This document shows, in pieces, positions 1-64,000 of a DNA stretch of 64,000 nucleotides. Positions within the stretch are counted from its first letter, which is position 1; each line of letters begins with the position of its first letter. The notes under the pieces were generated by a model that was not told the DNA's origin, did no database searches, and saw only the letters and a list, made by a program, of their open reading frames with translations. A program made the translations under genes and the position numbers. This stretch comes from Brevibacillus sp. JNUCC-41 (GTDB taxonomy: Bacteria > Bacillota > Bacilli > Bacillales > DSM-1321). The DNA is taken from NCBI RefSeq assembly GCF_014844095.1, contig NZ_CP062163.1, positions 3,567,501 through 3,631,500 of the forward strand, written 5' to 3'.

Positions 1-1
1 C

Positions 2-187
2 CTTACTGTCCAAGGGATAACCGGAAGGAAGATGTTTTCAACCTGGCAACAGGTTTCAAGTCTGCTTGAAAGTGGCAAGGTTGATGTAAAACCGATGATT
101 ACCCACCGTTTTTCACTAAGCGATTTTGAAAAGGGATTTGAATTGATGACCAAAGGTCAGTGTGGTAAGGTTCTTCTGATACCTTAA
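2..187 (+). CDS. tdh: Threonine 3-dehydrogenase, C-terminal end (partial)
   Basis: The last 61 codons of a gene that begins before the window. The readable tail includes LTVQGITGRKMFSTWQQ and ends in TKGQCGKVLLIP, which fits the C-terminal end of zinc-dependent medium-chain L-threonine 3-dehydrogenase. That enzyme oxidises threonine to 2-amino-3-ketobutyrate for cleavage by Kbl. In Bacillus subtilis tdh and kbl lie just upstream of ymcB (miaB), as here, so position supports the call. Here tdh, not kbl, is the gene nearest miaB. The catalytic and zinc-binding residues lie outside the window. Confidence 0.8.
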   Translation, partial: LTVQGITGRKMFSTWQQVSSLLESGKVDVKPMITHRFSLSDFEKGFELMTKGQCGKVLLIP

Positions 188-199
188 AGAGTGAGAAGG

Positions 200-818
200 T
201 TTACGAGTAAAACGCCCAAACTCACGAGTAAAGTGGTCAAACTCACGAGTAAAGCGGTCAAACTCACGAGTAAAACGCCCAAACTCACGAGTAAAGTGGT
301 CAAATTCACGAGTAAAGTGCCCAAAACACGAGTAAAGTGCCCAAACTCACGAGTAAAGCGGTCAAATTCACGAGTAAAACGCCCAAACTCACGAGTAAAG
401 CGGTCAAACTCAGGAGTAAAGTCCCCAAAACACGAGTAAAGTGCCCAAAACACGAGTAAAGTGCCCAAACTCACGAGTAAAACGCCCAAATTCACGAGTA
501 AAGCGGTCAAATTCACGAGTAAAGTGCCCAAAACACGAGTAAAGCGCCCAAAACACGAGTAAAGTGCCCAAACTCACGAGTAAAGCGGTCAAACTCACGA
601 GTAAAGCGGTCAAATTCACGAGTAAAACGCCCAAACTCACGAGTAAAGCGGTCAAACTCAGGAGTAAAGTCCCCAAAACACGAGTAAAGTGCCCAAACTC
701 ACGAGTAAAGTGGTCAAACTCACGAGTAAAACGCCCAAACTCACGAGTAAAGCGGTCAAATTCACGAATAAAGTGCCCAAAACACGAGTAAAGCGGTCAA
801 ACTCACGAGTAAAGTGCA
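200..818. repeat. 30-unit tandem array of 20/21-bp repeats (family A)
   Basis: About 30 head-to-tail units fill the gap between tdh and miaB. Each unit has the core CACGAGTAAA, six variable bases (GCGGTC, ACGCCC, GTGCCC, GTGGTC, GCGCCC or GTCCCC) and a spacer AAACT, AAATT or AAAA. Units are 21 bp, or 20 bp when the spacer is AAAA. Five consecutive units (8-12) are repeated exactly as units 20-24, so part of the array grew by block duplication. Open frames run across it because 21 is a multiple of three, but each 20-bp unit shifts the frame, so coding is unlikely. It is not a CRISPR: there are no unique spacers. Confidence 0.95.
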
Positions 819-968
819 TGGTCTGCATTTGAAATAGCTGTGAAGGAATAGTAAGAAGGGGCTAAGTTCGTTAGAATATGCGAATCGGGTCTCTTTTTTT
901 AGTTCACAATTACCTTATTTATGAAAAATTTCTTACAATTGAAGAAGCCACGACAGAATGATTGTTTC

Positions 969-995
969 TTGCTGTTAAAAGCTTTATACTATAAT
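969..995 (+). promoter_or_regulatory. Candidate sigma-A promoter of miaB-ricA
   Basis: TTGCTG (969-974) and a perfect TATAAT (990-995) are separated by 15 bp, shorter than the usual 17. The start of transcription would be near 1002, giving a leader of about 130 nt before miaB. Confidence 0.45.
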
Positions 996-1082
996 AATGT
1001 GGATATATCACACTTAATAGCTAATATTTACTGGTAATTCTTAAAAAGGAATCCGTATAAAACCATTTGAAGATAGGTCTTG

Positions 1083-1115
1083 AAATAGTTGGTGAAAGAA
1101 ATAAACTAACTATTT
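1083..1115 (+). promoter_or_regulatory. Leader hairpin before the miaB ribosome binding site
   Basis: AAATAGTTGGT (1083-1093) can pair with ACTAACTATTT (1105-1115) over 11 bp with one G-U pair and an 11-nt loop. The miaB Shine-Dalgarno GAAAGGAG follows at once. It lacks a T tract, so it is not a terminator. It may protect the mRNA or tune translation. Confidence 0.4.
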
Positions 1116-1131
1116 TGAAAGGAGATTAACC

Positions 1132-2676
1132 ATGAACGAGAAACAACGATTAGAATCACAACAAGTACAGGCTGAGAATCCAGCGGACAAAAAATCCGAA
1201 AAGGACTTCAGTAAGTACTTCCAAGCCGTTTATATTCCGCCTTCCTTAAAAGATGCGAAAAAGCGAGGAAAAGAAGAAGTAGAATATCATGATGACTTTG
1301 CAATTCCTGAAGGTTTCCGTGGAATGGGAGAAGGTAAAAAGTTTTACATCCGTACTTATGGCTGTCAAATGAACGAACATGATACAGAAGTCATGGCGGG
1401 CATCTTTATGGCACTTGGTTATCAGCCGACAGACACGGTGGATGATGCTAACGTCATTTTACTTAACACTTGTGCGATTCGGGAAGGCGCAGAGAATAAA
1501 GTGTTCGGTGAATTGGGGCATTTAAAATCATTGAAATTGGAAAAGCCGGATCTACTGCTTGGGGTTTGCGGTTGTATGTCACAAGAGGAGTCAGTTGTAA
1601 AGCGGATTCTAGAGAAGCACCATTTTGTTGATATGATTTTCGGAACGCATAATATCCACCGGCTGCCGCAAATTCTTAATGAAGCTTATCTTTCCAAGGA
1701 AATGGTCATTGAGGTTTGGTCCAAAGAAGGTGATGTAATCGAGAACCTTCCGAAAGTGCGTAAAGGAAAAACGAAGGCATGGGTCAATATCATGTATGGC
1801 TGCGATAAGTTTTGCACTTACTGCATCGTACCTTACACAAGAGGGAAAGAAAGAAGCCGCAGACCAGGAGATATCATCCAAGAAGTCCGTCATTTAGCGG
1901 CACAGGGTTACAAGGAAATAACCCTGCTTGGACAGAATGTGAATGCTTACGGTAAAGATTTTACGGATATCGAATATCGTTTCGGCGATTTGATGGATGA
2001 AATCCGTAAAATCGATATTCCACGTATTCGTTTTACGACAAGCCATCCCCGTGATTTTGATGATCACTTGATAGAAGTACTGGCTAAAGGCGGCAATCTC
2101 GTTGACCATATCCATCTTCCAGTCCAATCGGGAAGTACGGACACACTTAAAATCATGGCCCGTAAATATACACGAGAACAATATTTAGAGCTAGTAAAAA
2201 AGATCAAGGAAGCTATTCCAAGTGTATCGCTAACCACTGACATCATTGTAGGCTACCCGAATGAAACGGAAGAGCACTTTGAAGAAACGATGTCTTTATA
2301 TCGTGAAGTTGGTTTCGATGCAGCATATACTTACATCTATTCACCACGTGAGGGAACACCGGCTGCTAAAATGCAGGATAATGTACCGATGGAAGTGAAA
2401 AAGGAACGTCTGCAACGCTTGAATGCCCTTGTCAATGAAACGTGCGCATTGAAAATGAAAGAGTATGATGGACAGATTGTTGAAGTGCTAGTTGAAGGCG
2501 AAAGCAAGAAGAATGCGGAAGTATTGGCAGGTTATACAACGAAAAATAAGCTCGTGAACTTCAAAGGACCAAAATCCGCTATTGGCCAAATCGTAAAAGT
2601 GAAAATCACCGGAACGAAAACATGGTCATTAAATGGGGATATGGTTGAAGAAGCAACGGCGATTGAGGTGGAGTAA
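1132..2676 (+). CDS. miaB: tRNA-2-methylthio-N6-dimethylallyladenosine synthase MiaB
   Basis: Radical-SAM methylthiotransferase that adds a methylthio group to i6A37 of tRNAs reading UNN codons, using two iron-sulfur clusters. At 514 residues it matches B. subtilis YmcB (about 509). In order: a Bacillus-type charged N-terminal extension (about 1-65); the UPF0004 domain with its three cluster cysteines ([24 protein letters not shown]); the radical-SAM motif CDKFCTYC near residue 225 followed by [11 protein letters not shown]; and a C-terminal TRAM domain (about 440-505). ATG with GAAAGGAG upstream. The substrate i6A is made by MiaA, encoded at 34.2 kb. ricA follows one base after the stop, so the two are probably cotranscribed. 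Confidence 0.97.
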
Positions 2677-2677
2677 T

Positions 2678-3106
2678 ATGACTAAATATACTAAAGATGA
2701 CATTCTGAACAAAGCGGCCGAGCTTGCTGAAATGATCGCCAGCACGGAAGAAGTCGATTTCTTTAAACGGGCAGAAGCTCACATCAATGAAAACCAAAAA
2801 ATCAGGGAAATGATCGCCAGCATCAAGAGCTTGCAAAAACAGGCTGTAAACTTCCAGCATTACGGCAAAGAGAAAGCATACAGCCAAGTCCAGGCCAAAA
2901 TTGATGCATTGGAAAAGCAATTGGATGAACTTCCGATCGTGCAGGAATTCAAACAATCCCAAGTGGATGTAAATGATCTTTTACAAATGGTCTCATCACA
3001 AGTATCGAACAAGGTGACGGACCTGATCATTGAATCGACCGAAGGGGACATCCTTCGCGGTGAGACAGGTTCACAGGTACAAGCTGGCGGCGGAAGCTGT
3101 TCATGA
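2678..3106 (+). CDS. ricA: RicA (YmcA), Ric complex subunit
   Basis: A 142-residue, mostly helical protein of the YlbF/YmcA family. In Bacillus RicA works with RicF (YlbF) and RicT (YaaT) in an iron-sulfur complex that helps RNase Y mature mRNAs and affects competence, biofilm and sporulation. The ATG at 2678 comes right after the miaB stop and starts MTKYTKDDIL; an upstream in-frame ATG inside miaB is not the real start. Coiled-coil-prone segments lie at about 40-95. The C-terminus ends GGGSCS, with a cysteine at residue 141 that could be a cluster ligand (inference). A strong terminator follows at 3113-3146. Confidence 0.92.
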   Translation: MTKYTKDDILNKAAELAEMIASTEEVDFFKRAEAHINENQKIREMIASIKSLQKQAVNFQHYGKEKAYSQVQAKIDALEKQLDELPIVQEFKQSQVDVNDLLQMVSSQVSNKVTDLIIESTEGDILRGETGSQVQAGGGSCS

Positions 3107-3112
3107 ATATAG

Positions 3113-3146
3113 AAAAAAAGCCCTTCTGATTTCAGAAGGGCTTTTT
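3113..3146 (+). terminator. Rho-independent terminator of miaB-ricA
   Basis: AAAAAGCCCTTCTGA pairs with TCAGAAGGGCTTTTT around a very short loop and ends in a T run. Confidence 0.95.
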
Positions 3147-3184
3147 CTATATGCGGAAATCCTTATACAGTGCCCATTCGTGAC

Positions 3185-3212
3185 ACATATCCCAAAACTT
3201 GCGCATAAAATA
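3185..3212 (+). promoter_or_regulatory. Candidate sigma-K promoter upstream of cotE
   Basis: AC (3185-3186), 17 bp, then CATAAAATA (3204-3212) fits the sigma-K pattern AC-N16/17-CATANNNTA. It would give a leader of about 100 nt. In B. subtilis cotE is known to be read from sigma-E and sigma-K promoters; here the assignment rests on sequence only. Confidence 0.4.
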
Positions 3213-3262
3213 ACCTAGGTTTAAAACATTACAGCAGTTTTCAAACAATTAAAATTCTACGC

Positions 3263-3290
3263 ACACTAGACTTTTACCACGCATAGGATG
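3263..3290 (+). promoter_or_regulatory. Second candidate mother-cell promoter of cotE
   Basis: AC (3263-3264), 17 bp, then CATAGGATG (3282-3290). It matches the sigma-K pattern except for the last A, and would start transcription about 25 nt before cotE. Sigma-E recognises a similar -10 box, so either factor is possible. Confidence 0.4.
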
Positions 3291-3321
3291 AATGGAAACT
3301 GTATGAGGAGGGTTCGCTAGC

Positions 3322-3861
3322 ATGTCACAATATAGAGAGATAATTACTAAAGCGGTGGTGGCAAAAGGACGTAAGTTCACAAAGTCCTCTCACACCATTT
3401 GCCCGGCTCATCATCCTTCTAGCATTCTAGGTTGTTGGATCATCAACCATAAATACGATGCAAAGAAAGTCGGCAAAAAGGTAGAAATTCACGGCAGCTA
3501 CGAAATCAACGTCTGGTATTCTTATAACCATAATTCGAAGACGGAAGTTGTAACTGAAAAAGTGCAATATACCGACGTTATTTCGCTGAAATACCGTGAT
3601 CCCGATTGTCTTGATGACCATGAAATCGTTGCAAAAGCTGTCCAACAGCCGAATTGTTTAGAAGCTTGCATCTCCCCATGTGGACAAAAAATCATTGTCC
3701 ATGTGGAAAGGGAATTCTTTGTGGAAGTCGTCGGCGAAACGAAAATTTGTGTCGCTGTTAGTCCAGATGGCCGCTGTGAGGATGACTGGGGCTCTGATTT
3801 CGATGATGAGGATTTCGAAGATTTAGATCCGGATTTCCTTGATGAATTCGAAGACGAATAG
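3322..3861 (+). CDS. cotE: Spore coat morphogenetic protein CotE
   Basis: CotE is the organiser of the outer spore coat; it surrounds the forespore and recruits many coat proteins. At 179 residues it is close to the B. subtilis protein (181). Visible signs are the N-terminal [18 protein letters not shown], the central ILGCWIINH segment, cysteine-containing mid-regions, and a very acidic C-terminal tail (about 150-179, rich in Asp and Glu). A Shine-Dalgarno AGGAGGG sits 10 nt before ATG. Its position between ricA and mutS is the conserved Bacillus order. It has its own mother-cell type promoters and terminator, so it is a single-gene unit. Confidence 0.96.
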
Positions 3862-3876
3862 AATTTAGAAATTAAT

Positions 3877-3907
3877 ACCGGATGACATTCCCTTCATCCG
3901 GTTTTAT
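3877..3907 (+). terminator. Terminator of cotE
   Basis: ACCGGATGA and TCATCCGGT form a 9-bp stem followed by TTTTATTTAA. Confidence 0.85.
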
Positions 3908-4073
3908 TTAATTTGAAGCGGGACAAGCAGGCCTGGCCATGATCAAAAATAGGGATGCAATGTTACTATATCCGTGCGTATGGCTCTACATAGGCAGCTC
4001 AAAAAAAGTTTGAATTCAATGTATAATTGATTTACCATGCAATTTCGAATACAGGCAATGTTGCTTTCCCGTA

Positions 4074-4082
4074 TGTTATAAT
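4074..4082 (+). promoter_or_regulatory. Extended -10 promoter of mutSL
   Basis: TGTTATAAT is a perfect -10 box with the TGn extension, about 45 nt before the mutS start. The -35 region (GGCAAT at 4054-4059) is weak, as is usual for extended -10 promoters. Confidence 0.55.
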
Positions 4083-4131
4083 GAAGGACATAAATGTGTA
4101 ATAGATTTTAGTTTGGAAAGGTTTTGAAGGA

Positions 4132-6762
4132 ATGGCTGGATATACTCCGATGATACAGCAATATTTAAAAATTAAGGCAGAGTATCAGGATGCCTTTTTA
4201 TTTTTTCGTTTAGGTGATTTTTATGAAATGTTTTTTGACGATGCACTGAATGCATCACAAGAGCTCGAAATCACATTAACGAGCCGAGAAGGCGGTAGTG
4301 AAGAGCGAATTCCGATGTGCGGCATTCCGTATCACTCGGCTGCTAATTATATTGATATATTGATAGAAAAAGGTTTTAAAGTAGCTATTTGTGAACAAAC
4401 CGAAGATCCGAAGCAAGCCAAAGGTGTGGTACGCAGGGAAGTTGTACAGCTGATTACTCCGGGAACGAAAATGGATAGTAAGGGTCTGCGTGAAAAGGAA
4501 AATAATTATATTGCCACCATCACTTATTTCACCGATGGGCAGTTTGGCTTTGGATACAATGATTTATCGACAGGGGAAAATAAGGTCACTTTGATTGAGA
4601 GTTTTGAGGAAGTCCTGAATGAATTTGCCATCCTTGGTGCTAGTGAAGTGGTCATTGCCGAGGATTTCAATGAAGAATGGAAAAAAAGGCTGCAAGAACG
4701 GGGCGCTGCCGCTCTATCCCTAGAGAATAATTTGGTTCAAAGCGAGTCATTCGTTGCATTACTTCATCTGTTAAAAGACCAGAAACTGGCGACAACGACC
4801 TCGCGTTTATTGAATTATCTTTACCGTACCCAAAAACGCAGCCTGGATCATTTACAGCCTGTGCTTGCATATGAAACATCACAATATATGAAAATAGATT
4901 ATTATAGCAAACGCAATTTGGAATTAACTGAAACCATTCGCTCCAAAGGAAAAAAAGGCTCATTATTATGGCTGCTTGATGAAACGAAAACAGCCATGGG
5001 CGGAAGGATGTTGAAACAGTGGATTGATAGGCCGCTCATTAATAAAAAACAGATCGAGCGGAGACAAAGCCTTGTTGAGACCCTGAAAAATCAATACTTC
5101 GAACGGCAGGACTTACGTGAACGCCTGAAGGAAGTGTACGACTTGGAGCGGCTTGCCGGCAGGGTTGCCTTCGGGAATGTAAACGCTCGGGACTTGATTC
5201 AACTGAAGCGTTCATTACAACAGGTGCCGATCATTCGTGAAATCGTGAAGTCAATGGCTTCCAATCAGGATATTTCAATTCTGGCCGATAAATTGGATCC
5301 TTGCGAAGAAGTGACGGATTTGCTTGAAACGGCGCTTGTAGAAAACCCGCCATTGTCCGTAAAGGAAGGGAATATCATTCAGGATGGTTTCCATAAGGAG
5401 CTGGATACATACAGGGATGCCAGCAGAAACGGGAAAACCTGGATTGCGCAGCTTGAACGCGAAGAGCGGGAACGGACCGGGATCAAATCTTTGAAAATCG
5501 GATATAATCGTGTATTTGGCTATTACATTGAAGTCACACGAGCCAATTTACATCTGCTTGAAGAAGGCCGGTATGAACGGAAGCAAACCTTAACGAATGC
5601 CGAACGTTATATCACACCTGAATTGAAAGAAAAGGAAGCTTTGATTTTACAAGCAGAAGAAAAAAGCATCAGTTTGGAGTATGACCTATTCCTCAATCTT
5701 CGTGAAGAGGTCAAAAGCTATATCCCGCGCTTACAGGATTTAGCGAAAGGCGTCAGTGAACTGGATGTCCTGCAGTGCTTTGCAACGATTAGCGAAGAAC
5801 GCCATTATGTGAAGCCAGTCTTTTCTGATGATCGAAGAATCGTACTGAAGGAGGGCCGGCATCCAGTAGTTGAGAAAGTCCTTCAATCACAGGAGTATGT
5901 CCCCAATGACTGCTTTATGGATGGAGACAGGGAGTTACTCTTGATCACAGGACCCAATATGTCGGGTAAAAGTACGTATATGCGTCAAATTGCGCTGACA
6001 TCGATTCTAGCGCAAATTGGATGCTTCGTATCAGCAAGTATAGCTGAATTGCCTATTTTTGATAAGGTGTTTACTAGGATTGGGGCGGCAGATGATTTGA
6101 TTTCCGGTCAAAGTACATTCATGGTAGAGATGCTCGAAGCAAGAAATGCCATCATGAATGCGACAGAAAACAGTTTGATATTATTTGATGAAATAGGGCG
6201 GGGAACATCAACATATGATGGGATGGCGCTTGCTCAGGCCATCATTGAATATATTCATGAGGAAATTGGGGCAAAAACTCTCTTTTCGACCCATTATCAC
6301 GAATTGACTGTATTGGCGGCAGAACTGCCAAAATTGAAAAATATCCATGTCAGTGCCATTGAGCAAAATGGGAATGTCGTTTTCCTTCATAAAATTAAAG
6401 AAGGGCCAGCAGATAAAAGCTATGGAATTCATGTGGCTAAGCTAGCTGATTTACCAGAGCAGTTAATAGATCGGGCGGCCGCTATTTTAGCGCAGCTGGA
6501 AAATGAAAATGGACAGGCAAAGGCGATGCCTGAACAGCCTGCTGCTACTGCTGTAGAAGCACCTATTGCCGAAGCTGCCCCGGTAACAGACGTCAATGAG
6601 GCACAGCTTTCCTTCTTTGGGGAAGAGGCTCCTAAAGGAAGAGTGAATTCTTCACCTAAGGAAAAAAAGGTGCTGGATGACATAAAATCACTGGATATCC
6701 TTGAAATGACGCCGCTTGAGGCAATGAATACCCTTTATAAATTACAAAAGAAACTTAAATGA
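4132..6762 (+). CDS. mutS: DNA mismatch repair protein MutS
   Basis: Mismatch sensor ATPase, 876 residues (B. subtilis about 858). The N-terminal domain has the mismatch-binding motif GDFYEMF (about 28-34) in [12 protein letters not shown]. The connector, lever and clamp domains follow. The C-terminal ABC ATPase has Walker [15 protein letters not shown] (about 607-620), a signature-like region [14 protein letters not shown], Walker [17 protein letters not shown] and the FSTHYHEL segment. A low-complexity Ala/Pro/Glu linker (about 795-825) is followed by the C-terminal dimer/tetramer and clamp-binding tail; SFFGEEA in the linker resembles a sliding-clamp peptide (QLSFF). A Shine-Dalgarno GGAAAGG lies 10 nt upstream. 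It is followed after 22 nt by mutL, its partner. Confidence 0.98.
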
Positions 6763-6784
6763 GAATTAAAGCGAGGCGATAAAA

Positions 6785-8725
6785 ATGGGAAAAATCATAC
6801 AGCTTGATGAGGCTTTATCTAATAAAATCGCAGCTGGCGAAGTTGTTGAACGCCCAGCCTCAGTCGTTAAGGAACTTGTGGAAAACGCAATAGATGCAAA
6901 CAGTACCATTATAGAGATTGAATTGGTGGAGGCTGGACTTGGTTCCATCCGGATCGTGGATAATGGCGATGGAATTTTGGCTGATGACATAGAAGCGGCA
7001 TTTAAACGCCATGCCACAAGTAAAATAAAAGATGAAAATGATCTTTTCCGAATTCGAACACTTGGCTTCCGCGGTGAAGCAATGCCCAGTATTGCTTCAG
7101 TTTCCCGTTTTGAAATGAAAAGCAGCACAGGCGAAGGTGTGGGAACACGCATACTTCTTGAAGGCGGCATGGTTAAGGAACTCGAAGCTTCATCCAGCCG
7201 AAAAGGAACGGATATCCTGGTTTCCGATTTATTTTACAATACTCCTGCAAGGTTGAAATATATGAAAACGATTCATACCGAGCTAGGAAATATTACGGAT
7301 GTCGCTAACAGGCTTGCACTTTCGCATCCGGATGTTTCTATTCGGTTATCACACAACGAGAAGCGAATCCTGCATACGAATGGTAACGGTGATGTCAGGC
7401 AGGTGCTAGCCGCAATTTATGGTACGAATATTGCCAAAAAGATGATTCCGGTTCAGGCAAGCTCCTTGGACTTCAAATTATCCGGATATATCGTTATGCC
7501 TGAGGTCACCCGGGCTTCAAGGAATTATATTTCAACCATGATAAACGGCCGCTTCATTAAAAACTATGCGCTCGTGAAAGCAATCCTGGATGGGTACCAT
7601 ACACTCCTTCCAATTGGGCGTTTTCCAATTGCTTTGTTGAATATTGAAATGGATCCGATTCTTGTCGATGTCAATGTACATCCATCCAAAATGGAGGTAA
7701 GGCTTAGCAAGGAACAGGAATTGTACAGTCTTGTATCGGAAACGATCAAATCTTCGTTTAAAAAGATGACTCTAATACCAAGTGGATATACACCAACACC
7801 AAAGCCGGAACAGGTGAAAAGTGAGCAAACCGAGCTGGAATTGGACCATGTTGTGGAAAGCGGCAAGCGGGTCCTTGAAGAAGCCAAGAAAGAAGCTTCA
7901 CTCTTGAAGGATACCTTGATTCGGGAAAAGCAGGAACAAAAGAGTTATGTGGATCATAATGAAGATTTCAATCTAGAACCAATAAAGGAAATAATCTATA
8001 GCAATGAAAAGCAGCAAATGGCAGATGCTTATATTCCGGTTTTACAAGATGATGAAAGCAAACCAAATTACGAGTCAGCTGAAAAGTATACAACCTATAC
8101 GGTCGAACAAGAGGAAGAAATTGAGGTGAATGAACCGGATAGCCGCATCCCTCCCATGTACCCAATTGGGCAAATGCATGGAACCTATATTTTCGCCCAA
8201 AATGAAAAAGGATTGTACATTATAGACCAACATGCTGCCCAGGAACGGATCAAATACGAATATTTTAAAGAAAAGGTCGGACGTGTTGAAAACGAGCTAC
8301 AGGATATGCTAGTTCCCATCACCCTTGAATTTTCAACAGACCAATGTATCAGGATAAATGAATATAGGCATGAATTGGAAAAAGTAGGCATCTATTTAGA
8401 AGAGTTTGGCTATAACGCCTATATTGTCCGATCGCATCCACAATGGTTCCCTAAAGGAATTGAACAGGAAATCCTTGAAGAAATGATAGAACAATTGCTA
8501 TCGATGAAAAAGGTCGACATCAAAAAACTGCGTGAAGAAGCAGCCATCATGATGAGCTGTAAAGCCTCAATAAAGGCAAACCGTCATCTGCGCAATGATG
8601 AAATCCAAGCATTATTGGATGAACTAAGGCGGACAACCGATCCCTTCACATGTCCTCATGGAAGACCTATCATCATCTCTTATTCCATTTATGAAATGGA
8701 GAAAATGTTCAAGAGGGTCATGTAA
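6785..8725 (+). CDS. mutL: DNA mismatch repair endonuclease MutL
   Basis: GHKL ATPase and nicking endonuclease that acts after MutS; 646 residues. N-terminal ATPase motifs are NAIDANS (motif I), DNGDGI (motif II) and [15 protein letters not shown] (motif III); note Met where Leu is commoner. A variable, acidic linker covers about 340-455. The C-terminal domain has the metal-binding endonuclease motif [12 protein letters not shown] (about 484), [12 protein letters not shown] and CPHGRP. These show that it is the nicking type found in organisms without MutH. Its stop codon overlaps a 61-bp segment that is duplicated 4.2 kb downstream (8715-8775 and 12911-12971). Confidence 0.98.
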
Positions 8726-8775
8726 TGAAAAGCAATGGAGAATCCTTATGCAATGGGATTCTCCATTGCTTTTTT
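8715..8775 (+). repeat. mutL 3' end and terminator; left copy of a 61-bp direct repeat (attL-like)
   Basis: Covers the last codons of mutL (GGGTCATGTAA) and its terminator, in which AAAAGCAATGGAGAATCC pairs with GGATTCTCCATTGCTTTT. The same 61 bp recurs at 12911-12971 with two mismatches, both in the hairpin. The duplicates bracket the PadR/MFS/phosphatase/GNAT segment and a recombinase remnant, so this is read as an attachment site. Confidence 0.85.
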
Positions 8776-8865
8776 AGTTAAATGACCACTTTTATTGGTT
8801 CGTGCTCTTTTTTCCTGAAGCTTTTTAAAAGTTTTCTGCAGAGGAGTCCTGTATATTCTGAGTAA

Positions 8866-9111
8866 CTAGGTATATTTATCCAATGTGATAGAAACTATTG
8901 AATGGCCTAATCTTTCTGATACCACCTTGGAATTTTCTCCGATCTCCAACATTATAGTTGCATGTGTATGGCGTAAATCATGGAATCGAATCCTCTTCAT
9001 TCCGGCAAGCATAATATCATAAAGAAGCTGCTTGTGTATCGTATTGGGATTGACTGACTCTCCACCAAAAGCAGAAACGACAAAGTGATCCGCTATTAAC
9101 TTCAACCCCAC
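8866..9111 (-). pseudogene. Tyrosine recombinase (phage integrase) C-terminal fragment
   Basis: About 80 residues matching the end of tyrosine recombinases: the box II motif HDLRHTHATIMLEIG, then VVSERLGHSIVSITLDKYT, where LGH and the final Tyr are the conserved catalytic-region residues. The first catalytic arginine and the whole N-terminal half are missing. Its 3' end lies about 90 bp from the mutL tail repeat, with the gene pointing toward it, which is the usual position of an integrase beside its attachment site. Confidence 0.8.
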
Positions 9112-9207
9112 TCCTGTTTCTTAACTTTGTGAGATTGTAATTCTTCGATCCTCTCATTGGTAAAAAGATAACTTTCTTGAAACTATGTAAAATTTATTAT
9201 GATATGG

Positions 9208-9257
9208 TTGTTTTTACCTGTAATTAGACATATCATAATGATATATCAGAGTGATAT
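9208..9257 (+). promoter_or_regulatory. Promoter with overlapping palindromic operators for the PadR-MFS operon
   Basis: TTGTTT (9208-9213), 17 bp, TATCAT (9231-9236) forms a promoter. The -10 box lies in the palindrome ATATCAT-A-ATGATAT (9230-9244), and a second palindrome ATATCA-GAG-TGATAT follows (9243-9257). Dyads placed over the -10 box and start site of a PadR gene suggest autorepression; the binding itself is inferred. Confidence 0.6.
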
Positions 9258-9277
9258 GTGGAAGGGGGATTGTTACA

Positions 9278-9886
9278 TTGTCAATTGAAAGTTCTATACT
9301 TGCTATATTAAGCTTTTGGCCCAGTACAGGCTACAATATAAAAGCAGAGTTTGAGCATAAAGCTGCCGGCTTATACTGGGGAATGAGTTATGGGAGTATT
9401 TACCCGAAATTAAAGAAGCTTGAAGAAGAAGGACTTGTTTATCCTATTGAACAAGAGGAAGAGGGACGTAAAAAGAAACTTTATGAACTTACCCCAAAAG
9501 GGTGGGAGGAATTTGAAAACTGGCTTCAACTCCCACCTGCCTACCCAATAATTAGAGACGAATTATTAATGAAGATGTCCACATGGCATGAAGATATGGA
9601 AAGCTCAGTATTAATCAGTCATCTACTAAGAAGAAAAAAGACAACCGAAGATTTACTTGAATTTGTAAAAGACTGGCCGACAAACGGAACCTCTTACATC
9701 AGTAAAGTGGGTATGCTAACCATTCGCTATTCTGAATTACGACTGGAAGCGGAGTTGAAATGGATTGAAGAATCAATAAATGCTTTGGAAAATAATCAAC
9801 TTTCAAAAGGGCAGGATCCTAACGGGAATACAGAAAAACTGCTAGCAAGACGAAGAGGGGCAACCCAAGGGGAAAAGGAGAAATAA
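9278..9886 (+). CDS. PadR family transcriptional regulator
   Basis: A 202-residue repressor of the PadR/Vir type. The N-terminal winged helix (about 1-85) includes GYNIKAEFEHKAAGLYWGMSYGSIYPKLKKL (only the pattern is noted; GSIYPxLKKLEEEGL is the recognition helix hallmark) and the wing KKKLYELTPKGWEEFENW. The C-terminal Vir-type helical dimerisation part has a WxxxW-like pattern. TTG at 9278 is preferred because GGAAGGGGG ends 9 nt upstream; the GTG at 9251 has no such site. It ends 3 nt before the MFS gene, so it probably controls that exporter. Drug binding by PadR proteins that govern exporters is common, but the ligand is unknown here. Confidence 0.85.
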   Translation: MSIESSILAILSFWPSTGYNIKAEFEHKAAGLYWGMSYGSIYPKLKKLEEEGLVYPIEQEEEGRKKKLYELTPKGWEEFENWLQLPPAYPIIRDELLMKMSTWHEDMESSVLISHLLRRKKTTEDLLEFVKDWPTNGTSYISKVGMLTIRYSELRLEAELKWIEESINALENNQLSKGQDPNGNTEKLLARRRGATQGEKEK

Positions 9887-9889
9887 CAC

Positions 9890-11167
9890 ATGAAAGCTGG
9901 AATGTTTGAGCCTTTAAAATTCCGTCCATTTCGTTCATTATTTGGCGCGCAGCTATTTTCTGATCTGGGTAATTGGCTTGATTTTATAGCTTTACAGGTT
10001 ATTGTTGCTTATCATTGGGGGTTAGATGAAACAGCCATTGCCGCAGTGATTATTGCATTAGGGCTGCCTTGGGTCATCATAGGTCCCTTTGCCAGTGTAT
10101 TTGTCGATCGACTTCCAAAAAAGCAAATGATGATCATTTGTTTATTTTTAAAGGTCATGTTTGTAGGTGGACTGTTATTTGCTCCAAACCTTTATATCCT
10201 TTTACTATTTGTATTTTTGAAGGGAACAGTCTCAGCGATTTACGACCCAGCAAGACAAAGTATGATTAGGTTTACTGTCCCTGATAACCACCTTCCAGAG
10301 GCCGTAACACTTAGCCAGCTGTCCGTTAATACAATGAAAATTATTGGTCCTGCCCTAGGGGGAGGCCTCATAGCTTTATTTGGAACAAAAAGTCCATTCT
10401 TATTTGAAGCTGCAGGTTTTTTCATCGCCATATTTTTTTTGTTAACTCTTCCCAACATGGATGAAAAAGAAAGGAATGCTGGGACTAAATCAGAAAATAT
10501 AAATAAGAAAAATGGTCACTATTGGAAAGAATTATTAGATGGCATTATGCACATCTCATATACCCCATTATTAAAAATCTCAGTTATCCTATCGTCTGTA
10601 GCGTTTTTTATCATTTTCCTGTACGATGGACTATTCATATTTATTGCCCAAAATCTTGGCTTCACTGAAGGAAATTTTGGGTTACTAATTAGTGCTGTAG
10701 GTATGGGAAGCGTGGCAGGTTCCCTTTTAATGGGCAACTGGACTCATTGGAAAAGAAAACCTATTCATTTTATGTCAAGTGCATTCCTTTTTAGTGGTTC
10801 ATTAATCATTGTAATGGGTCTTGGTAGTATGGAGATTGTAAATCTCCCTGCATTGGCCTGGGTGATTGGCGCATTTTTCCTTGGTTTCATGGGCTCCGGT
10901 GAGTCGGTCCCTTATGGATTTATCTTACAATCTGAGACACCTAAGCAAATGATGGGCAGAGTATCTGCTGCGGCTACATCATTACAAACCTTTTCTATGC
11001 TTATTGCCCCTGCGGTGGGATCTCTTCTTGCCAAATGGCTTGGAGTTCCTTTCGTCTTGATAGGAGCAGGAGGGGCAACCTGCTTATTAGGTGCAATTGT
11101 TCTCATCTTTATTGTGAGAAGAATAAACGTTCAAAAAGATATTCCGGAAAAACAATTCAATGCTTAA
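9890..11167 (+). CDS. MFS transporter (MFS_3, drug/macrolide efflux type)
   Basis: A 425-residue inner-membrane protein with about 12 hydrophobic segments. The start FRSLFGAQLFSDLGNWLDFIALQ and the motif-A loop FVDRLPKKQMM between TM2 and TM3 place it with the MFS_3 group that includes macrolide efflux and enterobactin-export type carriers. A second motif-A-like turn is seen in TM8-9 (GNWTHWKRKP). The Shine-Dalgarno AAGGAGAAA lies inside the end of the PadR gene. The gene ends with no clear terminator. It probably exports a toxic small molecule that also relieves PadR repression; the substrate cannot be read from sequence. Confidence 0.85.
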   Translation: MKAGMFEPLKFRPFRSLFGAQLFSDLGNWLDFIALQVIVAYHWGLDETAIAAVIIALGLPWVIIGPFASVFVDRLPKKQMMIICLFLKVMFVGGLLFAPNLYILLLFVFLKGTVSAIYDPARQSMIRFTVPDNHLPEAVTLSQLSVNTMKIIGPALGGGLIALFGTKSPFLFEAAGFFIAIFFLLTLPNMDEKERNAGTKSENINKKNGHYWKELLDGIMHISYTPLLKISVILSSVAFFIIFLYDGLFIFIAQNLGFTEGNFGLLISAVGMGSVAGSLLMGNWTHWKRKPIHFMSSAFLFSGSLIIVMGLGSMEIVNLPALAWVIGAFFLGFMGSGESVPYGFILQSETPKQMMGRVSAAATSLQTFSMLIAPAVGSLLAKWLGVPFVLIGAGGATCLLGAIVLIFIVRRINVQKDIPEKQFNA

Positions 11168-11308
11168 ATAGTTACATGATGAAATAATCTTATTTGGAAC
11201 ATGAACGGTGAAGTTAGAATGAGGTTTTTAGCAACCGAAATTTATTGGTCATAAAAAAAAGCAAGATGAAATATGTATGATTCTTGAACTCTAATAGAAT
11301 GTATTCCA

Positions 11309-11377
11309 CAATTGGGCGCGATTCTTTAATAAGAGTCGCTTTTTTTATAGAACTAACGGGGCAGATTAGTTCAAGAA
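11309..11377 (+). repeat. Dispersed terminator repeat, variant 2 (copy 1)
   Basis: GGGCGCGATTCTT and AAGAGTCGC form a stem followed by a T run, then TATAGAACTAACGGGGCAG and AGTTCA. The same layout recurs at 62482-62535, and the AACTAACGGGGCAG flank also occurs in the variant-1 copies. Confidence 0.7.
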
Positions 11378-11434
11378 GGAAAATTATAGAGAAATATAGA
11401 AACTAGTATTTACTACTTATGTGGGAGGATCTGT

Positions 11435-12010
11435 ATGCAAAAGAAGATTTACATTGTAAGACATTGCGAAGCACAGGGGCAACCTTCGGAATCTCATTTA
11501 ACAGAAAAAGGTTCGAAACAAGCGAAATATTTAGTTGATTTCTTCAGTAATGCAAAAATTGACCGAATAATATCGAGTCCCTTTTTGCGTGCTATTCAAT
11601 CAGTAGAACCATTAAGTGAGAAAACAAATATTAAAATAGAGATTGATGAACGCCTCTCGGAACGAACACTAAGCACAACGGACTTACCTGATTGGTATGA
11701 AAAACTAAAAGCAACATTTAATGATATGGAATTAAAATTTGAAGGAGGAGAGTCAAGTCAAGAAGCGATGAATCGAATCGTAAATGTTGTTGAAGAAGTC
11801 TTTAAAAGTAGGACTGAAAACACAGTAATCGTCAGTCACGGAAATATAATATCCTTACTTTTTAAGAATTATAATCGTGACTTTGATTTCGAGTGTTGGG
11901 AGAATCTTAGTAATCCTGACGTTTTTCAAATAAACTGTATTAATAATGAAGTGATCTTGGAACGTATATGGGATGAAGATAAAATGAATGGGTGTAGCGT
12001 GATTCTCTAG
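11435..12010 (+). CDS. Histidine phosphatase family protein
   Basis: A 191-residue branch-1 histidine phosphatase (phosphoglycerate mutase superfamily). The catalytic motif RHCEAQG at residues about 9-15 replaces the usual RHGE/Q, with Cys in place of Gly. The phosphate pocket arginine is in IISSPFLRAIQSVEP, the general acid Glu is near DERLSER, and the second catalytic histidine is in VIVSHGNIISLL. A Shine-Dalgarno GGGAGG lies 8 nt before ATG. Many such proteins act on sugar phosphates or nucleotides; no substrate can be named. It is followed 39 nt later by a GNAT gene and belongs to the mutL-tail island. Confidence 0.85.
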   Translation: MQKKIYIVRHCEAQGQPSESHLTEKGSKQAKYLVDFFSNAKIDRIISSPFLRAIQSVEPLSEKTNIKIEIDERLSERTLSTTDLPDWYEKLKATFNDMELKFEGGESSQEAMNRIVNVVEEVFKSRTENTVIVSHGNIISLLFKNYNRDFDFECWENLSNPDVFQINCINNEVILERIWDEDKMNGCSVIL

Positions 12011-12049
12011 TAAGTATCGCGCTAATAAGATACCCGAAGGGAAAGTCTT

Positions 12050-12502
12050 ATGCAAATAATTAGCGTTAGAGAACATCCAGAGTATAAAGAAAAAGCAATA
12101 AAATATATTCAATGCAAATGGGCAAACGAAACCAGTATGAAAGTATATGAGGACTGTATTACACACAGCATAACAACGGATAGTCCATTTCCTATTTGGT
12201 ATTTAATGGAGGATTATGGTGAAGTTATTGGCTGCGCAGGTCTTATTAGCAATGATTTTATTAGTCGTATGGATTTATGGCCTTGGATATGTGCCCTTTA
12301 TATTGAAAATAGTTATCGTGGTAGGTCTTTAGGCAAAGAGCTACTTAAACGTGCTAAAGCTGATGCCGAAAAAGCAGGATTCAATAAAGTTTTCCTTTGT
12401 ACTGACCACATTGGATACTATGAAAAATACGGATTTACTTACATAGGTGACGGATACCATCCTTGGGGAAGTAGTTCAAGAATTTATGAGAGCAATAACT
12501 AA
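12050..12502 (+). CDS. GNAT family N-acetyltransferase
   Basis: A 150-residue GNAT domain. The acetyl-CoA loop is seen in YIENSYRGRSLGKELLKRA (the R/QxxGxG/A pattern as RGRSLG), preceded by the strand WPWICALYIE and followed by a conserved C-terminal strand YYEKYGFTYIGDG with the usual Tyr-x-x-x-GF motif. The N-terminal half resembles the Bacillus GNATs that act on small amine-bearing compounds. It shares the island with the phosphatase upstream; whether the two share an operon depends on the 39-nt gap, which has no terminator. Substrate unknown. Confidence 0.85.
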   Translation: MQIISVREHPEYKEKAIKYIQCKWANETSMKVYEDCITHSITTDSPFPIWYLMEDYGEVIGCAGLISNDFISRMDLWPWICALYIENSYRGRSLGKELLKRAKADAEKAGFNKVFLCTDHIGYYEKYGFTYIGDGYHPWGSSSRIYESNN

Positions 12503-12534
12503 AATAATCATGTTTTAGCTTAGCGATTTTTCTT

Positions 12535-12600
12535 AATGAACCAACAGGTGCGTTAGCTGAAGACCAGAGCTGTCTTTAAGGCAGCTTTTTCTTCTATCGA
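12535..12600 (+). repeat. Dispersed terminator repeat, variant 1 (copy 2)
   Basis: AACCAACAGGTGCG, TTAGCTGAAGACCAG, then AGCTGTCTTTAAGGCAGCT as a terminator-like hairpin with a T run. This copy lacks the right flank AACTAACGGGGCAG. It lies just after the GNAT stop. Confidence 0.75.
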
Positions 12601-12910
12601 AATTCCCGATTTGATTATAATGTGTTAGGCACTGCAAGTATCGAATCGCAAACCAAGAAAGCGCGGCGGTTCTGCTACAAATAGAAGAAACTCGGTGGAA
12701 TATATAGAAATTGTATAAGATAAATCCTAGTATTGAATAATTGTATCCAAGTGTGTGCTGGATTTTTCAATGGGGTGACCGCCAAATTGACCATAAATTT
12801 TCTATTAGGAAATGAAATGTTCTGATAAAAGGGATGAATAAATTTAAATAAATCAGTAAATGCAACTAATGTGAGATGTTGAGAAGTAAAATGAATTCGG
12901 TTTTTTAAAC
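12601..12910. other. Gene-free stretch inside the island
   Basis: About 310 bp with no open frame that has family features or a ribosome binding site. It ends at the right 61-bp repeat. It probably represents non-coding remains of the island. Confidence 0.5.
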
Positions 12911-12971
12911 GGGTCATGTAATGAAAAGCAATGGAGAACCCTTATGCAGTGGGATTCTCCATTGCTTTTTT
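12911..12971 (+). repeat. Right copy of the mutL-tail 61-bp repeat (attR-like)
   Basis: Matches 8715-8775 at 59 of 61 positions, including the duplicated stop codon context GGGTCATGTAATG and the terminator hairpin. No mutL coding sequence precedes it, so it is a duplicated tail, as expected after integration of an element carrying the target core. Confidence 0.85.
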
Positions 12972-13052
12972 CGATTTTGATTTTATTAGACGCCCATCCT
13001 TGAAGGGGGGATAGGAGTTGGACAGGTTTAAGCAAGTTCCCAAAATATATCT

Positions 13053-13706
13053 TCAATAATAATAATATGGGGGAGTGGGCTGGAATTGATAGTTATATGC
13101 AGGGGCAGTATACATTTGGTTATCATAGTGATTATTATATTGCGGATATTGCTGCATGTCTTCTTCGGAAGCTCGTTGGCAATTGGCTGGCGGACCGATG
13201 AATGTTGAGGTTTGAACCGGTGCAATCGCTTTTTTCCATTGGTTTTCATCCAGGCAATACGTATGTGCCATAATATTTGCAGGTGTCAATTTCAAGATAT
13301 CCGAACCTAAAATCACCTCAGGTGTTGGTGCATTAAAAATGGCCAGCAGGTGAGTATTATCCGTATTAGCCACTTCATAATGCCACCAACCTTGGGGAAC
13401 GTTGGCTACTTGGCCAGGTTTAATAGGATAATTTTGTATTTGCTTAGTAAAAGGATTCAGTAATGAAACGGTTGCCGCTCCAGAAATGCAATACACAAGT
13501 TCTGCAGCATTTTGGTGATAATGCGGTTCTACGACATTGTTTGAACTAAGGTAAATATCTAATAAAGAAACATTTTCGAGTGTGTTCAATTGTTTGATAC
13601 CTAATACATTTATATAGTTTTGATTGTCTTTTTTCATTAAATTGCTTTTATTAACATCAAAAAAGTATTGTGTGGATGGTGAAGTATAGTCCATATAGGA
13701 GACCAT
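13053..13706 (-). CDS. Cupin domain protein with Tyr-rich tail
   Basis: A 217-residue single-cupin protein. The first cupin motif is PHYHQNAAELVYCISGAATV (about 61-80), with two His and a Glu positioned to bind metal; the second motif is VPQGWWHYEVANTD with a third His. It resembles half of an oxalate decarboxylase or germin-like cupin. The C-terminal tail (about 185-217) is rich in Tyr, Pro and Gln and ends PPYYYY, a composition seen in spore coat and exosporium proteins, so a coat role is possible but unproven. A weak AAGGAATG site precedes the ATG. The gene lies just outside the mutL-tail island and reads toward it. Confidence 0.75.
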   Translation of the reverse strand: MVSYMDYTSPSTQYFFDVNKSNLMKKDNQNYINVLGIKQLNTLENVSLLDIYLSSNNVVEPHYHQNAAELVYCISGAATVSLLNPFTKQIQNYPIKPGQVANVPQGWWHYEVANTDNTHLLAIFNAPTPEVILGSDILKLTPANIMAHTYCLDENQWKKAIAPVQTSTFIGPPANCQRASEEDMQQYPQYNNHYDNQMYTAPAYNYQFQPTPPYYYY

Positions 13707-13976
13707 GAATTTATCATTCCTTTATTTAAGACTTGATTTTTCAGGATATGTAAATCTCATTTTAATGTGCAATAACCCAATGGGTTATTTGCTTATGGAG
13801 CTAATAAGGAGTGTGATGGAACCGGCCATTGAATGATTGAGGTGCAGTGATTTCCTGTAACGAATGGGCCCAAAAAGATGGTTATGAGATGAATGGTATT
13901 TTTATATATTTTAAAACCGAAACTACTAATCTGATTATTAGATATAATCAAACTTTAAATAAGCAGAATTTTCCCA

Positions 13977-14006
13977 TTGCATGACTTTAAATTACAGTGA
14001 TATAAT
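13977..14006 (+). promoter_or_regulatory. Promoter of the OPT transporter gene
   Basis: TTGCAT (13977-13982), 18 bp, TATAAT (14001-14006), with a TGa extension just before the -10 box. The start of transcription would be near 14013, about 35 nt before the gene. Confidence 0.6.
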
Positions 14007-14047
14007 GTTCTTTATGATTTTAAAGTTTAACATAGGAAGTGGCTAAA

Positions 14048-15940
14048 TTGTCGAACAATTCAAAAGAGAGTAAATTCGTCCCGTACGTCTCTGCATCTAA
14101 ATCTCTACCGGAATTAACTGCAACTGCAATTATTCTAGGGATCATTCTTGCAATCGTATTCGGGGCGGCAAATGCATACTTAGGCCTACTTATTGGTTTA
14201 ACTGTCTCTGCTTCAATACCCGCAGCGGTAATTTCAATGGCTATCTTAAGAGGGGTTTTTCGCAGGGATTCAATATTAGAAAACAATATTGTGCAAACGA
14301 TGACCACGGCAGGTGAGGCTATTGGTGCCGGTGCTGTATTTACCATACCAGCATTATTCATGTGGGACATGGACGTGAGTCAAGCATTCATCATTTTCGT
14401 TGTTTTAACTGGGGGATTTTTAGGGGTCTTCATGATGGTTCCCCTTCGCCAGCTTTTGATTGTAAGGGAACATGAAACATTACCATATCCTGAAGGTACG
14501 GCATGTGCCGAGGTCCTGAAGTCAGGAGAAAAGGGTGGTACAAGCGCGAAACTAATCGGAGCCGGTTTGGTTATCGGCGGTGTCGTTAAAGGGCTTGGTG
14601 ATGGGTTTAAACTCTTCAAGACAGAGGTTGAAACGGGAATCACGAATTTTAAAAATGCAGTGGTTGGTCTTGATGCCTTTCCTTCCCTTTTGGGTGTAGG
14701 TTATATTATTGGACCGCGTGTTGCAGGACAAATGCTAGGTGGGGGTTTATTAGCCTGGGTCGTTCTAATACCGGCCATCAGTTTTTTCGGCGGAAGCAAT
14801 GGAACAGCCATTTTCCCTTCCGATGTACCGATCGGTGAATTGGATGCATGGGGAATTTGGGATAATTATATACGCTATATTGGTGCTGGTGCCGTTGCAA
14901 CTGGCGGATTGATCACATTGATCAAAACATTACCAATACTTTTCAGTTCAGTTTTTGATACTATTAAAGGCGTAAAAGCCAATAAAGGACAACTAAAATC
15001 AGGTTCGATCCGTACAGAACAGGATATGCCTGCTAAATATGTTTGGTTGGGAACGATCATCGTCATTTTAATCATTGCTTTCACACCTATAACAGATGTA
15101 GGGATCATCGGTGCGATTGCAATTGCGATTTTTGGATTTTTATTCGTGACAGTGGCTTCAAGGGTTGTTGGAATCGTCGGAAGTTCTTCTTCCCCTGTTT
15201 CTGGAATGACGATAGCTACACTATTGATTGTGGCCATTGTCTATAAAGCTACTGGTTTTACTGGTACAACTGGAATGGTAGCCGCATTGACCGTCGCTGC
15301 AATCATTTGTACAGCACTTGCGGTTTCAGGTGATGTTTCACAAGATCTAAAAACAGGATATATCGTTGGCGGAACACCATGGAAACAACAAGTTGCCATG
15401 ATGATCGGTGTTGTTGCGTCCGCTTCCGTCATTGGTTTTATCCTTGTTCTGATGGATAATGCATATACGATGGGTTCTGCAGAACTACCTGCACCTAAAG
15501 CGGCACTAATGAAAATACTTGCTGAAGGTGTTCTAGGGGGGGATTTGCCTTGGACCCTCATCTTTATCGGTGCTGCTATTTCCATCACATTAGAGTTTTT
15601 CGGTCTGAATTCACTTGTTGTTGCAGTCGGCATTTACTTACCGGTTCATACTAGTGTCCCAATCATGATCGGTGGATTTATACGATTCTTCGTTGAGTTC
15701 TTCTCGAAAACAAAAGAAGCGCTTAAAGCTCGGGTTGATAGAGGTGTATTATTTGCCTCTGGATTAATAGCAGGTGAATCATTGATTGGTGTTCTTATTG
15801 CCATATTGATCGCAGCAGGTGTCCAAGTTCCGGCTGCGGCTAAATTAGCCAGCAATTTGCTGCCATTCCTACTATTCCTTGCTCTAGCTGGATTGCTTTG
15901 GTTCGTATCCAGCAAAGGGAAAAAAGAAGATGCATCGTAA
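14048..15940 (+). CDS. OPT family oligopeptide transporter
   Basis: About 630 residues with around 14-16 hydrophobic helices, typical of the bacterial OPT family that imports oligopeptides and possibly metal chelates with proton symport. Family signs are GAANAYLGLLIGLTVSASIPAAV near the N-terminus (given here by its key residues N-AYLGL), a TTAGEAIGAGAVFTIPALF segment, PYPEGTACAEVL, and GGTPWKQQVAMM. TTG at 14048 is chosen because AGGAAG ends 8 nt before it; a GTG at 14039 overlaps that site. The PqqD-like gene begins 31 nt after it, so the two probably form an operon. No substrate-binding lipoprotein is present, as expected for OPT. Confidence 0.9.
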   Translation: MSNNSKESKFVPYVSASKSLPELTATAIILGIILAIVFGAANAYLGLLIGLTVSASIPAAVISMAILRGVFRRDSILENNIVQTMTTAGEAIGAGAVFTIPALFMWDMDVSQAFIIFVVLTGGFLGVFMMVPLRQLLIVREHETLPYPEGTACAEVLKSGEKGGTSAKLIGAGLVIGGVVKGLGDGFKLFKTEVETGITNFKNAVVGLDAFPSLLGVGYIIGPRVAGQMLGGGLLAWVVLIPAISFFGGSNGTAIFPSDVPIGELDAWGIWDNYIRYIGAGAVATGGLITLIKTLPILFSSVFDTIKGVKANKGQLKSGSIRTEQDMPAKYVWLGTIIVILIIAFTPITDVGIIGAIAIAIFGFLFVTVASRVVGIVGSSSSPVSGMTIATLLIVAIVYKATGFTGTTGMVAALTVAAIICTALAVSGDVSQDLKTGYIVGGTPWKQQVAMMIGVVASASVIGFILVLMDNAYTMGSAELPAPKAALMKILAEGVLGGDLPWTLIFIGAAISITLEFFGLNSLVVAVGIYLPVHTSVPIMIGGFIRFFVEFFSKTKEALKARVDRGVLFASGLIAGESLIGVLIAILIAAGVQVPAAAKLASNLLPFLLFLALAGLLWFVSSKGKKEDAS

Positions 15941-15971
15941 ACGCCAATCAAAAAAGAGGAACCTGTTAACT

Positions 15972-16295
15972 ATGGTTCCCCTTTTGGAAAGACGCGTCAC
16001 TATGGTACATGAATCTTCGGAAGCAACTTTTTTGGTCATTCAAAGGACAAATTTTGTGGAACGAATTACAATTCGTTTCTTTAAACAACCATCAGTCCGT
16101 AAAATCAAGCTTGATAAGTTTGGGGCATATGCCATTAAACAGATGCAGTTCCAAAGGAATGTAAATCAGATTTCTGAAGCGATGAGTGAACATTTTGGTG
16201 AGGAAGCAGAACCAGCCTTACCTCGGTTGATGAAGTTTCTGGAGATTCTTGAGGTTCATGATTGGATCATATGGGATGATGAAGAAGAAAAATGA
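15972..16295 (+). CDS. PqqD-like small protein
   Basis: A 107-residue protein with the PqqD fold pattern: KLDKFGAYAIKQM (the DxxGxxxW-like helix, here without Trp), VNQISEAMSEHFGEEAE and a final LxxLxxxDWIxW strand. PqqD domains bind the leader peptides of ribosomally made natural products, but Bacillus genomes also hold stand-alone members. The ATG at 15972 is preferred because AAGAGGAA lies 9 nt upstream; an ATG at 15930 overlaps the OPT stop. No radical-SAM or other maturase gene is nearby, so peptide modification is not supported here. It may act with the transporter upstream. Confidence 0.65.
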   Translation: MVPLLERRVTMVHESSEATFLVIQRTNFVERITIRFFKQPSVRKIKLDKFGAYAIKQMQFQRNVNQISEAMSEHFGEEAEPALPRLMKFLEILEVHDWIIWDDEEEK

Positions 16296-16298
16296 AAG

Positions 16299-16333
16299 AA
16301 AGCTGAAGCTCTTTTTGATGCTTCAGCTTTTTT
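16299..16333 (+). terminator. Terminator of the OPT-PqqD unit
   Basis: AAAGCTGAAGC pairs with GCTTCAGCTTT and is followed by six T. Confidence 0.93.
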
Positions 16334-16516
16334 CTGTTTTCCCTTTGGTAAACGAAATTTTCTTTAGATTTATGAACTTCTAATAATCTCCCTTCAACGA
16401 ATTGGAACATAGGTATAATTATTTGTAATAACTTTATAGATATTATATCCTTGTACTGGTAGTCATGAGTAATAAAGCAGTGATATTCAATTTTGAAGAG
16501 CAGGTGGTTATTTATT

Positions 16517-17326
16517 ATGGGAAGAGTACAAGGTAAAGTAGCATTAGTGACAGGTGGAGCTTCGGGTATAGGGTTATCCATATCCACTCTGATGGCTAAA
16601 GAAGGCGCTAAAGTCGTGATTGCTGATTTTAACGAAGCAGGAGCAAAAGAAGCGGCCGAAAACATAAAAAAACAAGGTGGGGAAGCGGCTGGAGTATTCT
16701 TGGATGCTGGACAAGCAGATTCTATCCAGGCAGCAGTCGACTTTACAATTGAACAATATGGTACGGTTACGGTACTTGTTAATAACGTGGGTTTAACTAA
16801 CCTCCATAAAGATCTGGATGTCGTGAATTTAGATTTGGAAGAATGGGACCGACTTATGGATGTGAATTTAAAAAGTGTCCTATTGGGAAGCAGGTTTGCA
16901 ATTCCTCACATGATTAAAGCAGGAGGGGGAGCGATAATCAATACTGCCTCCATGGCTGGGTTTACAGGTGACTCCGTACGATCTGCATATGGTGCGTCCA
17001 AAGCGGGGGTAGTGAATTTGACCCGTTATATCGCTGCACAGTATGGTAAAGATCATATTCGTTGTAATGGAGTGGCACCAGGCCTTATTTTAACTCCTGC
17101 AGCGAAAAATAATATGCCTCAGGCCGTACTCGATATTTTTGCCAAATTCAATGCATTGCCATATCATGGTGAAGCGGAAGATATCGGGTATACAGTTCTC
17201 TTCCTTGCATCTGACGAATCCAAATTCATTACAGGTCAGACGATCCAAGTGGAAGGCGGTCATTATATAGCCAACCCAAGCATCTCTGATTTTAATGATT
17301 ATGTAACTAAAGCAAAATCCAATTAA
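16517..17326 (+). CDS. Short-chain dehydrogenase/reductase (SDR)
   Basis: A 269-residue classical SDR oxidoreductase. The nucleotide site is TGGASGIGLS (TGxxxGxG), the acidic residue after strand 2 is in IADFNEAG (points to NAD over NADP), the NNVG motif replaces NNAG, and the active site shows Ser in NTASMAG and YGASK (Tyr-x-x-x-Lys). The C-terminal QTIQVEGGHY is a usual SDR end. The start ATG at 16517 has AGGTGG 9 nt upstream; the longer TTG start at 16493 is not needed. The gene stands alone between two terminators. The substrate cannot be read from sequence. Confidence 0.88.
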   Translation: MGRVQGKVALVTGGASGIGLSISTLMAKEGAKVVIADFNEAGAKEAAENIKKQGGEAAGVFLDAGQADSIQAAVDFTIEQYGTVTVLVNNVGLTNLHKDLDVVNLDLEEWDRLMDVNLKSVLLGSRFAIPHMIKAGGGAIINTASMAGFTGDSVRSAYGASKAGVVNLTRYIAAQYGKDHIRCNGVAPGLILTPAAKNNMPQAVLDIFAKFNALPYHGEAEDIGYTVLFLASDESKFITGQTIQVEGGHYIANPSISDFNDYVTKAKSN

Positions 17327-17356
17327 TTGTCTGGACATTCTTATATCAAAACCTTA

Positions 17357-17390
17357 CCCTGGATAAGATCAACCTTATCCGGGGGTTTTT
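17357..17390 (+). terminator. Terminator after the SDR gene
   Basis: CCCTGGATAAG and CTTATCCGGGGG form the stem, with a T run after it. Confidence 0.88.
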
Positions 17391-17439
17391 AATTATGAAG
17401 CCCACTATTTTAAAAAACATGAAGCAGGTGCAAATAATA

Positions 17440-18048
17440 ATGAAAGAAACGAATTATGATGAAATGCTGAACATCAGGACGGAAGGTGAACAAAAAAAAT
17501 TCAATGATTCTTTGCATTATCACCGCTATGAACCTACTCCATACAGTGCATTAGAACATTTATTCAAAAAATATGCACTGAAAGGAAATGATCGCATTGT
17601 AGATTTTGGATGCGGTAAAGGACGCTTGAATTTTTTTATCCATCATTTATATAAATCATTTGGGGTTGGCGTGGAGATGAATGAAAGTTTTTATAAAGAT
17701 GCGATCGAGAATCTGAATGGCTATATGGAGAAAAGGAAAAAAAACAATGCCAATATAGAATTCCACTGTTGTTTGGCAGAAGATTATGATATTGATACGA
17801 AAGACAATCGTTTTTATTTCTTTAATCCGTTCTCGGTACAGATTTTCATGAAAATCATCAATAACATTTTGCTTTCCTTTGAAAAAGAACCGCGCCAAAT
17901 CGAACTTATATTATTTTATCCTTCACAGGATTATATTTTTTTCCTTGAAAATCAAACTGCCTTCAGGCTGAAAAAAGAAGTGATGTTACCTGTCTTGACT
18001 GAATCTAATCCTTTTGAGAAATTCGTCATATACGAATTATTGAATTGA
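17440..18048 (+). CDS. Class I SAM-dependent methyltransferase
   Basis: About 202 residues. Motif I is VDFGCGKGRLNFFIH, the SAM-binding glycine-rich loop; an acidic residue follows in VGVEMNESF; a motif IV-like segment is YFFNPFSVQIF, where NPF replaces the NPPY of N-methyltransferases. The N-terminal half has FNDSLHYHRYEPTPY, a conserved stretch of a Bacillus methyltransferase group. The ATG at 17440 is preferred because AGGTG lies 9 nt before it; an upstream ATG at 17395 overlaps the terminator tail. Substrate unknown. No terminator follows clearly. Confidence 0.75.
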   Translation: MKETNYDEMLNIRTEGEQKKFNDSLHYHRYEPTPYSALEHLFKKYALKGNDRIVDFGCGKGRLNFFIHHLYKSFGVGVEMNESFYKDAIENLNGYMEKRKKNNANIEFHCCLAEDYDIDTKDNRFYFFNPFSVQIFMKIINNILLSFEKEPRQIELILFYPSQDYIFFLENQTAFRLKKEVMLPVLTESNPFEKFVIYELLN

Positions 18049-18052
18049 ATGG

Positions 18053-18151
18053 ATACTCGTTTTATGGTGATGATCAGGTAAATATTAACAGTACCCAAGC
18101 AATCATTGGTGCTTGCTTGAGTGCAATGGGTAAAGCCATTAAAGATGATTG
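18053..18151 (+). pseudogene. Short orphan coding tail of unknown origin
   Basis: An open frame reads NGYSFYGDDQVNINSTQ and continues to a stop after GKAIKDD, right after the methyltransferase stop. It has no start codon with a ribosome binding site, so it looks like the C-terminal tail of a lost gene. I do not recognise the parent. The rest of 18152-18448 holds no supported gene. Confidence 0.3.
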
Positions 18152-18448
18152 ATTTACAGCATATTGTAAGTTCTTTTAAGACTGTGTTTCATATTATTTT
18201 TCTATATAAATTTGATGCCAAATCATAAAAGTTAAAATGGTCCAGAGCTTCCGGCTGTTGTCCGCTTTATTATTTACATGGTTTCAAGTAATTTGATAAT
18301 TTGCGCTTTGTTAAAAAGATAGTCGGGCCGGGCTTTCCTTGATTTACCTTACTGCCCAATCGTATAATTCGTCCTTTAACCAATGGCGTATCTGAACAGG
18401 AAAGCTTAGCTTCTTTCTGCTCCATACATGTTCCGGGACTATCCCGCG

Positions 18449-18960
18449 GGAATATGTTTGCGTTTCCGATATAGCGGTTTTCCAAATGCGCCACTTCGTG
18501 CTCTATAAAACTCTTTCCTCTTACACCCTCTGGCAGAACAGAGGAAAGCGCCTTCAACACTTTCTGAAATATCACCATGGGTGGAATCGCAGATATATTT
18601 CAAAAATCGGAGATATAAGACCGAAAATCGCAGATATATTTCAAAAATTGACGATATAACTCCGAAATCGCTGATAAAATGCCGAAACCGGAGATATAAT
18701 CTAATTCTTCAGGACTTATTATATAACTAATATTTCTATAATTTAGAGCGGCCGCTGTTTCCTGGGCAACGTTTATTTCACTATATCCTTCTCTTTCGAA
18801 CCCAACAGAAAAAGTTTTGATTCTATTGCGATGGAGCAGATAAATGATGAATCAATTCCGCCTGATAGAAAAGATCCAACCGGAACATCACTTCTCATAT
18901 GGACGTTTACGGAATCCATTAGAGTTTCTTGTAAGGATGCCTTAATTAGGCATCCGTCAT
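18449..18960 (-). pseudogene. Asparagine synthetase (AsnB/AsnO type) remnant
   Basis: Three pieces of one glutamine-dependent asparagine synthetase. Piece 1 (about 18820-18960) encodes HMRSDVPVGSFLSGGIDSS, the PP-loop ATP-binding site. Piece 2 (about 18705-18830) continues in another frame as KTFSVGFEREGYSEINVAQ and on to YIISPEELD, so one frameshift separates them. Then a tandem repeat array replaces roughly the catalytic middle. Piece 3 (18449-18578) encodes LPEGVRGKSFIE and LENRYIGNANIF from the C-terminal helical part. The N-terminal glutaminase domain is gone. The gene is dead. Confidence 0.85.
18583..18702. repeat. Degenerate 20/21-bp tandem array (family B) inside the asparagine synthetase remnant
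   Basis: About six units of 20-21 bp built on TCGNAGATATA followed by variable bases and CGAAAA or TCAAAA, for example ATCGCAGATATATTTC and ATCGGAGATATAAGACC. It sits exactly where the middle of the asparagine synthetase reading frame is missing. The same unit, on the other strand, recurs at 26566-26660. Confidence 0.8.
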
Positions 18961-18977
18961 TTTTTATATATTTACAA

Positions 18978-19703
18978 TCAATAGTTTCGCTCGATGACAA
19001 AGTGTGCACGATCGCCTCTAAAGAGAGTTTTAGAGAATTCAATGACCGATCCGTCATTCTCATATGTGTAAGTTTCTAAGGAAAAACAAGGTGAACCGTT
19101 CGGAACCTCCAATTTGTCAGAAATGGAATCGTCGGCAAGTGAAAACTCCAAGTGTTCGACTGTTTTTTTTACTTTTAAATTGAATTGTGTCTCAAGTACT
19201 TTAAAGAGTGATTTTTCGCAGGCTTCGATATTAAGCCCGGGTGTTTTATACCAAGGGAGAAAGGCAATTTCATATTGAAGGGGGATGTCGTTTACGTAAC
19301 GTATCCGTTCCAGTTTATTTACTGGGTCTCCAATATTTTGTTTGAAAAGCTTGGCTAGGGTAGCGTTTGCTTCAATCACCTTTAAGCTAATGACCTTCGT
19401 AGAAGGGTTTTTTCCTTGCATCGTGACTTGCTCAGAGAATTTTTCAACCGTGCTTGTAAGAAATTGCTTCACTTTATTCTCCGAAACGAAAGTCCCTTTG
19501 CCTTGAACACGGTAGATGTAGCCTTCGACGTTCAATTGCTGTAAGGCCGTACGAACTGTTGTCCTGCTTACTCCGTATATTTTACAAAATTCAGCCTCGG
19601 TCGGTAATTTTGTATTTGGTTGATATTCGCCATTTTTTATGAGATCGATAATCGATTCCTTAACTATGGAATGCAATGCCGCTTCTTTATTCATGGTCTC
19701 CAC
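18978..19703 (-). CDS. GntR family regulator (HutC/UbiC subfamily) of the chitobiose-type PTS operon
   Basis: About 241 residues. The N-terminal winged helix includes NTKLPTEAEFCKIYGVSRTT, the GntR signature, then GKGTFVSE. The C-terminal UbiC-type effector domain spans about 85-240 (ERIRYVNDIPLQYEIAFLP is typical). GTG at 19703 is chosen because AGGAGG lies 7 nt before it; the ATG 9 nt later has poorer spacing. It is divergent from the EIIB gene with about 280 bp between, and two dyads lie over the operon promoter. HutC-type GntR proteins of sugar operons usually sense a sugar phosphate, so repression relieved by a phosphorylated disaccharide is likely (inference). Confidence 0.85.
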   Translation of the reverse strand: METMNKEAALHSIVKESIIDLIKNGEYQPNTKLPTEAEFCKIYGVSRTTVRTALQQLNVEGYIYRVQGKGTFVSENKVKQFLTSTVEKFSEQVTMQGKNPSTKVISLKVIEANATLAKLFKQNIGDPVNKLERIRYVNDIPLQYEIAFLPWYKTPGLNIEACEKSLFKVLETQFNLKVKKTVEHLEFSLADDSISDKLEVPNGSPCFSLETYTYENDGSVIEFSKTLFRGDRAHFVIERNY

Positions 19704-19784
19704 AGTGATTCCTCCTATGTTCATTCCAATATATACATATAGATTATCTCGGATAAGTTTAATAATCAACTTTAAATCGAAAAT

Positions 19785-19838
19785 TTGTAGTAACAAATTT
19801 AAAATTGTGTTGATATTTTCCTGATTTGTAACTACAAT
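19785..19838 (+). promoter_or_regulatory. Promoter and twin operators of the chitobiose-type PTS operon
   Basis: TTGATA (19810-19815), 17 bp, TACAAT (19833-19838) is a near-consensus sigma-A promoter. A perfect dyad TTGTA-AC-TACAA (19826-19837) covers the -10 box. A second copy TTGTA-GT-AACAA (19785-19796), with one mismatch, lies 41 bp upstream, about four helical turns, and faces the regulator gene. Spacing allows looping or dual repression of both genes. Confidence 0.7.
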
Positions 19839-19982
19839 ATATGTATGGAGGTAATAATACCCACTTCATATAGCCTTTCAAGGGAAGTGATAAAACAAAG
19901 TAACATGGATTTATACAAAAATGTGGTTTAGTCTTACTTAAAAATACTGAATAATCAATCATTAAAAAGGGGGGTAATTTCA

Positions 19983-20291
19983 ATGAATATCTTATTATGT
20001 TGTTCTGCGGGGATGTCTACTAGTTTATTAGTTACCAAGATGGAGGAAAGCGCTAAAAAACAAGGAATAGAATGTCGTATATGGGCTGTGGGTTCTACAG
20101 AAGTGAATAATGAAATAGAAAAGGCCGATGTGATTTTATTAGGTCCGCAGGTTAGATATCTTCTTTCCAAGTTACAGGAAGCGGGGAAAGATAAGGGGAT
20201 TCCAGTCGCAACCATCAATCCAATGTTCTATGGACTATGTAATGGTGAAGAAGTATTAAAACAAGCCACTACTTTAATAAAAGGAGAATAA
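19983..20291 (+). CDS. chbB: PTS lactose/cellobiose-family EIIB
   Basis: A 102-residue cytosolic EIIB protein that takes phosphate from EIIA on a cysteine and passes it to sugar at EIIC. The phosphocysteine loop is [13 protein letters not shown] at residues about 4-16 (the first Cys pair, CxAGMST). The rest follows the P-loop-like fold with [23 protein letters not shown] lies 7 nt before ATG. It is the first gene of an operon B-C-A-GH4-ChbG. The name chb is used because GH4 and ChbG enzymes follow, as in the E. coli chb operon; cellobiose is an alternative sugar. Confidence 0.9.
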
Positions 20292-20295
20292 GGAT

Positions 20296-21645
20296 ATGAT
20301 GACTTTTATTGATAAGTATATTATGCCTGGGGCGGTAAAGGTAGGAAATAACCGGCATTTGCTTGCGATTCGTGACACATTGATTGGAATGATAGCGATT
20401 ACAATGATTGGGTCATTCGCCGTCCTGTTTAATAATCTAGGGCAAGTCATCAAGCCTTACGGTAGAATGATGGAGGCCATCTTTGGTCCTGCATGGAATA
20501 CGCTGGGCGGTGACATTTGGTTTGGAACCTTTGCATTCATGACTGTATTCGCTGTATTCGGCATCTCTTATAAATTGGCACGATCATACGGTGACGATGG
20601 TTTTGAAGCGATGCTGGTTTCCGCAGCCTGTTTCTTCTTATTATTGCCTCAAATCGGAAATGTCACCTTGACCATCGATGATAAGGATGTAACAGGCGGG
20701 GCATGGGGTTTTGTAAGCGTTAACTATTTTAATGCTACAGCTTTATTTACAGGAATTGTCGTTGCCTTAATTGCCACTGAAATCTTTGTGAGACTTTCAC
20801 GAGTGAAATATTTAGTCATCAAGCTGCCTGATGGAGTACCTCCAGCGGTAGCCCGTTCATTTGCAAAGTTAGTGCCGGGTATGGCGACGATCTTTATTGC
20901 TGGTGTATTCGGACTGCTATTCCGTAAAATTACGGATGGGCAGATACTGAATGACTGGCTTGGTAAAGTGATTGTATCTCCATTACAAAGTGCAGTAGAT
21001 TCATTGCCATTCGCTATTTTACTAGTATTTCTTGTTCATTTATTATGGATGATCGGTTTGCATGGACCCAATATCCTTGGCGGAATCACGACACCGCTTT
21101 TTGAAAGTTCGGGAGTGAAAAATATCGATTTATATGCAAAAGGGGTAAAAGACATGGATCAATACGGGGTATTGGCGGGTTCTTTCCTGGATGCATTTGT
21201 TTATTTAGGCGGATCTGGTGCAACATTGGGCCTGATCATTGCAATGATCATTGCCGGTCGGAAACGGTATAAACAGATGATTGCACTCGGAGGGGCACCA
21301 GGAGTGTTCCAGATTAACGAACCCATCCTTTTCGGATTGCCTATCGTTCTGAATCCAATGTGGTTCATCCCATTTGTTCTCGGCCCGGTAATTACAACCG
21401 TGATCTCTTATATCGCGGTAAGCAGCGGAATGGTTTTCCCGATCGTAGCCAAGATTCCATGGGTTACCCCTCCGATCGTGGGCGGATTCCTAGCGACAGG
21501 CGGGCATATGTCCGGAGCGGTCTTGGCTGCAATCAACTTAGTCATTTCAACAGTGATTTATTTACCATTCGTCTATGCTCAAGTGAAGATAGATACCAAA
21601 AATAAAACAGAGCTTACAAAAGATTCAGAAACGCTAAGCGTTTAA
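20296..21645 (+). CDS. chbC: PTS lactose/cellobiose-family EIIC permease
   Basis: A 449-residue membrane permease of the EIIC lactose/cellobiose/diacetylchitobiose family, with about ten hydrophobic helices. Conserved signs are LHGPNILGGI near residue 255 and the ligand-site segment NEPILFGLPIVLNP (about 335-348), which holds the conserved Glu that binds the sugar. AAGGAG lies 9 nt before ATG; a second ATG follows at once. It takes up the disaccharide and phosphorylates it with EIIB. It lies 4 nt after the EIIB gene and 16 nt before EIIA. Confidence 0.92.
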   Translation: MMTFIDKYIMPGAVKVGNNRHLLAIRDTLIGMIAITMIGSFAVLFNNLGQVIKPYGRMMEAIFGPAWNTLGGDIWFGTFAFMTVFAVFGISYKLARSYGDDGFEAMLVSAACFFLLLPQIGNVTLTIDDKDVTGGAWGFVSVNYFNATALFTGIVVALIATEIFVRLSRVKYLVIKLPDGVPPAVARSFAKLVPGMATIFIAGVFGLLFRKITDGQILNDWLGKVIVSPLQSAVDSLPFAILLVFLVHLLWMIGLHGPNILGGITTPLFESSGVKNIDLYAKGVKDMDQYGVLAGSFLDAFVYLGGSGATLGLIIAMIIAGRKRYKQMIALGGAPGVFQINEPILFGLPIVLNPMWFIPFVLGPVITTVISYIAVSSGMVFPIVAKIPWVTPPIVGGFLATGGHMSGAVLAAINLVISTVIYLPFVYAQVKIDTKNKTELTKDSETLSV

Positions 21646-21661
21646 GAAAGCGGTGATGAAA

Positions 21662-22009
21662 ATGGAAAAAGAAGAATTGTACCAACTATCCTTTCAATTG
21701 ATTTTATATAGCGGGAATGCGAGAAGCTTTGCAATGGAAGCCATGCAGGAAGCAAAGAAAAGGAATTTTGATTCTGCTCGCGTGAAAATAGCCGAGGCCG
21801 AAACGGAATTACTGCAAGCCCATAAATACCAAACCCAATTAATCCATGCTGAGGCGGGCGGGGACCAATTTGATCTTCCCATTATCCTGGTGCATGCACA
21901 AGATCATTTGATGACAGCGATGACTATAAAGGATCTTGCAATTGAAATGATTGATCTACGCGAAGAATTCTTACATGCAGATGCTGTGAAGGAGAGGACT
22001 GCTGAATGA
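21662..22009 (+). CDS. chbA: PTS lactose/cellobiose-family EIIA
   Basis: A 115-residue helical-bundle EIIA. The phosphorylated His is expected in LVHAQDHLM near residue 78, and the acidic QFDLPII patch before it is conserved in the family. N-terminal helices include YSGNARSFAMEAMQEAKKR. ATG at 21662 follows GGTGA; upstream GTG and ATG codons at 21653 and 21656 are in frame but overlap that site. The last codons overlap the GH4 start by four bases (ATGA), showing translational coupling. Confidence 0.9.
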   Translation: MEKEELYQLSFQLILYSGNARSFAMEAMQEAKKRNFDSARVKIAEAETELLQAHKYQTQLIHAEAGGDQFDLPIILVHAQDHLMTAMTIKDLAIEMIDLREEFLHADAVKERTAE

Positions 22010-23349
22010 GCAAGGGGCTGAAGATTGTCACGATTGGCGGAGGTTCGAGCTATACGCCCGAACTGATCGAAGGTTTCATCAAATATCATGAAAAACTTCC
22101 TGTGAGTGAAATTTGGCTCGTGGACATCGAAGCTGGAAAGGAAAAGCTTGAAATTGTCGGTAATTTGGCAAAAAGGATGATTGAAAAGGCTGGCGTGAAT
22201 ATTGAAGTCCATCTCACGCTAGACAGAAAGAAAGCGCTTAAAGGCGCTGATTATGTAACAACCCAGCTGCGGGTTGGCCAGCTAGCAGCAAGGGCGCTTG
22301 ATGAAAAGATTCCATTGAAACACGGAGTGATCGGACAGGAGACGAACGGACCAGGCGGGCTTTTCAAGGCTTTTAGAACGATTCCCGTCATTCTGGATAT
22401 TGCTCATGAAATGGAGGAATTATGTCCGGAAGCATGGCTGATTAACTTCACGAATCCTGCAGGAATGGTAACGGAAGCAGTTCTGCGTCACAGTAATATT
22501 TCCAAAATCATCGGCCTTTGCAATGTGCCGATTGGTATGGAACGAGGTGTTGCGGATTTAATGGATGTAGAGCCATCAAGAGTCCGGATCGACTTTGCTG
22601 GCTTGAACCATATGGTTTACGGCTTGGATGTATTCGTTGATGGCGAGAGTGTCAAAGATCAAATCATCCATTTGATTACAGATCCATCTAATGCTGTCAC
22701 GATGAAGAATATCCATGCAATGGGCTGGGAACCGGAATTCCTAAGAGCGTTAAACCTGTTTCCGTGTCCATACCACAACTACTATTATAAAACGGGAGAT
22801 GTGCTAGCCCAGGAATTGAAGGATGCAGAAAAAGGGGAAACACGTGCAGAGGTCGTTCAAAGACTTGAAACAGGTTTATTTGAGCTATACAAAGACAAGG
22901 ATCTGGCCATCAAGCCGCCGCAGCTTGAAGAGCGCGGAGGTGCGTACTACAGTGATGCTGCTGTGAGGTTGATTTGCTCGATGCATACCGATAAGCGAGA
23001 TATACAAGCGGTAAATACCATAAACCATGGTGCGATTGAAGGCATCCCCTATGGCTCGGCGATCGAAACCAGTTGCGTGATAACTAAGGATGGTCCTAAG
23101 CCTATCAATGTAGGTGAGCTTCCTGTCGCAGTCCGCGGTTTAATTCAGCAAATCAAATCCTTTGAAAGGGTAGCCATCGAAGCCGCAATTACAGGCGACT
23201 ATGATACTGCATTGCTTGCCATGACGATCAATCCACTCGTTCCAAGTGATCGGGTTGCAAAACTTATCTTAGACGAAATGCTGGAGGCGCATAAAGAGTA
23301 TTTGCCGCAGTTTTTTGAAAAAAAGGAGTTGCACGATAATTTATCATGA
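22006..23349 (+). CDS. chbF: GH4 phospho-glycosidase (6-phospho-beta-glucosidase / diacetylchitobiose-6-phosphate hydrolase type)
   Basis: A 447-residue family 4 glycoside hydrolase, an unusual NAD- and metal-dependent enzyme that cleaves through redox and elimination steps. The Rossmann start is TIGGGSSYTPELIEGF; the metal-site Cys and Asn lie in GLCNVPIGMERG; the conserved FAGLNHMVYG segment follows with the metal-binding His. It splits the disaccharide phosphate delivered by the PTS in the cytosol. Its pairing with ChbG points to N,N'-diacetylchitobiose, although GH4 proteins of this type also serve cellobiose. It overlaps EIIA at its start and ChbG at its end by four bases each. Confidence 0.9.
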   Translation: MSKGLKIVTIGGGSSYTPELIEGFIKYHEKLPVSEIWLVDIEAGKEKLEIVGNLAKRMIEKAGVNIEVHLTLDRKKALKGADYVTTQLRVGQLAARALDEKIPLKHGVIGQETNGPGGLFKAFRTIPVILDIAHEMEELCPEAWLINFTNPAGMVTEAVLRHSNISKIIGLCNVPIGMERGVADLMDVEPSRVRIDFAGLNHMVYGLDVFVDGESVKDQIIHLITDPSNAVTMKNIHAMGWEPEFLRALNLFPCPYHNYYYKTGDVLAQELKDAEKGETRAEVVQRLETGLFELYKDKDLAIKPPQLEERGGAYYSDAAVRLICSMHTDKRDIQAVNTINHGAIEGIPYGSAIETSCVITKDGPKPINVGELPVAVRGLIQQIKSFERVAIEAAITGDYDTALLAMTINPLVPSDRVAKLILDEMLEAHKEYLPQFFEKKELHDNLS

Positions 23350-24077
23350 TTGAAGTCCTTGTAAATGCAGATGATTTCGGGTTGACTAAAGCGGTGAATT
23401 ATGGGATTTTGGATAGCCACAAATATGGAATTGTCAATTCGGCGACGATCATGATGAATGCGAAAGCAACGGAGCATGCGATTGAAATCGCAAAGAAGAC
23501 ACCTTCGTTGAAAGTAGGTATACACTTAGTGCTGACATGGGGTAAACCTTTATTGAGTGATGTTCCGAGTTTAGTTGACGAATCAGGTTTTTTTAAAAAG
23601 CAAGCGTTGATATATGGGGATCCTGCCGGTATTTCCTTGAGGGAATTGGAGAGGGAGTGGTCAGCACAAATCGAAAGATTCTTGGAATTTGGTCTATTTC
23701 CGACTCATTTCGACAGCCACCATCATGTACATGGGATCACAGCATTTCTACCTGTAATAAAAAAGCTGTCTGATAAATACGGATTGCCAGTACGTAATGC
23801 CGGAAGGCACCTGGCTGGGATTCAAACCGTTACAGATGTATTCCTGGATGATTTTTATGGAGATATGGTGGTTGAAGATTATTTTCAAAACTTGAAGGGG
23901 AGGGTACCGGATGGGGCGAGCGTGGAGATAATGACCCATCCTGCTTATATGGATGAAGAATTGATGGAAGTCTCCTCTTATAATGATAAACGCTTGAAAG
24001 AAACCCGGATTTTGACACAAGCAAAATTACCTGAGGGATTTTCCCTTAGATTCAGCATCAACCAAGTTAAGATTTGA
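23346..24077 (+). CDS. chbG: ChbG/YdjC family carbohydrate deacetylase
   Basis: A 243-residue metal-dependent deacetylase. The metal site is VNADDFGLTKAVN (paired Asp) and FDSHHHVHG (His cluster), with HPAYMDEEL near the C-terminus. In E. coli ChbG removes one acetyl group from diacetylchitobiose-6-phosphate so that ChbF and the regulator can use it. Here it is the last gene of the PTS operon and is translationally coupled to the GH4 gene (overlap ATGATTG..., four bases). Its presence is the main reason to favour chitin disaccharides as the substrate. A bidirectional terminator follows. Confidence 0.9.
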   Translation: MIEVLVNADDFGLTKAVNYGILDSHKYGIVNSATIMMNAKATEHAIEIAKKTPSLKVGIHLVLTWGKPLLSDVPSLVDESGFFKKQALIYGDPAGISLRELEREWSAQIERFLEFGLFPTHFDSHHHVHGITAFLPVIKKLSDKYGLPVRNAGRHLAGIQTVTDVFLDDFYGDMVVEDYFQNLKGRVPDGASVEIMTHPAYMDEELMEVSSYNDKRLKETRILTQAKLPEGFSLRFSINQVKI

Positions 24078-24084
24078 TCATTAC

Positions 24085-24123
24085 AAAAGAGGACCATTCA
24101 TCAAATGATGAATGGTCCTTTTA
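24085..24123. terminator. Bidirectional terminator between chbG and ndh
   Basis: AGGACCATTCATC pairs with GATGAATGGTCCT, with an A run before and a T run after, so it can end both converging units. Confidence 0.93.
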
Positions 24124-24149
24124 AATTCAATGAGTGCTATATCTAAAAA

Positions 24150-25331
24150 TTAATAAGCCAAGCTGAATAGGGCTTTGATGTGTGATAGATAGCGAACATT
24201 ACTTGCTTCTTTCATCAATGTAGCCGGCAGGCCTTTAAGGGAAGTGTTATTGGCCCCAACGGTTGCCACCGCATCCTTACGGCCTAGGCTCGCAAGTGTA
24301 CCTGAGTTTACAGGTGAAAATTCTTCAAGTTTCTTGCCTTCAAAGGCTGCATATAGGTTGTATCCAACAAGCTCACCCATTTGCCAAGCATTTTGTGCAG
24401 TAGGAGCGTATGGACGGCCGCCTTCTGGAGGGAACGCAACGGCGCTGTCCCCGACAACGAATACGTCATTATGAGATTTGGATTGCAAATACTCATTAAC
24501 GGTCGCTTTGCCGCGATCCACTTCAAGGCCTGATTCGCCCACGATAGGAAGAGCCGCAACTCCGCCTGTCCAAACAAGTGTATTGGCCGTTATCGTTTGT
24601 CCATCTTTCAATTCGATTTGATTTCCTTTAACACCCGTTACAGGCAGACCTGTCAGGAATTCAACACCGCGTGCTTCCAAGCTTGTCATCGCACGTTCGA
24701 TCAAGTGGTCAGGCAGGACCGGAAGGATTTTTGGACCAGCTTCTACAAGCTTGATTTTCAAGTCCTTGAAGTCCACTCCGAATTTTTTGGCGATTTTAGG
24801 GAAATGATCCACGATTTCACCGATTAACTCGACGCCTGTCAATCCGCCGCCGCCGATCACGATAGTTGCGTCCGCCTCATTATTCGTTTGTGCATATTCG
24901 CGGATGCGATCTTCGATATGTTTGTAAATTTTGTTTGCATCGTTTACGGATTTCAAGACCATGCTGTTTTCCTCAAGTCCCGGAATGCCGAAGAATCCTG
25001 TTTGGCTTCCTAAAGCAACAACTAGGGCATCATAAGATAAAGTGGAACCATTGGCAAGTTTCACTTCTTTGTTATCGACTGAGAAAGAATCCACTTTGGA
25101 AATGATAAGGTCGATATCTTTTCCTTTGAAAAGTTTTTCCAACGGAATGGAAACGGCTTGTTCAGAAATGGATCCGCCTGCAAGACGGTGCAATTCAGTG
25201 ATGATTTGGTGTGTTGGAAATTGGTTCACCACTGTAACCTGTACTTCATCTTTTTTGTAATATTCACGTACGGATAAGGCAGATAGCAATCCAGCGTAAC
25301 CTGCACCTAAGATGACGATTTGTTTTGACAT
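24150..25331 (-). CDS. ndh: Type II NADH dehydrogenase (NDH-2 family)
   Basis: A 393-residue FAD flavoprotein on the inner face of the membrane that passes electrons from NADH to menaquinone without pumping protons. The FAD site is IVILGAGYAGLLSAL at the N-terminus; the NADH site is IVIGGGGLTGVELIGE; a second FAD contact is VFVVGDSAVAFPPEGG and then PTAQNAWQMGE. The C-terminal part ends in a short hydrophobic region typical of membrane anchoring. The ATG is preceded by a GGGGGATT site. A DUF1641 gene lies 40 nt upstream on the same strand, so the pair is probably an operon. Confidence 0.92.
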   Translation of the reverse strand: MSKQIVILGAGYAGLLSALSVREYYKKDEVQVTVVNQFPTHQIITELHRLAGGSISEQAVSIPLEKLFKGKDIDLIISKVDSFSVDNKEVKLANGSTLSYDALVVALGSQTGFFGIPGLEENSMVLKSVNDANKIYKHIEDRIREYAQTNNEADATIVIGGGGLTGVELIGEIVDHFPKIAKKFGVDFKDLKIKLVEAGPKILPVLPDHLIERAMTSLEARGVEFLTGLPVTGVKGNQIELKDGQTITANTLVWTGGVAALPIVGESGLEVDRGKATVNEYLQSKSHNDVFVVGDSAVAFPPEGGRPYAPTAQNAWQMGELVGYNLYAAFEGKKLEEFSPVNSGTLASLGRKDAVATVGANNTSLKGLPATLMKEASNVRYLSHIKALFSLAY

Positions 25332-25370
25332 AGTTAATCCCCCGTCCTTACTGATTGAAAATTCATCAAA

Positions 25371-25808
25371 TTATTTTTGGTTTTTGCGTTCTGAAGAGAC
25401 TTCAAGAAAAGCTTGGGCGAAACGGAAAAGTTTTTGTGCTTGTGGGTCTTTCATCATTCTTAACAGACCAAAAAGACCGATCACGTCATGATTCACTTCA
25501 GCACGATCCTTAGCTTCGATGGCAGTAACCGCAAGCCCTTTCACTGAATCGACTACAGGTGTCGCGATCTCCGAAATGGCGCTGACCGTATCGTTTTTCA
25601 AAACATCATCAGTCGCAACCGATTGAGCGAAATCATAAGACTTTGTTAAAATATTCACTAACTCAGTCAGTTTTGGTAACTGCTCAACTAAAGTGTTCAA
25701 TGATTCCTGAACCTCGGGTTTTAAAAGCTGATCAAGGATATCCAATTGTTCTTGGTTTGCAGAAATATTAAGTGTTTCATGTTCAGGTTTTGAGACTACA
25801 TCTACCAT
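25371..25808 (-). CDS. DUF1641 domain protein
   Basis: A 145-residue helical protein with the DUF1641 pattern in its C-terminal half: GLFGLLRMMKDPQAQKLFRF. Similar proteins (B. subtilis YrhD/YjgD group) lie next to formate dehydrogenase or NADH dehydrogenase genes and are thought to help redox enzymes, without a proven reaction. Here it precedes ndh by 40 nt on the same strand. AAAGGGGAATT lies before the ATG. No signal peptide or membrane helix is visible. Confidence 0.75.
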   Translation of the reverse strand: MVDVVSKPEHETLNISANQEQLDILDQLLKPEVQESLNTLVEQLPKLTELVNILTKSYDFAQSVATDDVLKNDTVSAISEIATPVVDSVKGLAVTAIEAKDRAEVNHDVIGLFGLLRMMKDPQAQKLFRFAQAFLEVSSERKNQK

Positions 25809-26248
25809 ATCTAATTCCCCTTTATACTTGATTATTTTGATTAATGTGTTTTCCGCCGATACTACTAATCATACGACTCTAACCACTTAATTTCAAATAT
25901 TTCTTTTGTGATACGAATATAATTTTTATAGTTATTATTAACAGTTATTAGGTGGATTTTGTGATTTCTCTTAATATTCCAAAAAAATATTAAGATTATT
26001 CTAATTATAATACCTTATATAAAGAGACATTCTATAAGATTACGATTGGGGGTTCACCGCATTTCCTATTATATAGGGGGCATGATTCAATCGACTACCG
26101 GCAGAATATGTAGACATCTTTTGTTTTGAATAAATGTTTGGTTTGCTATAATGTCCATAATCTTTGAATATGCCATGCCTGAGTGTGACCCAGGAATATT
26201 TTATCTGGTTTAGGGTATAGAATATTATCGGAATTGGAGTTGATGCCC
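25809..26248. other. Gene-free control region upstream of the DUF1641-ndh unit
   Basis: About 440 bp, very AT-rich in the middle. It must hold the promoter of the DUF1641-ndh unit (minus strand). The inverted repeat-like TCTTAATATTCC...AATATTAAGA near 25970-25995 is the only local structure I see. NDH genes of Bacillus are controlled by Rex, but I cannot point to a convincing Rex site (TTGTGAA-type). Confidence 0.35.
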
Positions 26249-26455
26249 TTGGTAGAACGCAGGATATTAAAGGTCCGTGGTGAGAATATCGAAATATCCT
26301 CCAGGTATAATGAAAAATATAGTAAATGGAATTGTACAGCCAAAATTCCCAATAGTTCCATCATTGCTTATTGTCGTGATAAGAATAGGCTTCGTGCTGA
26401 GACCGTTTCTATGAGCAGGTTACTAATTACTTATGATGACTATAAAGTTGTCTGA
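26249..26455 (+). CDS. Small uncharacterised protein (about 68 aa)
   Basis: A short basic protein starting RRILKVRGENIEISSRY. A TTG at 26249 has GGAG 9 nt upstream; an ATG at 26243 is only 3 nt from that site. It reads as mixed strand and helix with two cysteines and no membrane helix. I do not recognise a family. A good terminator follows 27 nt later, which supports a real transcript. Confidence 0.45.
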   Translation: MVERRILKVRGENIEISSRYNEKYSKWNCTAKIPNSSIIAYCRDKNRLRAETVSMSRLLITYDDYKVV

Positions 26456-26481
26456 GATGTATAGGGATAATTCATAAATAG

Positions 26482-26526
26482 AAAAAAGGCGCATAACCTA
26501 GAAGATGATGGTTGGGCGCCTTTTTT
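26482..26526 (+). terminator. Terminator after the 68-aa gene
   Basis: AAAAAAGGCGC pairs with GCGCCTTTTTT around a long loop that can pair further (AACC with GGTT). Confidence 0.8.
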
Positions 26527-26565
26527 ATTGTATGAAAGAAGGAGGAATAATGCTAAGTTTCATCA

Positions 26566-26660
26566 TCAGCCCCCTATATATCTTCGAAAATGGAAATATA
26601 TCTCCGAAAACTGCCCCTTTATCTACGAATTATACGTTTTATCGATTTTTCGACAAAAAT
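26566..26660. repeat. Degenerate 20/21-bp tandem array (family B, opposite orientation)
   Basis: About four units: TATATCTTCGAAAATGG, TATATCTCCGAAAACTG, TTTATCTACGAATTATACG, TTTATCGATTTTTCGAC. The core TATATCTCCGA is the reverse complement of the units at 18583-18702. It lies in a gene-free gap. Confidence 0.7.
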
Positions 26661-26755
26661 TTTACTAAAAAAGCTATTTTTTATTAAAATGCAACAAAAT
26701 TGTCAAAAAAAATATCAGAAAATACTGATAAGGAAAGTAAAATTATGTTAATATA

Positions 26756-26799
26756 TTTAAAAAAAGTATTATTTTCTAAGTAATAATACTTTTTTTAAA
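26756..26799. repeat. Perfect 18-bp inverted repeat (strong hairpin)
   Basis: TTTAAAAAAAGTATTATT (26756-26773), an 8-nt loop, then its exact reverse complement (26782-26799). The long A and T tracts inside the stem would let it end transcription from both sides. No gene ends just before it except the small gene 300 bp upstream, which already has its own terminator. Confidence 0.8.
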
Positions 26800-26897
26800 C
26801 GATTTCCATAAATGGAGTCTAGGGCCTGACCTTAGCAGGCTTACAGAATAAGATTATCAATTGATTTTGCTAAAATAAACTGAAATGGAGTGGTAGA

Positions 26898-27353
26898 ATG
26901 GTTAATATTACGGGATATGGAAAAGCGACAGAAGAGGCAGTGAATGATTTTCAGCAATTTGTGGGTTTTGAGATCCCTGCAGATTATAAACAATTTCTCC
27001 TTACACATAATGGCGGCACAACTGCTGTTCAAAACAGTAAGTTTTATGTAGATGGATTAGACACGCTTGTTTGCTTAAATGTACTTTATGGATTAGAGAT
27101 TCAGGATAAGGAACTGGATCTACAGAAATGGCATGAAGAAAATAGGGAAAACTTACATAAGAATTGCATTATAATAGGTAATGATACATGTGCAGGTAAA
27201 ATCTTGCTGATAGATAACGAAGAGGAAAAGGGAGTTTATTTCTGGGATCAGGGTTGGTATTCGGATCCATCAAGTCAGGATGAAAATATTTATAAAGTAG
27301 CAGCGAGTTTTAAATCCTTCATTGAGGGATTGAAAATCCCGGAAGAAATCTAA
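26898..27353 (+). CDS. SMI1/KNR4 (SUKH) family protein, solitary
   Basis: A 151-residue SUKH-fold protein. The N-terminal pattern is AVNDFQQFVGFEIPADYKQFL followed by HNGG, the family hallmark (only key residues shown: IPADYKQFL and NGG). Later strands include NCIIIGNDTCAGKILLID and GVYFWDQGW. SUKH proteins are widespread immunity proteins against polymorphic toxins; some have other roles. No toxin gene with a secretion domain lies beside it. GGAGTGG lies 6 nt before ATG. It may be an orphan immunity gene or a regulator partner; context does not decide. Confidence 0.8.
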   Translation: MVNITGYGKATEEAVNDFQQFVGFEIPADYKQFLLTHNGGTTAVQNSKFYVDGLDTLVCLNVLYGLEIQDKELDLQKWHEENRENLHKNCIIIGNDTCAGKILLIDNEEEKGVYFWDQGWYSDPSSQDENIYKVAASFKSFIEGLKIPEEI

Positions 27354-27458
27354 TTTTATTTGAATCCCCTTGATTGGCTCATACCATTCAAGGTTTTTTA
27401 TTTTCATTTCAATAAATGGAATGATATGAAGGATTGTCATGTTAATGAGGAGATAAAG

Positions 27459-28166
27459 ATGTATAAAATATTATTGGTTGAAGACGATTTCAAAATAGCG
27501 GGAATCTTAGTCAATTATTTAAAAAGGTATGGGTACGAGGTATTTGAAGTGAAGCAACTGGACCAAGTCTTTGCGGAGTTCCAAGAGGTAAAGCCAGATC
27601 TGGTTTTATTGGATATTAATCTTCCCTATTATGATGGTTTTCATTGGTGCCGCCTAATAAGAGCGGTTTCAAAGGTTCCCATCATATTCATCTCTGCAAG
27701 GACAGATGAAATGAACCAAGTCATGGCCATTGAATATGGGGGGGATGATTATTTAACAAAACCGTTTCATTTGGAAGTGGTACTAGCGAAAATAAAGAGT
27801 GTCCTACGCAGGGTGTATGGTGAATATGCGGAAATATCCTCATCCCACCAAAAAATAAAGGAAATGGATGGGTTAACGCTTTATACGGAAAAAGCGATGA
27901 TCGAATATCAGGACAAGCGGGTATCGTTAACTCAAAATGAGTTGAAATTATTGAGTTGTTTACTGCGTCAGTATGACAACATTGTCTCGCGTGAAGATTT
28001 ACTTGAAGCATTATGGAATGATGATTCATTTGTTGATGACAATACATTGACCGTCAATGTCACAAGGGTACGGAGAAAACTTGAGGATATTGGCATCAAT
28101 CACGCCATAACAACTAGCAGGGGAAAAGGATATCGACTTAAAATAGTGCAAGGTGAAGAAAAGTGA
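27459..28166 (+). CDS. BceR-type response regulator
   Basis: A 235-residue OmpR/PhoB-family regulator. The receiver domain has the acidic pocket LLVEDD, the phosphorylated Asp in LVLLDINLPYYDG (about residue 53), Ser in IIFISAR and Lys in DYLTKPF. The C-terminal winged helix ends VNVTRVRRKLEDIG and GKGYRL. ATG at 27459 follows GAGGAGA; an upstream in-frame start is not supported. The kinase gene overlaps its stop by four bases, and the ABC transporter genes follow, giving the Bce module order RS-AB. A matching operator lies at 29222. Confidence 0.9.
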   Translation: MYKILLVEDDFKIAGILVNYLKRYGYEVFEVKQLDQVFAEFQEVKPDLVLLDINLPYYDGFHWCRLIRAVSKVPIIFISARTDEMNQVMAIEYGGDDYLTKPFHLEVVLAKIKSVLRRVYGEYAEISSSHQKIKEMDGLTLYTEKAMIEYQDKRVSLTQNELKLLSCLLRQYDNIVSREDLLEALWNDDSFVDDNTLTVNVTRVRRKLEDIGINHAITTSRGKGYRLKIVQGEEK

Positions 28167-29224
28167 AGCTGAAATCCTTTATAAAAGACCGCCTTTATTT
28201 TATTTTTTATACCGTTCTATTGGTAAGCCTGCTTATCATTGCTTATGCATTAGCCGTTCTGGAAGCGGGGAATCACCTATCGATTTCGAATATCTTCTAT
28301 TTATTTATTCTCGCGTTGTTTATGATGCTTCTATTTTTAGGGGCGGATTATATAAGGCATTACCGTTTTCTTAATCAATTAGCAAGGATGAAGCAAGAAC
28401 CGAGCTTGTCGTTTGAATATGTCGAAGCTTTTAGGGAACCCCTGTCAAATGAACAAAAGTTGTGGATGGAACTTTTTCAACAAATGAACCAGGTAACAAT
28501 TGGACAATTACAAGAACAAGTCAAACAGAAGGAGCAATATGAGCTGTTGATCCATCAATGGGTTCATCAAATGAAGACACCTGTTTCAGTCATTTCCTTA
28601 CTGGTTCAAGAAGGCAAAAGGACAATTTCGAGTGAATCGATGAAGGATTATCTTAAAGAGATAGAAGAAGAAAATGATCGATTTCGCAGAGGACTGGAAA
28701 TTATTTTGCATGGAGCAAGGCTGCAGCGTTTTTCGGATGATGTAAAATCGGAGCGGGTTGACTTAATTAATCTAGTCAAGCAAGTGATTAACGAGGAAAA
28801 GAAACAGTTCATCAAACGGTTCATATATCCCAGGCTTGACACGGAGCTTGAGAATTTATATGTGCATTCGGATCGTAAGTGGCTCCACTTTGCCATTAGT
28901 CAGGTGGTCTTTAATGCATTGAAGTATTCAAGGCAGGAAGAGCATGACAGCATAACGTTCAGCGTTGTTGAAAAAGAGTCGGAGATTATCCTTAGGATAA
29001 CAGATCAAGGAATTGGAATCGTCCCACATGATGTAAAACGGGTGTTTGATCCATTTTTTACTGGAGAGAACGGGCGAGCCCAACAGGAGTCAACCGGGAT
29101 GGGATTATATCTAGTGAAGGAAATCGTTAACAGGCTTGGGCATGGTGTTACCATTCAATCGAATGTATCGGAAGGAACTACTGTGGAATTTCTCTTTAAG
29201 ACAAATACCTTACATGAAAGGTGA
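28163..29224 (+). CDS. BceS-type intramembrane-sensing histidine kinase
   Basis: A 353-residue kinase with two N-terminal membrane helices (about 12-32 and 42-62) and almost no extracellular loop, the sign of intramembrane-sensing kinases. These do not bind the drug; they sense the activity of the partner BceAB transporter. The H-box is QWVHQMKTPVSVISLL (His near residue 136). The ATPase domain shows VVFNALKYS (N-box), ITDQGIGI and GMGLYLVKEI. It is coupled to the regulator gene by a four-base overlap. Confidence 0.9.
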   Translation: MKLKSFIKDRLYFIFYTVLLVSLLIIAYALAVLEAGNHLSISNIFYLFILALFMMLLFLGADYIRHYRFLNQLARMKQEPSLSFEYVEAFREPLSNEQKLWMELFQQMNQVTIGQLQEQVKQKEQYELLIHQWVHQMKTPVSVISLLVQEGKRTISSESMKDYLKEIEEENDRFRRGLEIILHGARLQRFSDDVKSERVDLINLVKQVINEEKKQFIKRFIYPRLDTELENLYVHSDRKWLHFAISQVVFNALKYSRQEEHDSITFSVVEKESEIILRITDQGIGIVPHDVKRVFDPFFTGENGRAQQESTGMGLYLVKEIVNRLGHGVTIQSNVSEGTTVEFLFKTNTLHER

Positions 29225-29235
29225 CAGAATTGTAA
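29222..29235. promoter_or_regulatory. BceR-type operator upstream of the transporter genes
   Basis: TGACA-GAAT-TGTAA matches the TNACA-N4-TGTAA pattern described for BceR-like regulators. It overlaps the kinase stop codon. A -10 candidate TATACT lies at 29290-29295 with a weak -35 box, as expected for an activated promoter. Together they suggest that the transporter genes have their own drug-induced promoter. Confidence 0.65.
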
Positions 29236-29321
29236 GGGTGTTAAACGATAATGTAATAAACTTCGATGGGAACCTCCCGCTTTATTCAATATACTTACGG
29301 TAAGAAAGGGAGGTATTCAGG

Positions 29322-30098
29322 ATGTCGATTTTAAAAGCGGAGCAATTATCCAAAACATATTTTCAAAAGCAGGGGAATTTATTTCATAAAGCGTTACATA
29401 ATTTCACCATGAATGTACAGAAAGGGGAATTTGTCGGGGTGATGGGTCCATCAGGCAGCGGGAAAACCACTCTGCTTAACTTAATGGCCACGATTGATAA
29501 GCCGACCACAGGTAAAGTCATTCTAAATGATCAAAACCCTAATGAATTAAACAATCAGGACCTGGCTTTGTTTCGCAGGAGGGAGATTGGGTTTGTTTTT
29601 CAAGACTTCAACCTTCTTGATACACTTACCGTTCGCGAAAATATCCTCCTTCCTTTAGCGTTAGATCATTATAAATTGGAGGAAATGGAAAATAGGGTAA
29701 ATCAGTTGGCGAACCTTCTTGGTATAGAAGGGATTTTAGAAAAGCGGACTTATGAAATTTCCGGAGGTCAGCAGCAACGAACGGCTTGTGCAAGAGCGAT
29801 GATTCATGAACCTTCCATTATTTTAGCGGATGAACCTACTGGTAATTTGGATTCCAAATCCGCCAAGCAGGTAATGGACACCCTCACGACACTTCAGGAG
29901 AAAAAGGGAGCAACCATCCTCATGGTCACTCATGACCCGACTGCTGCCAGCTTCTGTGACCGGATTCTATTCATAAAGGATGGCAAGTTCTTTTCGGAGG
30001 TGCACAGCGGAGGGGAAAGACAGAGTTTCCATCAAAGGATTTTAGATACGTTAAGCGTTTTAGGAGGAGTCTATCATGAACATCCGGCTTCTCGCTAA
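29322..30098 (+). CDS. BceA-type ABC transporter ATPase
   Basis: A 258-residue ATPase. Walker A is GPSGSGKTTLLN, Q-loop VFQDFNLLDT, signature ISGGQQQRTACARAM, Walker B IILADEPTGNLDSK and H-loop VTHDP. These are hallmarks of the MacB/LolD-like branch that powers Bce transporters. GGGAGG lies 8 nt before ATG. It ends inside the start of the permease gene (23-nt overlap), so the two proteins are made together. The complex frees lipid II cycle intermediates from peptide antibiotics such as bacitracin or lantibiotics in known members. Confidence 0.92.
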   Translation: MSILKAEQLSKTYFQKQGNLFHKALHNFTMNVQKGEFVGVMGPSGSGKTTLLNLMATIDKPTTGKVILNDQNPNELNNQDLALFRRREIGFVFQDFNLLDTLTVRENILLPLALDHYKLEEMENRVNQLANLLGIEGILEKRTYEISGGQQQRTACARAMIHEPSIILADEPTGNLDSKSAKQVMDTLTTLQEKKGATILMVTHDPTAASFCDRILFIKDGKFFSEVHSGGERQSFHQRILDTLSVLGGVYHEHPASR

Positions 30099-32016
30099 GA
30101 GAAATATCCAAGGAAATGCACAACGTTATCTAGCTTATTTTTTCAGTATCGTCCTTTCCGTCTCAATTTTTTTTATTTACGCATCATTTATCTTTCATCC
30201 TGATGTGGTCCATGCGAATATTCCGGGGGGACAGCTAATTAGTAAGGGACTCATTGCAGCAGAAATAGTGATCATCATATTTTCGGTTTTCTTTATCGCT
30301 TATTCAAATGCCGCATTTATACTGCCGCGAAAAAAAGAGTTTGGGCTGTTGACACTGCTTGGAATGTCCAGATCCCAACTTAGAAAACTGATTTACTTGG
30401 AGCAAACGATGGTTTCCCTCATATCCATCCTGATTGGGGTAGGTTTGGGTTTTTTGTTCTCAAAGTTATTCTTAATGGCAGTTTCTTGGTTATTGGCTGT
30501 AGAGCGACCAATATCGTTTGTCTTTGTCCCTGAGGCCTTTGTTTATACGATTGTTGGTTTCGTTTTGCTATTTCAGCTATTATCGCTCCTTTCATTGTTT
30601 CACATTGGAAATGCGGAGGTCGTCGATTTACTAAAAGATAAACAAAAACCAAAAAAGACGCCCTTCGTTTCAAAGTGGTTAATTGCATTATCAGCAGTTT
30701 GCTTAAGCGTTTCTTATTATTTGGCAGGCACTATGTCGTTGAACAATTCTTATATTCGAGTAATGCCCATTTTATTCTTCGTACTGATAGGCACCTATTT
30801 TTTATTCAGCCAAAGTATTGTCGCTCTTTGCAGCAGGCTTTACCGGAAGAAGAAAAGCTTATATGGCGGAACGAATTTAATCACTCAAACAAACCTGATC
30901 TTTAATATTAAAGACTATTCGAGATTATTCTTCTTGACCTCGATCATAACAGCCGTCATTTTGACAGCTGCAGGCACACTTTTCATGTTCAGTGCAGACT
31001 TAAAAAAGCAAGGGATGAATAACATTCCGCAATCAATTGGCTGGGTGGAAAATGACGCTTCTATATATTCCATTATTGAACCATCAGCAGTAGAGGAAGC
31101 ATTAAAGGAAGATGGATTCAAGATCCTTTATGAAGTAAATATGACGGGTGTACCCATTACCCACATGTTACCCCATATGAGAACGGGAGAATCCAATGAA
31201 AATAGGTCATTATTAATCTCGGAAAGTGATTATAACAATGTGGCTGCATTGCGAAAGATTGATCCGGCAAAGTTAACTGGAAAGGAAGCGTTATACATTT
31301 TTCCTTATGGAGGAATGGATTATCACTTCGTCCAAAAGGGAGAAAAAAAGGAACTTCACTATGGTAAACAAACCATGCAGGTAACAATGATTGGTCAGCG
31401 CAATCAATCCATAGTCACCCCCCTAAAGTCAGCAACGACCCTGATGGTGGTCGATGATCGGCTGTTTCAAGAAATAACTGCTGATGTGCCTTTAAAAGAA
31501 AAGGTAAGAGTACGCGGGTACGAAATTAGAGATTGGGAAGAATCAATGGAAACATCCAGTAAAATTGAAAAAATGTCTAGCAATCCAGGCCATAATCAAT
31601 TGCAAACAAGAGCTCCGATCTATCAAGAAATGAAACAGGGAAGCATTTTGATACTTTTTATCGGCTTGTTTGTCAGTTTATTATTCTTTATCGTCCAAGG
31701 AAGCATGATGTATCTCCGAGTTTTTACGAATTTCGAAGATAAAAAAATCCAAATTCATGCCCTTCATCGATTGGGACTGACAAAAAAAGAAATACGGCAA
31801 ATTTTAAGTGCGGAAATACGCACCCTCTTTTTCGCTCCTTTTCTGATAGGGATGATTCATGCCATCATCGCCTACGTGGCATTAAGCAATTTATTGGGGT
31901 CCAACTTGTTCGTCTATTCTGCTATGGTCATCGGAATGTATTTTCTTTTTCAACTGCTATATTATCAAGTAACAAAAAAGATGTATGAGCGGGCAGTCAT
32001 CAACTCGATTAAATAA
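30076..32016 (+). CDS. BceB-type ABC transporter permease (FtsX family)
   Basis: A 646-residue permease with ten predicted membrane helices, two FtsX-like domains and a large extracellular domain between helices 7 and 8 (about 310-515), the arrangement specific to BceB proteins. The extracellular domain decides which antibiotic is recognised and signals to the kinase. N-terminal signs are AKRNIQGNAQRYLAYFFS and PRKKEFGLLTLLGMSRSQL. AGGAGG lies 7 nt before ATG, inside the ATPase gene. The drug cannot be named from sequence. Confidence 0.92.
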   Translation: MNIRLLAKRNIQGNAQRYLAYFFSIVLSVSIFFIYASFIFHPDVVHANIPGGQLISKGLIAAEIVIIIFSVFFIAYSNAAFILPRKKEFGLLTLLGMSRSQLRKLIYLEQTMVSLISILIGVGLGFLFSKLFLMAVSWLLAVERPISFVFVPEAFVYTIVGFVLLFQLLSLLSLFHIGNAEVVDLLKDKQKPKKTPFVSKWLIALSAVCLSVSYYLAGTMSLNNSYIRVMPILFFVLIGTYFLFSQSIVALCSRLYRKKKSLYGGTNLITQTNLIFNIKDYSRLFFLTSIITAVILTAAGTLFMFSADLKKQGMNNIPQSIGWVENDASIYSIIEPSAVEEALKEDGFKILYEVNMTGVPITHMLPHMRTGESNENRSLLISESDYNNVAALRKIDPAKLTGKEALYIFPYGGMDYHFVQKGEKKELHYGKQTMQVTMIGQRNQSIVTPLKSATTLMVVDDRLFQEITADVPLKEKVRVRGYEIRDWEESMETSSKIEKMSSNPGHNQLQTRAPIYQEMKQGSILILFIGLFVSLLFFIVQGSMMYLRVFTNFEDKKIQIHALHRLGLTKKEIRQILSAEIRTLFFAPFLIGMIHAIIAYVALSNLLGSNLFVYSAMVIGMYFLFQLLYYQVTKKMYERAVINSIK

Positions 32017-32030
32017 AAGCTGTCATTTAT

Positions 32031-32068
32031 AAAAGGAATCAGGGGGCAGGCCCTGATTCCTTTTTTTT
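32031..32068 (+). terminator. Terminator of the Bce module
   Basis: AAAAGGAATCAGGG pairs with CCTGATTCCTTTT; eight T follow. Confidence 0.93.
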
Positions 32069-32069
32069 G

Positions 32070-32539
32070 TTTTCGTATATGACAAATTAGTTAATATGTA
32101 CTATTGAAAAGGTAACGATTCATTTTTTGTGCGAAAATTGATATAAAAAATGTGAATTATGGTGTAACTTTACAGACGGAATCTTTAGGTTCTTGTAATA
32201 TTTTCATATAAAGGGTAAAATTATTTATTTGAAGAGAAAGTACCAAACCCAACATCGTCAAATCCCCCCCCCTTTTTATTATATTAATATAATTATTTAT
32301 TGGAAATGATATGTTGTATTAGAAAAAAATATTAGTTGATTCAATGCAGATAAAATATGAAAAAGTTATATGGTCGAAAGTTAGTGGGTAATCTGTTAAT
32401 TACTTGATTAATTATAGTATTATATACCTGGAATTATAGAGAATATTAGATTTTTCTCTATTTCTTTGTCACTTTATATAGTAAACTCAGAATAGGTTCG
32501 TTAACTTTTAGCTGCTAGAGATGAGGTAAGTTTAATCCT
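32070..32539. other. Gene-free region upstream of the orphan kinase
   Basis: About 470 bp, strongly AT-rich, with a run of ten C near 32266-32275 next to a T run. It should contain the promoter of the kinase gene; TATAGTA-like -10 boxes are many and I cannot choose one. No small coding frame with a ribosome binding site is seen. Confidence 0.4.
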
Positions 32540-33862
32540 ATGAAAAATAAAAAGTTAAGGGCATTTCTTTATTTGACCATTCTTTTATTGATTGTTTTCA
32601 TTTTTCTAAATATGTTTTCAACATATTTAAGCATTAAAAATTCTGTCCAAAAATCCGTTGCTAATCAAAACTTGGTAGCTGCTAGATCTATTGCCGACTC
32701 GATGGATATAGAGGCCTATCAGCGATTTCTCAATAACCAAGTAAGGAGCCGGGATTATAGGGATATAAAAGCTTACTTAGAGGACGCCCGTGAAAAAATA
32801 GGAGCATTATATGTTTATACGATCATGATTGATAATCCGGAAGTATCTAAGGCTATGATTACTGGGTTTTCTAAAGATCATAAAGGGAATTTTCCTATCG
32901 GTGGTGCATGTACTGTTCCGCCGGAGCAGGTCAAACAGGGGTATGAAGGCAAAAGCTTCATTACCGGGATTCTAGAAGATCCGGAATATGGTGAGTATTT
33001 GACTGTGGGAGTGCCAATGAAAAATAAAGATGGCGACATAATTGGTTTTTTGGGCATTGATGTGAGCGCAGAAGATATAAATGCCATTAACGGCAAGGTA
33101 TTGAAAAGCAGCATTGCCATTCTTGTCTATAATGGTGGATTTGTTATCATGCTGCTGGTTACCTTTTTTGTCATTCAAAAATGGTATCAAAAGGAACTGA
33201 CACGTGAAGTGGGGGATACGGAAGATACGTATCAATCGGAATTTCAATCGCTCTTTGCTTCAGTCCGTTCATTAAGGCATGATTTTTCCAATCATATTCA
33301 GGTGATACATGGACTGCTTAAATTAGAGGAGAACGCAAAAGCACTCGAATACTTAACCGGTCTTTCAAAAGAAGTGCATTCAATTGAATCGATGAAATTG
33401 GATGTGACTCACCCAGGCTTATCTGTCCTGTTAGAGACAAAAAGGCTCTCGGCCCAGAATTATAACATCGATATTGAGGTTGATGTTTCACCCGAATCCT
33501 TCAATCGAATTAAAACAATCGATTTGATTAAATTATTATCAAATGTTATCGACAATGCTATTGAGGCAACAATTGAATTGCCAGAGCAAGAACGCCGAAT
33601 GAATATTGCCTGCAAAGCTAATGATGAAAAGTATACGTTTATGGTAAAGAACACCGGACCAATGATTTCGGATTTAGATCTGGAGAATATATTCGCCAGC
33701 GGGTTTTCAACCAAAAAGGCACAAAAGGGCAAAGTTCGCGGACAAGGATTGTTCATCGTTAAAGACTTAGTGAACAGATATGATGGAGAGATTCATGTAC
33801 ATTCCTCAGAAAAAGAAACAACCGTTACGATGATCATACCCGTAAATGGAAAAATCGCCTAA
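32540..33862 (+). CDS. Orphan sensor histidine kinase, SpoOB/CitA/AgrC-like
   Basis: A 440-residue membrane kinase. A first helix (about 9-28) leads into an extracytoplasmic sensor of about 165 residues that resembles a Cache/PAS-like domain (FPIGGACTVPPEQVKQGYEG, TVGVPMKNKDGDIIGFLGI), and a second helix spans about 196-217. The kinase core has the H-box SLRHDFSNHIQVIHGLL (about residue 250), the pattern of CitA/DcuS/AgrC kinases, then N-box NVIDNAIEAT and the G-box GQGLFIVKDLV. No response regulator gene is beside it: a terminator and then miaA follow. It may share a regulator coded elsewhere. Confidence 0.82.
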   Translation: MKNKKLRAFLYLTILLLIVFIFLNMFSTYLSIKNSVQKSVANQNLVAARSIADSMDIEAYQRFLNNQVRSRDYRDIKAYLEDAREKIGALYVYTIMIDNPEVSKAMITGFSKDHKGNFPIGGACTVPPEQVKQGYEGKSFITGILEDPEYGEYLTVGVPMKNKDGDIIGFLGIDVSAEDINAINGKVLKSSIAILVYNGGFVIMLLVTFFVIQKWYQKELTREVGDTEDTYQSEFQSLFASVRSLRHDFSNHIQVIHGLLKLEENAKALEYLTGLSKEVHSIESMKLDVTHPGLSVLLETKRLSAQNYNIDIEVDVSPESFNRIKTIDLIKLLSNVIDNAIEATIELPEQERRMNIACKANDEKYTFMVKNTGPMISDLDLENIFASGFSTKKAQKGKVRGQGLFIVKDLVNRYDGEIHVHSSEKETTVTMIIPVNGKIA

Positions 33863-33872
33863 ATGACAATAG

Positions 33873-33920
33873 AAAAAAAGGTATGATTCCTCAAATGCAG
33901 AAGGAATCATACCTTTTTTT
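33873..33920 (+). terminator. Terminator after the orphan kinase
   Basis: AAAAAAAGGTATGATTCC and GGAATCATACCTTTTTTT form an 18-bp stem around a 12-nt loop. Confidence 0.95.
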
Positions 33921-34156
33921 GCGATTCCATTAACTAAATTATATCCCTTTCTGCCAAGGGAAGGGCAATGGATCTGCGAGCCTCAAATTATTTTCGGCAA
34001 TTCTACACTCTGACAATCTGAGAGATATAAATATGTCGATTATTAGGGGGGAAGAGTTGAATAAAAGTACCTGAATTGGACATAATGGGTAGATGTTTAG
34101 CTGCTTTCATCGAGATTATGATAAGATAGGGAAAAATCATTTAAGGCAGTGAGATT

Positions 34157-35140
34157 GTGAAAAAACAAAAAGGAAAACTTCTCGTTATCATTGGACCGAC
34201 TGCTGTTGGGAAGACGAAGATGAGTATTGAGATGGCAAAGTTATTTAATGGTGAAATTATTAGCGGGGATTCCATGCAGGTTTATAAGGGGATGGATATT
34301 GGGACTGCGAAAATCAAAAGGGAAGAAACAGAGGGAATTCCTCATTATTTACTTGATATTAAAGACCCTGATGAACCATTTAGTGCGGCGGAGTTCCAGG
34401 AACGGGCTAATGCTTGTATCAAGGAGATCCAAAGCAGGGGGAAACTTCCCATTATCGTCGGTGGAACAGGATTATACATACAATCGGTCATTTATGATTA
34501 CCAATTTTCGGAGGCGCCATCCGACCCTGTTTATAGGGAGGGACTCGAAAAACAGGTTAGGGAGTTGGGGATTGATCCCATTTTTGAACACTTACGCAGC
34601 GTTGACCCGGAAAGCGCGAATCGGATTCATCCTAATAATGTAAGAAGGGTGATCAGGGCACTAGAGATTTTTCATTGTACTGGTAAAACAATGAGTGAGC
34701 AGTTGAATGAACAGCCTACAGAATTGAAATATGATACGTGCATCATTGGATTGACTATGGAACGTGAAAAGTTATATCAACGCATCGATCAACGTGTTGA
34801 TGGAATGGTGGAAGAAGGGCTGATTCAAGAGGTAGAGTCATTTTATGAAAAAGGTTTGAGGGATTGCCAATCAATCCAGGCTATAGGATATAAAGAAATC
34901 TATGATTTTTTTGATGGTAGGGCTTCTTTGGACGAAGCAGTTGAGATATTGAAGCAAAACTCCCGTCGATATGCAAAAAGGCAATTGACCTGGTTTCGGA
35001 ATAAAATGGATGTAATTTGGTTTGATATGACCGATCTCGAGGGTTTTCCAAAAAAAATACATGAAATATCTGGATTTGTAGCAGGAAAGCTTTTCAGTGA
35101 AGGCGAATACATAAATTTAGAGAGAAAAGAGGAGGACTAA
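34157..35140 (+). CDS. miaA: tRNA dimethylallyltransferase MiaA
   Basis: A 327-residue enzyme that puts a dimethylallyl group on A37 of tRNAs reading UNN codons, making the substrate of MiaB (1132-2676). The P-loop is IGPTAVGKTKMS near the N-terminus; other conserved parts are GDSMQVYKGMDIGTAK with the catalytic Asp, IIVGGTGLYIQSV and the C-terminal QAIGYKE and KQNSRRYAKRQLTWFRN. GTG start after AAGGCAGTGAGA. hfq follows after 3 nt, the same order as in B. subtilis, so the two share a transcript. Confidence 0.97.
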   Translation: MKKQKGKLLVIIGPTAVGKTKMSIEMAKLFNGEIISGDSMQVYKGMDIGTAKIKREETEGIPHYLLDIKDPDEPFSAAEFQERANACIKEIQSRGKLPIIVGGTGLYIQSVIYDYQFSEAPSDPVYREGLEKQVRELGIDPIFEHLRSVDPESANRIHPNNVRRVIRALEIFHCTGKTMSEQLNEQPTELKYDTCIIGLTMEREKLYQRIDQRVDGMVEEGLIQEVESFYEKGLRDCQSIQAIGYKEIYDFFDGRASLDEAVEILKQNSRRYAKRQLTWFRNKMDVIWFDMTDLEGFPKKIHEISGFVAGKLFSEGEYINLERKEED

Positions 35141-35143
35141 TAC

Positions 35144-35377
35144 ATGAAACAATCAGTAAATATTCAAGATCAGTTTCTTAATCAATTACGTAAAGATGGT
35201 ACGTATGTGACGGTATTTTTACTAAACGGTTTCCAGATTAGAGGACAAGTGAAAGGGTTCGATAATTTTACCGTTTTATTTGAATCAGAGGGCAAACAAC
35301 AATTAGTCTATAAACATGCGATCTCTACATTTGCTCCACAACGTAATGTTCAGATTGATTACGAAGTGAAGGAATAA
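35144..35377 (+). CDS. hfq: RNA chaperone Hfq
   Basis: A 77-residue Sm-like protein that forms a hexamer and binds U-rich RNA. The Sm1 motif is seen in [20 protein letters not shown] and the Sm2 motif in [17 protein letters not shown] (YKHAIST). The N-terminal [14 protein letters not shown] is the conserved Hfq start. GAGGAGGA lies 8 nt before ATG, inside the end of miaA. A terminator ends the unit. Confidence 0.98.
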
Positions 35378-35393
35378 TCATATATATGAATGT

Positions 35394-35430
35394 AAAAAAC
35401 AGGTTTAGCTTATAGCGGCCTGTTTTTTTT
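35394..35430 (+). terminator. Terminator of miaA-hfq
   Basis: AAAAAACAGG pairs with CCTGTTTTTT across a 15-nt loop; the T run continues. Confidence 0.85.
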
Positions 35431-35691
35431 GCATGCACTTCTCTGTTCTTTTTCAAAGAATCGATAATTTTACGTACCTGATTTGAATATATATTAAGGA
35501 ACGGATTATTTTCCGGGAAACCGCAGGAAATGACATTACCCCTAATAAAATGGTGAACGGAAATGGAGTTTGTCGAAACATATCCTTCGAGGAAATAATC
35601 CTGTCAGAGTAAGCTGCTTACCAGGTAGGAATGGGGCTTATTCTCGAAAAGAAAAAAACGAATTTTCCGATGGGGTAGTTTTGGCTAGGCA

Positions 35692-35717
35692 ATATATGCC
35701 TATGACCATCATAAATT
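35692..35717 (+). promoter_or_regulatory. Candidate sigma-E promoter of spoVK
   Basis: ATA (35692-35694), 15 bp, CATAAATT (35710-35717). The -10 box fits sigma-E (CATANNNT), but the spacing is one short of the usual range. It would place the start of the transcript about 42 nt before spoVK. Confidence 0.35.
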
Positions 35718-35765
35718 GAAAATTGTGGTGTTAGAGTTAGGGTCCAAGATGGAGAGGTGAATGCA

Positions 35766-36722
35766 TTGGAACAACCGATCCGTATGAAAAATAACGGGCA
35801 AATCAATATTGTGTTTAACGCGGAAAACAGAAAAGCGCTACAAAAGGATCTGCCGATAAAAGAAATTTTGGTACAGGAAATCCCCCACCAGCATGTGGCA
35901 TTGAAAGAGATTGAAGATGAACTGAAATCGCTGGTCGGAATGGAAGAAATGAAACGGATGATAAAAGAGATATATGCCTGGATTTACATCAATAAACAGC
36001 GTGAGGCAAAGGGGTTGAAAACAGGCAGGCAAGCACTGCATATGATGTTTAAAGGAAATCCCGGAACAGGGAAAACAACGGTTGCACGTTTAATCGGTAA
36101 GTTGTTTCAAAAAATGAATGTCCTTTCGAAAGGGCATTTAATTGAGGCGGAGAGGGCAGATTTAGTCGGGGAATACATTGGTCATACTGCCCAAAAAACA
36201 AGGGATCTAATTAAAAAGGCCATTGGCGGGATCCTATTTATTGATGAAGCCTATTCCTTGGGAAGAGGCGGCGAAAAGGATTTTGGAAAAGAAGCCATAG
36301 ATACCCTAGTCAAGCATATGGAGGATCGTCAGCACGAATTCATTTTGATCCTTGCTGGATATTCGAGGGAAATGGATTATTTCCTCAGCCTTAATCCTGG
36401 TCTTCATTCCAGGTTCCCGCTTGTGATTGATTTTCCGGATTATACGATTGAACAGTTAATGGAAATAGCCGATCGGATGCTGCAGGAAAAGGAGTATCTA
36501 ATGAATCGGGATGCCGAAAGAAAATTAAAAGAACATTTAATCATATTGCGTTCATTCCGGGGACCTATTTCATTTTCCAACGGACGTTATATCCGCAATG
36601 TACTTGAAAAGTCCATCAGGGCGCAGGCGATGAGGCTTTTACTGGAAGATTCATTTGAAAAATCCGATTTACTGACGCTTACCAGCCAAGATTTGATTTT
36701 CGAGGATGATGAGAAAGAATGA
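35766..36722 (+). CDS. spoVK: Stage V sporulation AAA protein SpoVK
   Basis: A 318-residue AAA ATPase of the CbbX/SpoVK group, needed for spore maturation in B. subtilis (about 322 residues). N-terminal MKNNGQINIVFN is the SpoVK start. Walker A is FKGNPGTGKTTVARL, Walker B GGILFIDEAYSLGRGGEKD, sensor 1 LILAGYSREMD, and an arginine finger candidate lies in PGLHSRFP. TTG at 35766 is preferred because GGAGAGG lies 8 nt before it; GTG at 35757 overlaps that site. It lies between hfq and hflX as in B. subtilis, with a TRIC-like gene inserted on the other strand. Confidence 0.94.
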   Translation: MEQPIRMKNNGQINIVFNAENRKALQKDLPIKEILVQEIPHQHVALKEIEDELKSLVGMEEMKRMIKEIYAWIYINKQREAKGLKTGRQALHMMFKGNPGTGKTTVARLIGKLFQKMNVLSKGHLIEAERADLVGEYIGHTAQKTRDLIKKAIGGILFIDEAYSLGRGGEKDFGKEAIDTLVKHMEDRQHEFILILAGYSREMDYFLSLNPGLHSRFPLVIDFPDYTIEQLMEIADRMLQEKEYLMNRDAERKLKEHLIILRSFRGPISFSNGRYIRNVLEKSIRAQAMRLLLEDSFEKSDLLTLTSQDLIFEDDEKE

Positions 36723-36731
36723 CATGGAAAT

Positions 36732-36754
36732 GCCCGCCGAGATGGCGGGCTTTT
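36732..36754. terminator. Terminator between spoVK and the TRIC-like gene
   Basis: GCCCGCC and GGCGGGC form a GC-rich 7-bp stem followed by TTTT. Confidence 0.8.
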
Positions 36755-36759
36755 CAAAT

Positions 36760-37368
36760 TTATGTTTTAGGCACCCATTTCTTATTGGGGAGATGCCAAT
36801 TATTGGTGTAAGATAGGACTCGCAATATCGTGATGACGGCAAAGAGCGAATAAAGCTGCCATGACTGGGATAATACACCACTGCCTAGAGCCAAGCCTGC
36901 AATGATGGCCCATACTACGTAGATTTCTTTTCTGAAGACCAATGGCTTTCTTCCAGCTAACACGTCACGGATTATCCCGCCGCCGCATCCGGTTAATGCA
37001 GCTGATACAATGATGGCGCTTATTGGGTGATTAAGTTCCACGGCATACATCGCCCCTTGGATGGCAAAGGCTGAAAGGCCAATGGCATCACTGAGGTTTC
37101 CCCATTTGTCCCAGTGCTTTGAAAGGTTTGTAGGAAAAACAAAAACGATGGTGATGGATACTAAAGCGATGACAAAATAGAAACTTTGATCCCATAACGC
37201 TGAAACGGGGACACCGATCAACAGATTGCGGATTGCCCCTCCGCCAAAGGCGGTTATGATTCCCAAAATATAAACTCCTAAAATATCATACTCTTCTTCC
37301 ATGGCGATGATGGTTCCGCTAATAGCGAATGCAATCGTACCTATTAAGCTTAATACTTCCCATGTCAT
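36760..37368 (-). CDS. Trimeric intracellular cation channel (TRIC/UPF0126) family protein
   Basis: A 202-residue membrane protein with seven hydrophobic helices in two repeated halves. Each half has the TRIC glycine kink: ITAFGGGAIRNLLIG and LTGCGGGIIRDVLAG. B. subtilis YvgT belongs to the same family. Bacterial TRIC homologues conduct monovalent cations as trimers; some members have been linked to glycine or other transport. It is convergent with spoVK and divergent from hflX. AGGGACATTC lies before the ATG. Confidence 0.88.
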   Translation of the reverse strand: MTWEVLSLIGTIAFAISGTIIAMEEEYDILGVYILGIITAFGGGAIRNLLIGVPVSALWDQSFYFVIALVSITIVFVFPTNLSKHWDKWGNLSDAIGLSAFAIQGAMYAVELNHPISAIIVSAALTGCGGGIIRDVLAGRKPLVFRKEIYVVWAIIAGLALGSGVLSQSWQLYSLFAVITILRVLSYTNNWHLPNKKWVPKT

Positions 37369-37536
37369 ATGAATGTCCCTCTATGTCTTTTCGATTTTAA
37401 TGGTAAAGCCAAATTTGATTTTAGCATGTTATCGGAATTTTTAAAACGGTTAAAAGCTTCGTTTTGAGGGAATTTTTATATATTCAATTTTTTTGTTATG
37501 ATTAACTGAAATCTACCAGAAAGTGGTGCTTGTGAT

Positions 37537-38790
37537 TTGGAAGAAACAAAAAAGGAAACGGCCGTGTTGATTGGTTGTCAAACAACTGAGGCTAATGAAC
37601 GTTTTGAATATTCACTCGATGAATTGGCTTCTTTGGCGAAGACGGCGAATGGTGAAGTTTTAATGACCATCTCCCAGAAAAGGGAAAGTGTTGATCCCGC
37701 TACATATATAGGAAAAGGGAAAGTGGAGGAACTTCGGAATCTGGAAGAGGAGCTGGAGCCGGATTTATTTATCTTTAATGATGAACTATCCCCGAGCCAG
37801 ATTCGGAACCTTTCGAAACAATTGGAGGCAAGGATCATTGACCGGACACAGCTAATATTGGATATTTTTGCTCAGCGGGCGCGATCCAGAGAAGGGAAGC
37901 TGCAAGTTGAACTTGCCCAGCTCCAATATTTATTGCCGCGTTTGGTCGGACAGGGGACGGCGATGTCCAGGCTAGGAGGCGGAATCGGCACCAGGGGACC
38001 AGGGGAGACGAAGCTGGAAAGCGACCGACGACACATCCGTGGGAAAATAGATGAAATTAAGCAACAATTGAGTGGAATAGTGAAGCATCGTGAACGCTAT
38101 CGTGATAGAAGGAAACGTAATAAGACCTTTCAAATAGCACTTGTAGGATACACGAATGCAGGTAAATCAACACTGTTCAACCGTTTGACAGAGGCGGATT
38201 CATACGAAGAGAACCAATTGTTCGCTACATTGGATCCCATGACACGAAAGGCGATTCTTCCTAGCGGATTTACCGTACTGCTGACGGATACTGTTGGATT
38301 CATACAAGATTTGCCGACATCTTTAATTGCTGCATTCCGTTCTACCCTTGAAGAAGTGAAAGAAGCGGATCTGTTGCTCCATGTGGTCGATTCCTCAAGT
38401 ACAGATTACTTTAATCATCAGAAAACGGTGCAGGATTTGCTAAATGACTTAGATGTCCCTTCCATTCCACAGCTAACGTTGTATAATAAGAAAGATATGA
38501 TTCACACTGATTTTGTCAGGTCAGCAAGTCGTGCTTCATTGATGATCAGTGCCTATGAAAAATCGGACTTGAATCAAATCATGGAAGAAATTGAAAAGTA
38601 CGTGATTGAAGAAATGGTCCCGTATCATGTTTTCCTGCCGTCGAGTGAGGGTAAATTATTATCACAGCTGAAAAATGAAACCATATTGCGCACTCTCTCC
38701 TTTAATGAAGAATCGGAAAGGTATGAATGCAAAGGTTTTTGTCTAGCTGATCATCCAATAACCGGGCAGCTGGAGAAATATTCATTATAA
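37537..38790 (+). CDS. hflX: Ribosome-associated GTPase HflX
   Basis: A 417-residue GTPase that splits or rescues stalled ribosomes. The N-terminal HflX domain includes [12 protein letters not shown]; the glycine-rich linker is [17 protein letters not shown]; the G domain has G1 [13 protein letters not shown]2/G3 MTRKAIL and DTVGFI, and G4 NKKD. TTG at 37537 is used; AAGTGGTG lies 9 nt upstream. In B. subtilis it is ynbA, upstream of ynbB as here; the gap is 12 nt, so the two are an operon. Confidence 0.95.
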
Positions 38791-38802
38791 AGGGGAATTT
38801 TG

Positions 38803-40071
38803 ATGTATCAGCAGTTAACTAATGGAGAAGTGTTGAAAAACATTGCCGAGGAAGTGGAAGCAATGATTTCTCCGTTACATAAGCAAGTGGACGAACGAAT
38901 TGAAGAAAATCAATTCCGCGTATTACAAAGTTATCAAGCACATAGAGTGAGTGATTCCCATTTCATCCCGACAACAGGGTATGGATACGACGATATGGGC
39001 CGCGATACGCTGGAATTGATATATGCAGATGTATTTGGAGCGGAAGCTGGATTGGTTCGCCCCCAAATTATTTCAGGCACTCACGCCATCTCCACCGCTC
39101 TTTTCGGCATATTGCGCCCAGGGGATGAATTGTTATACATAACTGGAAAGCCGTATGACACTTTGGAAGAAATTGTAGGTATCCGGGGTTCGGGTATCGG
39201 ATCTTTGCGTGATTTTCAGATCAGCTATAAGGCCGTTCCATTAAGGGAAACTGGAACCGTTGATTTCGAAGCCGTCAAACAAGCCATCCAACCAAATACG
39301 AAGATGATCGGTATACAACGGTCAAAAGGGTATGCTACACGTCCATCCTTTACGATTGATGAAATAAGGGAAATGATTTCTTTTGTAAAAGACATTAACC
39401 CTGAAATCGTCGTATTCGTGGACAATTGTTATGGAGAGTTTGTTGAGACGCAAGAACCATGTCACGTCGGAGCGGATTTAATGGCAGGTTCACTCATTAA
39501 AAACCCAGGTGGCGGGATAGTGAAGACCGGAGGATACATTGTTGGTAAAAAGGACCTGGTTGAAGCTTGCTCCTATCGGTTAACATCACCAGGAATAGGG
39601 GCTGAAGCAGGTGCGTCGCTTTATAGTCTGCAGGAAATGTACCAAGGATTCTTCCTTGCACCACATGTCGTGGGCCAAGCTGTTAAAGGAGCCATCTTCA
39701 CAGCTGCCTTTTTAGAAAAACTCGGTATGAATACATCTCCTAAATGGGATGCGAAGCGAACTGACTTAATTCAATCCGTCCAATTTAATGACCGGGATAA
39801 GATGGTTGCCTTCTGTCAGGCCATCCAATATGCTTCACCAATCAATTCACATGTGACCCCATATCCTGCCTATATGCCAGGATATGAAGACGATGTAATC
39901 ATGGCTGCGGGTACCTTTATACAAGGGGCCAGCATTGAACTTACGGCAGATGGTCCGACTAGGGCTCCATATGTTGCCTACGTTCAAGGCGGCTTGACAT
40001 ACGCCCATGTTAAAGTAGCTGTATTGACTGCTGTGAATGCGCTAATGGACAAAAAGCTGATTCAATTGTAA
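38803..40071 (+). CDS. ynbB: YnbB, PLP-dependent methionine gamma-lyase family protein
   Basis: A 422-residue pyridoxal-phosphate enzyme of the family once named aluminium resistance protein. The PLP lysine is in AGSLIKNPGGGIVKTGGYI (Lys near residue 236), and the phosphate loop-like SGTHAIS and GxGxGxxP-like segments precede it (IISGTHAISTALFG). ATG at 38803 follows AGGGGA by 6 nt; the TTG codon just before it is not needed. The exact reaction is not settled: related proteins are annotated as cystathionine or methionine lyases. It sits between hflX and glnR as in B. subtilis. Confidence 0.9.
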   Translation: MYQQLTNGEVLKNIAEEVEAMISPLHKQVDERIEENQFRVLQSYQAHRVSDSHFIPTTGYGYDDMGRDTLELIYADVFGAEAGLVRPQIISGTHAISTALFGILRPGDELLYITGKPYDTLEEIVGIRGSGIGSLRDFQISYKAVPLRETGTVDFEAVKQAIQPNTKMIGIQRSKGYATRPSFTIDEIREMISFVKDINPEIVVFVDNCYGEFVETQEPCHVGADLMAGSLIKNPGGGIVKTGGYIVGKKDLVEACSYRLTSPGIGAEAGASLYSLQEMYQGFFLAPHVVGQAVKGAIFTAAFLEKLGMNTSPKWDAKRTDLIQSVQFNDRDKMVAFCQAIQYASPINSHVTPYPAYMPGYEDDVIMAAGTFIQGASIELTADGPTRAPYVAYVQGGLTYAHVKVAVLTAVNALMDKKLIQL

Positions 40072-40096
40072 ACGAAATTAAGTTAGGAATGTTATG

Positions 40097-40120
40097 GGAA
40101 TCCAAATACAATTGGATTCC
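40097..40120. repeat. Hairpin after ynbB
   Basis: GGAATCCAA and TTGGATTCC form a 9-bp stem. No T run follows, so it is a weak terminator or an mRNA 3' end stabiliser. Confidence 0.5.
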
Positions 40121-40183
40121 TGCAAAAACAATAGTCATAATATTTGAGTAGTAACAAATCATTTAATTTTTCTGAAAGAATCA

Positions 40184-40234
40184 TGTCATGAAATGTAACA
40201 TCGTATTGACAAGTTTAATAACATGATATAAGAT
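40184..40234 (+). promoter_or_regulatory. glnRA promoter with GlnR/TnrA box
   Basis: TGTCA-N7-TAACA (40184-40200) fits the GlnR/TnrA consensus TGTNA-N7-TNACA. It lies directly upstream of TTGACA (40206-40211), 17 bp, TAAGAT (40229-40234). This is the known design of the glnRA promoter, where GlnR represses its own operon when nitrogen is plentiful. Confidence 0.8.
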
Positions 40235-40266
40235 AATTTTAGATAAACAAAAGGAGGATGCTAAGA

Positions 40267-40671
40267 ATGAGCGGCAACAACATTCGGCGTTCGATGCCTC
40301 TTTTTTCCATCGGAATCGTCATGCAGCTAACTGAGTTGTCTGCACGCCAAATTCGATATTACGAAGAGCATCAACTTATTACTCCTATGAGAACAGATGG
40401 AAATCGTCGGGTTTTCTCATTAAACGATATCGATCGACTGCTTGAGATTAAAGACTTAATCGAACAAGGAGTCAATCTGGCCGGCATCAAAAAGATTTTC
40501 ACTGTAAAGGAACAGAATTTACCTAAAACTCAAGAATTAGAGCAAGCGGAAAAGATAAGACAGGACCTTAGTGACGAGGAGCTTCGCAAGCTTCTGCGTA
40601 CCGAGCTTTTACAAGGAAGCAAGCATCGAACATCTCTTCGACAAGGGGATATGTCCCGTTTTTTCCAATAA
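40267..40671 (+). CDS. glnR: Nitrogen repressor GlnR
   Basis: A 134-residue MerR-family repressor. The winged helix has [28 protein letters not shown] and [15 protein letters not shown]; the C-terminal tail is the part that senses feedback-inhibited glutamine synthetase. ATG at 40267 has AAGGAGG 9 nt upstream; the ATG at 40258 abuts the Shine-Dalgarno and is not used. It is followed after 38 nt by glnA, the classical operon. Confidence 0.96.
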
Positions 40672-40709
40672 AAATATGATTTATGAATGATTATTAGGGG
40701 GAATAGAAA

Positions 40710-42044
40710 TTGACAAAGTTCACACGTGAAGACATCACTCGTTTAGCGAAAGAAGAAAATGTTAAGTACATTCGTTTACAATTCACTGACATTTTAGGGA
40801 CAATTAAAAACGTTGAAATCCCAGTCAGTCAATTAGAAAAAGCACTTGATAATAAAATGATGTTTGACGGATCTTCCATTGAAGGCTTCGTACGTATTGA
40901 AGAGTCTGATATGTACCTATATCCTGATTTAAATACATGGGTTATCTTCCCTTGGACTTCCGAAAAAGGTAAAGTCGCACGTTTAATCTGTGATATTTAC
41001 AATACGGATGGAACACCTTTTGATGGAGATCCACGTGCAAACCTAAAACGTGTTCTTGCAGAAGCTAGGGAAATGGGCTTCACAGATTTCAATCTTGGAC
41101 CTGAACCTGAATTCTTCCTATTCAAACTGGATGCAGCAGGCGAGCCGACTCTAGAATTGAACGATAAAGGCGGATACTTTGACCTTGCACCTACTGACCT
41201 AGGAGAAAACTGCCGTCGAGATATCGTTCTTGAACTTGAAGAAATGGGATTTGAAATCGAAGCATCCCACCATGAAGTAGCTCCAGGACAACATGAAATT
41301 GACTTTAAATATGCAGATGCAGTTTCAGCTTGCGATAACATCCAAACATTTAAATTGGTTGTTAAAACGATTGCCCGCAAACATGGTTTACACGCGACAT
41401 TCATGCCAAAACCATTGTTCGGTGTTAACGGATCTGGTATGCACTGTAACGTTTCTCTATTCAAAGGCAAAGAAAACGCATTTTATGATAAAGAGGGTAA
41501 ATTGGAATTAAGTAAAACAGCTGAGCAATTTATCGCAGGTATCATTAAGCACGCTCCAAGCTTCACTGCGGTAACAAACCCAACTGTTAACTCATACAAA
41601 CGTCTAGTTCCTGGTTACGAAGCTCCTTGTTATGTTGCATGGTCCGCTAAAAACCGTAGCCCACTAATCCGTATCCCGGCATCACGCGGAGTAAGTACTC
41701 GCGTAGAGGTACGCAGTGTCGATCCAGCAGCAAACCCATACTTGGCACTTGCAGTTATACTAAAAGCTGGTCTTGACGGTATCAAGAACGACTTGACTCC
41801 TCCAGCTCCAGTTGACCGCAACATCTATGTTATGAATAAAGAAGAGCGTGAAGAAGTAGGTATCGTTGATCTACCAGCTACTTTATATGCTGCATTGGAA
41901 ACATTAAAAGCCGATGAAGTCATTAAAGAAGCATTAGGTGAACATTTACTTGAACACTTCGTCGAAGCAAAAGAAATCGAGTGGGATATGTTTAGAACAC
42001 AGGTTCACCCATGGGAACGCGAACAATATATGTCCATGTATTAA
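40710..42044 (+). CDS. glnA: Glutamine synthetase type I-alpha
   Basis: A 444-residue enzyme that makes glutamine from glutamate, ammonia and ATP. Signs: DGSSIEGF near residue 53, the metal-site segment [18 protein letters not shown], the glutamate/ATP loop NRSPLIRIP and the C-terminal [12 protein letters not shown]. It lacks the adenylylation-site region of type I-beta enzymes, as expected for Bacillus, where feedback-inhibited enzyme controls GlnR and TnrA. TTG start after AGGGGGAA. Its last 18 codons and terminator are repeated at 47742 and 54967, so the gene end is an integration target. Confidence 0.98.
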
Positions 42045-42050
42045 TATCTC

Positions 42051-42084
42051 AAACCCTTGGCACCTTTGGTGTCAGGGGTTTTTT
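42051..42084 (+). terminator. Terminator of glnRA
   Basis: AAACCC, CACC, GGTG and GGGGTTTTTT form an interrupted stem with a T run. The same terminator is part of each duplicated glnA tail. Confidence 0.85.
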
Positions 42085-42085
42085 A

Positions 42086-42137
42086 TTTGGTGGGCAAATC
42101 TAAGTCATATATATGAAGTAGATATTTGCCCACCAAA
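42086..42137. repeat. 14-bp perfect inverted repeat just after the glnA terminator
   Basis: TTTGGTGGGCAAAT (42086-42099) and its exact reverse complement ATTTGCCCACCAAA (42124-42137) are 24 bp apart. It is conserved at 47840-47891. In copy 3 only the left arm remains, because a deletion joins it to amidase sequence. It ends next to the integrase stop codon, so it may be a recombinase-binding site or a terminator for the integrase gene. Confidence 0.75.
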
Positions 42138-42138
42138 T

Positions 42139-42432
42139 TCAGCAAAAAAATTTAACCGATGATTCCCTTGGTGTATTCCTCAAATATTCCTCAAACTTAT
42201 CCATGTTTTTCTGTTCAAGTTTTTTGCTTATATGTGCGTAAACATCAGAAGTTATAGCAAGGCTGCCATGACCTAATCTTTTCTGAACATATTTCATATC
42301 CGAACCAGCTTCAAGTTGGAGCACTGCATGTGTATGACGGAGAGAATGGATGGGAAGAGAGGGCAACTCAGTCCTTTTTAAGATATGGCTGAATGCGTTA
42401 AATAAGGTGGATTTTGGCATCAAATAACTCAT
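42139..42432 (-). pseudogene. Phage-type tyrosine integrase, C-terminal fragment (copy 1)
   Basis: The readable 97 residues include IHSLRHTHAVLQLEAG (box II His-x-x-Arg), KRLGHGSLAITSDVYAHI with the LGH motif and the catalytic Tyr, and a charged tail of Int family proteins from Gram-positive phages. The first catalytic Arg and N-terminal DNA-binding domains are absent. The fragment points at the glnA terminator and stops 2 bp from the inverted repeat. The second copy (47893-48178) is cut off at the same place, so truncation came before duplication. Confidence 0.85.
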
Positions 42433-42615
42433 TCATTAACTTCCTTACTGCTGCTCTCCTCTTGGGTTTGCTTTATATGGAGTATATAAGAATCAATATT
42501 TAGTGACTAAGAAAGCTTAAAAACAAGAAGAAGTCTTGAAAAAGAATGGATTAAAATAAGCTGCCCATCGGGTGGCTTTTTATTATGAGTTTAAATTAAA
42601 AGGAGACGATGGAAA

Positions 42616-43761
42616 ATGAATTTTACTAAACTTCATCAATTGGTTGATAAAAGAGGTAAATTAATACCCAAAGGCACTTATTCAAAACGTACAAAAGCAA
42701 TTACCCACCGAGTTTGGCACCATTCCTTAACAAAAAAAGATTTGGGTGGTTCTGATGCTGCAAGCTTCGCGGGTTACCATGTAAACACGCTGGGGTGGCC
42801 GGGGATAGGGTATACATTTGTTATCGGGCCTAAGAATGCTATTAACACACCAAACGGTAAAAGAGCTCGGATTGTATATGCGAATGATATCGACCGCAGG
42901 ACCTATCATGTGGGGAATAGCAATCAGTTCTCTATAGGTATCTGTGTTGCTGGAGATTATCGATATGACACTATGGATGATGCCACTCTTGCCAGTATTG
43001 CAGAACTTCACGCTGTACTTGTTAAAGATGGGATTGGGAAATATGATAAGGCGCATAATGAAATGCCAGGTTATAGTTGGAAAGCATGTTGTCAGTATAA
43101 CTACAGAGATGCTTTTGATTGGAAAGGTTCAAAAACTCCAGCCAAACCAGCACCGGCTCCTGAAGTTTATACAATCCAAGAAGGTGATACTTTATGGAGC
43201 ATTGCACATAAGGATGGAACAGGAGGGGTTCAAGTTGAAGATTTAATAAAAGCGAATCCTGGCATAGATCCAACTACACTAAAAATAGGTCAGAAAATCA
43301 ATTTCGGAAATGCTAAAAAGGTTAATGTTCAACCAGATAAAGATGAAGATAAATTTTCTAACAGTGGAGATCAAACAATCAGTTCCATTCAAAAAATGTT
43401 AAAAAGCAGTTATAAAGCTGGTCTTATTGTTGATGGATTTAATGGCCCTAAAACCAAATCAGCACTTGTCAAAGCACTACAAACAGAACTTAATAAACAA
43501 TTTAATAAAAAACTTGTTGTGGATGGTAAGTGGGGGGCTAAAACAAGGGCTGCTATTGTTACTGTTGAAAAAGGTGCAAAAGGAAATCTAACTTGGATCC
43601 TGCAGGCTGCGCTTTACTTGGAAGGATATAGTCCTGGATCACTCGATTCTATCTTTGGAAAAGGTACTGAATCGGCTTTATATAAATTCCAAAAGGCAAA
43701 GGGAATTTCTACAGATAAGAAAGCAGGTAAAGATACTTTCACTAAATTGTTTGGTGCTTAA
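42616..43761 (+). CDS. N-acetylmuramoyl-L-alanine amidase with LysM and two peptidoglycan-binding repeats (phage-like lysin)
   Basis: A 381-residue cell wall hydrolase. The amidase-2 domain (about 1-175) begins with ITHRVWHHS, whose His residues bind zinc, and has SIGICVAGDYRYD and the second metal-side region YSWKACCQYN. A LysM domain follows (about 186-235: YTIQEGDTLWSIAHKDGT, LKIGQKINF), then two repeats of a PG_binding-1-like fold (about 250-381: VDGFNGPKTKSALVKALQ and the GKGTESALYKFQKAKGI end). No signal peptide is visible, as in phage endolysins. AAAGGAGA lies about 9 nt before the ATG. Degenerate copies at 50168 and 55095 mark element copies. Confidence 0.9.
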   Translation: MNFTKLHQLVDKRGKLIPKGTYSKRTKAITHRVWHHSLTKKDLGGSDAASFAGYHVNTLGWPGIGYTFVIGPKNAINTPNGKRARIVYANDIDRRTYHVGNSNQFSIGICVAGDYRYDTMDDATLASIAELHAVLVKDGIGKYDKAHNEMPGYSWKACCQYNYRDAFDWKGSKTPAKPAPAPEVYTIQEGDTLWSIAHKDGTGGVQVEDLIKANPGIDPTTLKIGQKINFGNAKKVNVQPDKDEDKFSNSGDQTISSIQKMLKSSYKAGLIVDGFNGPKTKSALVKALQTELNKQFNKKLVVDGKWGAKTRAAIVTVEKGAKGNLTWILQAALYLEGYSPGSLDSIFGKGTESALYKFQKAKGISTDKKAGKDTFTKLFGA

Positions 43762-43764
43762 TCA

Positions 43765-43798
43765 ATAGCCCTTACTCGTATTGAGTAGGGGTTAGTTT
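43765..43798 (+). terminator. Terminator of amidase copy 1
   Basis: TAGCCCTTACTC pairs with GAGTAGGGGTTA; TTTTC follows. In the third element the same hairpin is split by an IS3 element. Confidence 0.75.
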
Positions 43799-43910
43799 TC
43801 TGAAAATTCTGGGAGGATATAAAAATTGTGAACATTGTTTTTTTATAATTGAATTGCTCCTATAATAAAAAAGAGCGCGCGCTAAATATTTAATTTGAAG
43901 GAGCAAAGAA

Positions 43911-44678
43911 ATGATTGCAAATCAACAATTAGTTATAAACAATCTTGAAGAAAAAATAAGAATATTCTCTCATGCGGTTAATGGAAAGCTTATCAAAGAA
44001 GAAGATTTCGTTTTGGCGAATACAGAAGTACCAACTGATACATTCAATGTACTTTTGCCGAAATCTTCACATATAAAAAATGCATTTAATATTAGAAGTA
44101 GCATCGAAAATATGTCTCTTAAAGAATATCCCTTTAGTACGTGGATTGACTCCCGGTATTTGAACGCTGACTGGCAAGACCTAATGCAAGAATACGACCT
44201 AAAAGAAGCAGAACGTAATGTAATGATGAAACTTGAAAATACTCTTAATGTTGGTCAAAGAAAGTCCCATCAGCTTATGATTACTCATGTGAGAAATTTT
44301 GAAGAACTTAAGGAATATAAAGAGGTTTTTATGAGCCTATTTGAAGGTACACCAGAAAAAGATGCGTTAGAAAATTATTTTAATAAGTTTTCTGAAGTAA
44401 ATTTGGGTTCAGAAATTCAAATGTTTATTGGACGCGTCGGTGAATTAACTGTATCTACTGCTTTACTAATAGATAGCAAAGAAAGTTATGGTATTTATGA
44501 TGTTATGACAAAAGAAACATTTAGAGGTAAAGGATATGGCAGTGAAATGTTTCAATACCTTCTTACTCAAACAAAAGATAAACAAAAACCCGTTGTCCTA
44601 CAAGCATCAGAGGATGGGAAAAATATCTATAAGCGCTTTGGGTTTATAGATGTTGGAGAAATGGTTGTATTTGAATAA
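43911..44678 (+). CDS. GNAT family N-acetyltransferase (two-part, 255 aa)
   Basis: The C-terminal half (about 125-255) is a GNAT domain: GIYDVMTKETFRGKGYGSEM shows the RGKGYG acetyl-CoA loop, and IYKRFGFIDVGEMVVFE is the closing YxxxGF strand. The N-terminal half (about 1-120) has FSTWIDSRYLNADWQDLMQ and looks like a degenerate second GNAT or substrate domain, a layout seen in Bacillus acetyltransferases. GAAGGAG lies 8 nt before ATG. It is cargo of element 1, between terminators of both neighbours, so it is its own unit. Confidence 0.75.
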   Translation: MIANQQLVINNLEEKIRIFSHAVNGKLIKEEDFVLANTEVPTDTFNVLLPKSSHIKNAFNIRSSIENMSLKEYPFSTWIDSRYLNADWQDLMQEYDLKEAERNVMMKLENTLNVGQRKSHQLMITHVRNFEELKEYKEVFMSLFEGTPEKDALENYFNKFSEVNLGSEIQMFIGRVGELTVSTALLIDSKESYGIYDVMTKETFRGKGYGSEMFQYLLTQTKDKQKPVVLQASEDGKNIYKRFGFIDVGEMVVFE

Positions 44679-44696
44679 GGAGTTTTCTTATGAAGT

Positions 44697-44742
44697 AAAA
44701 GGGCGATCCATATTAGTCATGTCTGATATTGATCGCCCTTTT
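44697..44742 (+). terminator. Terminator of the GNAT gene
   Basis: AAAAGGGCGATC and GATCGCCCTTTT form a perfect 12-bp stem, and the inner bases can pair further. Confidence 0.95.
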
Positions 44743-44796
44743 AACAAGGTCAATTCAATATAATAAAGAAATACATATAAAAGTAGGGGGATTTGA

Positions 44797-45063
44797 ATAG
44801 ATTTTGATTTTTTATTAAACCATCCTGATAAGATAATAGAAGTTTCGGAAATGATTTATAAGGAATTTGTAGTAAAAACGGGAAGTGGTATGAATTTTGA
44901 GGATGTTATTAAACACTTTTCAAATACGAGGGACAATACAATTCCGATCATTTCTCTAGCCCGAACTTATTTGGGGAAGGAATTTTTTTCTGTCTTTAAC
45001 GAGAACGTATGTTCGTTTATAATGAATAAAAAGGAGGGATCTTCTTATGAGTACAATTCGTGA
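44797..45063 (+). CDS. Uncharacterised protein before yolD-like gene, unusual start
   Basis: An open frame reads DFDFLLNHPDKIIEVSEMIY and on to NKKEGSSYEYNS, about 88 residues. The frame is closed by TGA just before an ATA codon at 44797, and AGGGGG lies 6 nt before that ATA, so ATA may be the start; the first ATG is at 44851 with no ribosome binding site. It overlaps the YolD-like gene by 17 nt. I do not recognise the family. If ATA is not used, the gene has lost its start. Confidence 0.45.
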   Translation: MDFDFLLNHPDKIIEVSEMIYKEFVVKTGSGMNFEDVIKHFSNTRDNTIPIISLARTYLGKEFFSVFNENVCSFIMNKKEGSSYEYNS

Positions 45064-45391
45064 TAGAGGGCTTGTTAAATGGCAAGCAGCATTAATCATG
45101 CCTGAACATAAAGCTTTAAATAAAAAAATAGGTGAGGTTGATTATTTCTTAAATAAAAAACCTATCCTTGATGAATACCAGGTTGAAGAGTTTGAAAACA
45201 ACATTCATTATGCAATGGAATATCATTTACCGATAAGATTTAGATTACATAACGAGGGAAGTCCACAAGAATTGGATGGTTATTGTGTGTACATTCATCC
45301 TGTCACAAAAGAGTTACGCATTCAGAAGAGAGATAGTTCCTTTGAGAAAATTAAATTCGATGAAGTTATTAGTGTGATTGTAGAGGATTAA
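45047..45391 (+). CDS. YolD-like family protein
   Basis: A 114-residue protein of the YolD family found in SP-beta-like prophages and plasmids. It opens with IRDRGLVKWQAALIMPEH, the family hallmark (RGxxKWxxAxMxPEH), and ends with the beta-rich VYIHPVTKELRIQKRD and a closing FDEVISV strand. Many members lie beside UV-damage repair polymerases (UvrX/YqjW), but none is nearby. AAGGAGGG lies 8 nt before ATG. It is cotranscribed with the frame upstream. Confidence 0.85.
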   Translation: MSTIRDRGLVKWQAALIMPEHKALNKKIGEVDYFLNKKPILDEYQVEEFENNIHYAMEYHLPIRFRLHNEGSPQELDGYCVYIHPVTKELRIQKRDSSFEKIKFDEVISVIVED

Positions 45392-45421
45392 AAAAAGCCC
45401 TTCTCATTAGTGAAGGGCTTG
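45391..45421 (+). terminator. Terminator of the YolD-like gene
   Basis: AAAAAGCCCTTC pairs with GAAGGGCTT; a modest T run follows. Confidence 0.8.
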
Positions 45422-45422
45422 A

Positions 45423-45584
<162 letters not shown>

Positions 45585-45684
45585 CCCCGGATCACATTGC
45601 CGAAGTCATCTTATAGCAGTAGCCTTGAATCTTTAATATAGCTGTCTACTTTTGATCATATAGTTCACACACAACTTTTTTATA

Positions 45685-46428
45685 TTATTTTAAATTCGAC
45701 CAACTTTTTTCAAGTTTATTATAATAATAGAACCATGAAGATAATGCCACAGCATTACTAACGACAGCCACTGGTCCTGCAATTTTTGTCAATATTGTTT
45801 TCGCTGTTGCCCAAGAAATTATTTTCCCTGCTACTAATGAACCACCACTAAATCCAGAAACTAGCCAACCAACCGTGGTTGAACTCTCAGTACCTCTAAG
45901 AGAATCCACATTATTTGCATATGTATTAAAAGGTTTAGAACTTGCTAATTTAGCAGTTTTATTTGGTTCCTTTAGATAACGAGCAGTACCTTTACCAGTA
46001 GTGAAATTCTTAGTGTAACTAATGTTCAATATTGTAACCATTGATTTGTTACCACTTGTAGAAGCCATTGGATAAAAACCACTCGCTTCTTCCTGTGTTT
46101 TAGGTTCTGGTATTTCTTCGAAAAGAATTACATCTTGATCTACTATTTTATCGTTAGTAAGAGTTGTTGAAAAGTCTTGTATAAGTTCATGGTTGTCTTC
46201 ATTATAAACTTTTGTGTGTATTATTATTGTGTTTTCATCAATTGTTTCAGTTGTTTCTATATAACGTGTTTGAACACCCAAGATTGTCAATATGTACTCA
46301 GATTTTTCTTCAGTATCCGTAATAATCTCCATACCATCTTCAGGTATGATTGTTGAACCTGAAGTTGCTAATGCTGTGTTACTCGGAATAGAGAATGCTA
46401 GACTTCCTACAAGTAGGATAAAGCTCAT
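45685..46428 (-). CDS. Secreted bacteriocin-like protein (about 247 aa)
   Basis: A predicted secreted protein. The N-terminus is a signal peptide: ILMSFILLVGSLAFSIPSNT with a likely cut after NTALA. The middle (about 30-140) is polar, rich in Thr, Glu and Ile. The C-terminal 70 residues are Gly/Ala/Ser-rich and hydrophobic: GWLVSGFSGGSLVAGKIIS, then WATAKTILTKIAGPVAVVS, then a Tyr-rich end. This layout, a processed polar part with an amphipathic hydrophobic tail, is like large bacteriocins of the geobacillin-26 or halocin kind (similarity of design, not a verified homology). No start with a good ribosome binding site is seen; lysines encoded just before this ATG suggest the true start is upstream. 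A membrane protein gene lies 83 nt upstream on the same strand. Confidence 0.55.
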   Translation of the reverse strand: MSFILLVGSLAFSIPSNTALATSGSTIIPEDGMEIITDTEEKSEYILTILGVQTRYIETTETIDENTIIIHTKVYNEDNHELIQDFSTTLTNDKIVDQDVILFEEIPEPKTQEEASGFYPMASTSGNKSMVTILNISYTKNFTTGKGTARYLKEPNKTAKLASSKPFNTYANNVDSLRGTESSTTVGWLVSGFSGGSLVAGKIISWATAKTILTKIAGPVAVVSNAVALSSWFYYYNKLEKSWSNLK

Positions 46429-46511
46429 TAAGATTGAAATTTTTTTAATGTTTTTCCAAAACTCCCTTTTTATGTTTTCGGTTAAGCAGCGAGTCTTATA
46501 CTAACATACTA

Positions 46512-46817
46512 TTAATCTTTTTTAAAGGAAATAAATACAAAACAGTAAAAAAATAGAATTAAAGAAAAAGTGAAAAATGTTAGAATCCCACTTAAAAAAT
46601 GAGCGTATAGTGCAAAAATCATTGAAAGATTTGATAGTGCAATGATTAAAAAAATGTTCACCCTATGCTTATTTTTATAAAACAAACTAAAAATAATTGA
46701 TAAAAAAAACAAGATACTGGCCAAATAAAATACAAAATCCGCCGGGGAACTTTTCTGGTACCGTACAACATACCAATAAAGAAGTACAACAAAAAATATT
46801 TTTACAAACTTGAACAC
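46512..46817 (-). CDS. Small membrane protein, possible immunity protein
   Basis: A 101-residue, very hydrophobic protein with three or four helices (KIFFVVLLYWYVV, FVFYLASILFFLSIIF, IFLIIALSNLSMIFALYA, ILTFFTFSLILFFYCF). GTG at 46817 is preferred because AAGGAGAG lies 6 nt before it; the longer frame from 46922 lacks such a site. It precedes the secreted protein gene on the same strand. Small multi-helix proteins next to bacteriocin genes are often immunity factors, so that role is possible here; no family is recognised. Confidence 0.55.
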   Translation of the reverse strand: MFKFVKIFFVVLLYWYVVRYQKSSPADFVFYLASILFFLSIIFSLFYKNKHRVNIFLIIALSNLSMIFALYAHFLSGILTFFTFSLILFFYCFVFISFKKD

Positions 46818-47024
46818 AAAATCTCTCCTTCTATGTATTTCGTAAGTATGAATTATTATCTTTTTCGTAAAAATAGTCTTTTGATTTCTTTTAAAAATCA
46901 CTATTAATTCCATATAACCCATAATTAAGAAATTATATTAATGGTAAATATAACATATATTCCTGATAGAAGGTACTCTATATATCTTGTACATAACAAA
47001 TGCTGATAGGCTTGACCTTCTTAA

Positions 47025-47246
47025 CTAACTCCGTAATATCATATCATCGTTATAAATCACTTGAACTATACGAGAATCCTTGCTAGCTGCAAATTCTGAC
47101 TTAATCTTCTGAATCCATTCATATGCGGCAATGGCAGCTGCCCAATCTGGATCCTTCTTATAATCTGAATTAGGAACGGGGAAGCTTCCACTCTGCAAGA
47201 AATTAATTTCTCTTGAATGTAAGTGAACCTTGATATTTATGTTCAA
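47025..47246 (-). CDS. Small uncharacterised protein with a degenerate paralogue in element 2
   Basis: A 73-residue protein: NINIKVHLHSREINFLQSGS, then DPDWAAAIAAYEWIQKIK. TTG at 47246 follows GGAGG. A paralogue lies at 52366-52605 with its N-terminal half conserved. Past the stop, the +1 frame encodes DITELVKKVK, which the paralogue carries in frame, so this copy has probably lost its proper C-terminus by a small indel. Function unknown; the pair shows that elements 1 and 2 share ancestry beyond the amidase. Confidence 0.5.
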   Translation of the reverse strand: MNINIKVHLHSREINFLQSGSFPVPNSDYKKDPDWAAAIAAYEWIQKIKSEFAASKDSRIVQVIYNDDMILRS

Positions 47247-47301
47247 CCCTAAATACCTCCTGGAGTTAGTATAGTTTTATGGCCACATGTTAGTTATTTT
47301 C

Positions 47302-47480
47302 TTACTTCTTCATTTGCCTCTTTTCAATATATACCCAACTATAATAGAACAGCCAGAAAACCAAGGGTACTAAAAGTACATAAGCGTTAAATTCCTTTGA
47401 ATGATGATATTGATATATTATTAAAATTATTCCTATAATTAATGCCGGCAGTAAAAGAATAAAATATTTTTCTTATGCAA
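47302..47480 (-). pseudogene. Small two-helix membrane protein, one-base frameshift
   Basis: After GGGAGAGAGG, a TTG start reads LHKKN; shifting by one base in the A run gives KYFILLLPALIIGIILIIYQ, then a second helix and IEKRQMKK-stop (about 60 residues). The start and the body lie in different frames, so a single base has been lost or gained. It resembles small phage-type or immunity-type membrane proteins. Confidence 0.45.
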
Positions 47481-47741
47481 TTTACCTCTCTCCCATTTTG
47501 TCATTCAAAGCACTCCTCTCTCTAAAAATGTAATCAATCCATATATTAACATAAATTCGAACTGGTTTTCGTTATAGATGAAAAAGAATGAATGTATCAC
47601 TATGAAAAAATGACCACATTCTTACCACCAAATAAAAATAAAAAGGTGAAATAACCTAAAAGAAATTTGTATACAGGTTATAGAAAGCCTTGTTAAATAA
47701 GCCTTTATGTATCTTTTTGAAAAAAAACGAAAGGCGAAGAT

Positions 47742-47900
47742 ATGTTTAGAACACAAGTTCACCCATGGGAACGCGAACAATATATGTCCATGTATTAATA
47801 TCTCAAACCCTTGGCACCTTTGGTGTCAGGGGTTTTTTATTTGGTGGGCAAATCTAAGTCATATATATGAAGTAGATATTTGCCCACCAAATTCAGCAAA
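47742..47900 (+). repeat. glnA tail, copy 2
   Basis: Encodes the last 18 residues of glnA again, with stop, terminator and the 14-bp inverted repeat. It is preceded by unrelated sequence, so it is a duplicated tail and not a gene. It marks the junction of elements 1 and 2. Confidence 0.9.
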
Positions 47901-48178
47901 AAAAATTTAATCGATGATTCCCTTGGTGTATTCCTCAAACTTATTCATGTTTTTCTTTTCAAGTTTTTTGCTTATATGTGTGCGTAAACATCAGAAGTTA
48001 TAGCAACGCTGCGATGACCTAATCTTTTCTGAACATATTTCATATCCGAACCAGCTTCAAGTTGGAGCACTGCATGTGTATGACGGAGGGAATGGATGGG
48101 AAGAGAGGGCAACTCAGCCCTTTTTAAGATATGGATGAATGCGTTAAATAAGGTGGATTTTGGCATCAAACAACTCAT
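47893..48178 (-). pseudogene. Tyrosine integrase C-terminal fragment (copy 2), frameshifted
   Basis: Nearly the same as 42139-42432: it keeps HSLRHTHAVLQLEAG and KRLGHRSVAITSDVYAHI, but a 2-bp insertion just after the Tyr codon shifts the frame and removes the tail. It is truncated at the same N-terminal point as copy 1. Confidence 0.85.
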
Positions 48179-48304
48179 TTATTAACTTCCTTTCTGCGCT
48201 CTCCCACTAGGGTTTGCTTTATATGGAGTATATAAGAATCAATATTTAGTGACTAAGAAAGCTCAAAAACAAGAAGAAGTCTTGAAAAAGAATGGATTAA
48301 AATA

Positions 48305-48332
48305 AGCTGCCCATCGGGTGGCTTTTTATTTC
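48305..48332 (+). terminator. Hairpin at the end of the shared integrase block
   Basis: AAGCTGCCCATCGGGTGGCTTTTTATT, with GCCCATCGGGTGGC as the stem region; the same hairpin occurs at 42558-42584. Homology between elements 1 and 2 stops right after it. Confidence 0.6.
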
Positions 48333-48447
48333 AGGCTCTGTTAAAGGATGTTGCTGATTTTCTTATGGAACAAATGGGGCGGAATAAATAAAAAAGGCCG
48401 ACCAATATTGAACTATGCCCCATTTTTCGGACAGTATAAAAAAGTGC

Positions 48448-49354
48448 CTATGCGGCTAATAGGTGGTCCCGGTATTGTACCGGGGCCATTTTCTTTAGTC
48501 CCCATTGATAACGACACTCATTGTATTCTTCTATAACTCGATCAACTTCTTCCTTCACAGCCGTTAGATTAGTACATGTTTTATATTCTGCTAAATTTTT
48601 TAAGTGGCCAAAAAAAACTTTCCATCGGCGCATTATCCCAACAGTTTCCCTTACGGGACATGGATTGGGTTAGCCCAAGTTCCTTCACTTTGTTTTGAAA
48701 TAGAGGATGGGTGTAATGGAATCCTTGGTCAGAATGCAGGATTGCACTCGTATGGAACTCGTGATTCACAGCCTGCCTTAGCTTGTTTAACGTTTCATAA
48801 ACGATATTCATATCTAATGACGTGGATAAATGATACGTAACTATTTCTTTTGTAGCCGCATCTTTTACGCATGACAAATACGCTTTTTGACCCTTTCCAT
48901 AATAAAGGTAGGTAATGTCAGTAAGCAGAACTTTTCCTGGCTCCTTCTGTTTGAATTCACGATTAAGAAGATTTGGACAAGTAAGGTGCTCCTGGGTTGC
49001 CTTAGCCATCTTTCGATACGGATTGGCCCTTCTGATTTTTGCGAAGAGATTATATTCTGCCATCAACCGTCTGATTTTCTTATGATTCATGACGGCCGAA
49101 TAATCATTTTCCATAACCATTTTAATTTGGAGAGCGCCTACTTTTTCCTTTTTAGTGAGGAATATATTTTTAATTAATTCTATGTCCAAAACATCCTGTT
49201 CCTCGCGTAACTCACGGCTTGGAGCTGCCTTTAACCAATCGTAGTAACCACTTCGACTTACACCAGCCAATTTGCATAGATAGGAAACAGCCTTCTTTAA
49301 CTGGTATGTCCTGATCGTTCTTTCAATCAGATAGAACTTCTCAGCTGTAGTTAG
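48448..49354 (-). pseudogene. IS150-like OrfB transposase, frameshifted
   Basis: DDE integrase-core transposase. HTH_21-type start GVSRSGYYDWLKAAP, then the catalytic acids in LLTDITYLYYGKG, ILHSDQGFHYTHP and NCWDNAPMESFF. Right after MESFF an eight-A run causes a frameshift: the rest (FFGHLKNLAEYKTCTNL to GLKKMAPVQYRDHL) is in another frame. In an intact element OrfAB is made by -1 slippage, but this break lies after the last catalytic Glu and probably kills the enzyme. Confidence 0.85.
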
Positions 49355-49356
49355 AA

Positions 49357-49782
49357 TTATTTCTTTTTCAACGCCCGCCTTTCTAACTCTTCCAGCTTTT
49401 TTAGAAAGTCATTTTCTGCTTCAAGGAATTTGATTCTCGCTTCGGCCTTCCTAAGTTGATCCTCTACAGACTGTGGCTTGGAAGAAGGGCGGCCTGTACT
49501 TCCTTTTCCACGGCGTTCCGTAAGGAAGCCTTCCTCACCAAACCTTTCAAAGGTATCACGCCAGCGCTGTAGACAACGCTTAGGTTGTTCCTTACCAATT
49601 ATTTCGAGATTAAATCCCTGTTCTATGAAAATTTGAGAGGGGGATTTCCCCTTTTTATATTCCTTAACAGCTTTTGTTTTAAATTCAGGATTATATGAAA
49701 TAGAACGCTCTGAAGCACTTATGATATTTGGATTCTTTTCAAGTTCTTTAATCTGAAATTCAGTATATATTTTCTTACTCAT
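49357..49782 (-). CDS. IS150-like OrfA (helix-turn-helix part of transposase)
   Basis: About 141 residues. A helix-turn-helix (KEYKKGKSPSQIFIEQGFNL, then KRCLQRWRDTFERFGEEG) binds the IS ends, and a leucine-zipper-like coiled coil closes it (DQLRKAEARIKFLEAENDF). ATG at 49782 has GGAGGG upstream; the longer frame is not needed. The end overlaps the orfB frame, as expected for programmed slippage. Confidence 0.85.
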   Translation of the reverse strand: MSKKIYTEFQIKELEKNPNIISASERSISYNPEFKTKAVKEYKKGKSPSQIFIEQGFNLEIIGKEQPKRCLQRWRDTFERFGEEGFLTERRGKGSTGRPSSKPQSVEDQLRKAEARIKFLEAENDFLKKLEELERRALKKK

Positions 49783-49911
49783 AGAAACCCTCCGTCCATA
49801 CTCATTACACCTATTGAAACATAAAAAACCCCGGATAAGGGACACTTTTTTATGTGTGTCCGTTATCCGGGGTATAGTTCAATAAAGGTCAGCATTTTTC
49901 ATACTATTTCT

Positions 49912-50037
49912 CTAACAGAAACCGCCACCGAAACAGCTAGCTCCAACAATGATTAAGAGTATAAACAAAACGACAATAAAGGCGAAACCTCCACCAAATC
50001 CAATACCGCCATCACAACTTGATTCACAACCTGACAT
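49912..50037 (-). CDS. YjcZ-family sporulation mini-protein (41 aa)
   Basis: A 41-residue protein: MSGCESSCDGGIGFGGGFAF, then IVVLFILLIIVGASCFGGGF and a final Cys. This is a Gly/Cys-rich start followed by one hydrophobic helix, the pattern of the YjcZ/YczN-type mini-proteins found in spore formers. AAGGAGATG lies before the ATG. It is encoded on an accessory element between the IS3 element and the amidase remnant. Its terminator appears to have been split by the IS. Confidence 0.8.
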   Translation of the reverse strand: MSGCESSCDGGIGFGGGFAFIVVLFILLIIVGASCFGGGFC

Positions 50038-50167
50038 AAAGACATCTCCTTTTTTGTTTATTAAGGAGGTAAAACTCAAATGGGTTATATTACCTTATGC
50101 TCTAATCAGGAAAATGACACTTAACGTTTAACAAAGCCTTATTTAAATTAAAAGGAGAAGATGGAAA

Positions 50168-51314
50168 ATGAACTTTATTAACCTTCCACAATTAGTCGAT
50201 ATGCGAGGCAAATTAGAATCGAACGGTTCATACTCAAAGCGAACCAAATCCATTACCCACCGAGTTTGGCACCATTCCTTAACAAAAAAAGATTTGGGTG
50301 GTTCTGATGCTGCAAGCTTCGCGGGTTACCATGTAAACACGCTGGGGTGGCCGGGGATAGGGTATACATTTGTTATCGAACCTAAGAATGCTATTAACAC
50401 ACCAAACGGTAAAAGAGCTCGGATTGTATATGTGAATGATATCGACCGCAGGACCTATCATGTGGGGAATAGCAATCAGTTCTCTCTAGGTATCTGCGTT
50501 GCTGGAGAATATCGATATGACACTATGGATGATGCCACACTTGCCAGTATTGCAGAACTTCACGCTGCACTTGTTAAAGATGGGATTGGGAAATATGATA
50601 AGGCCCATAATGAAATGCTAGGTTATAGTTGGAAAGCATGTTGTCAGTATAACTACAGAGATGCTTTTGATTGGAAAGGTTCAAAAACTCCAGCCAAACC
50701 AGCACCGGCTCCTGAAGTTTATACAATCCAAGAAGGTGATACTTTATGAAGCATTGCACATAAGGATGGAACAGGAGGGGTTCAAGTTGAAGATTTAATA
50801 AAGCGAATCCTGGTATAGATCCAACTAAATTAAAAATAGGTCAGAAAATAAATTTTGAAAATGCTAAAGAGGTTATTGTACAACCAGATATAAATGAGAA
50901 GGACGAAACTTCAAACTGTGGAGATGAAACAATAAGATCCATTCAAAAAACTTTAAATAGCCGTTTGCAGCTGGTCTTATTGTTGATGGATTTAATGGCC
51001 CTAAAACCAAATCAGCGTTTATTAAAGCTCTACAAACAGAGCTTAATAAACAAGTCAAAAAAAAACTTGTTGTGGATGGTAAGTGGGGAGCTAAAACAAG
51101 GGATGCCATTGTTACTGTTGAAAAAGGTGCAAAAGGAAAGCTAACTTGGATCCTGCAGGCTGCGCTTTACTTGGAAGGATATAGTCCTGGATCACTCGAT
51201 TCTATCTTTGGAAAAGGTACTGAATCAGCATTATTAAAATTCCAGAAAGCTAAAAAGATTACTGCAGACAAGAAGGAAGGCAAAGCAACTTTCACTGAAT
51301 TGTTTGATGCATAA
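50168..51314 (+). pseudogene. Amidase copy 2 (disrupted)
   Basis: Close copy of the gene at 42616. The amidase domain is open to residue 193 (ending YTIQEGDTL), where TGG has become TGA in the LysM domain. A base is missing further on (near 50805) and again in the first peptidoglycan-binding repeat (near 50965); the last 80 codons (from 51072) are open again. The N-terminal domain alone (193 residues) could still be made, without its wall-binding parts. Confidence 0.9.
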
Positions 51315-51403
51315 TTTAAAAGCAGTAATATAAAGGATTTGATTGGTTATAATACTAATGTGAAATACAATGTGGCAGGCCCTCGCAAGTTTTCACTCAT
51401 TGT

Positions 51404-51434
51404 AAAAAGCCCTTCTCTTGGTGAGAGGGGCTCA
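51404..51434 (+). terminator. Terminator after amidase copy 2
   Basis: AAAAAGCCCTTCTC and GAGAGGGGCT form the stem; only a weak T tract follows. Confidence 0.6.
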
Positions 51435-51452
51435 ATAATTATTTTATATTTG

Positions 51453-52276
51453 TTAGTTCTTGTTTATAAAGTCAAGTAATAATTTGTGTGAATATTTTAT
51501 ATCACTATTTATTTCACTATCCTCTACAGAGCCTAAAATATGCAACGCTTTTTTTATTATGATTTCGTCAGTTACAAACTCATCGGTAATTAATTTAACT
51601 AAACTTTCAGATGCGTTTTCTTGAATATATATATCTGAGTTAGTTTCAAGGAACATGATCAGTGTAGATGCGAATTCTGTCAAATCTTTATAACTACATT
51701 CCCATATGCTTATACCCTCTAAAATCTCCTCAGTGTCTTTACTTTTGCACAACTCTTTTGCACGTTCAACGGATAACTCATATCCACCAATATATGCGGA
51801 CAAATCTTCTGTTGGCGGTTCATATAAATTTTCAATCATTTCTTTAAAAGTCTTAAAGATAACAGAAATTTTGTTCTCTTCAGTGTCTATAAAAGTTATT
51901 TCTGGTTCCTCTTTATTTTTTCTATAATCTAATACAGTCCAGGTATGTCCATCACCGGATAAAGTAATGAAGTCTTTCTCTCTAATCCCCCATTCTTTAA
52001 GTATTGCTTTTGAAGTGAAAATACCTTTATTTTTTTTTATGCCATAAAGATAATGTAAAGGTATATGGTCATTAGCCCATGAATTTTTACAATTTACGGC
52101 AACGCTTGATATTTGAGGTACCCACCATTTTTAATCTTCAGCAATTCAATATACTCTTTTGGAAAGTTAACATTGAATTCTCTTTCTGCTTCTTTAATAT
52201 CTTCTTCAGTCAATTTTGCTAATTCAATTTCTTCATCTATATAATCTTCATCATCTTCTGCCCATATATTTTTCAT
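51453..52276 (-). pseudogene. SMI1/KNR4 (SUKH) immunity-type protein with a frameshift
   Basis: Two frames join into one SUKH protein. Frame 1 (from ATG at 52276, good AAGGAG site) gives LTEEDIKEAEREFNVNFPKE and LLKIKNGGYLKYQALP, then stops. Frame 2 continues with NCKNSWANDHIPLHYLYGIK, ILKEWGIREKDFITLSGDGH and TWTVLDYRKN, through to the 128 residues ending LLLDFINKN. A single missing base near 52099 explains the break. SUKH proteins often neutralise secreted toxins; no toxin gene is beside it. It is the second SUKH gene in the window (see 26898). Confidence 0.8.
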
Positions 52277-52365
52277 TAATATTCTCCTTAAATAAATGAC
52301 AGGAAACAATCTTCGTATTAAACGATCGTCCCTGTTACTATAAAAAGGCATATCCCCCTAAATTA

Positions 52366-52605
52366 TAGACTTAACCTTCTCAACTAACTCCGTAATATCA
52401 TTATCCTCGTTATAAACCACTTGGTCTATTCGGAAATCTTCACTAGCTGCGTAACTACGTATATTTGTTGAATCCACTCGTATGCCGCAACGGCAGCTGC
52501 CCAATCTGGATCCTTTTTATATTCTGAATTAGGAAGAGGAAAGCTTCCACTCTGTAAAAACTTCGTTCCTTTTGAATGTAAGTAAACTTTGATATTAATG
52601 TTCAC
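52366..52605 (-). pseudogene. Degenerate paralogue of the 73-residue gene
   Basis: From GTG at 52605 it reads NINIKVYLHSKGTKFLQSGS and DPDWAAAVAAYEWIQ, matching 47025-47246, then shifts frame. The tail NEDNDITELVEKVKSI is in another frame. It supports common descent of elements 1 and 2. Confidence 0.65.
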
Positions 52606-52737
52606 AATAATACCTCATTGACCCAAGAGTTTTTAGTTTTACAATATTAATTAACATAAAAATAGTGTAAACAGGTTTAGTAATTATAATAACAGGGTAA
52701 TAGTATTTTTGGTATACAATAATAGGGGGATTAAATT

Positions 52738-53559
52738 ATGAAGGGGTCACTAGAAACATATAAATTTTTGGAATTCATCCAAGAAAATAAAGAGGATTTT
52801 GAAGGTTCATTATTAAACGAAGCATTTAATGTGAAAGACAAAATTGAAGAAATTTTAACAATCGGTAATATTGACCTGATAAATAATGCCCATAAGCTGG
52901 TTCAATACATTATTAAGGGTGAAGAACAAGAACTTCAATCATTTGCTAAACAAGAAGGTATAGCTTGGGCGACACACGAAATACCGTTATATTTCAAATT
53001 AGAGTGGGTACAAGCCATTCGAAGAACCTTGTGGAAGTTCCTACAAAAATATAATGAGGTACAGAATAAAGTTATTACTGAAGAATTTTTTTTGGTAGAA
53101 AAACAAGTTAATAATCAAGTAGATAGGTTTTTAAATGTGTTTTTTATCACATATTCTCAATACAAAGATTCGTTGATAATGGCTCAAAAAGAATTGGTTG
53201 AAAATCTTTCGGTGCCTATAATACCAATAACACCCACTATATGTATTTTACCTCTAATTGGTGCGGTTGATCTTTACAGGACGAATATTCTCGAGGAAAA
53301 AGTTTTAATAGAGATTGGAAAATTACGTATTCAAACATTGATTATGGACTTATCTGGAATTATGGAAATGGAACCTGAAGTAATGAATCATTTAATGAAG
53401 ATTATTGACGGCACTTCTTTAATGGGATGCACCACTGTGATTACCGGGTTAAGGGCTGAAGTGGTTAGAAATATGATAAACTTAGGAATGAGATTAAATG
53501 AAAAGGCACAAACATTAGGAACTTTACAACAAGCGTTGAATAAATATTTAACAAGTTAA
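52738..53559 (+). CDS. RsbR-like STAS domain protein (stressosome family)
   Basis: A 273-residue protein. The N-terminal half (about 1-150) is helical and fits the non-haem globin sensor of RsbR paralogues; the C-terminal half (about 155-273) is a STAS domain: SVPIIPITPTICILPLIGAV, LIMDLSGIMEMEPEVMNHL and CTTVITGLRAEVVRNMINLG. In RsbRA two Thr are phosphorylated by RsbT; here the first site reads DLSGIMEME and lacks the usual Thr, and the second region GLRAEVV has Arg where many have Thr/Ser. It may join stressosomes without the normal switch residues (inference). AGGGGG lies before ATG. It is cargo of element 2. Confidence 0.82.
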   Translation: MKGSLETYKFLEFIQENKEDFEGSLLNEAFNVKDKIEEILTIGNIDLINNAHKLVQYIIKGEEQELQSFAKQEGIAWATHEIPLYFKLEWVQAIRRTLWKFLQKYNEVQNKVITEEFFLVEKQVNNQVDRFLNVFFITYSQYKDSLIMAQKELVENLSVPIIPITPTICILPLIGAVDLYRTNILEEKVLIEIGKLRIQTLIMDLSGIMEMEPEVMNHLMKIIDGTSLMGCTTVITGLRAEVVRNMINLGMRLNEKAQTLGTLQQALNKYLTS

Positions 53560-53780
53560 TCACGTAGAACTATAGGAGGGTCGCTTTGCCGACTCTTTTT
53601 TCTTTTCAATATATTCTTTCCAACTGTCTAACTATTTTTTCCTGCCCAGGAGTTACATCTTTATATAAAAAATATAGTTAGGTATTTAATTCAACACCAA
53701 TCAATTCGTTTTCTTCTTCAATTAACCTGCCCCGATAGTTCCATAAGAAAATAAGATCCATAGGCAGGAAAAACCTTATC

Positions 53781-54625
53781 TTAATTAAGATTGTCCATAA
53801 AATCAGCATCAAAGTAAAGATCGTTCATAAGCTTGTTCACAATCCCGTTAAAATAAGCAAACTGTCCTTTGTGCATCTTAACTCCACTCTTAACCTTCAT
53901 AGCAAACTCTTTGAATGCTTTGGTGCCGATTTCTACTTCCTGAGCTTTTGTAAATGCTCTTTTGTTAGTAGAATAATCAACCACTCTATTACTCTGCTTA
54001 ATTACCTTCCAGAATTCCTGTATAGTTTCAGCTTTTTCGTAGAAAGAACCAACTAGATTACTAAATACACCTGGAACCCAATGGGCTACAAAGTTTGCTT
54101 GTTTTAATGAGGTTTCTGGAGATTTATCAACACAAGAGAATTGAACAACGGCTTTACGTTTATTGTTTTTAATATTTTGTTTTAAGAAAACAGTAGTTGT
54201 TTTAATGGCCGGACACTTCTTGGACCTTTTCACAGGGGGCTTGCCGGTCATTTCATCTTTCATAGGTTGAATAATGATGGCATTGGCTGTTTGCATCATA
54301 TCCTTTTTTCTCTTCATGGGTATTGGCGGATCATGCCAAGGTCTTCAAGCTGCTTCATTAAACGTTGAACAGTTTTATAAGATACTTCAAGTTAAGCTGC
54401 AATGGTATTTTTGCACATGTAGCTTACACCAAATTGCTTACAGCTGTGGCGTTAAAGAACTTCCAGTAATGCAATAAGTCTAGCTTGTACATCCGCACGC
54501 TTAATAGACACACGAATGATGTCTCTGTACGACCTTACCGTATTATTTAATTCTTCAATGTCATTGAAAGATGATAAGTTGTCATATGCCTCATCATTTG
54601 CGATTACATCAATACGTTTCTTCAT
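53781..54625 (-). pseudogene. Winged-helix protein (replication- or plasmid-type), multiply disrupted
   Basis: Pieces in three frames: a start from ATG 54625 (MKKRIDVIANDEAYDNL to ARLIALLEVL), then VSYMCKNTIAA with a stop inside, then LEVSYKTVQRLMKQLEDLGM (recognition helix), and finally the long basic part from 54317 (KRKKDMMQTANAIIIQP to FDADFMDNLN). Together they form one protein with a helix-turn-helix near residues 70-105 and a basic C-terminal half. It recalls plasmid or phage proteins of Bacillus with a DnaD-like layout, but I do not recognise the exact family. Confidence 0.65.
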
Positions 54626-54966
54626 TAATATAGTCTCCTTTAGGAAACAAAAAAGCAACGATTCACCATTGATTAGCAAACCGTTGCGAAGAAACCCATA
54701 ATGTATTAAACTACATCCAAGGGTTCAGCAAGTGTTTGCCTATCGTGAGTAGGCGGACGGTTTAAGAAGTGCTACCAACACAACTTAAACACGCTGTGCT
54801 TTTTTTGTTTTTAGATTTATAAAAGTGAAGAGTATACTAAAAATACTGCCCGAAAATCACCCGATAATTCTTGAGATATTATGAGTAATTATGATAAATG
54901 AATTTTAGTGAATGCTTATAAATAGGCGTTTTAGTGAAAGTTTGACACTATTTTAAAGGTAAGAGC

Positions 54967-55094
54967 ATGTTTAGAACTCAAGTTCACCCATGGGAACGCG
55001 AACAATATATGTCCATGTATTAATATCTCAAACCCTTGGCACCTTTGGTGTCAGGGTTTTTTGTTTGGTGGGCAAATCTAAGTCATATATATGA
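54967..55094 (+). repeat. glnA tail, copy 3
   Basis: Again the last 18 codons of glnA, stop, terminator and the left arm of the inverted repeat. It then jumps, inside the 24-bp gap of the inverted repeat, into amidase sequence (ATTCAAAAAACTTTAA). A deletion from the integrase region to the amidase tail explains this. Confidence 0.9.
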
Positions 55095-55381
55095 TTCATT
55101 CAAAAAACTTTAATTAACCTTATGCAGCTGGTCTTATTGTGGTTGGAAAGTGGGGAGCTCAGACTAAAGCTGCCATTGTCACAGTGGAGAAAGGTGCAAA
55201 GGGCAATCTTACATGGATCCTACAGGCTGCACTATATTTGGAAGAATATACCCTTGGATCACTTGATTCTGTTTTTGGAAAAGGCACCGAGTCAGCTTTA
55301 AATGAGTTCCAGAAGGGAAGAAGTTTATTTGCAGATAAGATAGCAGGTAAAGCGACTTTCACTGAAATGTTTGCTGCATAA
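55095..55381 (+). pseudogene. Amidase copy 3, C-terminal remnant
   Basis: Encodes only the last peptidoglycan-binding repeat: VGKWGAQTKAAIVTVEKGAK, LTWILQAALYLEEYTLGS, GKGTESALNEFQKGR and a closing TFTEMFAA. It lacks the catalytic domain and a start. It shows that a third element, mostly deleted, stood here. Confidence 0.9.
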
Positions 55382-55438
55382 TCAAAAGCCCTTACTCATT
55401 TTGAAATGTACCCTTTGTAAAGGACAGTTTAAAAAAGC

Positions 55439-56353
55439 CTAGGCAGCTTGAAAAAGATGATTTCTGTATTGAACAGGAGTCATCTTTTTTAAATTCCATT
55501 GGTATCTGTAGTGATTGTAATACGTCATATATTGCTTAATTTCTTTTTTTAATTCATCTAAAGTTGAACATGCTTTAATAGATGCTTCATCTTTAAAATG
55601 GCCAAAAAAAGATTCTTGAGGTGCATTATCCCAGCAGTTCCCACGCCTTGACATCGACTGGCCTAATCCCAGTTTTTTTACTAATTTCTGAAAGTCCGGA
55701 TGGGTATAATGAGTTCCCTGATCAGAGTGGATAAAGGCATTCTTTGCTTTGTGAAATCTTCGATTTTTCTTTAACTTGAGGAGGGTATCCGTAGCCAGGT
55801 CCATGGTAATGCGATCTGATACATGGTAAGCCACAATTTCATTGGTCGAAGCATCCTTAATCGTTGATAGATAAGCTTTCTTTCCTTGGCCATAGAACAA
55901 ATATGTGATATCTGTGAGTAGTATTTTACCTGGAACTTCCTGTTTGAATTCCCTCTTCAAAAGATTCGGCACCACACGGTGCTCGTGAGTGGCTTTCATC
56001 ATTCGTCTGTACGGATTTGCCTTCCGAATAGGGCATATAATGCTGTACTTCTTCATGATTCGCCGGATACGCTTCAAATTATAGACAACATTAAATTGAC
56101 CCGCCAAAGTCATTTTGATCTGACGAGCCCCTTTCTTACGATTTTTGAAATGGAATGCTTTTATGATGATTTCTTTCACTGCCTCATCCTTTTCATCTTT
56201 TCGAATTCTTTTTTCCTGTGATTTCACTGAGAAGTAATTATAATAACCACTTCTTGAAACACCGACTATTTTACAAAGGTATTTCACCATATGTTTTAGT
56301 TGATATTTTTCAATCACGGAGCGAATTAGGATATATTTTTGGAAAGGAGGAAG
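55439..56353 (-). CDS. IS150-like OrfB transposase (intact)
   Basis: About 292 residues or more. HTH_21-type start GVSRSGYYNYFSVKSQEKR, catalytic acids in LLTDITYLFYGQGKK, AFIHSDQGTHYTHPDF and GNCWDNAPQESFFGHFKDE, and the usual C-terminal TYYNHYRYQWNLKKMTPVQ. The frame overlaps the orfA end, consistent with -1 slippage to make OrfAB. No disruption is seen, so the element could still move. Confidence 0.92.
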   Translation of the reverse strand, partial: LPPFQKYILIRSVIEKYQLKHMVKYLCKIVGVSRSGYYNYFSVKSQEKRIRKDEKDEAVKEIIIKAFHFKNRKKGARQIKMTLAGQFNVVYNLKRIRRIMKKYSIICPIRKANPYRRMMKATHEHRVVPNLLKREFKQEVPGKILLTDITYLFYGQGKKAYLSTIKDASTNEIVAYHVSDRITMDLATDTLLKLKKNRRFHKAKNAFIHSDQGTHYTHPDFQKLVKKLGLGQSMSRRGNCWDNAPQESFFGHFKDEASIKACSTLDELKKEIKQYMTYYNHYRYQWNLKKMTPVQYRNHLFQAA

Positions 56354-56355
56354 AA

Positions 56356-56769
56356 CTACTTCTTCATCCCCCTTTCTGAAAAACGAATCTTTTTTAACAG
56401 TTCGTTTTCTGCCTTTAGTAAGTTGATTTGTGCTTCTAAGCGAGCATTTTTCTCCTCTAGGGTAAGTTTTCTTTCCTTTTTGCGCCCTGAATTTCCTGCT
56501 CTAGTGTCACATAAACCAATAATCCCGTTCTTCGCGTAAACTGCTTGCCATCTCTTACTCGCTGATTTAATTCTTTCCGTCCCCAAAACCTCTACATCAA
56601 ACCCAAATTCTTCAAATATTTGCCTTGCGAACTTGCCTTTCTGTTTTTCCGCTATAAATATATGCTTAAATTCATCAGTATAAGTAATTCCTTTTGAACT
56701 TACAGATTTAACATAATTATTAGATGATAGTAGTTTGATTTCTTTCTCTGTAAAAAGCTTTTTACTCAT
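56356..56769 (-). CDS. IS150-like OrfA
   Basis: About 137 residues, from ATG 56769 with GGAG upstream. A helix-turn-helix (FIAEKQKGKFARQIFEEFGF, then RIKSASKRWQAVYAKNGI) is followed by a basic KKERKL patch and the coiled coil LEEKNARLEAQINLLKAENE. It pairs with orfB of the same element. Confidence 0.9.
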   Translation of the reverse strand: MSKKLFTEKEIKLLSSNNYVKSVSSKGITYTDEFKHIFIAEKQKGKFARQIFEEFGFDVEVLGTERIKSASKRWQAVYAKNGIIGLCDTRAGNSGRKKERKLTLEEKNARLEAQINLLKAENELLKKIRFSERGMKK

Positions 56770-56973
56770 AACCTTCTCCAGTCCCATGTTGTGTTTTCTC
56801 GTTGTGTTTCTTAATTATACAAAAAAGTACCCTATAGGAGACTTTTTTAGGTGTCTACTCTATAGGGTACAGTTTATTTAGAGTAGGGGCTTTTTTATTT
56901 AAAACTCCGTCTAAAGTACATTCACTTAACAAGTGCATATGATAATTTTATAAACTGTGAAGGGTTGAGAAAA

Positions 56974-57885
56974 ATGTATCATGTTCCTTATATCCATCAT
57001 TATCAATGTCAAAATCCTTATAATGTTAATGTACCCATAAATAACAATATAATACAGCCCCAATACTGGACAGCCCACGATGTTGATAACCAATTGGGTT
57101 ATTTACAATCATCAAACAACAGAAATAATATTGAGGTAAAAGATTATGGAGCAAAACCATTTGTAGTGAATATTAATGAGGCTACGAAACAAAACAATAC
57201 CTATCGTACCGCTTTATGGACAGGAAAACATTTTCAAGTTACATTGATGAGTCTAAAAGTTGGTGAAGATATTGGTTTAGAAATTCACTCTAACGTTGAC
57301 CAATTTTTACGTATTGAACAAGGTCAAGGTTTTGTTCAGATGGGCAAGAGAAAAGATAATTTAAACTTTGTAAGGAATGTCTATGATGATTATGCAATAA
57401 TGATACCTGCTGGCACATGGCATAATGTAACCAATACAGGTAATATTCCTCTAAAACTTTACTCGATATATGCTCCACCTAACCATCCATTTGGCACGGT
57501 TCATGTAACTAAAACAGATGCTGTGGCTGCAGAACACCGTTCTGACTGCGATATGCACTTTTCTCATCCAACAGAGTATCCAAATAGGATTCAAACAAAT
57601 AATTTAAACATTGTAAAAACAAGCTTTTCTAAAGAGGAAGCAGCATCGATAGCTTTACTTTTAGGCATTGATTTTAATAAAAGCAAGTTTGATTTAGATG
57701 AGTTTTGGATGGGAGTAAATACCGAGCTTGAGCATGGAAAAATATCCAGCCAAACAAATGTAACTGATGATGATCCTATAATAACGGGGAAAATAGCCCT
57801 AGCTCATCTTAACGAGTTTCCTGATTACTACAAAAGACTAAAGGTGCTTGAGAAAGAAGCAAAAGCCTATTGGAAAAAGGATTAA
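56974..57885 (+). CDS. Cupin domain fused to a DUF5661-like domain
   Basis: A 303-residue protein. N-terminal about 55 residues are rich in Tyr, His, Asn and Gln (MYHVPYIHHYQCQNPYN), as in spore coat proteins. A single cupin follows (about 75-170): GEDIGLEIHSNVDQFLRIEQ and IMIPAGTWHNVTNTG carry the metal-type His and Glu pattern. The C-terminal part (about 215-300) has SKEEAASIALLLGIDF, DLDEFWMGVNTELEHGK and IALAHLNEFPDYYKRL, like DUF5661. ATG at 56974 follows GAAGGG by 9 nt. Together with the cupin at 13053 it suggests a small coat-cupin group (inference). Confidence 0.8.
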   Translation: MYHVPYIHHYQCQNPYNVNVPINNNIIQPQYWTAHDVDNQLGYLQSSNNRNNIEVKDYGAKPFVVNINEATKQNNTYRTALWTGKHFQVTLMSLKVGEDIGLEIHSNVDQFLRIEQGQGFVQMGKRKDNLNFVRNVYDDYAIMIPAGTWHNVTNTGNIPLKLYSIYAPPNHPFGTVHVTKTDAVAAEHRSDCDMHFSHPTEYPNRIQTNNLNIVKTSFSKEEAASIALLLGIDFNKSKFDLDEFWMGVNTELEHGKISSQTNVTDDDPIITGKIALAHLNEFPDYYKRLKVLEKEAKAYWKKD

Positions 57886-57943
57886 TAGAATCCCTAAATG
57901 ATAAGAACAACTCATATTTTTAAGCGAGTTTGTGAAATATTTT

Positions 57944-58032
57944 ACTTAAACTAACGGGTGCGTTAGCTGAAGATCGTAGCTGTCTATAAGGCAGCTTTTC
58001 TTATGGAATTAACGGGGCAGGATAGTTGAAGA
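57944..58032 (+). repeat. Dispersed terminator repeat, variant 1 (copy 3, full)
   Basis: Left flank AAACTAACGGGTGCG, then TTAGCTGAAGATCG, hairpin AGCTGTCTATAAGGCAGCT with a T run, and right flank AATTAACGGGGCAGGATAG. It directly follows the cupin gene and may serve as its terminator. Confidence 0.85.
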
Positions 58033-58486
58033 AAAAGATACATATTTTAGGGGCAAATTCATTGGAATTTGTCTTTTTATGTAGTTAATCCTCTCTTCAA
58101 TCAGATAAATACACTAATAATATGTGATTGGTTTAAAAGGGGCATGAAAGGACATAAATTGGGGAATTTTAATAATCTAATATCATTTTATGTCCGAAGA
58201 AAAGTTATTCCATGTACCTACGGAAATATAGGATAGTAATTGCTTTTTAGTTGTAGCTTTAATTTCTGATATTAGTTTATTTGAACAACGTAGTGTTGAG
58301 ACCTAATGTAAGGTTCTTACAGAATTAATTTAAACGATGTGAAGTATTTTATTTAATCTATCGGGCACTTAAGGAGTAGATGGGTTTTCGGTGATAATGA
58401 CCAAGTTAAGAATCTAAAAGTTATTTTAATTTAAAAATGCAGAAATGTAGTGTATATACTAATCTTATTTATAGGAGGGCAGATCA
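58033..58486. other. Gene-free region upstream of the DUF4405-like gene
   Basis: About 450 bp without a supported frame. One inverted repeat, GGACATAAA (58150-58158) with TTTATGTCC (58187-58195), lies 28 nt apart. The promoter of the next gene must lie near its right end. Confidence 0.4.
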
Positions 58487-59035
58487 ATGAATACACGGGA
58501 AGTCAAGGTCCAAAAACAAGGGTGGATTCCTAAAAAGGAACGTATATGGGTAATCGTGGCGATTATTATCGCTGCTTCGATAACGATTTGGGAAATTAAG
58601 GGACTATCACAACTTTCATTAACCACTCTGCACAGCGGGCAGTTCGAACATACATTTAAAGGTTTTGGCTCCAATGCAAGAATTGCCTTATTTTTTGTAC
58701 TTGCTTATTATGTACTTCTTCGTGTTATTAGGCTTCGTATGCTGAAAGGTCAAGGCAAGGTAAAAAAATGGTTGTCTACTTTGCTGCGCTTTGCCCGAAG
58801 ATGGCATACTCCAGCAGCGATTATCGCCATCGCTTTTATTATCTTACATACGGTAGCTGTTTTTATGCACGGCTTCAAATTTGATTTAAATAATATAAGT
58901 GGGTTGCTTTCCTTGCTAGTCCTGCTTCCAGTTCCTATATCGGGAATATTTCGATATCAGAGGAGGGACCGGAAGTGGCATTTGCGGTCTGGTGTTGCTT
59001 TTGCAATCCTATTTTTAATTCATTCTTTTTTATAA
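58487..59035 (+). CDS. DUF4405/cytochrome b561-like membrane protein
   Basis: A 182-residue protein with five hydrophobic helices (about 22-40, 62-80, 108-128, 138-155, 165-182). Histidines lie at helix ends: RRWHTPAAII, FIILHTVAVFMHGF, WHLRSGVAF and LIHSFL. Such His pairs ligate haem in cytochrome b561 and ferric-reductase-like proteins, and DUF4405 members share this layout. A role in membrane electron transfer is likely but unproven. AGGAGGGC lies before the ATG. Confidence 0.65.
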   Translation: MNTREVKVQKQGWIPKKERIWVIVAIIIAASITIWEIKGLSQLSLTTLHSGQFEHTFKGFGSNARIALFFVLAYYVLLRVIRLRMLKGQGKVKKWLSTLLRFARRWHTPAAIIAIAFIILHTVAVFMHGFKFDLNNISGLLSLLVLLPVPISGIFRYQRRDRKWHLRSGVAFAILFLIHSFL

Positions 59036-59200
59036 CCAACATGTTATAAACCTTATTAGAGTCAGAGAAATAGTCTATTTTCAGGTGTAATGAAGTAAAT
59101 GTAACAATGGGGGAAATATTAAAGTGATCGTTTCGTGATTTTTTAAAAAGTGCTTCTTGGGTAACTCTTTTTTTGGAGAACGAGATTGTGAATAAATACA

Positions 59201-59219
59201 CTTAAACTAACGGGTGCGT
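59201..59219 (+). repeat. Dispersed terminator repeat, variant 1 (copy 4, left part)
   Basis: CTTAAACTAACGGGTGCG is the usual left flank, cut off by the IS110 element. The right part resumes at 60319. Confidence 0.75.
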
Positions 59220-59370
59220 GGGACTTGATCCCGTGAACTAAACTGTCCGCCCCCTACTTGTAGAAACATGTTTGAGGCTGGTTGGGACGCAGATCTTGTA
59301 TAACAAGTGAAGCTATGACACTACATGGAGGACTATGGGTTCTGGTTAATAAGTAGAGGAGGTAAAGATA
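59220..59370 (+). ncRNA. Candidate bridge RNA region of the IS110 element
   Basis: The non-coding 5' end of the element, rich in local pairing (GGGACTTGATCCC at the very start). IS110 elements make a bridge RNA here that pairs with target and donor DNA. This is assigned by position only; no guide loop was matched to the target. Confidence 0.35.
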
Positions 59371-60186
59371 ATGAATCCAGTTGTTGGTCTGGATGTGGCA
59401 AAAGGAGAGAGCCAAGTTCAGGCATTCTTAGATCAATCTAAACCGTATGGGAAGAGCTTTTCAATGAAGCATACCAAAGAGGAGTTAGATCATTTTTTAG
59501 AATTTCTAAAAGAAATTGAAGAGGTGACAGGGCAGATGCCTATGGTCATTTTAGAATCTACAGGGCATTACCATTCTCCCGTTATTCAATACCTGGAGGA
59601 TCAAGAGATTCTATATATCTTACTAAATCCGATTATTTCTTATCAGGCAAAGAAGTCCAGTTTTCGGAAGTAAAAACAGACGCTATCGATGCGTACCAGT
59701 TGTGTGTGCTGTATTACAAAGAGGAATTAGAACCTCAGAAAATGAGAGGAATTCAGCTATTAGACCTTCGGAATTTGTCCAGACAACAGGAAATTGTAAC
59801 ATAAGATCATCCAATCGATTCCGGGTATCAGAGAAAAAATCGCAGCCACGATTATCTCTGAAATTGGTGAAATCGATCGGTTTGATCATCCGAAAAAACT
59901 GGTTGCCTTCGCTGGAGTAAATCCAAGTGTTCACTCATCGGGTAAGTTTACGGCAACCATTCATCGTATTACAAAAAGAGGTTCAAGCAGACTACGTCAT
60001 TCTCTGTATCTTGCCGTGCTATGCGGCATAAGGAGTTCAAGGAACAAAAAGCTTAAAGCTTCCTTTGATAAGAAAAAATCGGAAGGAAATCCAGCCAAAG
60101 TGGCGATCGTTGCCTGTATGAATAAACTTCTTCATTGGGTTTACGCTTTATTAAAGAGAAAAGAAGCATTCCTAGATTTATCCTGA
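59371..60186 (+). pseudogene. IS110 transposase, frameshifted with an internal deletion
   Basis: N-terminal DEDD domain: NPVVGLDVAKGESQVQAFLD and MVILESTGHYHSPVI. The frame stops after YQAKKSSFRK and goes on one frame over with KTDAIDAYQLCVLYYKEELE. Then about 150 codons are missing: LSRQQEIVT is followed by IPGIREKIAATIISEIGE, GVNPSVHSSGKFTATIHRIT and RGSSRLRHSLYLAVLCG from the C-terminal Transposase_20 part with its catalytic Ser region. A full IS110 enzyme is about 400 residues. AGAGGAGG lies before the ATG. Confidence 0.9.
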
Positions 60187-60318
60187 TTAACGGTTTTATG
60201 AAACAGAGAAAAATCCTTCCAAAAGGGTTTTGGAGGGTTATTTGTCATGAACAAAAATAGTATATCATAAGGGAAATGAAAACTTTAGAGAAAGATATTG
60301 ACATCCTATTAGCTGGTT

Positions 60319-60388
60319 TAGCTTTAGATCAGGGCTGTCTTTAAGGCAGCTTTTTCCTTATGAAACTAACGGGGCAGGTTAGTTCATT
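60319..60388 (+). repeat. Dispersed terminator repeat, variant 1 (copy 4, right part)
   Basis: TTTAGCTTTAGATCAGGG, hairpin GCTGTCTTTAAGGCAGC with a T run, and right flank AAACTAACGGGGCAGG, ending GTTCATTATC. It completes the left part at 59201 when the IS110 element is removed. Confidence 0.8.
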
Positions 60389-60505
60389 ATCACCAATAAA
60401 ATCTTAGTTTTATTGGTGATAATGAACGAGCAGAATTAAATTCTAACAAAGGTATATTTTATGGTAAAATAAGGTTTGTTTGAGCTGGAAGGAAGGGTTG
60501 TTGGA

Positions 60506-61162
60506 GTGTATTTAATTAATGGTAGTTTGCTTATTGAAATTGGAGTTATATGTTATTTGGCTGGAAGAGGTATTTTAATAGGGTTTAAATTAAAAAAACA
60601 AAAACAGGTATATTGGTTAAGGGAAGTCATTAATTTTCTTTTTGTTTTATACATACTTATGGTTGTTTCCGTTACACTGTTTCCATTAGCTTTATGGATT
60701 GATTTTAATATGCAAAATATTAAGTTTGGCTTAAATCTCATTCCACTTGTTGGAATTATAAACGATATTAAAAAAATAGGTATTGCATATGACGGTGATA
60801 CCGTGTTTATGATTAGACTAATTATTAAAAATGTGGGTGGAAATATATTATTATTGATGCCTTTGGGTGTATTATCACCGATAATATGTAATAAATTTAA
60901 GGATTTTAAAAATATTGTACTATTCGGATTTGTTATATCAATTAGTATAGAATCTATACAATTTATTGAACTAATAGCAGGTGGTTGGGGAAGAACAGTT
61001 GATATTGATGACGTAATTTGTAATGTATTAGGTGTTATTCTTGGATACTTCATTTATAAATTTATGTTTAAAATAGCCGATAAATTTCAGATCGAAATAT
61101 TACAAAATTTAAACTCTGGGAATTCAAGATTGTTTGATGACGATAAAGGGATTAAATTATAG
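60506..61162 (+). CDS. VanZ family membrane protein
   Basis: A 218-residue protein with a VanZ-like domain: five hydrophobic helices and the conserved LNLIPLVG, NILLLMPLGVLSP, ISIESIQFIELIAGG (the S/T-x-E-x-x-Q pattern) and GRTVDIDDVICNVLGVILGY segments. VanZ gives low teicoplanin resistance; most homologues have no known role. GTG at 60506 is chosen because AAGGAAGGG lies 8 nt upstream. It stands between two dispersed terminator repeats, so it is its own unit. Confidence 0.85.
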   Translation: MYLINGSLLIEIGVICYLAGRGILIGFKLKKQKQVYWLREVINFLFVLYILMVVSVTLFPLALWIDFNMQNIKFGLNLIPLVGIINDIKKIGIAYDGDTVFMIRLIIKNVGGNILLLMPLGVLSPIICNKFKDFKNIVLFGFVISISIESIQFIELIAGGWGRTVDIDDVICNVLGVILGYFIYKFMFKIADKFQIEILQNLNSGNSRLFDDDKGIKL

Positions 61163-61167
61163 ATTTT

Positions 61168-61254
61168 ATTGAACAAACAGGTGCTTTAGCTGACGATCAG
61201 AGCTGTCTTTAAGGCAGCTTTTTCTTATGGAACTAAAAGGGCAGAATAGTTCAT
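61168..61254 (+). repeat. Dispersed terminator repeat, variant 1 (copy 5, full)
   Basis: GAACAAACAGGTGCTTTAG, TGACGATCAG, hairpin AGCTGTCTTTAAGGCAGCT with a T run, right flank GAACTAAAAGGGCAGAATAG. It follows the vanZ-like stop directly. Confidence 0.85.
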
Positions 61255-61304
61255 TACAGTTTATAATATGAGTAGACTTTGATTTAGATTGAGGAGACAA
61301 AATA

Positions 61305-61577
61305 ATGCGTTCTTTTTTGAGAAAAGAATTTTGGGATGACAGACATAAACCAATTCTGTTTATACAGTGGGTATTGACAATCTTTGCAATAATATTATAT
61401 TTCCAAACTTATGACAGTATAGATTATTTTTACTCTGGAATTTTAAGACTAATTGCAGGAATAATCACCCTTCTAATAGGAATTGAAAACTACATTGTTA
61501 AAAAAAGAGAATATATATTTTGGTTCATCCTATCGATAATGTTTTGTGGAATGGGGATAGACATATTAATGAACTAA
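61305..61577 (+). CDS. Small membrane protein (90 aa)
   Basis: Three hydrophobic helices: PILFIQWVLTIFAIILYFQ, GILRLIAGIITLLIGIENY and YIFWFILSIMFCGMGIDIL, with a basic start MRSFLRKEFW. GAGGAGA lies before the ATG. I do not recognise a family; such proteins are common next to these terminator repeats in the region. The stop codon lies inside a partial repeat (61571-61597). Confidence 0.6.
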   Translation: MRSFLRKEFWDDRHKPILFIQWVLTIFAIILYFQTYDSIDYFYSGILRLIAGIITLLIGIENYIVKKREYIFWFILSIMFCGMGIDILMN

Positions 61578-61597
61578 AGGGGCAGGATAGTTGAAGA
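61571..61597 (+). repeat. Dispersed repeat, right flank only (copy 6)
   Basis: GAACTAAAGGGGCAGGATAG followed by TTGAAGAG is the right flank of the repeat without its hairpin; it supplies the stop codon of the 90-residue gene. Confidence 0.7.
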
Positions 61598-61742
61598 GTG
61601 CTGTTTGATCTTTATTCAAAAATATTGAATAAGAGGTTGAATAAAATTCCATTTTTTATGTAATCAACAGGCTTCTTCAGAAGCCGAAAACGTTGATTTA
61701 TTAACGATGTATAGAATCATGCATAAACGATAAAAAACGAAC

Positions 61743-61781
61743 AAAAGCCAAACCCTTGAAGCATAGAGGTTTGGCTTTTTT
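61743..61781 (+). terminator. Terminator of an orphan coding tail
   Basis: AAAAGCCAAACC and GGTTTGGCTTTTTT form the stem. A short frame just before it, ASSEAENVDLLTMYRIMHKR-stop (about 61670-61729), has no start and looks like the tail of a lost gene. Confidence 0.8.
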
Positions 61782-61968
61782 AGTAACTTCATATAGTTAT
61801 TGTTATGTTAACTTCACATGAATATGATATCCAAACAGAATTACAACATATATATTTAGGAATCATGTCGAAATAAAATTTTAAATATTACAAAATGAAT
61901 AGTGTATCTTAATCCTATATATTGTAAAAAAAATACGTATTTTAAAGAGAGTTCAGTTATCCCTCATA

Positions 61969-62472
61969 ATGAAAGGAGTTATTACAATCAAAAACAATAA
62001 TGATCGGCATCTGCTGGACAAAACAGAGAGTTGGTTGGTTTTTACTGGTTATGCAGCGTTTGTTTGGTCGACTCTATTTGGGTTAATCCACATTTACTGG
62101 GCTGCAGGAGGCACTTTAGGATTTGAAGGCAGGACGATGAGCGAAGTGTTATTCATCATTAATCTGGTTGCAATTGCCCTATGTATAATTGCTGCTTTTA
62201 CTGCACTTGCACTTGTTCAAACATGGGGACGAAGGTTTCCATCATGGTTGTTGCTCACTTCAGCATGGGGAGCGTGTGTGGTATTGGGTTTGCGCGGTGG
62301 TGCAGGGATAATTCAAAGCTTGTTGGAAGCAGAACCACTTTCTTTACTATTAATAATTGTTGAACCGTTTTTCTTGTTAGGAGGTATCTTATATGGACTT
62401 CTTGCTTTTCTTTACATTTATACCTCCAATAATGGGAGAAAAATAAAACAGAATGAGATAAATATGAGGTGA
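61969..62472 (+). CDS. DUF3995-like membrane protein
   Basis: A 167-residue protein with four hydrophobic helices: TGYAAFVWSTLFGLIHIYWA, IINLVAIALCIIAAFTALAL, WLLLTSAWGACVVLGLRGG and LLLIIVEPFFLLGGILYGLL. The GLIHIYWAAGG segment in the first helix and the conserved LRGGAGI turn are typical of the DUF3995 group. The ATG at 61969 lies just before AAAGGAG, so the real start may be a rare codon 8-10 nt after it (ATT or ATC in frame). Function unknown. Confidence 0.7.
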   Translation: MKGVITIKNNNDRHLLDKTESWLVFTGYAAFVWSTLFGLIHIYWAAGGTLGFEGRTMSEVLFIINLVAIALCIIAAFTALALVQTWGRRFPSWLLLTSAWGACVVLGLRGGAGIIQSLLEAEPLSLLLIIVEPFFLLGGILYGLLAFLYIYTSNNGRKIKQNEINMR

Positions 62473-62481
62473 ACCTATAGT

Positions 62482-62535
62482 TCTTCAAGAAACGGGCGCG
62501 ATTCTTGAGGAAGGTTCGCTTTTCTTATAGAACTC
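62482..62535 (+). repeat. Dispersed terminator repeat, variant 2 (copy 7)
   Basis: AAACGGGCGCGATTCTT, AAGGTTCGC and a T run, then TTATAGAACT. It matches the layout at 11309-11377 with a partly broken stem. Confidence 0.65.
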
Positions 62536-62967
62536 TCTCAGTTAATTAAGTATTTCTTACGAATGCTCGCTTATTCGCAGGATTTCATCCCACAAGTAGA
62601 GTATGAATGAGTGAATTAAAGGGGATTTGACCGTTTGGCAATATGAAGGCAGATGGAAACAGAGGATTTAACCTAAATCCCTTAATATTCCATATTCTGC
62701 ACACTTCTCCACGACATCCCCGGGGCTTTCCCTCCCATGTCTCAACGGGTCATATTTGTATGCCCTCTCATTCCTTCGTTATGCCTATCCAAGGGGTGGA
62801 GGCTGGTATTGCTAACGGGACGGGTGATTGCCCTTTTGTTCTATACATCCAGTACTCCGTGCTTCTTTGAAATCCTACGAATAAGCCAATGCTCGTGAAT
62901 GACGATATCAAAAGGCAAGTTTCATGCTGCATCTTGAGCGATCGGATAAACTTTTTCTGGGGAATAT
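62536..62967. other. Unassigned region, partly GC-richer than its surroundings
   Basis: About 430 bp without a supported gene. The part 62690-62880 (CCCCGGGGCTTTCCCTCCC and following) has a base composition unlike its neighbours and may be the non-coding end of the adjacent IS110 fragment or another mobile element. The 75-codon frame at 62643 has no ribosome binding site or family signs. Confidence 0.4.
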
Positions 62968-63663
62968 TCAGATCCAGTTCTGGCCATCCCCAAGTTTACC
63001 ACACAACTTCATGACAGATTTCATTTTCTTTGTTTTTTTCACCTTAACATTTGTGGCGTGAATGGCTTGGAACTCAGGGTTATTCATGATCAGACTCATC
63101 GTCGCAAGAAATAGAAAACGTCTGAGTCGAGATCTTCCACGTTTGGATAGGACAATTTGGCCTTTCCACTTCCCAGAGCTTGCCTCGGAAAGGTGCAGAC
63201 CTGCGTGACGCAATAAAGCATTGCCATGAGCGAATCCACTTAAATCACCTGATTCTCCAAGAATACCAGCCAGTGTAATCGTGCTAATTCCTTTAATCGC
63301 GAGTATTTTTTCGGCATAAGGGATCTGTACGAGTATGTTTGTGACTTCTTGTTCAACTGCTTCAAGTTGGGCGGTCGCAAGATCGTATTCCTCAAGCAAT
63401 TGCTTCAAATGAAGTTTATAAGCATCAAGAGCTTTTTTAGTACCAACCGATTTGTTAGCTAGTTCAATCAGTGAATCGGCCTTTGGAATACAGGCATGTC
63501 TTTTCATCACCGATTTCCATCCTTTAACGATATCTTGAGGCTGTAAGGAACGTAGTTCAACTGGAGTAGGAAATAGACGAAGGGTTGCGATAGCTCCCTT
63601 TGCTGTAACATCTTTGAAGACTTGACGTATTTCAGGGAAGACGATATCTACCCAGCGATTTAG
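62968..63663 (-). pseudogene. IS110-family transposase, C-terminal two thirds
   Basis: The frame reads [20 protein letters not shown], then LFPTPVELRSLQP, and the Transposase_20 region IPYAEKILAIKGISTITLAG, ALLRHAGLHLSEASSGKWKG and SKRGRSRLRRFLFLATMSL (catalytic Ser region). The N-terminal DEDD domain is absent: the frame is closed by a stop right at the junction with the decarboxylase sequence. It is a different IS110 type from the one at 59371. Confidence 0.85.
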
Positions 63664-64000
63664 TTAGTTCATTTATGCCTCACGGGGTAACGGGTGCCAG
63701 CATTCTCTCAACTTCCCATTTTTCGATTCATACATGGCCGGAACACCGTTATGCTGCTTTAGATTTATATACGTGCGGAAATCAGGAATTATGGCCAGTA
63801 TTAGAAGAGATTCTTAACAAAATGAAAGTGGGTTCTGCTTTTGTTTATGAACTTTCACGCGGGCATGAATCAAAAAATAAACCTGCCATAAAAGATCTTA
63901 TTTTCACTTATGATGGCAGTAAAAAGAAAGATAGTGAAAGGACTGTAGAATTACTGGATGACCGCGGAAATGCATATGATAGTATACAGTTAAAAGAACT
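63660..64000 (+). pseudogene. SpeD/SpeH-like pyruvoyl decarboxylase, N-terminus lost, runs off the window
   Basis: From ATG 63675 the frame reads [35 protein letters not shown] and then [20 protein letters not shown] and onward. [12 protein letters not shown] with DLYTCG is the core of prokaryotic S-adenosylmethionine decarboxylases, where Ser becomes the pyruvoyl group. About 50 N-terminal residues that should precede it are missing and the frame abuts the IS110 fragment, so the gene has been cut. The usual Glu before the processing Ser is Thr here. The C-terminal part is longer than usual SpeH and continues past the window. Confidence 0.7.

Follow-up and report, generated by a model that had tools for sequence, protein, structure and literature searches.

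Probable remnants of serially integrated prophages at the 3′ end of glnA in Brevibacillus sp. JNUCC-41

Why should one stretch of a bacterial chromosome carry the last part of a glutamine synthetase gene three times? The stretch comes from the soil bacterium Brevibacillus sp. JNUCC-41 (assembly GCF_014844095.1, contig NZ_CP062163.1, forward strand, 3,567,501 to 3,631,500); the whole of it, 64,000 nt, is called the window here, and coordinates count from its first letter, except that those marked G000 refer to the same genome. The target gene, glnA (40710..42044, plus strand), was identified as an open reading frame (ORF) encoding 444 amino acids and through its orthologues, which are present at 90–99% identity in all 36 Peribacillus genomes compared (one per species). 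Its final 18 codons and stop form tail copy 1 (41988..42044, plus strand; the putative attL core, joined to glnA). Self-BLAST recovers them again on the plus strand at 47742..47798 (copy 2) and 54967..55023 (copy 3), and all three copies open with codon 427 (ATG) of the 444. The original prediction that these codons and the following terminator occur at 41988, 47742, and 54967 was borne out, with 97–98% identity over 129 nt: copy 3 (54967–55094) aligns over 129 columns with copy 1 (41988–42116; 96.9%) and with copy 2 (47742–47870; 97.7%, E = 3e-57 in a 17-kb self-comparison), and the regions of copies 1 and 2 align over 604 columns (41985–42584 with 47739–48330; 94.9%). This similarity rules out a chance repeat as the source of the copies. 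As also predicted, only copy 1 extends a full glnA (40710–42044), copy 2 being detached from it, and the coding differences among the three tails (CAG/CAA, ACA/ACT) are all synonymous.

A terminator hairpin travels with the tail (in copy 1, 42051..42081, plus strand; fold −21.7 kcal/mol, z −5.7), and next to it lies a 54-nt inverted repeat with the paired sequences TTGGTGGGCAAAT and ATTTGCCCACCAA (42085..42138, by self-BLAST; fold −27.3 kcal/mol, z −8.0). Three inverted repeats had been expected; whole ones accompany copies 1 and 2 (the second at 47839..47892, also by self-BLAST), and copy 3 has the left half only, identity stopping at 55094. The half-sites, GGTGGGCA, are predicted arm sites for the integrase N-terminal domain. 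We prefer to read the inverted repeat as paired arm-type sites, presumably bound by the integrase, because its 13-mer half-sites are found again on a related prophage contig (IMGVR_UViG_2687453793_000001), at the right end, and its letters vary with integrase type. On the same grounds we set aside the notion that it is nothing but a second terminator, despite its good fold; it may possibly serve in both roles. Other arm-like repeats mark right ends (the P side): those upstream of copy 2 (47612..47632) are of the GACCAC/ACCACC type and 85–94% identical to right ends in G016, and those upstream of copy 3 (54847..54864) are of the GCCCGA/ACCCGA type.

The DNA between copies 1 and 2 (block A) and that between copies 2 and 3 (block B) were said to begin with the same truncated integrase followed by amidase genes, with an amidase tail after copy 3, and such is the arrangement found. 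Block A carries a C-terminal fragment of a tyrosine integrase (42139..42432, minus strand; 97-aa ORF; PF00589, E = 1.4e-10), whose homology to intact integrases reaches approximately 42423. The truncated copy in block B (47972..48178, minus strand; ORFs and homology) is additionally broken by a stop codon (68 aa), and none of the copies in the window is intact. In block A, a deletion has joined the integrase fragment to the end of what in relatives is the gene before the endolysin (42424..42584, plus strand; 79–80% identical to sequence just 5′ of the endolysin in G018 and G013), a position that we take to be holin-like. The amidase gene beyond it (42616..43761, plus strand) encodes a whole N-acetylmuramoyl-L-alanine amidase of 381 amino acids with Amidase_2, LysM, and PG_binding_1 domains, and is best read as a phage endolysin (phrog_1493 endolysin, E = 4e-36). 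Its counterpart in block B is broken (50168..51314, plus strand; 193 + 80 aa; 91.2% identical to block A), and the C-terminal part of a third is fused to the middle of the inverted repeat after copy 3 (55095..55381, plus strand; self-BLAST). Cargo 3′ of the endolysins differs between the blocks. Within block B, 5′ of the broken endolysin, lies an insertion element with two ORFs (48448..49845, minus strand; rve, HTH_21, HTH_Tnp_2), presumably of the IS3 family. A phage DNA-binding gene broken into two pieces (53781..54679, minus strand; phrog_1835, E = 1e-52 and 7e-12) forms part of another right end, 82% identical to G006 through the tail. Among the window ORFs scanned, phage-family matches were limited to this broken gene, the endolysin, and a YolD/phrog_3352 gene. 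A small ORF region at the end of block A (47006..47246, minus strand) has homologues near tails in G018, G031, G016, and IMGVR 2687453793, recurring near the right end of several glnA-site prophages, and a second copy lies at 52359..52604 (minus strand; self-BLAST and homology).

What the tails are is indicated by the company they keep in other genomes. Intact relatives of the integrase were found at 60 loci in named genomes; a glnA tail lies beyond the integrase 3′ end at all 48 loci with a best-segment identity of at least 49%, and beside none of the 12 at 32% or less. Tail and integrase are separated by approximately 200 nt or less at 47 of the 48 (1.5 kb at L137), and the tail is partial at L142 and degenerate at L157. 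Integrases of this family, several of them intact, lie next to glnA in relatives and across 17 named genera; the two intact homologues scanned contain Arm-DNA-bind_4, SAM-like, and catalytic domains. The single integrase of the same family found at another gene (in G002) sits where a paralogue of glnA (glnA2) ends, at its 3′ side, and G002 has three tail copies of its own there. In G018, identical 57-nt tails stand 48.4 kb apart, and the element has an intact integrase and, between the tails, genes for terminase, portal, head, tail, primase, and endolysin; an intact integrase also occurs in tail-bounded stretches of 46.3 kb in G013 and 42.2 kb in G010 (Peribacillus loiseleuriae FJAT-27997). 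The glnA-site elements are temperate tailed phages. The phage genome SPbetaL5 (OQ921345.1) has the order integrase, repeats, 18-codon glnA tail, further repeats, and its tail, set between two groups of arm-like repeats, reads as a putative attP. SPbetaL5 resembles the glnA-site elements in this site and in its integrase, which matches that of G031 at 58% identity, but is a 127-kb SPbeta-type phage; for the phage type of the window itself, the tail is known from the right end of one prophage contig, the IMGVR contig named above.

We therefore consider it very probable (roughly 0.93) that one subfamily of tyrosine integrases uses the 3′ end of glnA as its attB and that the window holds decayed prophages that entered serially. 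The attP would comprise the last 18 codons of glnA in synonymous form and the terminator, with arm-type repeats on either side to receive the N-terminal domain of the integrase. Strand exchange, for which we infer a point near codon 427, would leave glnA whole with a phage-supplied end (attL) and the original end at the prophage boundary remote from glnA (attR). Because the target is kept at both ends, more phages of the subfamily could enter beside glnA. Several prophages would have done so, most of their DNA later being lost through deletion and insertion-sequence invasion, so as to leave tails, terminators, arm sites, integrase C-termini, and endolysin genes; the newest elements would lie closest to glnA.

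The locus had been described as the scar of repeated integration, each element bearing the end of glnA. Integrase–site coupling, the SPbetaL5 tail, and the G018 prophage uphold this account, but the blocks themselves depart from it in two respects. Left and right ends have arm motifs in common in all four intact-integrase elements (3, 1, 0, and 0 of 300 shuffles were as good), and those of block A have a 12-mer in common (0 of 300 shuffles). In block B they have no common motif and are of different arm types, which indicates that different prophages have been joined; block B is a composite and not a single element. The view of every inter-tail block as one element is thus rejected for block B and doubtful for block A; given the 12-mer in block A, the chimera claim is firm for block B only. 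In addition, blocks A and B have the same internal deletion joint, at which the integrase end is fused to the lysis region, with no good match across it in any other of the 36 genomes of the genus. At least one block must therefore have been copied or imported after the deletion, and the joint lies outside the predictions of simple serial integration.

This joint, together with the similarity of the two blocks (95% over 0.6 kb, 91% over 1.17 kb), would be expected had there been a single integration followed by RecA-mediated duplication, with the extra tail, integrase, and endolysin copies arising by unequal crossing-over or by import of the neighbouring block through repeats. We regard this as possible but the poorer bet, since plain duplication of a unit would not yield the right ends of different phage types that precede copies 2 and 3, the cargo past the endolysins is unlike, and other species have separate prophage-sized elements. 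It is unlikely that the blocks are deletion derivatives, satellite-like or CIME-like, that kept their ends, lost the interior and the integrase N-terminus, and were moved as small elements in cis or in trans by helper integrases of the subfamily. Such mobilisation would suit one joint with differing right-hand neighbours in A and B and the intact integrases of relatives, and CIMEs of like logic are known for ICEs (PMC7563491, in the part available), but among the 36 genomes the joint occurs in JNUCC-41 alone, and the mismatched ends of block B make no complete small element in its present form. Duplication of the glnA end by an insertion sequence or at random, without site-specific recombination, is scarcely credible: IS3-type elements do lie within the block and a few decayed tails are distant from glnA in other species, but the tail start is identical across species, the tie to one integrase subfamily is strict (48 of 48), and the tail is present in a phage genome (SPbetaL5).

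Read as serial prophage entry at glnA, the JNUCC-41 stack displays a known process in unusually clear form, for prophages beside glnA and stacking at one att site are both already known. According to the portion of the report available, Bacillus subtilis NDmed and NDfood have a 44.2-kb putative prophage immediately downstream of glnA (PMC4175202), in the same chromosomal place as the JNUCC-41 remnants but as a single prophage, for which that text mentions no att site, integrase, or stacking. Macrococcus prophages phiMPNRL/St13/116 and St21/332, in excerpts of their description, also lie downstream of glnA (PMC12016501); they are likewise temperate and on its 3′ side, but their host belongs to a different family of Bacilli. 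The accessible text on Streptococcus salivarius describes tandem accretion and CIMEs at the 3′ ends of rpsI, rpmG, fda, and rplL, with the most decayed elements always farthest from the target gene (PMC7563491); there too elements stack on one att site, but these are ICEs and IMEs, 2–3 per stack. In Dehalococcoides, as presented in extracts of the source, genomic islands stand in tandem at ssrA, with target-end repeats in the 100 kb downstream of the gene (PMC3146451); the repeats of the target end are alike, but the target is a tmRNA and the elements are mobilisable islands with another integration module. An SPbeta review, in its table of integration loci, names spsM, kamA, and intergenic sites, glnA being absent from the part consulted (PMC8270828). 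In the open-licence PMC literature we found no paper joining glnA, attB, prophage, integrase, and glutamine synthetase, and none on SPbetaL5.

The association represents a clean natural lock-in of integrase and target, one subfamily to one metabolic gene end in 17 named genera. For any phage or prophage that has a glnA-type integrase, it predicts the attachment site from sequence alone. The tails between decayed prophages suggest a usable layered record of infection, and the glnA2 array in G002 is a ready case of an integrase shift to a paralogous site. For annotation, glnA-site phages account for part of the large variation downstream of glnA in the genus. A broader picture is offered tentatively, with the odds against it: that across Bacillales one integrase subfamily has had glnA as its lasting target, that the arm sites of this subfamily diversified several times, and that it reached the glnA2 paralogue in one Peribacillus, the last 18 codons having been repeatedly overwritten by phage-made synonymous versions and deletion derivatives being still open to movement or reshuffling by helper phages or tail recombination.

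Within Peribacillus, integrase sequence, mostly decayed, lies no more than 3 kb from the glnA stop in 23 of the 36 genomes (E ≤ 1e-5) and none does in the other 13. The nearest integrase end is 59–138 nt from the stop in these 23, the match in G001 being of just 27 residues; in G014 no integrase follows glnA because the contig stops approximately 90 nt past the gene. Downstream of glnA, at least 13 of the 36 genomes (stretches compared, 1.4–96 kb) have two tails or more, and so does G022, which has three more tails, two with integrase remnants. G021, G030, and G033 have no integrase after glnA, yet at least two tails. G004, G027, and G035, each the one genome of its species, have no integrase, and the next core gene is 2.9–9.6 kb from glnA.

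Beyond the window, the JNUCC-41 chromosome has a fourth tail, inverted and damaged (G000:3645653), a terminator and integrase remnant without a tail (G000:3658736), and a piece of the right half of the inverted repeat (G000:3666589). The next core gene, which we take from its sequence to be lexA, is 289 kb from glnA in JNUCC-41 and from 2.9 kb (G004) to 424 kb (G019) away in the genus, both genes being on one contig in 25 of the 36 genomes. Attribution of this entire distance to glnA-site phages is unsupported, because the remnants recovered reach no farther than approximately 57 kb from glnA in JNUCC-41 and 90 kb in G016; in G022, tails extend to less than 4 kb from lexA. G003, G019, and G024 also carry decayed copies of tail and terminator more than 2 Mb (2.6–2.7 Mb) away from glnA, and G034 has them on a separate contig; the surrounding 10 kb at each place contains no integrase or endolysin of the glnA-site type. 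The glnA-site reading does not account for these far copies, which require rearrangement or secondary integration.

An exact-pattern scan of 397 genomes of the order gave at least two matches in 27 (counted by eye). The 27 divide into 5 from the genus, of which 13 members were sampled, and 22 from the other 384, and three matches occur in three genus members only; some double matches outside the genus are likely to be second glnA genes. Faster change of the whole tail than of the glnA body found no support in 97 close pairs: the tail averages 2.38 differences per 57 nt, a level matched by 118 of 408 windows in the body. Codons 428–429 alone are conspicuous, alternating between TTT AGA and TTC CGN in near relatives and contributing 1.58 of the 2.38 differences.

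The window (G000:C1:3567501-3631500) lies within a 5.49-Mb genome on one contig, and the genus is Peribacillus. Comparison of the sequence with itself bore out the original prediction of three recurrences of the glnA end (the "tail", at 41988, 47742, and 54967): all three start with the ATG that is codon 427 of glnA, then run through the stop codon and the terminator, and the differences in their coding part are indeed silent only. The inverted repeat, which had been described for all three, is whole in copies 1 and 2, but copy 3 breaks off in the middle of it and runs directly into the end of an endolysin gene. Past the repeat, copies 1 and 2 are followed by an integrase C-terminus on the opposite strand; a domain scan identified the 97-amino-acid fragment in the window as the catalytic end of a tyrosine integrase. 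Three extra remnants lie beyond the window, all within about 57 kb of glnA: one more tail, inverted and damaged; a remnant of integrase together with its terminator; and a fragment of the repeat. Another partial Phage_integrase match, with an internal stop, is found at 8866-9045 (-), and near the contig end (G000:C1:5484481-5484656, stretch L004) there is a lysis module; its pre-endolysin part shares 96% identity with the corresponding part of the remnants in the window.

Intact integrases, proposed as the thing to look for next to glnA in relatives, are present in four Peribacillus genomes (G031, G013, G018, and G010), positioned as in the window. Both of the intact proteins scanned, from G031 and from Bacillus phage SPbetaL5, have an arm-binding N-terminus, a SAM-like domain, and a catalytic domain. 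Across the genus, 23 of 36 genomes carry integrase sequence within 3 kb of the glnA stop, its nearest end 59-138 nt away; the whole protein is in one open frame in five of the 23 (G010, G012, G013, G018, and G031) and is cut or broken in the others. No such integrase was found within 3 kb after glnA in the remaining 13, which include G014, where the contig ends just past glnA and integrase and tail occur together on a different contig.

The link between integrase and site extends well beyond the genus. An alignment of five intact integrases, every one from a glnA-linked element (query A1), was run against 84,980 species genomes, yielding 60 confirmed loci (four species are represented by two loci each), 48 of them at 49% or higher best-segment identity and 12 at 32% or lower. 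A glnA tail lies beyond the integrase 3' end in 48/48 of the former, which bear 17 genus names, from Bacillus and Halobacillus through Brevibacillus and Paenibacillus; the glnA body is attached in 42, and two of the other six stop at a contig edge. Since the scan used integrase peptides alone, the tail beside the integrase is an independent finding. No tail was found in the 12 low-identity loci, a few of which have just a few hundred bases past the match. Within Peribacillus, integrases of 45-47% identity (G012 and G022) adjoin glnA; one of 40% identity (G001) is not at glnA, which places the limit of the subfamily near 40%.

The same type of integrase at a different site had been named as evidence against this reading, and such a site was found, but only in a paralogue of the same gene. 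This second gene, glnA2, 55-56% identical to glnA, occurs in G002, G001, G014, and G026. In G002 (L080, G002:C1:2512000-2531999) arm-like repeats come after it, along with a broken integrase from the glnA-linked subfamily. Two more copies of the glnA2 end are found 3.3 and 4.9 kb further on (96% and 90% identity), making three copies in all; the recurring ends start close to the codon corresponding to glnA 428. The G001 glnA2 has arm-like repeats and no integrase, and those of G014 and G026 have neither.

Whole prophages and a phage carry the tail. G018 has two 57-nt tails of identical sequence separated by 48.4 kb, an intact integrase adjoining glnA and, between the tails, genes for terminase, portal, head, tail, primase, repressor, annealing protein, and endolysin (9/10 scanned proteins matched); the layout of integrase and tails is the same in G013 (46.3 kb) and G010 (42.2 kb). 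The endolysin is near the right end of these prophages, which explains the "amidase" genes that recur beside tails. SPbetaL5, whose integrase is 58% identical to that of G031, has in order the integrase, TTGACCACC-type repeats in both directions, 18 glnA codons and the stop, and more repeats of the same type, the layout expected of an attP. In this SPbeta-type phage (L091, OQ921345.1 16751-24990), the tyrosine integrase is annotated as a hypothetical protein; its predicted attP is of glnA type, whereas spsM and kamA sites are listed for its relatives. Eight records of the phage collection match the tail peptide at E ≤ 10, SPbetaL5 and four Listeria records at E ≤ 5e-5. In IMG/VR, the exact tail pattern occurs in 28 stretches from 23 contigs, some stopping at contig edges; 25/28 have no glnA body in the returned stretch and 15/28 have integrase sequence of this family. 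One 42.8-kb contig (2687453793) has at one end the integrase closest to that of the window among the loci compared (92% over 239 nt). Its right-end tail is 4.4 kb from the opposite end, and another integrase of the family lies just past that tail, so its source genome was also stacked.

Prophages immediately downstream of glnA are already known, as the portions consulted of reports on B. subtilis (PMC4175202) and Macrococcus (PMC12016501) describe. Excerpts of other papers likewise describe stacking at a single att site with decayed members for ICEs and islands (PMC7563491, PMC3146451), and, for PAISt (PMC4057263), how integrase and att sites erode once an element has integrated at a 3' end. 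In the open-licence PMC literature we found no paper that identifies glnA as attB for this subfamily of integrases or that describes the Peribacillus stacks.

The repeats flanking the tails look as arm-type integrase sites should. In G018, G013, G010, and SPbetaL5, all with intact integrase, the integrase-side repeat has a motif of 10-15 nt in common with sequence past the far tail (of the GCCCGA kind in G018 and G010, ACCCC in G013, and GACCACC in SPbetaL5); single-base shuffles of the left side only were equally good in 3, 1, 0, and 0 of 300, respectively. A 13-nt match in both directions (0/300 shuffles) links the window repeat TTGGTGGGCAAAT to the right end of the prophage on contig 2687453793. 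Judged from sequence, we regard these as putative arm sites. Free tails begin their identity to glnA at codon 427, and codons 428-429 read TTT AGA versus TTC CGN between genomes, even those whose glnA is otherwise 97-98% identical (such as G015 and G021). This pattern fits an exchange just before codon 428 in which the phage supplies the end of glnA. Taken as a whole, the tail is no more variable than the gene body, 118/408 body windows being as variable.

The window blocks appear to be composites. A right end of GACCAC type (85-94% identical to right ends in G016) precedes copy 2, and one of GCCCGA type, resembling G018 and G006, precedes copy 3, so that the ends of block B, between copies 2 and 3, are of different arm types; they have no motif in common. 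The ends of block A, between copies 1 and 2, have a 12-mer in common (0/300 shuffles), and its mismatch is therefore drawn solely from closest relatives. Both blocks have one deletion joint in common, from integrase to pre-endolysin gene, at about 42424 and 48170; a search of the remaining 35 genomes of the genus gave no good match across it. Most simply, several phages and several deletions would have been involved, and a deleted block would have been copied or imported at least once. Block A carries genes for a GNAT acetyltransferase and a YolD-like protein (phrog_3352) at 43911-45391 (+), the YolD-like region having relatives in several other glnA arrays; block B carries a short SUKH-family (immunity-type) gene and a STAS-domain gene (52094-52351 and 52738-53559). 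Just past the third endolysin remnant, at 55439-56787 (-), is a second IS3-type element, about 66% identical in parts to the one inside block B. An ORF at 59371-59920 (+), starting MNPVVGLDVAKGESQ like one in G018 (L045:14154), is by its look presumably a broken IS110-type transposase.

Seven genomes (G000, G006, G016, G021, G028, G031, and G033) have damaged tails past glnA, and in each these are the farthest ones, trivially so in G006, G028, and G033, which have a single tail beyond glnA. For the four with at least two tails in differing states (G000, G016, G021, and G031), the chance of this order is about 1 in 72 by our own arithmetic. This is modest evidence that newer entries adjoin glnA, in agreement with the rule reported for Streptococcus stacks in the part of PMC7563491 consulted.

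Four decayed copies of tail and terminator lie off the glnA stack, in G003, G019, and G024 at 2.6-2.7 Mb and in G034 on another contig (L193 5183-5271, L194 4694-4781, L195 4996-5082, and L196 4488-4574). They do not fit simply with integration beside glnA; no integrase or endolysin of this type is present within the 10 kb fetched around any of them, and the G003 copy is preceded by GACCAC-like and followed by GCCCGA-like sequence. They could be rearranged old stacks or integrations at secondary sites. In G022, three further tails lie 20, 41, and 52 kb past glnA, two beside integrase remnants and the last within 4 kb of lexA. The glnA-lexA interval, with both genes on one contig in 25/36 genomes, spans 2.9-424 kb in the genus (G000:C1:3609541-3898709 in the genome of the window) and is mostly outside what is assigned to glnA phages.
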